Source: a virus. From it: a stretch of DNA of 23,394 nucleotides. A model generated the notes under the pieces. The model made no database searches. It was not told the origin of the DNA and worked only from the letters and a program-made list of their open reading frames with translations. Made by a program: the position numbers and the translations under genes. Each line of letters opens with the position of its first letter. Position 1 is the first letter of the stretch. Of the stretch, positions 1 to 23,394 are shown one piece after another. The stretch lies in the IMG/VR virus record IMGVR_UViG_3300010389_000148, positions 1 through 23,394 of that record. One strand, 5' to 3'.

Positions 1-139
1 ACAAATAACCATGTGGGTCTAACCAATAGTCAGACATTGTGCCACCAATACCATCTTCAATGTCTTTAGTTTGACATGTTACATTTGTAAATTCTTTTCC
101 TAGGTCATATGATGACCTGAAATAATCAAACATTCCCAT
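1..139 (-). CDS. Conserved phage hypothetical protein, 5' part only
   Basis: This gene runs off the left edge; only its first 46 codons are visible. It opens MGMFDYFRSSYDLG and continues with a segment containing KDIEDGIGGTMSDYW. I associate this opening with small conserved proteins of marine T4-like phages, from memory and not from a search. The start ATG (139-137) overlaps the TAA stop of the upstream gene in a TAATG junction, so the two are probably translationally coupled. A second Met two codons later is an alternative start. The function is unknown. Confidence 0.75.
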   Translation of the reverse strand, partial: MGMFDYFRSSYDLGKEFTNVTCQTKDIEDGIGGTMSDYWLDPHGYL

Positions 140-519
140 TACTCATCAGTCAAGTGGTCTGCACAAGCAAGGGTATCACACTCATTCTTCCATTGCAACT
201 CATATGGTGTGAGTGCTTCATTGAGTGCTTCTAATACATTCTCCTTGAAACTACGATACGGAATGAAGAGTTCATCTTCATTGTTCTTATACTCTGGGTG
301 AGCATCCTTGAATGCATACTCTGTATCATAGATGAGAGATTGTGTGATGTCTCGCAACACCTCTTGACATGCACCAGGGAGATTATTATATGTGGTGGAT
401 GAACCATACATCATATCCTTCACCTTGTCCATCATTTTGATGTAGGTGCTTGCTTTATACTCAAATAGATCTTCAAACTCGTGTTGGTGCTCTTCAGATT
501 GGAAATTAGGAATACTCAT
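139..519 (-). CDS. Hypothetical protein, 126 aa
   Basis: The product is an acidic, probably helical, soluble protein rich in Glu, Asp and aromatic residues (for example HEFEDLFEY near the N-terminus and ELFIPYRSFKENVLEAL around residues 83-99). No signal peptide, membrane segment or catalytic motif is visible, and I do not recognise the family. The ATG (519-517) overlaps the TGA stop of the upstream gene as ATGA, which supports this start and translational coupling. Its own TAA overlaps the next ATG. The gene belongs to the compact accessory array. Confidence 0.85.
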   Translation of the reverse strand: MSIPNFQSEEHQHEFEDLFEYKASTYIKMMDKVKDMMYGSSTTYNNLPGACQEVLRDITQSLIYDTEYAFKDAHPEYKNNEDELFIPYRSFKENVLEALNEALTPYELQWKNECDTLACADHLTDE

Positions 520-758
520 TTATTCTTCTCACAATAAAGGAAATACTTGTACTCAGCAACTTGGTGTGGTGCGTATCTTACTACATCACACTCTTTATAC
601 TTATCAACCACCTCAAAAGATGATTCATTGATTGGTTTGCCACCAGAGGAAAAGTGTGCTAGTACAAGCATAATAACAATAAAGACCGCAGAGGCACTAG
701 CAAAGACACCAAAACCACGCAGAAACTCTTTGAAAGCATACTTGTCCTCAGGTGTCAT
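516..758 (-). CDS. Small membrane protein, 80 aa, one predicted TM helix
   Basis: A short charged N-terminus (MTPEDKYAFKEFLR) is followed by a hydrophobic stretch at about residues 15-36 (GFGVFASASAVFIVIMLVLA) and then a hydrophilic tail of about 44 residues with two Cys. This looks like a single-pass inner-membrane protein. The two Cys lie in the hydrophilic tail and could form a disulphide if that tail is periplasmic. The ATG is preceded by a good ribosome site (AGGA about 6 bases upstream, inside the upstream gene) and overlaps that gene by 11 bases. The family is unrecognised and the function unknown. Confidence 0.85.
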   Translation of the reverse strand: MTPEDKYAFKEFLRGFGVFASASAVFIVIMLVLAHFSSGGKPINESSFEVVDKYKECDVVRYAPHQVAEYKYFLYCEKNK

Positions 759-969
759 TTTGTTTCCTCACAGGTTCCATAGGTTGACGACCACGAAGAT
801 TGTATGGATCAGCACCTAAAGGTACATTATTGTATTTGAGATCCATTATAGCATGTGCTAGGTCAATAATACAATCGTTTCTGATTGTCTTTGGGTTTTG
901 TGGACGAGTGAAAACATCATCCCACCAGTCAGCAATCACATCATAAAGTTTCTGTTCTTCTTCAGTCAT
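748..969 (-). CDS. Hypothetical protein, 73 aa
   Basis: A small soluble protein with an acidic aromatic N-terminus (MTEEEQKLYDVIADWWDDVF) and a more basic C-terminus ending RKQNDT. There is no membrane segment and no motif I recognise. The ATG overlaps the upstream TGA as ATGA (966-969), which fixes the start. The 3' end overlaps the next gene by 11 bases. Tight packing on both sides supports a real gene; the function is unknown. Confidence 0.85.
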   Translation of the reverse strand: MTEEEQKLYDVIADWWDDVFTRPQNPKTIRNDCIIDLAHAIMDLKYNNVPLGADPYNLRGRQPMEPVRKQNDT

Positions 970-1334
970 TGTTTCACTCGTTCAAGATAATCCTTTCCTT
1001 GTTGATACAATCCTTCAATCAGTGCGTTAATGTCAGCAGTAGGGATACTATCAAACTCATGGTTAAAGTTCTCATACCTCAACGCATCAAGCATACACTC
1101 TAAAGCCATTGCTTGTTGAAACTCTGGTGTGATATGTGTGCCCCAAGTGAGACCAGAAACTTCTGTATTGTAGAACATGTTGTATCGGTCAAGGATACGA
1201 TGATTTCTTACCATACTGTTTTCCACCGCAAACTTATCAGCATCAAATACTTTCTGTTTAGAAAGTTCTTCTTGAAACTTTTCGTCAGGGTAAGTCATCG
1301 ATGTTTCATCATGATAGTTTTTCTCGTCGTTCAT
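966..1334 (-). CDS. Hypothetical protein, 122 aa
   Basis: An unrecognised, mostly helical, acidic soluble protein. Visible segments include MTYPDEKFQEELSKQ near residues 13-27 and a C-terminal part with DINALIEGLYQQGKDYLERV. The open frame extends 15 codons upstream, but those residues lie over the end of the 59-aa GTG-start gene. I place the start at the ATG giving MNDEKNYHDE (1334), which has an AGAG-type ribosome site and overlaps the upstream gene by 26 bases. A third candidate is the Met of MTYPDEKF, 12 codons in. The function is unknown. Confidence 0.8.
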   Translation of the reverse strand: MNDEKNYHDETSMTYPDEKFQEELSKQKVFDADKFAVENSMVRNHRILDRYNMFYNTEVSGLTWGTHITPEFQQAMALECMLDALRYENFNHEFDSIPTADINALIEGLYQQGKDYLERVKQ

Positions 1335-1488
1335 CTGCTCTTTGCTTCCTATCAGCATACTCTTGAATAATATCAGCAAGTTGCATAATTTCGTGTTTCA
1401 TTTCAGAATTATCAGTCTTAGCAACCTCATCATAAAACACTGTGATTGCTGATAACAACAAAACGTATTGTCTAAATGTAAGATTCAC
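1309..1488 (-). CDS. Small protein, 59 aa, GTG start
   Basis: This gene fills what otherwise looks like a gap of about 110 bases. Read from GTG at 1488-1486 it gives 59 codons, beginning MNLTFRQYVLLLSAITVFYD and ending in a charged helix (IIQEYADRKQRADERREKLS). The first 20 residues are hydrophobic and could be a membrane anchor or signal-like segment; the rest is amphipathic and charged. The GTG overlaps the upstream TAG as TAGTG, and GGAG lies 7 bases before it, both supporting the start. It overlaps the next gene by 26 bases. The function is unknown. Confidence 0.65.
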   Translation of the reverse strand: MNLTFRQYVLLLSAITVFYDEVAKTDNSEMKHEIMQLADIIQEYADRKQRADERREKLS

Positions 1489-1904
1489 TATACTACTCCG
1501 TTTGCACTATCTTCAAATTCTTCTACCGTGCCCATAGGACCCTTTTTCAGTCGTGCCCATTCTTCATCACGAAGCTTCCACTCCTTGAACTTCTCTTCAA
1601 GGTCTTCATCCATCGTGATCTCATACTCTTTACAGACCTTACGCTGCTCTTCTTCATTCACATAATCATTGAAGACCAACGACATAGCACCAGAGCGAAT
1701 ACTAGCAGGACACATACCCACACAGAGCATGAACTTCTCAAACAGTTTGAAATACTGAGTGGCATTGAGATCAGCAGCAGGAGCAGTAATCAGATAGTGC
1801 TCTTCGGGAATGTAGTCATCAACAACAGTAGAACCAAATCCACTACCATAGGTGGGAGTGAACGTAGCATCAAACTTAAACTGTACTTCAGCTTGGTAGG
1901 TCAT
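1488..1904 (-). CDS. Conserved-looking hypothetical protein, 138 aa
   Basis: The N-terminal half looks beta-rich (MTYQAEVQFKFDATFTPTYG, then a Gly/Ser-rich turn). The C-terminal half is highly charged and helical (EEEQRKVCKEYEI, EEKFKEWKLRDEEWARLKKG at about residues 84-123). There is no signal peptide or membrane helix. The ATG overlaps the upstream TGA as ATGA (1901-1904), and the TAG stop overlaps the downstream GTG start. I do not recognise a functional family. Confidence 0.87.
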   Translation of the reverse strand: MTYQAEVQFKFDATFTPTYGSGFGSTVVDDYIPEEHYLITAPAADLNATQYFKLFEKFMLCVGMCPASIRSGAMSLVFNDYVNEEEQRKVCKEYEITMDEDLEEKFKEWKLRDEEWARLKKGPMGTVEEFEDSANGVV

Positions 1905-2104
1905 GAGTAAGCATCCATGAAATTGTCAAGGGTGAAGAGGTCGTCGGTCTGGGTCTCCTCTACCAACTCATCATAGGACATATCCTTGATGCTGTCAAGG
2001 TACTCCTCTGGAGTGGGGTCTGTGTCTGGGTCAAAGTCATCATGACATAACCATTCATACTCTTTAACGAGAGCAGCAATTATTTCCTCTTTTTGATAGG
2101 CCAT
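1901..2104 (-). CDS. Acidic hypothetical protein, 67 aa
   Basis: A very acidic small protein: an N-terminal helix (MAYQKEEIIAALVKEYEWLC), then an Asp/Pro-rich loop (HDDFDPDTDPTPEEYLDSI) and an acidic helical end. It looks like a type common in marine T4-like phages, by recollection only. The Asp-rich loop might bind a cation, or the protein could be a nucleic-acid mimic; neither is shown. The start overlaps the 3' end of the 27-aa membrane peptide gene by 25 bases. Its TGA stop overlaps the next ATG. Confidence 0.85.
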   Translation of the reverse strand: MAYQKEEIIAALVKEYEWLCHDDFDPDTDPTPEEYLDSIKDMSYDELVEETQTDDLFTLDNFMDAYS

Positions 2105-2163
2105 GTGGTTTCAAGAGTAACGACAAGTAATATAACAAATGAAAAAATGAATAGTGTTGGCAT
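2080..2163 (-). CDS. Tiny membrane peptide, 27 aa
   Basis: This frame occupies an apparent 58-base gap. It encodes MPTLFIFSFVILLVVTLETT followed by a basic tail WPIKKRK: a hydrophobic helix of about 16 residues followed by a positive end, as in a minimal single-pass membrane peptide. The ATG overlaps the upstream TAA as TAATG, and AAAGGA sits 5 bases before the ATG. These are strong initiation signals for such a short frame. The last 25 bases overlap the next gene. By length alone it could be chance; the ribosome site and hydrophobicity argue against that. Confidence 0.55.
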   Translation of the reverse strand: MPTLFIFSFVILLVVTLETTWPIKKRK

Positions 2164-2381
2164 TAGAATCCTTTGCCTTTAGATTTCTTATCTAGCACCT
2201 CTACATGAGACAAAAATTGTGATGGAGATTTAAACCATTTTGATTGTAAACTTTCCCATGATTTATGTGTCTCTACTTTACCATTAATAAAAAACAATTT
2301 ATAGTCATGTCTATCATATGGAGCATCTGATGACTGTTTGAAATACAGTGGGTCAGAAGGATGAATGAGTTTCATATTCAT
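2163..2381 (-). CDS. Hypothetical protein, 72 aa
   Basis: A basic small protein with aromatic residues throughout (DYKLFFINGKVETHKSWESL at about residues 26-45) and a Lys-rich C-terminus (DKKSKGKGF). The regular alternation in the middle suggests a small beta fold. I do not recognise a family. The first ATG (2381-2379) overlaps the TGA of the upstream 42-aa membrane protein as ATGA. A second Met two codons later is an alternative. The TAA stop overlaps the start of the 27-aa membrane peptide. Confidence 0.8.
   Translation of the reverse strand: MNMKLIHPSDPLYFKQSSDAPYDRHDYKLFFINGKVETHKSWESLQSKWFKSPSQFLSHVEVLDKKSKGKGF
2169..2174 (-). promoter_or_regulatory. Ribosome binding site of the 27-aa membrane peptide
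   Basis: AAAGGA on the minus strand, five bases before ATG 2163, inside the end of the upstream gene. It supports initiation of an otherwise very short frame. Confidence 0.6.
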
Positions 2382-2506
2382 GACGTGGCGTTTTTCAGAG
2401 TGGTCAACAGATGCATGTTACCATGAAAATACCCCGCCACGATGGTAGCGAGGGTCAGTACGAAAAGCGTCACAAGCATCAATATGTTTGGTATCGGTGG
2501 TTTCAT
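2378..2506 (-). CDS. Small membrane protein, 42 aa, one predicted TM helix
   Basis: This gene lies in an apparent 120-base gap between the 2OG oxygenase and the 72-aa gene. The frame from ATG 2506 gives MKPPIPNILMLVTLFVLTLA, continues with TIVAGYFHGN and ends LKNATS. Residues 7-27 are a clear hydrophobic helix, so a single-pass inner-membrane protein is likely. Both junctions are exact ATGA overlaps: its ATG with the upstream TGA, and its TGA with the downstream ATG. Together with the hydrophobic pattern this makes a real gene likely. The function is unknown; small holin-like or membrane-modifying roles are only speculation. Confidence 0.75.
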   Translation of the reverse strand: MKPPIPNILMLVTLFVLTLATIVAGYFHGNMHLLTTLKNATS

Positions 2507-3096
2507 TTTCTGATGCCTAGCATGGGTCTTTTATCATATATGTGTCCTTTGTTAGGACCATCTTTTCTGACATAGTGTAGAAACATTTGTAGATACCACT
2601 TGTGGTCTTCAAACTTTTCTCGCCAATGCCAGATATCACATCCTTTGTAGATAACAATATCACTCGACTCTAATAATACAGACGTAGCATCACTACCATC
2701 TCCATTCTTACTGAAATACAATGGACTTATTTCACTACCTTTTGGTCTGGCAATGTGTAGACTAGCAGAGATTTCACATGCTTCTCTATCTCTATGCCTT
2801 ACTAACTCATCGCCACGACCATACATTCTAGTATATGCATATGTCGGGACTACATCTTCACCAATGTAAGATGATATTGCTTTTGCACTCTTATCCAATA
2901 TAGTTTCTGACAATGGATCAGCATAGAATGAATGAGAGAATGGTGCTTGGAAATCTTGTTTTTCTGAAGCAGAATAATTTGAATGTCCTGCCTTAATCCG
3001 TAGAAACAAATAGTGTTTCAACAACGACATAGTAGTCTCATCAATAAAGTTGGGAATATGTAAATATCCTTGCTGATTGAATAACTCACTCGTCAT
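2503..3096 (-). CDS. 2OG-Fe(II) oxygenase-like protein, 197 aa
   Basis: Probably a cupin-fold iron(II)/2-oxoglutarate-dependent oxygenase, a family that hydroxylates proteins or small molecules and is common in marine T4-like phages. The iron ligands are readable: an H-x-D motif at H101-R-D103 in ELVRHRDREACEIS, and a distal His at H157 in KGCDIWHWREKF. The strand around YTRMYGRGDE precedes the first ligand and WYLQMFLHYV follows the last, as in the double-stranded beta-helix core. R159 or K166 may bind the 2OG carboxylate. The length of about 200 residues is normal. The substrate is not inferable. The ATG lies 11 bases inside the upstream gene; the TGA overlaps the next ATG. Confidence 0.85.
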   Translation of the reverse strand: MTSELFNQQGYLHIPNFIDETTMSLLKHYLFLRIKAGHSNYSASEKQDFQAPFSHSFYADPLSETILDKSAKAISSYIGEDVVPTYAYTRMYGRGDELVRHRDREACEISASLHIARPKGSEISPLYFSKNGDGSDATSVLLESSDIVIYKGCDIWHWREKFEDHKWYLQMFLHYVRKDGPNKGHIYDKRPMLGIRK

Positions 3097-3310
3097 TAGG
3101 ATTTACCAACATAAAACAAACTGAGTTAAACTTACCAACCATACCCTTGAGAGATACTTTAGTGTGCTGTGAATGGACTTCAACATCCGTTACAGTATAC
3201 ACACGACCAACAATACACGGTGGAAAATCATTGTTTCCCCATTGTTGCTGCTCGCGTGAGCATCCTAAGAATCTAACTCTGTCGTTGGGTTGAAGGGTAG
3301 GCATAATCAT
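3086..3310 (-). CDS. Hypothetical protein, 74 aa, probable small beta-barrel
   Basis: The sequence alternates polar and hydrophobic residues, with LQPNDRVRFLG near the N-terminus, CIVGRVYTVTDVEVHSQHT at about residues 32-50 and a strand-rich C-terminus. The order NDRVRFLG then GRVYTVTDV resembles small SH3-like or KOW-like barrels, which is a structural guess. Starts are possible at 3310 or two codons on (MPTLQPNDRV, 3304); neither has a strong ribosome site. It overlaps the 51-aa upstream gene and the downstream oxygenase. The function is unknown. Confidence 0.8.
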   Translation of the reverse strand: MIMPTLQPNDRVRFLGCSREQQQWGNNDFPPCIVGRVYTVTDVEVHSQHTKVSLKGMVGKFNSVCFMLVNPNDE

Positions 3311-3428
3311 ACAAGTTATCTAGAATGTCTGTTAATTCATTATATCTATCTTCATCAAAAAACTGCAAATATTTCTTTTGCTCACGCCTCACTATCGTGA
3401 ATACTTCCTGCCATTGTCTCTGTGTCAT
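3273..3428 (-). CDS. Small protein, 51 aa, bridging two neighbours
   Basis: The frame from ATG 3428 reads MTQRQWQEVFTIVRREQKKY and continues LQFFDEDRYNELTDILDNLY, ending STQRQS. The pattern is amphipathic-helical and protein-like, and resembles small helical proteins I recall from cyanophages (I-V-R-x-x-Q followed by a D-R-x-x-E-L-x-D-x-L helix). It fills an apparent 71-base gap but overlaps the upstream gene by 47 bases and the downstream gene by 38. A GTG in the same frame at 3395 would reduce the upstream overlap to 14 bases. No good ribosome site is seen before the ATG, so the start is uncertain. Confidence 0.55.
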   Translation of the reverse strand: MTQRQWQEVFTIVRREQKKYLQFFDEDRYNELTDILDNLYDYAYPSTQRQS

Positions 3429-3594
3429 AATTATATGATGGTGGGTTATACTTTAGATACTCCCAGAATGTCATCTTCATTTCTTTTTCTGTCATGCCAC
3501 AGTGTGCTGCAGCTTCAGGGAGATTCATTGTAACATGAAACAATGCTTCATGTGCTTCTCTTACGTTTTCAGGCGTAGTTTTGACTTTCTTCAT
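3382..3594 (-). CDS. Hypothetical protein, 70 aa
   Basis: A helical small protein: MKKVKTTPENVREAHEALF, then LPEAAAHCGMTEKEMKMTFW at about residues 25-44. The segment EAAAHCGMTEKEMKMTFWEY resembles a helix-turn-helix (Ala-rich helix, Gly turn, second helix), so DNA binding is possible but unproven. The open frame extends 4 codons to a TTG; I prefer the ATG at 3594. It overlaps the upstream gene by 26 bases. The product ends SIHDSEA. Confidence 0.8.
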   Translation of the reverse strand: MKKVKTTPENVREAHEALFHVTMNLPEAAAHCGMTEKEMKMTFWEYLKYNPPSYNYDTETMAGSIHDSEA

Positions 3595-3781
3595 CAACAG
3601 GTCCAACTAATTCAATATCTTCAATACAATCTACGGTTACTTCATGTGATCCAATACGATACCAGTGATTATCTTCACCAGTAATATCTGGGCGGACTCC
3701 CAGATATTCTAACTCATCACAACTATTTTCACGCAACCATGCTTGTAGGCGATGGTGCATCAATTCATGTCTACTAATCAT
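3569..3781 (-). CDS. Hypothetical protein, 70 aa
   Basis: From the preferred ATG (3781) it reads MISRHELMHHRLQAWLRENS, with three His in the first ten residues, followed by DELEYLGVRPDITGEDNHWY and an acidic beta-like C-terminus. A TTG six codons upstream keeps the frame open, but the ATG lies just before the upstream stop (ATGATTAG, 8-base overlap) and has GGAA a few bases before it. I do not recognise the family. Metal binding through the His cluster is conceivable but not shown. Confidence 0.78.
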   Translation of the reverse strand: MISRHELMHHRLQAWLRENSCDELEYLGVRPDITGEDNHWYRIGSHEVTVDCIEDIELVGPVDEESQNYA

Positions 3782-3980
3782 CGTCTTCCATCTCTGCAAT
3801 TTTTTCTTCTAGAGTATCAAAAATAGTCTCCATAGACCCGATACCATCAATATCACTCAAAACTTTTGCAATTTGGTTGCAAATAACTGGTCGCTCATTT
3901 CTTGCAGCAAATGCAAGTGCATTGCGTAAATGTGCAGATGCTTCGTTGAGTGAATCTTCAACTGATTTAGTTAGTGCCAT
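3774..3980 (-). CDS. Helical hypothetical protein, 68 aa
   Basis: From ATG 3980 the protein opens MALTKSVEDSLNEASAHLRN, followed by ALAFAARNERP and a C-terminal acidic helix (METIFDTLEEKIAEMEDDD). It looks entirely helical. I believe similar short proteins recur in marine T4-like phages, from memory only. An 11-codon longer frame exists, but its extension lies wholly within the end of the oxygenase gene and reads as non-protein-like sequence, so the ATG of MALTKS is preferred. It overlaps the oxygenase by 14 bases. The function is unknown. Confidence 0.85.
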   Translation of the reverse strand: MALTKSVEDSLNEASAHLRNALAFAARNERPVICNQIAKVLSDIDGIGSMETIFDTLEEKIAEMEDDD

Positions 3981-4518
3981 ATAAGTCAAATACCTTTTCT
4001 GAAAAGAAAACAAAATTTAGTCTTGCATCAGTGATATCATCACCAAAGAAGTCTTGTGGACCATGTAAAACTTTTGAGTCAAACATAATCAAACGATTGT
4101 ATACATTATCAACTTTATGCTCCTCACCATCTTTAATGAATGATGTGCCTGAATATTCAGTAGGATTTGGTGCTACAAAATATAGACCAGCAAAGTTTGA
4201 TTTGTAATCACGATGAAAACGAAGAGTTTCCCATACCTCAGGACCAGCAAACTGTTGAGATACTAATGGACAATAGTGGAAGTATCCCTCAAATTTAAAT
4301 TTATTGCCACGATAAAATTGATTATTTAAATCTGTGACAATATGTCTACACAATTCACCAACAACATTATTTTCTTTATCAGTATACATTCTGGACCTAA
4401 ATCCTAACCACCAATCATTTACTGTTGGTGGATAATATGTATCTTCTATGGCATGTTGTCTGATAGCATCCACATCGGGCGAGTAATTATCAAATATTTT
4501 TAATCTGAAGCTCGCCAT
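3967..4518 (-). CDS. 2OG-Fe(II) oxygenase-like protein, 183 aa
   Basis: A second putative iron/2-oxoglutarate oxygenase, of a different subtype from 2503-3096. Iron ligands are H102-R-D104 in ETLRFHRDYKSNFAGLYFVA and H152 in FDSKVLHGPQDFFGDD, with R166 (DARLNFVFF) as the likely 2OG-binding Arg. The N-terminal half (PPTVNDWWLGFRSR, FEGYFHYCPL) resembles phage and bacterial proteins annotated as DUF6445-type or prolyl-hydroxylase-like. The substrate is unknown. The ATG overlaps the previous gene by 19 bases. Base composition is noticeably AT-rich here. Confidence 0.8.
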   Translation of the reverse strand: MASFRLKIFDNYSPDVDAIRQHAIEDTYYPPTVNDWWLGFRSRMYTDKENNVVGELCRHIVTDLNNQFYRGNKFKFEGYFHYCPLVSQQFAGPEVWETLRFHRDYKSNFAGLYFVAPNPTEYSGTSFIKDGEEHKVDNVYNRLIMFDSKVLHGPQDFFGDDITDARLNFVFFSEKVFDLYGTN

Positions 4519-4691
4519 CGTGTTTTTTTCAAATCTACTCTAGTTTGTTGAAACTCTTCGACCAGTTTGAGTATAGCATAAGATTTTTCTTCTGCCAAGC
4601 CCTCATCCCAATCAAATCCTTTTTTACCATCTTCCCAAAACAAATAAATTTCTGATGAAATACGGTCCATCAGTCTATCATAATGCGTCAT
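4500..4691 (-). CDS. Hypothetical protein, 63 aa
   Basis: From ATG 4691 the protein reads MTHYDRLMDRISSEIYLFWE, then DGKKGFDWDEGLAEEKSYAI and a basic helical end. It looks small, helical and soluble. The open frame extends upstream to a TTG at 4862, but the added 57 residues are low-complexity Ser/Thr/Ala/Lys and coincide with a better gene (the 41-aa basic protein) in another frame. The ATG here overlaps that gene's TGA as ATGA, which decides the start. The function is unknown. Confidence 0.8.
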   Translation of the reverse strand: MTHYDRLMDRISSEIYLFWEDGKKGFDWDEGLAEEKSYAILKLVEEFQQTRVDLKKTRWRASD

Positions 4692-4813
4692 TTTGATAAT
4701 GTCAGTTTGCGCTTGAGTGCTTGACGCCTTGCTTTTGCTTGGCGCATTGCTTGTGGTTTCAGATGACGCTTCTGGTCCTTCTTTGAGTGATGTTGCCAGT
4801 TGGGGGTCGTCAT
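4688..4813 (-). CDS. Very basic small protein, 41 aa
   Basis: This gene is hidden behind a longer open frame. From ATG 4813 it reads MTTPNWQHHSKKDQKRHLKP, continues QAMRQAKARRQALKRK and ends LTLSK. It has 13 Lys/Arg and 3 His in 41 residues against one Asp, with no Cys and no hydrophobic core. The middle is a likely amphipathic helix, which suggests nucleic-acid or ribosome binding, but this is only an inference. An excellent ribosome site (AAGGAG, 6-base spacing) precedes the ATG, and its TGA overlaps the next ATG as ATGA. These signals are stronger than those of the alternative TTG-start frame. Confidence 0.8.
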   Translation of the reverse strand: MTTPNWQHHSKKDQKRHLKPQAMRQAKARRQALKRKLTLSK

Positions 4814-4819
4814 TGGTTT

Positions 4820-4825
4820 CTCCTT
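4820..4825 (-). promoter_or_regulatory. Ribosome binding site of the 41-aa basic protein
   Basis: AAGGAG on the minus strand lies six bases before ATG 4813. It is one of the clearest Shine-Dalgarno sequences in the accessory array and is the main reason for choosing the 41-aa frame over the overlapping TTG-start frame. Confidence 0.75.
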
Positions 4826-4858
4826 GCCACAACAGTATATAGCATCCTAGAGGTTTTG

Positions 4859-5809
4859 TCAAACAAATCGTGGGTGCTTGTCCCTATCGTAATAATTATA
4901 CTGTTTGATTGTAAATTTTGTTGGAGATGACCACCTAAACTTCCAGGTCACATTAGAAATATCTCTCTCCAATCCCTGCACAAATAATGTCTTCATGTAT
5001 GCAGATTCTTCATCACCAATGATACCTAATGATTGCATAGCATCTACACAACCCATCACATCATCATTCACCACATTGATATCAATACCAAAATAATTTT
5101 TAGTTGGTGTAAATTGAAATCCTACCTCTGTAGAGTAATCAGATGCTCTTTCAAGACACTCAAATACCTGTGGCATATGCATGTAATCACCATACACATC
5201 TTCTAAGTTACTTGCTACTGCATCACCAACAGTGCTCCTATATCCCATCTTTCTAGGGATATTATTAGTATCAAATGCTAAGTAATGCACACTAAACGTG
5301 TCTGGATTGGTATCTCTCAGATTTCGTAGAAATACTCTACTCTTCTCGGATAACTCCATACTATCATATACTTGCTCAACAAATTCAGAGTCTTTACCCA
5401 AAAGATTCTTCTCTGAGAATGAATAGTAATACCCTTCAATAGAATTAGTATTCTGAATATATGAAATTGCCCATGGAGATGCTAGGTCAAGCAATCCATC
5501 AAAGTAATAATACGCTTTCTTAATTGATTGTATCTGAGTGGCAATCTTTTCGTCTGCTAGAATACCCAGCCACGCATAAGTATACCCTCTGATATTAGAG
5601 AGATACTCTCGCTTGAATACGTCATACTCTTTCATCTCCGCACCACAAAGTCTCTTCTTTGATGATGCAATATGAAGTATTACAGAATTTCTAATGACAT
5701 CTTCTAGAGCATTAGATAATTCTTGTGGGTTTTCAAATTCTAACTTGACGTTGTGCTTTCCAAATAGATTAGTGATATATTGTTTCGCTTTACCAGAATA
5801 TAGACTCAT
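4859..5809 (-). CDS. Hypothetical protein, 316 aa, unrecognised fold
   Basis: A mid-size protein without recognised relatives. The N-terminal half appears helical (MSLYSGKAKQYITNLFGKHN; many Leu, Lys, Glu); the C-terminal half has alternating strands (FQFTPTKNYFGIDINVV, NVTWKFRWSSPTKFTIKQY). It ends YDRDKHPRFV. There is no signal peptide or membrane helix. Its size between a run of microgenes and the tail block makes it the largest unassigned gene here. A GTG at 5818 overlapping the upstream TGA (GTGA) would add three residues (MIT). I prefer ATG 5809, which has GGGTGA as a ribosome site. The end lies 45 bases before the next gene. Confidence 0.85.
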   Translation of the reverse strand: MSLYSGKAKQYITNLFGKHNVKLEFENPQELSNALEDVIRNSVILHIASSKKRLCGAEMKEYDVFKREYLSNIRGYTYAWLGILADEKIATQIQSIKKAYYYFDGLLDLASPWAISYIQNTNSIEGYYYSFSEKNLLGKDSEFVEQVYDSMELSEKSRVFLRNLRDTNPDTFSVHYLAFDTNNIPRKMGYRSTVGDAVASNLEDVYGDYMHMPQVFECLERASDYSTEVGFQFTPTKNYFGIDINVVNDDVMGCVDAMQSLGIIGDEESAYMKTLFVQGLERDISNVTWKFRWSSPTKFTIKQYNYYDRDKHPRFV

Positions 5810-5814
5810 AGTTA

Positions 5815-6168
5815 TCACCCATTCACATTATGCACTCCCTCAGATACATTTATAACCTCAGCATAAATGTAATATCCCATTTCCTCATCTAACAACTGTT
5901 TCTTTTGAGGAAACCAGTCGTGGAAAGCATTATCTGCTGCTGTCTGTGTCCTAGGATAATAGTAAACTTCTCCCCTAGACTTTAATGCATTGATAATATC
6001 TAGAGGACACTTACCAATGTAAAAATCCCAGATATCTTCTAATTGTGCAGCATCAGTCACTGACTTAGGACCATCTGCTCTCATATACATTACAGGTCCA
6101 CCAGATTTCTTAGATAACTGATGTAAAACAGACTCTACATAGAAATAATCTTCGTTAAAATTCATCAT
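5815..6168 (-). CDS. Hypothetical protein, 117 aa
   Basis: A soluble mixed alpha/beta protein: FNEDYFYVESVLHQLSKKSG, then MYMRADGPKSVTDAAQLEDI and a Tyr-rich middle (GEVYYYPRTQTAADNAFHDW). I do not recognise the family. The start overlaps the upstream TGA as ATGATG; either Met (6168 or 6165) is possible. It follows directly on the tail-assembly-chaperone-like gene and is probably co-transcribed with it, so a virion or assembly role is possible but not supported by the sequence itself. Confidence 0.83.
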   Translation of the reverse strand: MMNFNEDYFYVESVLHQLSKKSGGPVMYMRADGPKSVTDAAQLEDIWDFYIGKCPLDIINALKSRGEVYYYPRTQTAADNAFHDWFPQKKQLLDEEMGYYIYAEVINVSEGVHNVNG

Positions 6169-7295
6169 TCTTCACCCGTAATATCATCGATTGTTAAGTC
6201 TTCAAGTAATCTACTTGCAGCAACAGCAGCATCATGAGCATCTGCTTTTTCTTTCATGTCTGCTGCAATTTTCTGAATGACATCAGATAGCGTAAAGTTA
6301 GCAGAAAGCTCTTGAAGTTTAGCATTTACAGCATCAACTTTATCATCTACGGACCTTAGATAATCATTCCAATTATCTAACTGACCTCTAGTAGCAGCAT
6401 CTAGATTCTCTAGTTGGTCTTCTGGGACTAAATCAGTAGCACCATGAGGAATTAATTGATCGATAGCAGTTAATTCATCAGTGGTTAATCCTTCAGGCAC
6501 TTTCAAGCTTGCAATACCCTTAAGAATCTCAACCTTAAGTGTAATTTCTGTCCACTTTTCAATAATACCACTGATACCAAGACCGTCAATGTTTTCCTTA
6601 ACAGATTCTAATAGTGATGGTGGCAAATCAGCAGCATTTGCATATGCACTACCAACCATATTAAACATATCAACAATTTGGTCCTTAGGTCTAGGACTTA
6701 CAGGGACTACCACAGATTGGAAATTATTATCTAACCACGCTTGTTGATTAGTAATATCTCTCAATTCTTGACGATATGCAATCCATTGTTGCTTCTCTTC
6801 GTCACTGATTGGATAATCAGGTAGCACAATATAATCAGTTTCTTTCAACTGTTTTGCTCTCATTTCTAGCAACTGATACTTCATGTATGAAACATCAGCA
6901 ACTTTCTCTACAATAGACTCATAGAAATTCTCAGTCCTTTGTAGTTTTAATGCAGTATAATAATTTGCAATGAAAGCAACAAATGCATTCAATTCTGTCT
7001 CATTTGCTTCATCAAAATTATATAACTTTTCTTCTGTTTCCCTAGTGCCAAAGTTATATACTTCTTTATATCTTTGTGCAAGATATGACTTGTCTTCAAA
7101 TAGTACAAAATAAGTTAATTTATCCTTATCAGAATTCCACAAAGATGGCATTTTTGATAAGAAATCATTAAACTCCGACTCCGAAAGATCTAACCTACTA
7201 CCATTGTAGTTAATATATCTTTCTACGAGATCTCCGTAATGTGACTGCCTTTGTAATCGCAGAGTAATTACGCGATCACCAACTTTGATTGCCAT
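6165..7295 (-). CDS. Tail-assembly-chaperone-like protein, 376 aa
   Basis: Probably an assembly factor for the preceding fibre and tip proteins. Residues 168-187 contain KQQWIAYRQELRDITNQQAW and then VVVPVSPRP at 195-203, a W-x-x-YR-x-x-LRD-I-x-x-Q pattern followed by a Pro-rich stretch. I associate this with the C-terminus of phage tail-fibre assembly and XkdW-type chaperones. The N-terminal 150 residues (MAIKVGDRVITLRLQRQSHY) and the long helical C-terminus (about residues 205-376) are outside that motif, so the protein is longer than usual for the family. The ATG has TAGGA about 9 bases upstream, and a CTAAATA-type late promoter lies 23 bases before it. Confidence 0.7.
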   Translation of the reverse strand: MAIKVGDRVITLRLQRQSHYGDLVERYINYNGSRLDLSESEFNDFLSKMPSLWNSDKDKLTYFVLFEDKSYLAQRYKEVYNFGTRETEEKLYNFDEANETELNAFVAFIANYYTALKLQRTENFYESIVEKVADVSYMKYQLLEMRAKQLKETDYIVLPDYPISDEEKQQWIAYRQELRDITNQQAWLDNNFQSVVVPVSPRPKDQIVDMFNMVGSAYANAADLPPSLLESVKENIDGLGISGIIEKWTEITLKVEILKGIASLKVPEGLTTDELTAIDQLIPHGATDLVPEDQLENLDAATRGQLDNWNDYLRSVDDKVDAVNAKLQELSANFTLSDVIQKIAADMKEKADAHDAAVAASRLLEDLTIDDITGEE

Positions 7296-7317
7296 CGTGA
7301 ATTCCTAGGGATAAAAG

Positions 7318-7324
7318 TATTTAG
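7318..7324 (-). promoter_or_regulatory. Probable late promoter (CTAAATA)
   Basis: CTAAATA on the minus strand spans the stop codon of the Ig-like fibre gene and lies 23 bases before ATG 7295, with a ribosome site between them. CTAAATA-type elements are the reported late promoter motif of marine T4-like phages, related to T4 TATAAATA. It is the only such heptamer seen at a gene junction in the window; one other copy (11640-11646) is inside a coding region. It would give the assembly gene and the genes downstream their own late transcript. Confidence 0.6.
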
Positions 7325-10300
7325 TATGCTTTAATCATGTATCTCAATCTAAAGTATGCTGCATTGACAGGAATTGCTTCATTGTTTCTGAGATAGAAAC
7401 TAGTAGCATTATCAAATAACTGTTTAGATTGTAAATTCATTCTTGCTGTAGTATCGCTGATAATCATACCAGCATCTGTGACCATATCAAAACTACCATT
7501 CAGACCAGTTGCAGTATGTGTATGTAACTGACCAGCAGTAGAATCTGATAATCCATATGGACCTTCTATAATCTCGCCAGCACCGCCAGCAGTAGGTCTA
7601 AAAGATCCTGGGAAACCACATGTATTCAAACACTGATTGTTTCCATTACAACCACTATTAACTGCATAATAATTATCCAGTGCGCCAATCGAGACTGCAC
7701 TGTGTGAGTGTACTGGGTTTGCTGTAGCAGCATCTCCAGCACCTGGCAATGTATATGTAACTGTGCCAGAAAATGTGGGTTGCACAAATCCTTCTACGGT
7801 TTCCCAACCGTTTGTCTGGAATGTGCCGATAGTAAATGTCTCTGCGTTAATACTACCATCTGCTGTGCCATCTGGGTCACCAGTAATGCCAGTTGACCCT
7901 GGTGGAAGCTGAGCAGATTTAACGTAATTATATACACCACCCATAGATCCTGGCACTAGCTTATCACCACCAGATGAATCATCAGGTGCATATTCAGGAA
8001 TTACAGAAACACTACCAGAGTTACCGCTGACGTTACCCGTGCCCATTAATTTCTTGGCATATGTAAGTGGCACTCTAAATGTATCTGAAGAATTATATTT
8101 TGGATATGTGCCAGTAATAGTACCGCCATATGTATTACCCAACATTCTCGCCAATTCTGGAAATTCAGAAGCATATAATTCTTGACCTCTCAGCTCAATA
8201 TATCCTTTAAATCTATTTTCAGAATCCAATGCTTTTGCTGATTTATAATTATCAGGTCCATTTGCTGAATCATCCACCCAACTTGGTTTGTTAGCATTAT
8301 ATATTGTTCCACTAGTCGCTGCTGAAGATGTCGTTCCATTACTCTGAACTCTACCGTGATGTCCAATTCCCCAATCAGGACGGTCATCATTTGTAGCAGC
8401 AGGGTTATTTACATAAGTTGGAGGTTTGGGAATACAAATAACTGTGCCAATAGATGCTCCTGACTTCTCAGTCTGTTGACTGTAATACGTTGGTTTTGAC
8501 GCAGCAGTTTGTGTAGCAATAGTGATAGTTTTTGTATAGTCTGTTGCACTAACATTTTGCACCACCACAGCATTATTTTCTGTGTATGCATATTGATTAC
8601 AATCTGCTAATGTAATCTCACATCTATAAACTTTACCATTATATGATGCATCAATATTTGGAATAATGAGTGAAGATCCTGTTGCTCCACTAATATTACT
8701 GCCGCCATCTTGCCATTGAAATGATGGCACGCCTCCAGTCCATGATGGGTTGATGTCAATAACTAGAGTCGTGCCAATAGTAACTGAAAGATTATCAGGT
8801 GCCTTCACATATGTCAATCTTCTGTTAACTGTGATAGTGCATTCATTGGTATAAACAGGATTTGGAATACCATCAGCAGTAATTTTACATCTCAATTTAA
8901 TGCCATTTTCACTTCTAATAAAAGCATCTGGTGTATAAAATCTAGTATTAGATGCTGAATTATTAAATCCACTACCAGCAGCTTGAAATGACCCGCCAGG
9001 TTGTTGGTATTCCCACTGATATGTAATTACTCCACTATTAGAAGCAAGTGCCTCTGTCTCAAATGTTTGGCCTCCGCCTACTCCTTCCAATACTTCATAA
9101 GTGGTGGCGATATTCGTCAAAATACTAATAACTAGTGCAGTAACTGATAGTTGTGCCGCATTAGTATATTGCACTGTGCCACCAAAGCTGGTAACTTTAC
9201 ATCTATAGAAAGCAGCGTCAGACAATGCCGCACTAAGTATATTAAATGTTGCTGATGTCTCACCAGTAATAGCAGTCCAAGTTGCTTGTACAGCATTATT
9301 TGGGTCAAAGTTAGTGCTCTTCTCCCATTGATATGAAGGAGCAGAAGCAGACAATGATGTAGCAACTACAGTCCAAGAAACTACAGAATTTTCTTCTACT
9401 TGTTGGTCATTTAAATTTGTAATAGATGTAAATAAATCCTGTTTTACATATAACTCTGCCGATTGAGTTGTTACCGATGCTAATTGATTAGGTACCGAAA
9501 GCACACATCTATAGTGGGGATATGTTATAGTTGAAGGCACTGAAGAAATTTGAAGCAACGATGTAGTAGCACCAGAATAAATTCCACCGTTACTGAGATT
9601 AGTGAATGTTACATTGTCTGTACTATACTGCCATTGATATGAAATATCATTAGCAGTGCCACTAGATGGAGTTGCAGTTACAGAGAAAGCAGCACCTTCA
9701 TTTGGAAACGCAGAAGCATCAGATGGTTGGTTAGAAATGTATACTGTGCGATATACGTTTAACGTTGCTTCATTTGAATAAAACTCTGTTAATGTTTTGG
9801 ACGTATTACTACCAGTCCAAACCGCAGACGATGTTACTTTAACTCTATACTTAGCACCATCATCATCAGCAACTCTAAGTGGGGGAGTTTCATATGTTAA
9901 CTCAACATTTTCAACATCATTTGTTGGAAATGCTGTATATGATACCAGAAAATCTTCTGTAGGTTCTTCTGTGCCAGTCAATACATCATTCCAAGTGGTT
10001 TCACCTGGGTTTTGACGTTGCATGACCATCTGGACATCCCCATTCTGTCCAGTATTTCTAGCGATATTTAATTCGCCAATGATTGATGCCGTTTGCTCAG
10101 GATCGGGATAGATGTCTCTGTTTGTGATGTTACCATACTTATCTTCAATGTTTTGAAATGACGCTGGTAAAACTGGTGCAGTTTGCACGTCATTTGGATA
10201 AACATAATAAGTATTTGTAGTTACTGGAGGTTCAGATGCGGACCCAGTAATTTGACATCTAAATGCAATTACATTATAAAAAATAAATCTATCTAACTCT

Positions 10301-11304
10301 AAAACAGGTGATGTGTGATTGGTGCCACTCTTCAATCTATATGAGTTTGTTAATGCTCCTCCCTGATTAGTGCCGCCAGATGTGCCATCATCAGCAACTG
10401 CCCATGGTTCTGGGAATCCATTCGCATCTTCTACAGATAACTGCCATTCATATGATAATGGTTGTCCAGCAGTAGAAACAGCGCCTACACTTACTCTTAA
10501 TTGACCACTATTTGCAATACCAGTTTTATAGCATTGGAATGTTTCTGTGTCTAGAGGGTCAACGCCAGGTTGCTTAAAGATACTAATAACTGGTTGCACA
10601 TACAAAAGAATTGCAGCAGTATCTACAGGAGTATTGGATGCACCTGTATAACTTATTCTAGACCTATATTGATATAAATTTCTAGAATATCCACTATTAG
10701 TTACAGTAAGAGTAGATTTTCTATAGTATGCAGTCGTGCTACCCGTAGAAAATAACTCTGTTGTTGTGGTTACAGTATAATCGCCGCCAGGAGTAATATT
10801 TGTCCAAGTGCTACCATCATCCGTGCTCTCTTGCCAAACAATAGTAATATTATTTACATTAGTAGTTGTCGAGATATCTGCATTTTGTAGAGATGATGTT
10901 ACTGTAAAATCAAATGGGTCATTAACATCGATAGTTTCTGATACAGGATAATCATCCACTGTGCCTTCAACCAATGCCAAAATAATTGGAGCAGCAGTAA
11001 CAGTGACAGACCTAGTACCTACGGGGTCTAGGTCACTGAATATAGTATCAACACCATTAGTGATGGCAACACGCACAAAGATTCCATTGACACCGCTATC
11101 TACTGGTCCTAAATTAAAGAAACTATTAGTATTTCCAGTTAGTCCAGCAGCAGAATAAGTGCTTCCCCCATCATTAGAAATTTGCCACTCATATGATAAA
11201 GTAGCACCACCATCGTCACTTGCTGTGACAGCAAAGTTGATAGTATCTCCCTCAGTTACAACAATAGGTTCCGCTGGAGTCAGTGAACTAATAGTGATTG
11301 CCAT
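7321..11304 (-). CDS. Ig-like repeat and collar-domain tail protein, 1327 aa
   Basis: A large virion adhesion protein. About eight Ig-like modules are marked by a core Trp at about residues 38, 155, 285, 428 (degenerate), 556, 656, 763 and 862, in strings such as LSYEWQISNDGGS, ISYQWQYSTDNVTF and PSFQWQDGGSNISG, several with a following Y-R-C strand (KVYRCEITL). Residues about 910-1030 are a linker. At about 1038-1085 comes a phage collar domain: GYIELRGQELYASEFPELAR, then MLGNTYGGTITG and TFRVPLTY. The tip has two H-x-H motifs (HSH near 1199, HTH near 1260) and a Cys-rich loop (CNGNNQCLNTCG), and ends FRLRYMIKAY. Ig-like domains in phages are thought to bind host surface glycans weakly. The ATG has only a weak ribosome site and lies 6 bases after the upstream gene. 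Confidence 0.9.
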   Translation of the reverse strand: MAITISSLTPAEPIVVTEGDTINFAVTASDDGGATLSYEWQISNDGGSTYSAAGLTGNTNSFFNLGPVDSGVNGIFVRVAITNGVDTIFSDLDPVGTRSVTVTAAPIILALVEGTVDDYPVSETIDVNDPFDFTVTSSLQNADISTTTNVNNITIVWQESTDDGSTWTNITPGGDYTVTTTTELFSTGSTTAYYRKSTLTVTNSGYSRNLYQYRSRISYTGASNTPVDTAAILLYVQPVISIFKQPGVDPLDTETFQCYKTGIANSGQLRVSVGAVSTAGQPLSYEWQLSVEDANGFPEPWAVADDGTSGGTNQGGALTNSYRLKSGTNHTSPVLELDRFIFYNVIAFRCQITGSASEPPVTTNTYYVYPNDVQTAPVLPASFQNIEDKYGNITNRDIYPDPEQTASIIGELNIARNTGQNGDVQMVMQRQNPGETTWNDVLTGTEEPTEDFLVSYTAFPTNDVENVELTYETPPLRVADDDGAKYRVKVTSSAVWTGSNTSKTLTEFYSNEATLNVYRTVYISNQPSDASAFPNEGAAFSVTATPSSGTANDISYQWQYSTDNVTFTNLSNGGIYSGATTSLLQISSVPSTITYPHYRCVLSVPNQLASVTTQSAELYVKQDLFTSITNLNDQQVEENSVVSWTVVATSLSASAPSYQWEKSTNFDPNNAVQATWTAITGETSATFNILSAALSDAAFYRCKVTSFGGTVQYTNAAQLSVTALVISILTNIATTYEVLEGVGGGQTFETEALASNSGVITYQWEYQQPGGSFQAAGSGFNNSASNTRFYTPDAFIRSENGIKLRCKITADGIPNPVYTNECTITVNRRLTYVKAPDNLSVTIGTTLVIDINPSWTGGVPSFQWQDGGSNISGATGSSLIIPNIDASYNGKVYRCEITLADCNQYAYTENNAVVVQNVSATDYTKTITIATQTAASKPTYYSQQTEKSGASIGTVICIPKPPTYVNNPAATNDDRPDWGIGHHGRVQSNGTTSSAATSGTIYNANKPSWVDDSANGPDNYKSAKALDSENRFKGYIELRGQELYASEFPELARMLGNTYGGTITGTYPKYNSSDTFRVPLTYAKKLMGTGNVSGNSGSVSVIPEYAPDDSSGGDKLVPGSMGGVYNYVKSAQLPPGSTGITGDPDGTADGSINAETFTIGTFQTNGWETVEGFVQPTFSGTVTYTLPGAGDAATANPVHSHSAVSIGALDNYYAVNSGCNGNNQCLNTCGFPGSFRPTAGGAGEIIEGPYGLSDSTAGQLHTHTATGLNGSFDMVTDAGMIISDTTARMNLQSKQLFDNATSFYLRNNEAIPVNAAYFRLRYMIKAY

Positions 11305-11310
11305 AGGTCT

Positions 11311-12234
11311 TTAATACTTGATTAGATACTCACAGAGAATGAATTTTGGTGCAATATCATCCATTTTAAAAGTATTTTTCGTCTTCATTTTGACAGTGGT
11401 TGTCAAACCAGATGCTGTCATAGTAGTAGAAGGAATACTGCCACTATATGATGTGCTCAAGTTAACACTACCTAATGAGTGTGTATGTTGAGATTCTGTA
11501 CCAGATTCTGTAATGTCTAAAGAAACAAAAGTCACGCCATAGTTTTGGTCAGCAGTACATATAACTTTTGCTGGTTGATAGCATAAAATACCACCACCAT
11601 AAAAAGCACCAGCCCAAGACCCAGTTGCCATACCCTGGTTATTTAGGTTAATGGAGTGACCAATAGTGTGTGTACCTCTATGACCATGAGCAATAAAGTT
11701 ACCAATTTGAAGTGTAGTCGAAGGTGTTTTACTTGGAGGAGAAACTGTCCTCCACACACCAACAAAATTCAATGAAGATACACCATTTGCTTTGAATTCA
11801 CCTGTATATGTGAAATCAACTTCATCACCGTTTGAAGCAAGTTGTACTGCAATACCAGCACGTTGGACTTCCAAATTTGTTGTTGGATTGAGAGTAGTAT
11901 CATTACTATAGATACCAGGATTAGATGCTGTAGTAATATATTTACTGCCTAAATCTGGTAGTTGAAATGTGCCACCAGTGCCCGAGTCATTTCTTTCTGC
12001 TAATGTAATATCAGCTTTCTTATAAAGACAAGCTTCGCCAACTCCTAACAAATCGGCAAGTTGTGGAAATTGGTCAGCAGATAAAATTTGACCATTACAT
12101 TTCAAATATCCAGCAGGAATAAAATCTTCATAATCTTGCTCAGTAGGCAAAGTTCCTTGTATCTGCCTAAAAAATGGGAAGATTGCCCCACAAGGTCCGC
12201 CATATTTACCTTTTTCGTAAGAATAACTTGCCAT
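11311..12234 (-). CDS. Collar-domain tail-tip protein, 307 aa
   Basis: A short tail-fibre-type protein. Residues about 13-96 form a phage tail collar (MdpB-like) domain: GAIFPFFRQ, AGYLKCNGQILSADQFPQLA, DLLGVGEACL and TFQLPDLG, the usual G-x-x-x-P, C-N-G, P-x-L and F-x-x-P-x-L order. The C-terminal half holds His-rich segments (HGHRGTHTIGH at 183-193 and QHTHS at 249-253), like the iron-binding H-x-H motifs of T4 fibre tips. It ends FILCEYLIKY, like its neighbours. It is shorter than the adjacent paralogues and lacks Ig modules. The gene follows the upstream stop by 4 bases, with no clear ribosome site. Confidence 0.88.
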   Translation of the reverse strand: MASYSYEKGKYGGPCGAIFPFFRQIQGTLPTEQDYEDFIPAGYLKCNGQILSADQFPQLADLLGVGEACLYKKADITLAERNDSGTGGTFQLPDLGSKYITTASNPGIYSNDTTLNPTTNLEVQRAGIAVQLASNGDEVDFTYTGEFKANGVSSLNFVGVWRTVSPPSKTPSTTLQIGNFIAHGHRGTHTIGHSINLNNQGMATGSWAGAFYGGGILCYQPAKVICTADQNYGVTFVSLDITESGTESQHTHSLGSVNLSTSYSGSIPSTTMTASGLTTTVKMKTKNTFKMDDIAPKFILCEYLIKY

Positions 12235-12238
12235 TTTA

Positions 12239-13402
12239 TTAATATGCTCTGATAATGAAAACCATATCTAAAGTTGGAGTAACTGTTGTAGCACTTATAT
12301 TGCCAAAATTTTCTCCAGAAGAATTAACAATCTTAACTGTATTTATTTTCACATTATTAACAATACCAGGACTTGTCACCGAAAAATCTGCTTCAAAGTC
12401 AAATTGACTGGATGTGTGGTTATGTGGTTGAGAATCTGCCTTCTCATCACTAGACAAGCTAGTGAAGGTAATTCTGTCATTTCCACTAAATGAAGCACAA
12501 GTCATATTGCCTCCACATCTACCATCACCAGGATAATAACCACCCGATGCAGTTTCACCACCTGGAACAGGTTGGACACTACCCCCACCTGCAGCTGGTG
12601 ATGACCAGTTACCAAAAGACTCATTCAAGTGACCACTATTATTTGCATACTTAAGACCATTTCTGACTCTCAAACAAGGAGTTTGAGTGCAAACCATCTT
12701 ACAGCTACCAACAGGCCATCCACCACTAGGACAACGGACTGCTTGACCAGGACTATCATGATTATATGCTGTTGTTTCTGTTGAAGATTCGTTAGCAATA
12801 CCATGACTATGCATACTCATATGGTAATCCATCAAATTATATGAATTGTAAATAGAGATACCAAAATAACTACCCTCAGTAATGGTAATATCATCATAGG
12901 TTGCTAAGAAATCTGGAGACCCAGAAAATTCACCAACTAAATCAATTGTTGATTGCCAAGTGCTTTGTGTATTAGCGGATTCATTACCATTATTTCCACC
13001 ACCAACTAAACTCCAAAATGGGTCATCAGACTTAGTTGTATATTCAGGACGTGATGGAATACCTATATTTGCAGGTTTGGCTCCACCAGAATAATTCCAA
13101 GACCCATTGCCACCCGTGCCATTTGATAAGTGGTAAAAATATCCTTCATAAATGTCTACAATACCTTTCTGATTATTTGTTAAGGCAGGCACTTTAAAAG
13201 TTGACCCTGCAGTGCCTCCATAAACATTACCAATACATTCATACAATAAAGGATATTCATCAATATCACTATTACGACCATTGCAAACTAACCAACCAGT
13301 AGGAATCGCAGAAGATTCAGCTGCCCATGGGATAATAGTCCCAATGGGCAAACCTCTCATTCTTCTTACTTCGTTATATTTTGCTGCGTCTGCAAATGCC
13401 AT
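12239..13402 (-). CDS. Collar-domain tail-tip protein, 387 aa
   Basis: The first of three tandem collar proteins. Residues 21-75 form a textbook collar domain: GTIIPWAAESSAIPTGWLVC, NGRNSDIDEYPLLYECIGNV and YGGTAGSTFKVPAL. Downstream lie a Gly/Asn/Ser-rich body, MHSHG (197-201), a Cys-rich segment with Cys at about 224, 234, 238, 243, 296 and 302, and PHNHT (326-330). It ends LDMVFIIRAY. The H-x-H pairs suggest metal-stabilised trimeric tips and the Cys loops suggest disulphides or metal sites; both are inferences. GGAG with 9-base spacing lies before ATG 13402, inside the end of the giant gene. Confidence 0.9.
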   Translation of the reverse strand: MAFADAAKYNEVRRMRGLPIGTIIPWAAESSAIPTGWLVCNGRNSDIDEYPLLYECIGNVYGGTAGSTFKVPALTNNQKGIVDIYEGYFYHLSNGTGGNGSWNYSGGAKPANIGIPSRPEYTTKSDDPFWSLVGGGNNGNESANTQSTWQSTIDLVGEFSGSPDFLATYDDITITEGSYFGISIYNSYNLMDYHMSMHSHGIANESSTETTAYNHDSPGQAVRCPSGGWPVGSCKMVCTQTPCLRVRNGLKYANNSGHLNESFGNWSSPAAGGGSVQPVPGGETASGGYYPGDGRCGGNMTCASFSGNDRITFTSLSSDEKADSQPHNHTSSQFDFEADFSVTSPGIVNNVKINTVKIVNSSGENFGNISATTVTPTLDMVFIIRAY

Positions 13403-13405
13403 ATA

Positions 13406-16400
13406 TTAAATCTCCATTAACCACCAACCTTGGAATGCATCGGGAATACCGTTGCCATCTAAATCTTGGTCACCAACAAAGATAAGACCAAAAGCAGCAT
13501 TTGGAGTGTTAACAACCAACTCACCTCCTTGACCGCTGCCACCACCTAAATTACTGCCAACGTCAGACCCTTGTACCTTAACGTTAGAAGATGATGCTCT
13601 GATAACTAGATTATTAGCGAAGTTAAGGGCACCACCAACATCTACAATTCTGATTGTATCACCAGTGATTGCATCAGTAGGCAACTTCAATATGAGAGTC
13701 GATGAAGGAATGACGAGATATTGTAGATTGGGTCTTAGTAACTCAGCAGTTGCATCTGTATTGCCCTGTGTAGAAATAAACTCCGTCTTTCTACCACCGT
13801 TTGCGTTGTAGAAGTTTTCGTGACCGAATGCCTCAATAGAAGCATCTTGTCTGAATGTGAATGGTTTATTACCACTGACGCCCAAGTTGTTAATTTGGAC
13901 AACCTCAGTAGCAGCAGAAGGATTTGCAGAAGATACACCGTTGACTTCTAGATATCTACCAACGTATGTGTCACCAGTTTGTGCATCAACTGTGAATCTA
14001 GAGGTATGAGCATTGCTTCCACTCTCAGGATTTGCAGGATTAGCAAGTGTGCCAACTGCAAAGTCGTCACCAGTCCTTAGTGTGCCAGCAATCTTAGTGT
14101 TACCAGTTGCACCCAATACCTCAAGTGCGATATTAGTTGCACTGTTAGTCCTACTCTTATCGAATGACCCAGTTGCAAAGAAGGAATCTTTGAAAATCTT
14201 AAGGTCTGCACCATTGTATAGACTTGTGTCACCAGAAGCAGACTCAACATAGAATTTAGGTAGAGTGCCATTAGTGATAACGAAGTATTGTTTTTCAGGA
14301 GTAGAAGTAGAAGTATTACCACTCAACTCGATTGAGTTGTGGACCGTTAGATTACCACCACCAGTTGTTTCTAAAGTTGCACCAGTTGCTTCACTATTAG
14401 TCTTGCCGTAAGCATCAGCAAGATTCTGGTCATTTGCAGCGTTGATGAATGGTTTCGTAGTATCGTAACCGATTACAACGTCGCCACTAATTTGTGTGTT
14501 ACCAGTGGTAGAGATAGTCTTAAAGACTTCAAGTGGGTCCTTAGGTAAGACAGAGGTGCCGAAGTCACCATTGTTAATAGTGAAGGACTGAGCATCAGCA
14601 GGGTTAATTACCGTGATTCTTGTATATTCACCACCAGTGTTTAAGTCCGTCTTATTGAGACGGAATAGGTCACCTGCCTTGATAGCAGCAGAGAATTCTG
14701 CAACGTTAATTGTAGTATCAAGAGCAGTGACTGGGTTAGGTGAGATGAAAGAAGCATTTTGCTGCTCAATCAATCTTACAACCTTTTGTCCATCTGGTTG
14801 TGCAGATTGTGCGGTACCTCTTTGTCCTCTAATAACCTCAACGGTATATGGGACAGGAGAATCTGGGACATAAGTTGTTGGGAAGTTGACTGTCTGCACA
14901 ATTTCTGTGCCAACCAAATACAACTCACTGATACCAATGCCAGATGGATTGCTGATTGGTAGCAAGTATGTCTGGACACCATTCAGAATCTGATTCTTAT
15001 ATGAATCATCACCCCATGGTTGACCACCAACTGTATCAACAGTTGTCTCTGCAATAACCATTCTAGCAGTGCCAGCATCGGTGGTACCAGATTGTAGAGC
15101 AATAGTAATGGTATTGTCATTAACATCCTTAAGGACGAATCCTAGAGCATCTCTGCTTTCAATATAATAAGTAGAAGTCGTATTGACACCAGTTAGATTA
15201 CCAATATCAATAAACTGGACTGACTCATTTGTATTGAAGAAGTGACCACTTGCATCAACAATAATCTTATTAGCAGTTACTGTAGTGATATTGACGACTC
15301 CACTAAAGTCATCAACAACACTGAAGAAGTCGATGTTTAGATTTGCAAGTGTGCCTGTTGACTGATTGAGACCAACACCAGTAATAACAGTACCTGTAGC
15401 AGCTGCGGCAGAGAAATTACTGCCAGTATTGCTATAAGTAAATGTGGTGCTATCTACAACAGTTAGAGATACTGCATTTACAGTATTGAATGAATCTACA
15501 CTAGAATCAATCTCTGCTGTATCACCAGTGGTTAAGTTGTGTGGGTCAATAGTAGTTACCGTTGCAACGTTACTACTTCTCGCCAAGGTAGCAATACGAA
15601 TCGTGCCGAAGATGTTTCTATCGATACCGAGATTAGTATTCTTAAGACCACCATTTTGAGTCATGTCTGACTCAAAGAATGCAGATCCTTGGACTCTAAT
15701 GCCATTTCTGATTTGAGTCTCACCAGCAACACCACCAAGAGTCAACTCACCAACTGATAGACCAATATTTAACTTGGTGATACCAGATGGGAAGAGAGTA
15801 AACTCACCATCAGGAGATGTTGTATTGATTTCTCCACCATTAATAGTGAGAATGCCATCAACGATTGTCTGATAATTCTTAATGTTAAATACACTTGACT
15901 GCTTGTTAGCAAATGCACCACCTAAAGTGATTCTGGAAACATTTCCAGCACCAGTATTTTCAACTGTGCCTACATTAACAGTAGAATTGATAGAATCTGT
16001 GTGGACATTGAGTGTGCTTGTGCCTGTTACCGCAGTGCCAATATTGATTGTTTGGTCTGCCGTTGCTAGGTCAGCAATCGCTACATTTACAGCATAACCA
16101 GTGAGATTCAATGATGTAGTGCTAGTCTGATTAGCAATGTTGAATGTAGCAGCAGTAGAGCGAATATCGCCACCATCAACATCAATGTCACGCTCAAAGG
16201 TAAAGTCACCAGTGATTCTTGCATCACCCGAAACAACAAAGTTTTTATCTAATGCTGCGTCATTGACGTTAATACCAACTCTACCGTTATCAATATCGGC
16301 AGTTGCACCTTCAGTGCGTCCATCTTGAGATAGTGTTGTAGTTGTAACTCTAAATTCAGCAGTAGAATCAGGATTTGCACTGTCACCACCAACAATAAAT

Positions 16401-19400
16401 GCGTGCTTAGTTGCTACTGGTGTGCCACCACTACCATCAGATAGTGTGGTTTGAGTCCTACCACTGATAAATGTGTTACCAACAACATCAAGGTTTGCTC
16501 TTGGATAAGTTGCAGTAGAAACAAATCCGTCTTCATAATCTGTAGAAACTGCTCTAGCAATAGTGTTGATGCCTAGTTTATAATCACCATATACAGCGGT
16601 TTCTGTCCTTAGCGCCTCAGCACCAATAACACCTGTTTCCTTCCAAGAAGAAGTGCCAATAGAAATTTCTAAGTTTGGTTGAGCACCTGGAGCAGTATTA
16701 GCAAGATATGGAGCATTTCCAGTCAATACTGCTTCGGATGACCTTTCGGTGATTAGATAAACATAACTGTTTGACTCTAGATATTCATATCCTTCAGCAG
16801 CATTATTATATACAGTATGGACACCATTAACCGTAGATAGTCTATCACCTTCACCACCAGTAATCTTAATCTGACTGGTTAGCGTAATACCAAGTGATGC
16901 ACCTGGATTAGTGCTACTAAAGTTAACCTTACCAACTTGGAAGATAAGTTTAATAACATTTAGATTGGGGAAGAATTCAATACCAGTGATATCAATAGCA
17001 GACTCATTACCAGGAGTTGCACCTAAAGTATATGGGACATACGAGTTAGCATAAATCCAACCAAGTGAGCCAGTATTTCCTACTTCACCACCTTTGAATA
17101 GGATGTCTCCAGATAGAGGGACACTAGACCCAAATTGAATAGATTGTGCAGAATTAAATCTTGCTTTTGTGCCTGAAGTATCTTGGTTAGGTGTGGTATT
17201 ATCAACACCAGACCTGAGAGTATATCTCTGTGTGCCTCTTGGGTTGAGGTCAAAGATAGCAGCTCTGACTCTATTCTTATCGATTAAGATGTCACCAGCT
17301 CTTGTAGTATCGAGTAGTTGATCATCATCACCAGGGACTACACCTTGTCTATCACCAGGACGTGATACAATTTTGAGTGAAGGAGGAGTCATCTTCGCTT
17401 CAAACTCAGGGTCAACGTTGATGATGACAGGTGAGTTAAAGAAGTTAGTTAGATTAGGTGGAGCATTTAGAGTAATAATATTCTCAAACGTTACGGGGTC
17501 TTCAAAGACCGTAACGAGACTACCGAATTCACCATCTTCCGAATCATCTTCCTCTAGGATGAGTGCATCTAGGAATTCTTCTTCACCAGTGATAGCGTTA
17601 ATCTTACGATTACCGATATACAATTCACCGTTGGAGTTGATACCAGTGTAGAATACGATACCAGCATCTTGGCGCTTGGACTGTGCATAGTAGTCTTGGA
17701 CATCAGTTAGAATAACTGTCTGTCTTGCAGGGAAACCAGTTGAGTAGTTACCAGGACCGAAACCAAGATATTCAAACGTGTGGTTACCAGCACGAGCAAT
17801 AGATGGACGACGTAATTCAACAAAGAGTTTTTGCTCTAGTGGGAATCCAGAGTCACCTGCGATTGGAATGAGTCTCTCTTCCGCACCTGAAGATGCAGCG
17901 CCAGTCTGTGCCTTGATTGCATTTGTGCCAGTATAAGTATACTCACCAGAACCAGGATTCTGAATAAAGTCTAGAATTGCTTCCTTGGTAGCAGAATTCT
18001 TAGCATCGTTAATTGTAACTAGACCGTGAATATAGTTGTCAGCGGCACAAGATGCTGCTGGTGGGTCTAGAAGTGTAGCATCTTGATTACCACCCTGCTC
18101 ATCACTACCATCATACTGGAAGAGTAGTGGGTCATTCTTATAAGTGAGAGGATATAGTCTAGATACAGGTTGACTAAACTTGAAGTTTCTGAAGTTTGTA
18201 CCAATACCAGAACCAAGAGGTAAAGGTGAAATATCACCACGGACAACTGTTAGATAGTAAACACCATCTTGCTGACGTGGGATTCTTCTCTGAATCTCTT
18301 CAATGCTGTAGATGTAGTATGTTTCAGTTAGGTCTGAGACATCTTCAACGCTAACAACTCTATACTGTCTAGCAGCATCATCCGTGATAACATCACCAGG
18401 AGTAATAGTATAAACGTTTGCTGCTTCTACACCATATAGATATTCCTTCTTATCTTCTTTACCAAAGTTAGGTCTATCTAGGACTTCAGCAGTAACATCT
18501 GCTTGACCTGCAATGGTTTGTCTAATGAATGTCTGTGTGCTTGTATCAAAGTCCAATTCACCTTGGACTGCCTTAAGAATTAGGTAGTTAAACTCTTCTA
18601 GTCCACCTTCAACATTCTCATTGCCAAACCAAGAGTGGACAACTGCACTACCTGTATACTCACCATACCATGTAACAGTAGCACCCTCAACGAAGTCACC
18701 ATTGCCACCCTGAGGTTGAGAAACTTTAACAGTGACAAATCTCTCTGCCTTGAGTGATTCTAGGTCTAGACCATGGTCAAAGACCGTCATCTCTAGGTAT
18801 CCTTCATCATTAATTCTAGCAGATTGGATAGTGAATGATACGTTAGATTCAGTCTTAGTGCCCTCAATACGCTTTGCAAACGTAGGATTGTATGGGTCAT
18901 ACTCAGTTAGAGCAGCAGATATGCCAAGTCTTTCTCTTGGTGATGGACCTTCTTCAAAGAATGTAGCATCCTTCTGGACACCTGCAGCAACAGGCTTGAG
19001 GAGTAGTTTCTGTGGTAGAAGTTTTCTCTTTTCGTCAGTCCTGATTCTGATTGCAAAACCTTCGAGTGGGTCTCTAACATCATCACGATAGTTAGGAATG
19101 ACATAACGTAGTTTGTATGACTTATCCTCTTTCTCTCTGGTGTCATCTGCTCTATAGAAGAATGAGTCAGGAGTGCGAGGTGGTTTGTTGACATAGAGAC
19201 TTCCTCTCGATGCATCAGACATCGTGATTCTCTGGTAAATCTCGTTACCAGACTCTAGAGACTTGAGATACCAGCACTGCTGTGCAGGATCATAACCTAG
19301 AGGACTTCTCTTCTTAGTTGCAAAGACATGGAATGATTGTCCACTTGGGAAGTTGAATTGGACAGCATTCTGCTTATCAATGGCATTCTGGACAGTAAGA

Positions 19401-22400
19401 TATAGCGAGAATTCGTTATTCTTAGTGTAAGTTGCTGGGCGACCAACATAGTATGGTCTATCAATCTCCAGTCTATCGCCAGAAGTCTTAGTTGGTAGAG
19501 TATCAAGAGCAGCACCAACTGCCTCACCATTGACTAGATTCTCTTCTAGTGGATAGAAGAAGACTTGTTGGACTTGGACACCATTGATAGCGGTATCAAA
19601 GACGTGGTTTGTGGTAGTTTCAAATACTCTAGAGCTGACTAGTGAGCAAGTATAACGATGTAAGTCATAATTGACATCAGTTAGATACTGATGGACTTCA
19701 ATCTTAATATCTGGACTGATACTAGTTGTCTCAGATGAATAGATGTAGTTACCCGCAGTAGCATTCTCGATGCTAGTTGCAAGCATGAAAGTCTGAGAAT
19801 CATTAAACTGTGCAGTAGCACCACCAGATGAATAATCTTCTGGTTGTGTAATCTTACCAGGAGCAATGACATAATACTTAGTATTGGTGTCAAATCCTTT
19901 GGGTAGTCTGATAAGACGCTTATCTACACTGTCATTTGCAGCAACAGGGACAAGTCTAACTGGTGTGCCAGTTTCCATGTTATGAGGATTAGCACCACCA
20001 ACACGGAATAGAGTTGCTCTGGTTGCAAATTCAGAAGTATTGACAAGTTGAGAAACAAGAGGCTCTGCATCTACGCCATTACGGATGATGCTGTCAATGA
20101 CACGCATCTTCTCGATAATAGCATCTTTGGTGCTAGCACACTTGTTATTGCTAGTATCAACTGTGATACTATCATCTGTCTGTGGAGCATACTTGACAAT
20201 ATACTCATCACTACCACTGTTTCTAGGAGGTAGAGGACCAGTATTTTCAAGTGCTTCAATGAGAATATCAAACTCGGTAGCGATAGTATATGCTACATCT
20301 GCACAACGTGGAGTGCCACCTGCATCACCTGACAAATAACCATCAGTAAAATCAGTTTGAAGGTCTAATGGGTTAGTTGGGTCCTTAACATATAGTGGGT
20401 CATTATCTGTGCCATCACCAGTCCTCCAATTACGCATTGCGAGGATAGCAAGGTCTCTGACCTTCTTAAATGCATAAACACTGATGTTTAACTCACCAGC
20501 AAGTGATTCAGACCCAGCATTATAGTTAACTGCTGGTAGTGCAAGAGTGCCATTATTAAGTTTGTCAATGAGGACACTAAAGAGAGTATCAATACTGTTT
20601 CTTACATCTAGATAAGCATTTGGATTATCATTTGGAATGTTAGGGCCAGGGACACCCAATTCAGCAGGACCCTCTGGAATATCAAAGTCTCTTACATTAA
20701 GTTGATTAGTTACTGCCTTGAAGCATAATTGTCTAGCTTCTTCAAAAGCAGTAACAGATTGTGCCAACTCACCAGCAAGACCATTGTTAATGAGAGTGTT
20801 ACCAGTGCTATCAAAGTAAGATAAGGTTGCCTGAATAATATTATAGTTACCACCAAGTGCTAGGTCTTCTGCGATTGCATCAACGACGATGCCAATGTCA
20901 CGCTTACACTTCTCTTGGAATGTAGGTGCGCTACCATAGTTAATCTCGGGAAGTGCAGGGTTGGTTGCTGTGCCAGTAACCATATCACCCTGACGAATTC
21001 TCGTAAAGATGAGCTCTGATAGAGTATCTAGAGTTGCTTGGACGTTAGAGCAAGATTGTGTATCTTGATTATTTGTAGTGACACCAGGAGTGCCGAATAC
21101 ACTGAGACCAGAACCAGGATTGCCAGGTTGTGGGTCGCCAGTTAGTGTCAAGTCCTTAACAAATAACTGGTTATTAATAGCGAGTTTCATCGCTTCTACC
21201 GCTGCAGTATAAGCAGTGATAGAAGGTGCTTCTTCACCCTGAAGACCACCAGTAATCCATGCTTGCTCAACAGTAGAAACTGTGACAGTGATATCGTCAG
21301 CAATATCAACACCGCCAATCTTACCGCCAGGAATAGTTACTAGGTCAGTAGCAGCATACCCATAACCACCCTCTAGAATAGTTACGCTATCAACGACACC
21401 ATTAGAATCTCTGGTTACTCTGAAAGTAGCGCCAACTCCATTAGCACTAGTAGTATCAACACCGTTATAAATTCTATCTGCTCTGTTTAGAAGCGTGGTG
21501 CCAGCAGAATTTGTGAAAGTAAGAATCTTACCATTTACTGCACCTTCAACAAAATACTGCTTGATAAAGTCAATAGAGTATGAGTTGCCAAGTGTTGTGA
21601 GGTCAGTAGAGATAGCATCGATAAAATATCCAATATCACGCTTACACTTCTCTTCGCCTGCAGTAATAATATTACCGACAGATTCATTTGGAAGTGAATT
21701 TGTATTCCCAGCAGTGATACTTGCAACAGGAATACCCGTTAAATTATCAATTGTAGTGCGGACGTTAGAGCAAGATAATGGGTCTGTATTGCTACCAGTT
21801 ACAGGGTCAGCAGTGATTGTGAGATCTTTTACTGTCAACTGATTAGTGACAGCTGCCTTCATCATCGCACCTGCTTTATTAAGAGCAGTATTTGTTTCTG
21901 CTGCAATAGTGCCAGGACCACCTTCAGTAAAATACTGAAGAGTAAACAAACGAGTATATCTATTACCACCTTGGAATAAATCAAGAGTTGCAGAATCAAC
22001 AAAAGTGCTTATGTCTTTTAATAGTTTAGCAGCATCTGGTGCAACAAAACCAGGATGTTGCAATGCAATTTCATCATATGCTGCTTGGACAATTTCAGTC
22101 TTATTCTGATTAATTAATCTATATGAATCAGCAAATCTAGACCCATTATCAGTTTGTTGGTCATCTGGGAAGTAGAAATCTGGATGTGCAACAGCAACTT
22201 CCGCAGTTGCTTTATCTTGAATATGTTGCTTATTCTGCTGAATTAGACGATATGAGTCCTTATATCTAGAATATACATTAGTTTGGGCATCGCCACCATT
22301 ACTAAATCCACTACCACCGTAGTAGAAATCAGGATACTCAATAGCAAGTTTTGCTGCTGCTTTATCAACAATTTCTCTCTTATTGGCAAGAATTAACTCT

Positions 22401-23394
22401 TTAGAGATAGAATATCTTTCTGCTTCACCAACATAAGAAGTTGCTGCATCAACGATACCAGCGTTACCAAATGTCCTGAGGTCAGTAACAAGACCATCGA
22501 GGATTAGACCGATGTCACGCTTACACTTGGTTTCGTCAGGGACAGTAGTTGAAGGGTCCCACTGTTTAGCGAGGATAAGTGCTTCTTCAGCAATGAAGTC
22601 TTTGTTTAGTGTGATGAGAGTGCCAGCATCAAATGCTCTACCTGAGGAGCTAGCAAACTTAGGTTGATTTAATTCAAAATTGAGTGTAATACCACCAGCG
22701 GCAGGACCAGTTGCAGTAATGGTAGCGGTAGCATTTACAGTGTCAGTGTCATTAGCATTACCAAGTCTAATCTGAGTAGTGCTAATAATTTCCTTAACAT
22801 AAGTGCCAGCAGGAATTGGATTATTCTGACCAGTTGCAGGAGTTGCCGTAACTGACATACCCTCAACAATACCAATAGTGGTGATTGCTGCAGGAATAGT
22901 TACAACATCATTATTTAAGAAAGTGCTGCAATTTTCAATACGGAATTCCCAGTTACGCATTGCAGCAACTGCAAGACTTCTAGCATATGAGAATGCCTCT
23001 AGAGTCTCTTCTCTTTCACCTTCAATGAAGTCTAATTGATTACCAGTATAGTATGCTTGACCTGCTTGGACGCTGTTGACGTTACCGCCAACGCGAAGGT
23101 CATTAGCAACTGCTTCTAGGATATACCCAACGTCGCGACGGCACTTGCCAATAGTGAGACCTTCTTTGGTAAGAAGATAAGGATATTTACGAGTGATGTA
23201 ACCGTATACTTCAGACGCAATAAAGTCTCTGTTAAGGTCAATTAGATTTGCTGCATCTTGGTCATTGTTAGAAACAACTGCATTATTTGTAGTTGGCGAT
23301 AGGATAGAAAGACCAACTTCAAACTTTCTATAACCAGCTGGAGCAAGTTCTGCTTCACGAATAGACCCAGTAAATCCAGTTGCAGGGTCAAGTT
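13406..23394 (-). CDS. Giant virion structural / tail-fibre-like protein, >3328 aa, 5' partial
   Basis: The frame is open to the right edge, so the start is outside the window. A Met at 22960 (MRNWEF) is not the start: 144 further codons are open upstream, and AMRNW recurs internally near 20440. The visible N-terminal third (about 20200-23394) is built from repeats with a C-(K/R)-R-D-(I/V)-G motif (four copies plus one degenerate) and helical segments. The middle (about 17500-20200) looks mixed. The C-terminal part (13406 to about 17300) has trimeric-fibre-like repeats (VSGDARITGDFTFERDIDVD, TLNVHTDSINSTVNVGT) and H-N-L/M-x-T-G segments. It ends QGWWLMEI. It probably belongs to the tail or baseplate and may act as a long fibre or ruler; this is inferred from context and repeats. 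Confidence 0.93.
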   Translation of the reverse strand, partial: LDPATGFTGSIREAELAPAGYRKFEVGLSILSPTTNNAVVSNNDQDAANLIDLNRDFIASEVYGYITRKYPYLLTKEGLTIGKCRRDVGYILEAVANDLRVGGNVNSVQAGQAYYTGNQLDFIEGEREETLEAFSYARSLAVAAMRNWEFRIENCSTFLNNDVVTIPAAITTIGIVEGMSVTATPATGQNNPIPAGTYVKEIISTTQIRLGNANDTDTVNATATITATGPAAGGITLNFELNQPKFASSSGRAFDAGTLITLNKDFIAEEALILAKQWDPSTTVPDETKCKRDIGLILDGLVTDLRTFGNAGIVDAATSYVGEAERYSISKELILANKREIVDKAAAKLAIEYPDFYYGGSGFSNGGDAQTNVYSRYKDSYRLIQQNKQHIQDKATAEVAVAHPDFYFPDDQQTDNGSRFADSYRLINQNKTEIVQAAYDEIALQHPGFVAPDAAKLLKDISTFVDSATLDLFQGGNRYTRLFTLQYFTEGGPGTIAAETNTALNKAGAMMKAAVTNQLTVKDLTITADPVTGSNTDPLSCSNVRTTIDNLTGIPVASITAGNTNSLPNESVGNIITAGEEKCKRDIGYFIDAISTDLTTLGNSYSIDFIKQYFVEGAVNGKILTFTNSAGTTLLNRADRIYNGVDTTSANGVGATFRVTRDSNGVVDSVTILEGGYGYAATDLVTIPGGKIGGVDIADDITVTVSTVEQAWITGGLQGEEAPSITAYTAAVEAMKLAINNQLFVKDLTLTGDPQPGNPGSGLSVFGTPGVTTNNQDTQSCSNVQATLDTLSELIFTRIRQGDMVTGTATNPALPEINYGSAPTFQEKCKRDIGIVVDAIAEDLALGGNYNIIQATLSYFDSTGNTLINNGLAGELAQSVTAFEEARQLCFKAVTNQLNVRDFDIPEGPAELGVPGPNIPNDNPNAYLDVRNSIDTLFSVLIDKLNNGTLALPAVNYNAGSESLAGELNISVYAFKKVRDLAILAMRNWRTGDGTDNDPLYVKDPTNPLDLQTDFTDGYLSGDAGGTPRCADVAYTIATEFDILIEALENTGPLPPRNSGSDEYIVKYAPQTDDSITVDTSNNKCASTKDAIIEKMRVIDSIIRNGVDAEPLVSQLVNTSEFATRATLFRVGGANPHNMETGTPVRLVPVAANDSVDKRLIRLPKGFDTNTKYYVIAPGKITQPEDYSSGGATAQFNDSQTFMLATSIENATAGNYIYSSETTSISPDIKIEVHQYLTDVNYDLHRYTCSLVSSRVFETTTNHVFDTAINGVQVQQVFFYPLEENLVNGEAVGAALDTLPTKTSGDRLEIDRPYYVGRPATYTKNNEFSLYLTVQNAIDKQNAVQFNFPSGQSFHVFATKKRSPLGYDPAQQCWYLKSLESGNEIYQRITMSDASRGSLYVNKPPRTPDSFFYRADDTREKEDKSYKLRYVIPNYRDDVRDPLEGFAIRIRTDEKRKLLPQKLLLKPVAAGVQKDATFFEEGPSPRERLGISAALTEYDPYNPTFAKRIEGTKTESNVSFTIQSARINDEGYLEMTVFDHGLDLESLKAERFVTVKVSQPQGGNGDFVEGATVTWYGEYTGSAVVHSWFGNENVEGGLEEFNYLILKAVQGELDFDTSTQTFIRQTIAGQADVTAEVLDRPNFGKEDKKEYLYGVEAANVYTITPGDVITDDAARQYRVVSVEDVSDLTETYYIYSIEEIQRRIPRQQDGVYYLTVVRGDISPLPLGSGIGTNFRNFKFSQPVSRLYPLTYKNDPLLFQYDGSDEQGGNQDATLLDPPAASCAADNYIHGLVTINDAKNSATKEAILDFIQNPGSGEYTYTGTNAIKAQTGAASSGAEERLIPIAGDSGFPLEQKLFVELRRPSIARAGNHTFEYLGFGPGNYSTGFPARQTVILTDVQDYYAQSKRQDAGIVFYTGINSNGELYIGNRKINAITGEEEFLDALILEEDDSEDGEFGSLVTVFEDPVTFENIITLNAPPNLTNFFNSPVIINVDPEFEAKMTPPSLKIVSRPGDRQGVVPGDDDQLLDTTRAGDILIDKNRVRAAIFDLNPRGTQRYTLRSGVDNTTPNQDTSGTKARFNSAQSIQFGSSVPLSGDILFKGGEVGNTGSLGWIYANSYVPYTLGATPGNESAIDITGIEFFPNLNVIKLIFQVGKVNFSSTNPGASLGITLTSQIKITGGEGDRLSTVNGVHTVYNNAAEGYEYLESNSYVYLITERSSEAVLTGNAPYLANTAPGAQPNLEISIGTSSWKETGVIGAEALRTETAVYGDYKLGINTIARAVSTDYEDGFVSTATYPRANLDVVGNTFISGRTQTTLSDGSGGTPVATKHAFIVGGDSANPDSTAEFRVTTTTLSQDGRTEGATADIDNGRVGINVNDAALDKNFVVSGDARITGDFTFERDIDVDGGDIRSTAATFNIANQTSTTSLNLTGYAVNVAIADLATADQTINIGTAVTGTSTLNVHTDSINSTVNVGTVENTGAGNVSRITLGGAFANKQSSVFNIKNYQTIVDGILTINGGEINTTSPDGEFTLFPSGITKLNIGLSVGELTLGGVAGETQIRNGIRVQGSAFFESDMTQNGGLKNTNLGIDRNIFGTIRIATLARSSNVATVTTIDPHNLTTGDTAEIDSSVDSFNTVNAVSLTVVDSTTFTYSNTGSNFSAAAATGTVITGVGLNQSTGTLANLNIDFFSVVDDFSGVVNITTVTANKIIVDASGHFFNTNESVQFIDIGNLTGVNTTSTYYIESRDALGFVLKDVNDNTITIALQSGTTDAGTARMVIAETTVDTVGGQPWGDDSYKNQILNGVQTYLLPISNPSGIGISELYLVGTEIVQTVNFPTTYVPDSPVPYTVEVIRGQRGTAQSAQPDGQKVVRLIEQQNASFISPNPVTALDTTINVAEFSAAIKAGDLFRLNKTDLNTGGEYTRITVINPADAQSFTINNGDFGTSVLPKDPLEVFKTISTTGNTQISGDVVIGYDTTKPFINAANDQNLADAYGKTNSEATGATLETTGGGNLTVHNSIELSGNTSTSTPEKQYFVITNGTLPKFYVESASGDTSLYNGADLKIFKDSFFATGSFDKSRTNSATNIALEVLGATGNTKIAGTLRTGDDFAVGTLANPANPESGSNAHTSRFTVDAQTGDTYVGRYLEVNGVSSANPSAATEVVQINNLGVSGNKPFTFRQDASIEAFGHENFYNANGGRKTEFISTQGNTDATAELLRPNLQYLVIPSSTLILKLPTDAITGDTIRIVDVGGALNFANNLVIRASSSNVKVQGSDVGSNLGGGSGQGGELVVNTPNAAFGLIFVGDQDLDGNGIPDAFQGWWLMEI
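17489..17516 (-). other. Stem-loop inside the giant gene
   Basis: CGTTAC and GGTCT on one side pair with AGACC and GTAACG on the other (11 base pairs), with a two-base bulge and a four-base loop, within coding sequence (protein ...VTVFEDPVT...). No T-run follows on the minus strand, so it is not a typical terminator. It may be incidental or an RNA structure that affects translation. Confidence 0.5.
20891..23143 (-). repeat. C-K-R-D-I-G protein repeats in the giant gene
   Basis: Conserved cores are encoded at 23126-23143 (CRRDVG), 22508-22525 (CKRDIG), 21629-21646 (CKRDIG) and 20891-20908 (CKRDIG), plus a degenerate copy lacking Cys at 22007-22024 (LLKDIS). Each is followed by an (I/V)DA-x-x-x-DL-x-x-x-GN pattern, and most by an aromatic Y-F segment, then an NQL-x-V-(K/R)-D strand and, in two copies, a SCSNV segment. 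Spacing is 126-293 residues, so the units are similar in order but differ in length. Confidence 0.8.
22048..22420 (-). repeat. Triple helical repeat in the giant protein
   Basis: Three neighbouring segments share an N-K-x-x-I-x-x-x-A pattern ending in an acidic-aromatic motif: NKREIVDKAAAKLAIEYPDF, then NKQHIQDKATAEVAVAHPDF, then NKTEIVQAAYDEIALQHPGF. The second and third are preceded by DSYRLI. The repeat period is 50 and then 43 residues. They sit between two C-K-R-D-I-G units and look like an expanded insertion. Confidence 0.75.

Follow-up and report, generated by a model that had tools for sequence, protein, structure and literature searches.

Three old collar-domain tip paralogues in a marine cyanophage-like virus, and a putative hydrolase module found in different sequence orders in relatives of the third

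Why should one virus encode three collar-domain tip proteins side by side, and are these recent copies of one another or separate parts of the virion? The question is raised by a ~23 kb fragment of a marine, cyanophage-like virus (IMG/VR record IMGVR_UViG_3300010389_000148). We refer to the whole 23,394-nucleotide stretch as the window. Three consecutive ORFs on its minus strand, in one operon order and with intergenic gaps of 4 and 6 bases, encode a T4 gp12-like short tail fibre of 387 aa (c1, 12239..13402, T4-GC 735 position), a second tip protein of 307 aa (c2, 11311..12234, T4-GC 736 position) and a third of 1327 aa (c3, 7321..11304), which combines an Ig-like array with an orthologue of T4-GC 1598/740. 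A sequence-only reading had already picked out these genes and their unequal sizes, and we confirm both at the exact coordinates. Directly upstream of c1, and sharing its operon order as in cultured Kyanoviridae, lies the gene for a giant tail-fibre-like protein of 3184 aa (13406..22960, minus strand; PHROG 4527, 2050.9 bits), and directly downstream of c3 lies that for a putative tail assembly chaperone of 376 aa (6165..7295, minus strand; Pfam PF16778, E 5.7e-12; PHROG 4697). Many relatives have a 2OG-Fe(II) oxygenase gene beside the chaperone gene, but Pfam and PHROG searches found none at that place in the window. No non-coding RNA or tRNA was found in the window, and a megablast of positions 6000-14500 returned no nucleotide-level relative among named phages.

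The order giant fibre, c1, c2, c3, chaperone fits the gp12/collar cassette of the Kyanoviridae, annotated in cultured cyanophages as T4-GC 735, 736 and 740/1598. In all 11 of the cultured Kyanoviridae stretches that we compared, which were chosen because they match c1 or c2, the first two collar genes directly follow the giant gene; the third comes immediately next in 4 of the 11 and after 2-6 other genes in 7. The third collar gene of S-PM2 was seen in its sister record.

All three proteins carry the features that the sequence-only reading had attributed to them. The Pfam Collar domain (PF07484, curated cut-off 24 bits) is found above that cut-off in c1 (58.5 bits, E 6.4e-16; residues 21-75, 13178..13342, minus strand) and c2 (34.4 bits, E 2.1e-8; residues 37-64, 12043..12126, minus strand). 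The c3 match scores 23.4 bits (E 6e-5), 0.6 under the cut-off, and the c3 orthologue in the syntenic relative L009 scores 24.6 bits, above it. Family assignments agree: c1 matches the short tail fiber family PHROG 4591 (E 6.8e-30), and the full length of c2 is covered by the tail collar protein family PHROG 4714 (E 4e-51). There are exactly two H-x-H motifs in each of the three window proteins, all on the minus strand: at residues 198 (12803..12811) and 327 (12416..12424) of c1, 183 (11680..11688) and 250 (11479..11487) of c2, and 1199 (7702..7710) and 1261 (7516..7524) of c3. Shuffling of residues (500 shuffles) gives 0.04-0.15 expected motifs per protein, with a probability of at least two of 0.006 for c1, 0.012 for c2 and <0.002 for c3. 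At least two are present in 51 of the 54 collar proteins examined; two of the three exceptions are incomplete because the locus stops within them, and the remaining one is T4 gp12, with one. The endings IIRAY, LIKY and MIKAY are similar, as had been noticed, and belong to a general [IL]I[KR]-type ending common to T4 gp12. The added modules do differ between the proteins, and that of c3 proves to be about eight Ig-like domains, a point absent from the earlier reading.

The third protein is a compact tip orthologue fused behind ~930 residues of Ig-like domains, and it is because the ancestral compact tip was fused in this way that c3 is unlike c1 and c2. Its residues 938-1327 align with residues 2-370, nearly all, of the 370-aa third protein of S-H9-1. 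They include an enlarged collar domain (residues 948-1070, 8095..8463, minus strand), delimited by Pfam together with a collar profile built from cyanophage relatives, c3 itself being in the training set. The array occupies residues 1-915 (8560..11304, minus strand). Pfam Ig_3 matches residues 632-705 (37.5 bits against a curated 30, E 3.4e-9), and the other copies, between residues 19 and 915, are matches to an iterated Ig profile trained within c3's own lineage. An AF2 model of the c3 tip (7 sequences) reached a pLDDT of 28.6 and was kept out of fold searches. The array is probably a stalk and a scaffold displaying extra modules.

HxH pairs in T4 gp37 are reported to hold metal ions along the trimer axis, and by analogy each of the three tips would form a trimer with its HxH pairs holding ions in the same way. 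All three would be part of the virion, on or close to the baseplate, and would contact different features of the host surface or have roles at separate stages of adsorption. The S-PM2 genes S-PM2d219, d220 and d224 are T4-GC 735, 736 and 740, the counterparts of c1, c2 and c3. While this phage coexisted with Synechococcus, all three gained non-synonymous mutations, recorded for d219 and d224 on day 39 and for d220, in a single chemostat of the three, on day 500; many other S-PM2d genes mutated in the same experiment too (PMC9910659). Mutation of all three counterparts fits the presence of several receptor-binding or host-contacting tips per virion, one of the roles that the sequence-only reading had entertained; the other, a reservoir for host-range change, is plausible. 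Alternatively, only one of the three may bind the receptor, the others being baseplate or connector parts that keep the collar for trimer assembly. In T4, going by its annotation, only gp12 has this role, and a connector would fit the constancy of c2, whose length varies least of the three (16 of 18 rows fall within 290-307 aa, the outliers being 428 and 461 aa, in S-RSM4 and S-WAM2). However, all three orthologues mutated under host selection in S-PM2d, and none of the three has lost an HxH motif or the ending of the tip, so that we regard a single binder as unlikely. We instead hold it to be highly probable that the C-terminal tip of T4 gp12 has three ancient paralogues here, c1, c2 and c3, kept next to one another in Kyanoviridae with the giant fibre gene on one side and the chaperone gene on the other, which would form metal-holding trimers and all be present in the virion, c3 in Ig-fused form. 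For the little-understood recognition of Synechococcus and Prochlorococcus by T4-like cyanophages, three ancient, separately evolving tips, all mutated under host pressure in S-PM2d, offer a concrete short list of candidates.

The c3 array has a further property in two syntenic relatives, L009 and L085, in which it carries an alpha/beta-hydrolase-like module of ~290 aa, the loop and the circular permutation differing between the two. The module is absent from the window c3, where both insertion sites are unoccupied. The first (9808..9816, minus strand; residues 497-499) is in the fifth Ig-like domain and holds a permuted module of about 302 aa in L009; the second (8989..9012, minus strand; about residues 765-772) is in the seventh and holds a canonical-order module in L085. 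Added Ig copies were rejected as the source of the 299 extra c3 residues of L009, the sequence being that of a non-Ig module. The module has a GHSQGG nucleophile elbow (G-x-S-x-G). Across all orders the Ser is conserved in 44/45 sequences, the Asp in 45/45 and the His in 44/45, together with an oxyanion-type His-Gly (His 44/45, Gly 45/45), and the unpermuted module has these residues in the order Ser-Asp-His, as the alpha/beta-hydrolase superfamily requires. Its best Pfam match, Abhydrolase_6 at 17.5 bits, lies below the curated 26.3, so it is fold comparison and not Pfam that carries the alpha/beta-hydrolase claim: AF2 folds the permuted order of L009 with a pLDDT of 86, and the fold matches esterases, cutinases and HaloTag.

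As a putative enzyme, the module would have esterase or deacetylase activity towards the host envelope or receptor-adjacent glycans, and the Ig array of c3 would be a natural display scaffold for such receptor-modifying enzymes; the inserted module suggests an enzyme carried at the point of contact between phage and host. Instead of an enzyme, the module might be an insert that is selfish, in the manner of an intein, or purely structural, serving as a spacer. Its occurrence in unrelated host proteins at many positions, and its presence in some and absence from other close relatives, would suit such an insert. Against this stand the conservation of Ser, Asp, His and His-Gly in every order and the matches to esterases, cutinases and HaloTag, and the ends of the L009 insert lack both the Cys/Ser start and the His-Asn end that characterize inteins. 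We find a non-enzymatic insert improbable and retain the putative enzyme. A terminal-repeat element in L009 was rejected, the insert ends sharing no 9-mers, direct or inverted.

How old the three tips are can be read from their collars. In trees of 54 rows, and of 57 rows after three were added, both resting on only about 70 columns, the c2 collars form a starred clade across all sampled Kyanoviridae (99/96 and 100/97, respectively), as do the c3 collars (95/96 and 98/95). The c1 collars are not a single clade (3 changes); the window c1 is nearest to c1 rows, among which the 54-row tree also places T4 gp12 and the collar protein of HTVC027P. Forcing the three window collars into one clade is rejected (p-AU 2.4e-5; 7e-77 with the three rows added). 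The proposal of duplication followed by divergence is supported, but the event is old and not recent. The window collars do group with proteins of other phages and not with each other, which is the first half of what the sequence-only reading had said would refute it; those partners are positional orthologues, however, and the grouping therefore dates the duplication and does not deny it. Judged from their sequences, c1, c2 and c3 are old paralogues. Consecutive genes with the same motifs and different sizes could also be recent tandem copies made in this phage as a reservoir of interchangeable tips, but the collar trees and the one-clade test reject recent tandem duplication, and positional orthologues exist full-length for c1 (in S-H9-1 and others), for c2 and for the c3 tip, which leaves this origin very improbable. 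Comparison with L007 and L008 indicates purifying selection on all three genes (dN/dS 0.12-0.29). The window and L007 diverge strongly near the collars of c1 and c3, but just as strongly in several other stretches (242-841, 1442-1891 and 21692-21991), so that this divergence is no special signature of host-range genes.

The module has a history of its own. Among the 49 IMG/VR contigs that contain it, the order of its two halves is A-B, as in L009, in 24 and B-A, as in L085, in 20, a third cut is used in 3, and 2 are incomplete; the third cut recurs in gp137 of the cultured phage S-SCSM1, and B-A is the order in distant cellular relatives. A second collar protein family has the module at one and the same collar-proximal site, permuted in L077 and canonical in L086. 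In a module tree of 45 rows, built after removal of L061, whose ORF is split, of L102 and L105, whose modules are incomplete, and of exact duplicates, a single clade of all permuted rows is not rejected (p-AU 0.267), and without five long-branch rows it is borderline (p-AU 0.042). We therefore limit the claim to at least one change to A-B plus a nested third cut. We lean towards the view that a serine-hydrolase domain is exchanged among the tail-tip and fibre proteins of marine myoviruses, having been permuted in nature at least twice and inserted in different permutations into orthologous proteins; as part of the same joint reading, the new termini would lie in the loop before the Asp strand, and the Asp and His segments would be separated by the second cut. 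Tandem duplication followed by trimming may produce the permutation in situ, and permutation may allow the enzyme to be seated in a scaffold loop by both of its ends. That the swapped order in L009 is an assembly error, as a metagenomic contig that also has a broken c1 frame might suggest, deserves hardly any credence, given order A-B in 24 of the 49 viral contigs, the third cut in three contigs and cultured S-SCSM1, and the pLDDT of the permuted model. Searches of open-access papers for circular permutation in hydrolases, esterases, lipases or phage tail fibers gave none that describes the module in its title or listed abstract; a classification of hydrolases mentions some members whose edge strands (beta1, beta2) are permuted or reversed (PMC11878206).

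Set against known systems, the cassette is already familiar, the Ig fusion is a new variant of it, and the naturally permuted, inserted hydrolase-like module is the surprising part. The cassettes of S-H9-1, ACG-2014h (S-MbCM7) and S-PM2 resemble that of the window in gene order, collar, HxH motifs and C-terminal ending, and their c2 proteins can be aligned full-length with the window c2 at 28-34% identity. They differ in that c3 of the window lineage carries some eight Ig-like domains in an N-terminal array, Pfam finding nothing but the collar in 7 other c3 orthologues, and in that the window is without GC 737-739-type genes between c2 and c3. T4 gp12, whose gene adjoins baseplate genes, likewise has a collar domain (residues 340-394), an HxH motif (445) and a related C-terminus (LNYIIKVKE). 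T4 has one such gene with one HxH, whereas the cyanophages have three genes with two each, and the collar is near the N-terminus in c1 and c2, unlike in gp12. Ig-domain phage tail proteins (PHROG 27200 and 3995; P-HM1 PHM1_104; Felixounavirus-type) have Ig-like domains that align with c3 residues 480-900, but the P-HM1 protein adjoins gp13, whereas the window array is fused to a collar tip. For the module of L009, the best structural matches are engineered circular permutants of HaloTag7 (8b6n, 8b6o, 8b6p and 6u2m), with VIA Z 13.1-13.3 over 201-211 residues against at most 10.7 for unpermuted esterases. Those permutants were designed, whereas the permutation in L009 is natural and lies in a phage tail protein, and the module shares only 10-12% identity with them; with one putatively catalytic domain family present in three sequence orders inside phage homologues, nature provides a rare series of the permutations and insertions that engineers make.

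The three collar-domain tip genes of the window are consecutive on the minus strand, at 12239-13402 (c1, 387 aa), 11311-12234 (c2, 307 aa) and 7321-11304 (c3, 1327 aa), and the sequence-only reading had placed these ORFs correctly. Upstream of them lies a gene for a giant fibre-like protein (13406-22960, 3184 aa), and downstream one for a tail assembly chaperone-domain protein (6165-7295, 376 aa; PF16778, E 5.7e-12). Towards the low-coordinate end are further small phage genes, one of them ferrochelatase-like. This gene (2503-3096; PHROG 2954, E 2.8e-47) follows the tip cassette at a distance of a few kb on the downstream side, and in S-MbCM7 a ferrochelatase is likewise annotated close to the cassette. 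Since in named phages the proteins most similar to c1 and c2 come nearly all from marine Synechococcus or Prochlorococcus myoviruses, the source of the window, a viral fragment of 23,394 bases, is a Kyanoviridae-like phage.

The collar domain, paired His-x-His (HxH) motifs and similar endings noted in the earlier reading are family marks rather than chance. The collars of c1 and c2 score above the Pfam curated score, and that of c3 falls 0.6 bits below it, with its orthologue in the relative L009 above. Each protein contains exactly two HxH motifs against 0.04-0.15 expected from shuffling. Of the 54 collar proteins examined, 51 likewise have two or more; of the other three, two are truncated by the locus end and one is T4 gp12. 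The C-termini follow [ILV]I[RK]A[YF] in c1-type, [IL]IK[FYI] in c2-type and [ILM]IK[AV][YWF] in complete c3-type proteins.

To place the cassette we opened 11 cultured Kyanoviridae-type stretches selected by a match to c1 or c2 (S-H9-1, S-MbCM7, S-CAM4, Syn1, S-PM2, Sf-CH1b, Sf-CH3, S-CAM3, S-RSM4, S-WAM2 and ACG-2014e). All 11 have the giant gene followed by two collar genes; a third is directly next in four (S-H9-1, S-MbCM7, S-RSM4, S-WAM2) and 2-6 genes further on in seven, the collar of the S-PM2 third gene being confirmed in sister record LN828717. In the S-PM2 RefSeq record (L006, NC_006820.1 168556-173383) 16 tRNA features are placed within the giant fibre gene; their coordinates look misplaced, because ARAGORN detects no tRNAs there or in the sister record. 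In L009 a frameshift, which may be an error or a real loss, divides the c1 gene into two ORFs (L009:8868-9996).

A 54-row collar tree, in which about 70 columns are usable, contains a single c2 clade (99/96) and a single c3 clade (95/96), both retained in a 57-row tree with S-PM2d proteins (100/97, 98/95); the c1 rows do not form one clade. The window collars group with other phages' proteins and not with each other, a pattern that the earlier reading had counted against its proposal, but these proteins are their positional counterparts. A recent expansion of the three genes is ruled out by these clades and by rejection of a constraint joining the window collars in one clade (p-AU 2.4e-5). The members are therefore paralogues older than the sampled Kyanoviridae: duplication followed by divergence, as first proposed, stands, but as an ancient event. 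The three-collar cassette is an ordinary, previously annotated part of Kyanoviridae genomes.

What is new relative to the annotated cassette is the Ig-fused c3. The 370-aa third protein of S-H9-1 aligns over residues 2-370 to c3 938-1327, and the N-terminus in L010-L012 likewise corresponds to the beginning of the c3 tip. Ig-like domains, about eight in number, make up the remaining ~930 residues (Pfam Ig_3, E 3.4e-9), with profile matches spanning residues 19 to 915. The array is common to the relatives L007, L008, L009 and L085, and because Pfam detects only the collar in seven other orthologues (555-1406 aa), it is a feature of the window lineage among those sampled.

Two syntenic relatives carry a further module within this same gene. 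The L009 c3 (1614 aa, 80-81% identical to that of the window) has a fifth Ig-like domain in which three residues give way to about 302, including a GHSQGG motif (L009:12371-13330, IMGVR_UViG_3300013230_000001). L085 shares the window order giant-c1-c2-c3 (c1 43%, c2 61% identical), and its 1621-aa c3 has the module in the seventh Ig-like domain (L085:2643-7508). There is no trace of the module in the window. A first scan found it in 31 viral contigs and a profile-guided one in 49; L041, L046, L047 and L057 are further loci that carry it. At 10 of the 49 loci it sits in a collar-bearing ORF and at 9 in an ORF matching the window's giant protein. The one cultured phage with it is S-SCSM1, in the 368-aa gp137, annotated as a tail fiber and virion protein; the S-SCSM1 study reports 45 virion proteins detected by mass spectrometry (PMC9602691).

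The module (~290 aa) exists in three circular permutations among phage tail proteins. Half A has conserved Asp and His, half B His-Gly and Ser motifs, and the order is A-B at 24 of the 49 loci, B-A at 20, A split around B at three (the S-SCSM1 form) and incomplete at two. Four distant bacterial relatives, all from MAGs, are B-A, one spread over two ORFs. Asp is conserved in all 45 distinct copies, and Ser, His and the oxyanion-type His in 44 each. L009 has A-B and L085 B-A, and opposite orders also occur in homologous collar proteins of L077 (4644-9407, A-B) and L086 (4668-9356, B-A), right behind the collar start in both; identity between these proteins is 44.6% for about 110 N-terminal residues and 37.7% for some 450 C-terminal positions in the alignment. 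In the module tree A-B is nested in B-A and the third cut in A-B (clade 100/99); a single origin of A-B is not rejected (p-AU 0.267) and becomes borderline (p-AU 0.042) after dropping five long rows. As read from sequence, a naturally permuted putative hydrolase in c3 relatives would surprise a specialist.

Modelled with AF2 (pLDDT 86, pTM 0.88), the permuted module of L009 points to an alpha/beta-hydrolase-like fold. HaloTag circular permutants and a sensor listed as HaloTag-based are its top two PDB matches in Foldseek and top four in VIA (Z 13.1-13.3 over 201-211 residues), ordinary esterases ranking next (Z <= 10.7). As identity to these matches is low (10-22%), Pfam curated scores are not reached and Foldseek TM scores are modest (about 0.4), the assignment covers fold and topology, not substrate.

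The suggestion of several receptor-binding tips gains support, short of proof, from S-PM2d, whose deposited record assigns T4-GC 735, 736 and 740 to S-PM2d219, d220 and d224, placed by the collar tree with c1, c2 and c3 respectively. In a chemostat study, d219 and d224 had non-synonymous changes on day 39 and d220 on day 500 in one chemostat out of three (PMC9910659). These mutations favour host contact of all three tips, as support rather than proof, because many further S-PM2d genes mutated in the same chemostats (PMC9910659). Against L007 and L008 all three genes are under purifying selection (dN/dS 0.12-0.29). The surroundings of the c1 collar (13.0-13.1 kb) and 8.0-8.5 kb, before and in the c3 collar, are among the stretches most divergent from L007; synonymous divergence is high there too, which points to allele exchange by recombination. 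Other stretches are equally divergent, so no host-range conclusion is drawn.

Building on the observed sequence relations, gene order, conservation and permutation, we infer that c1, c2 and c3 are most likely three tips, all of them trimers, located at the baseplate or close to it. They would have two HxH metal pins apiece and contact a receptor, the Ig stalk would hold c3 outward, and in some relatives a stalk-borne hydrolase may deacetylate or cleave host-surface ester groups.

Among known systems, T4 gp37 binds iron via HxH, according to PMC11705849, and T4 gp12 has a single HxH and the C-terminal LNYIIKVKE, an ending of the same general kind. Prochlorococcus phage P-HM1 also encodes a large Ig-domain protein (PHM1_104, L013:2817-8315), but directly before gp13 (neck), a genome place different from that of the Ig-bearing c3. 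Large third collar proteins occur in S-RSM4 (L017:14481-18701, 1406 aa) and S-WAM2 (L018:14981-18790, 1269 aa), but these have the collar N-terminal, split by ~275 residues in S-RSM4, and a long unannotated stretch after the HxH motifs.
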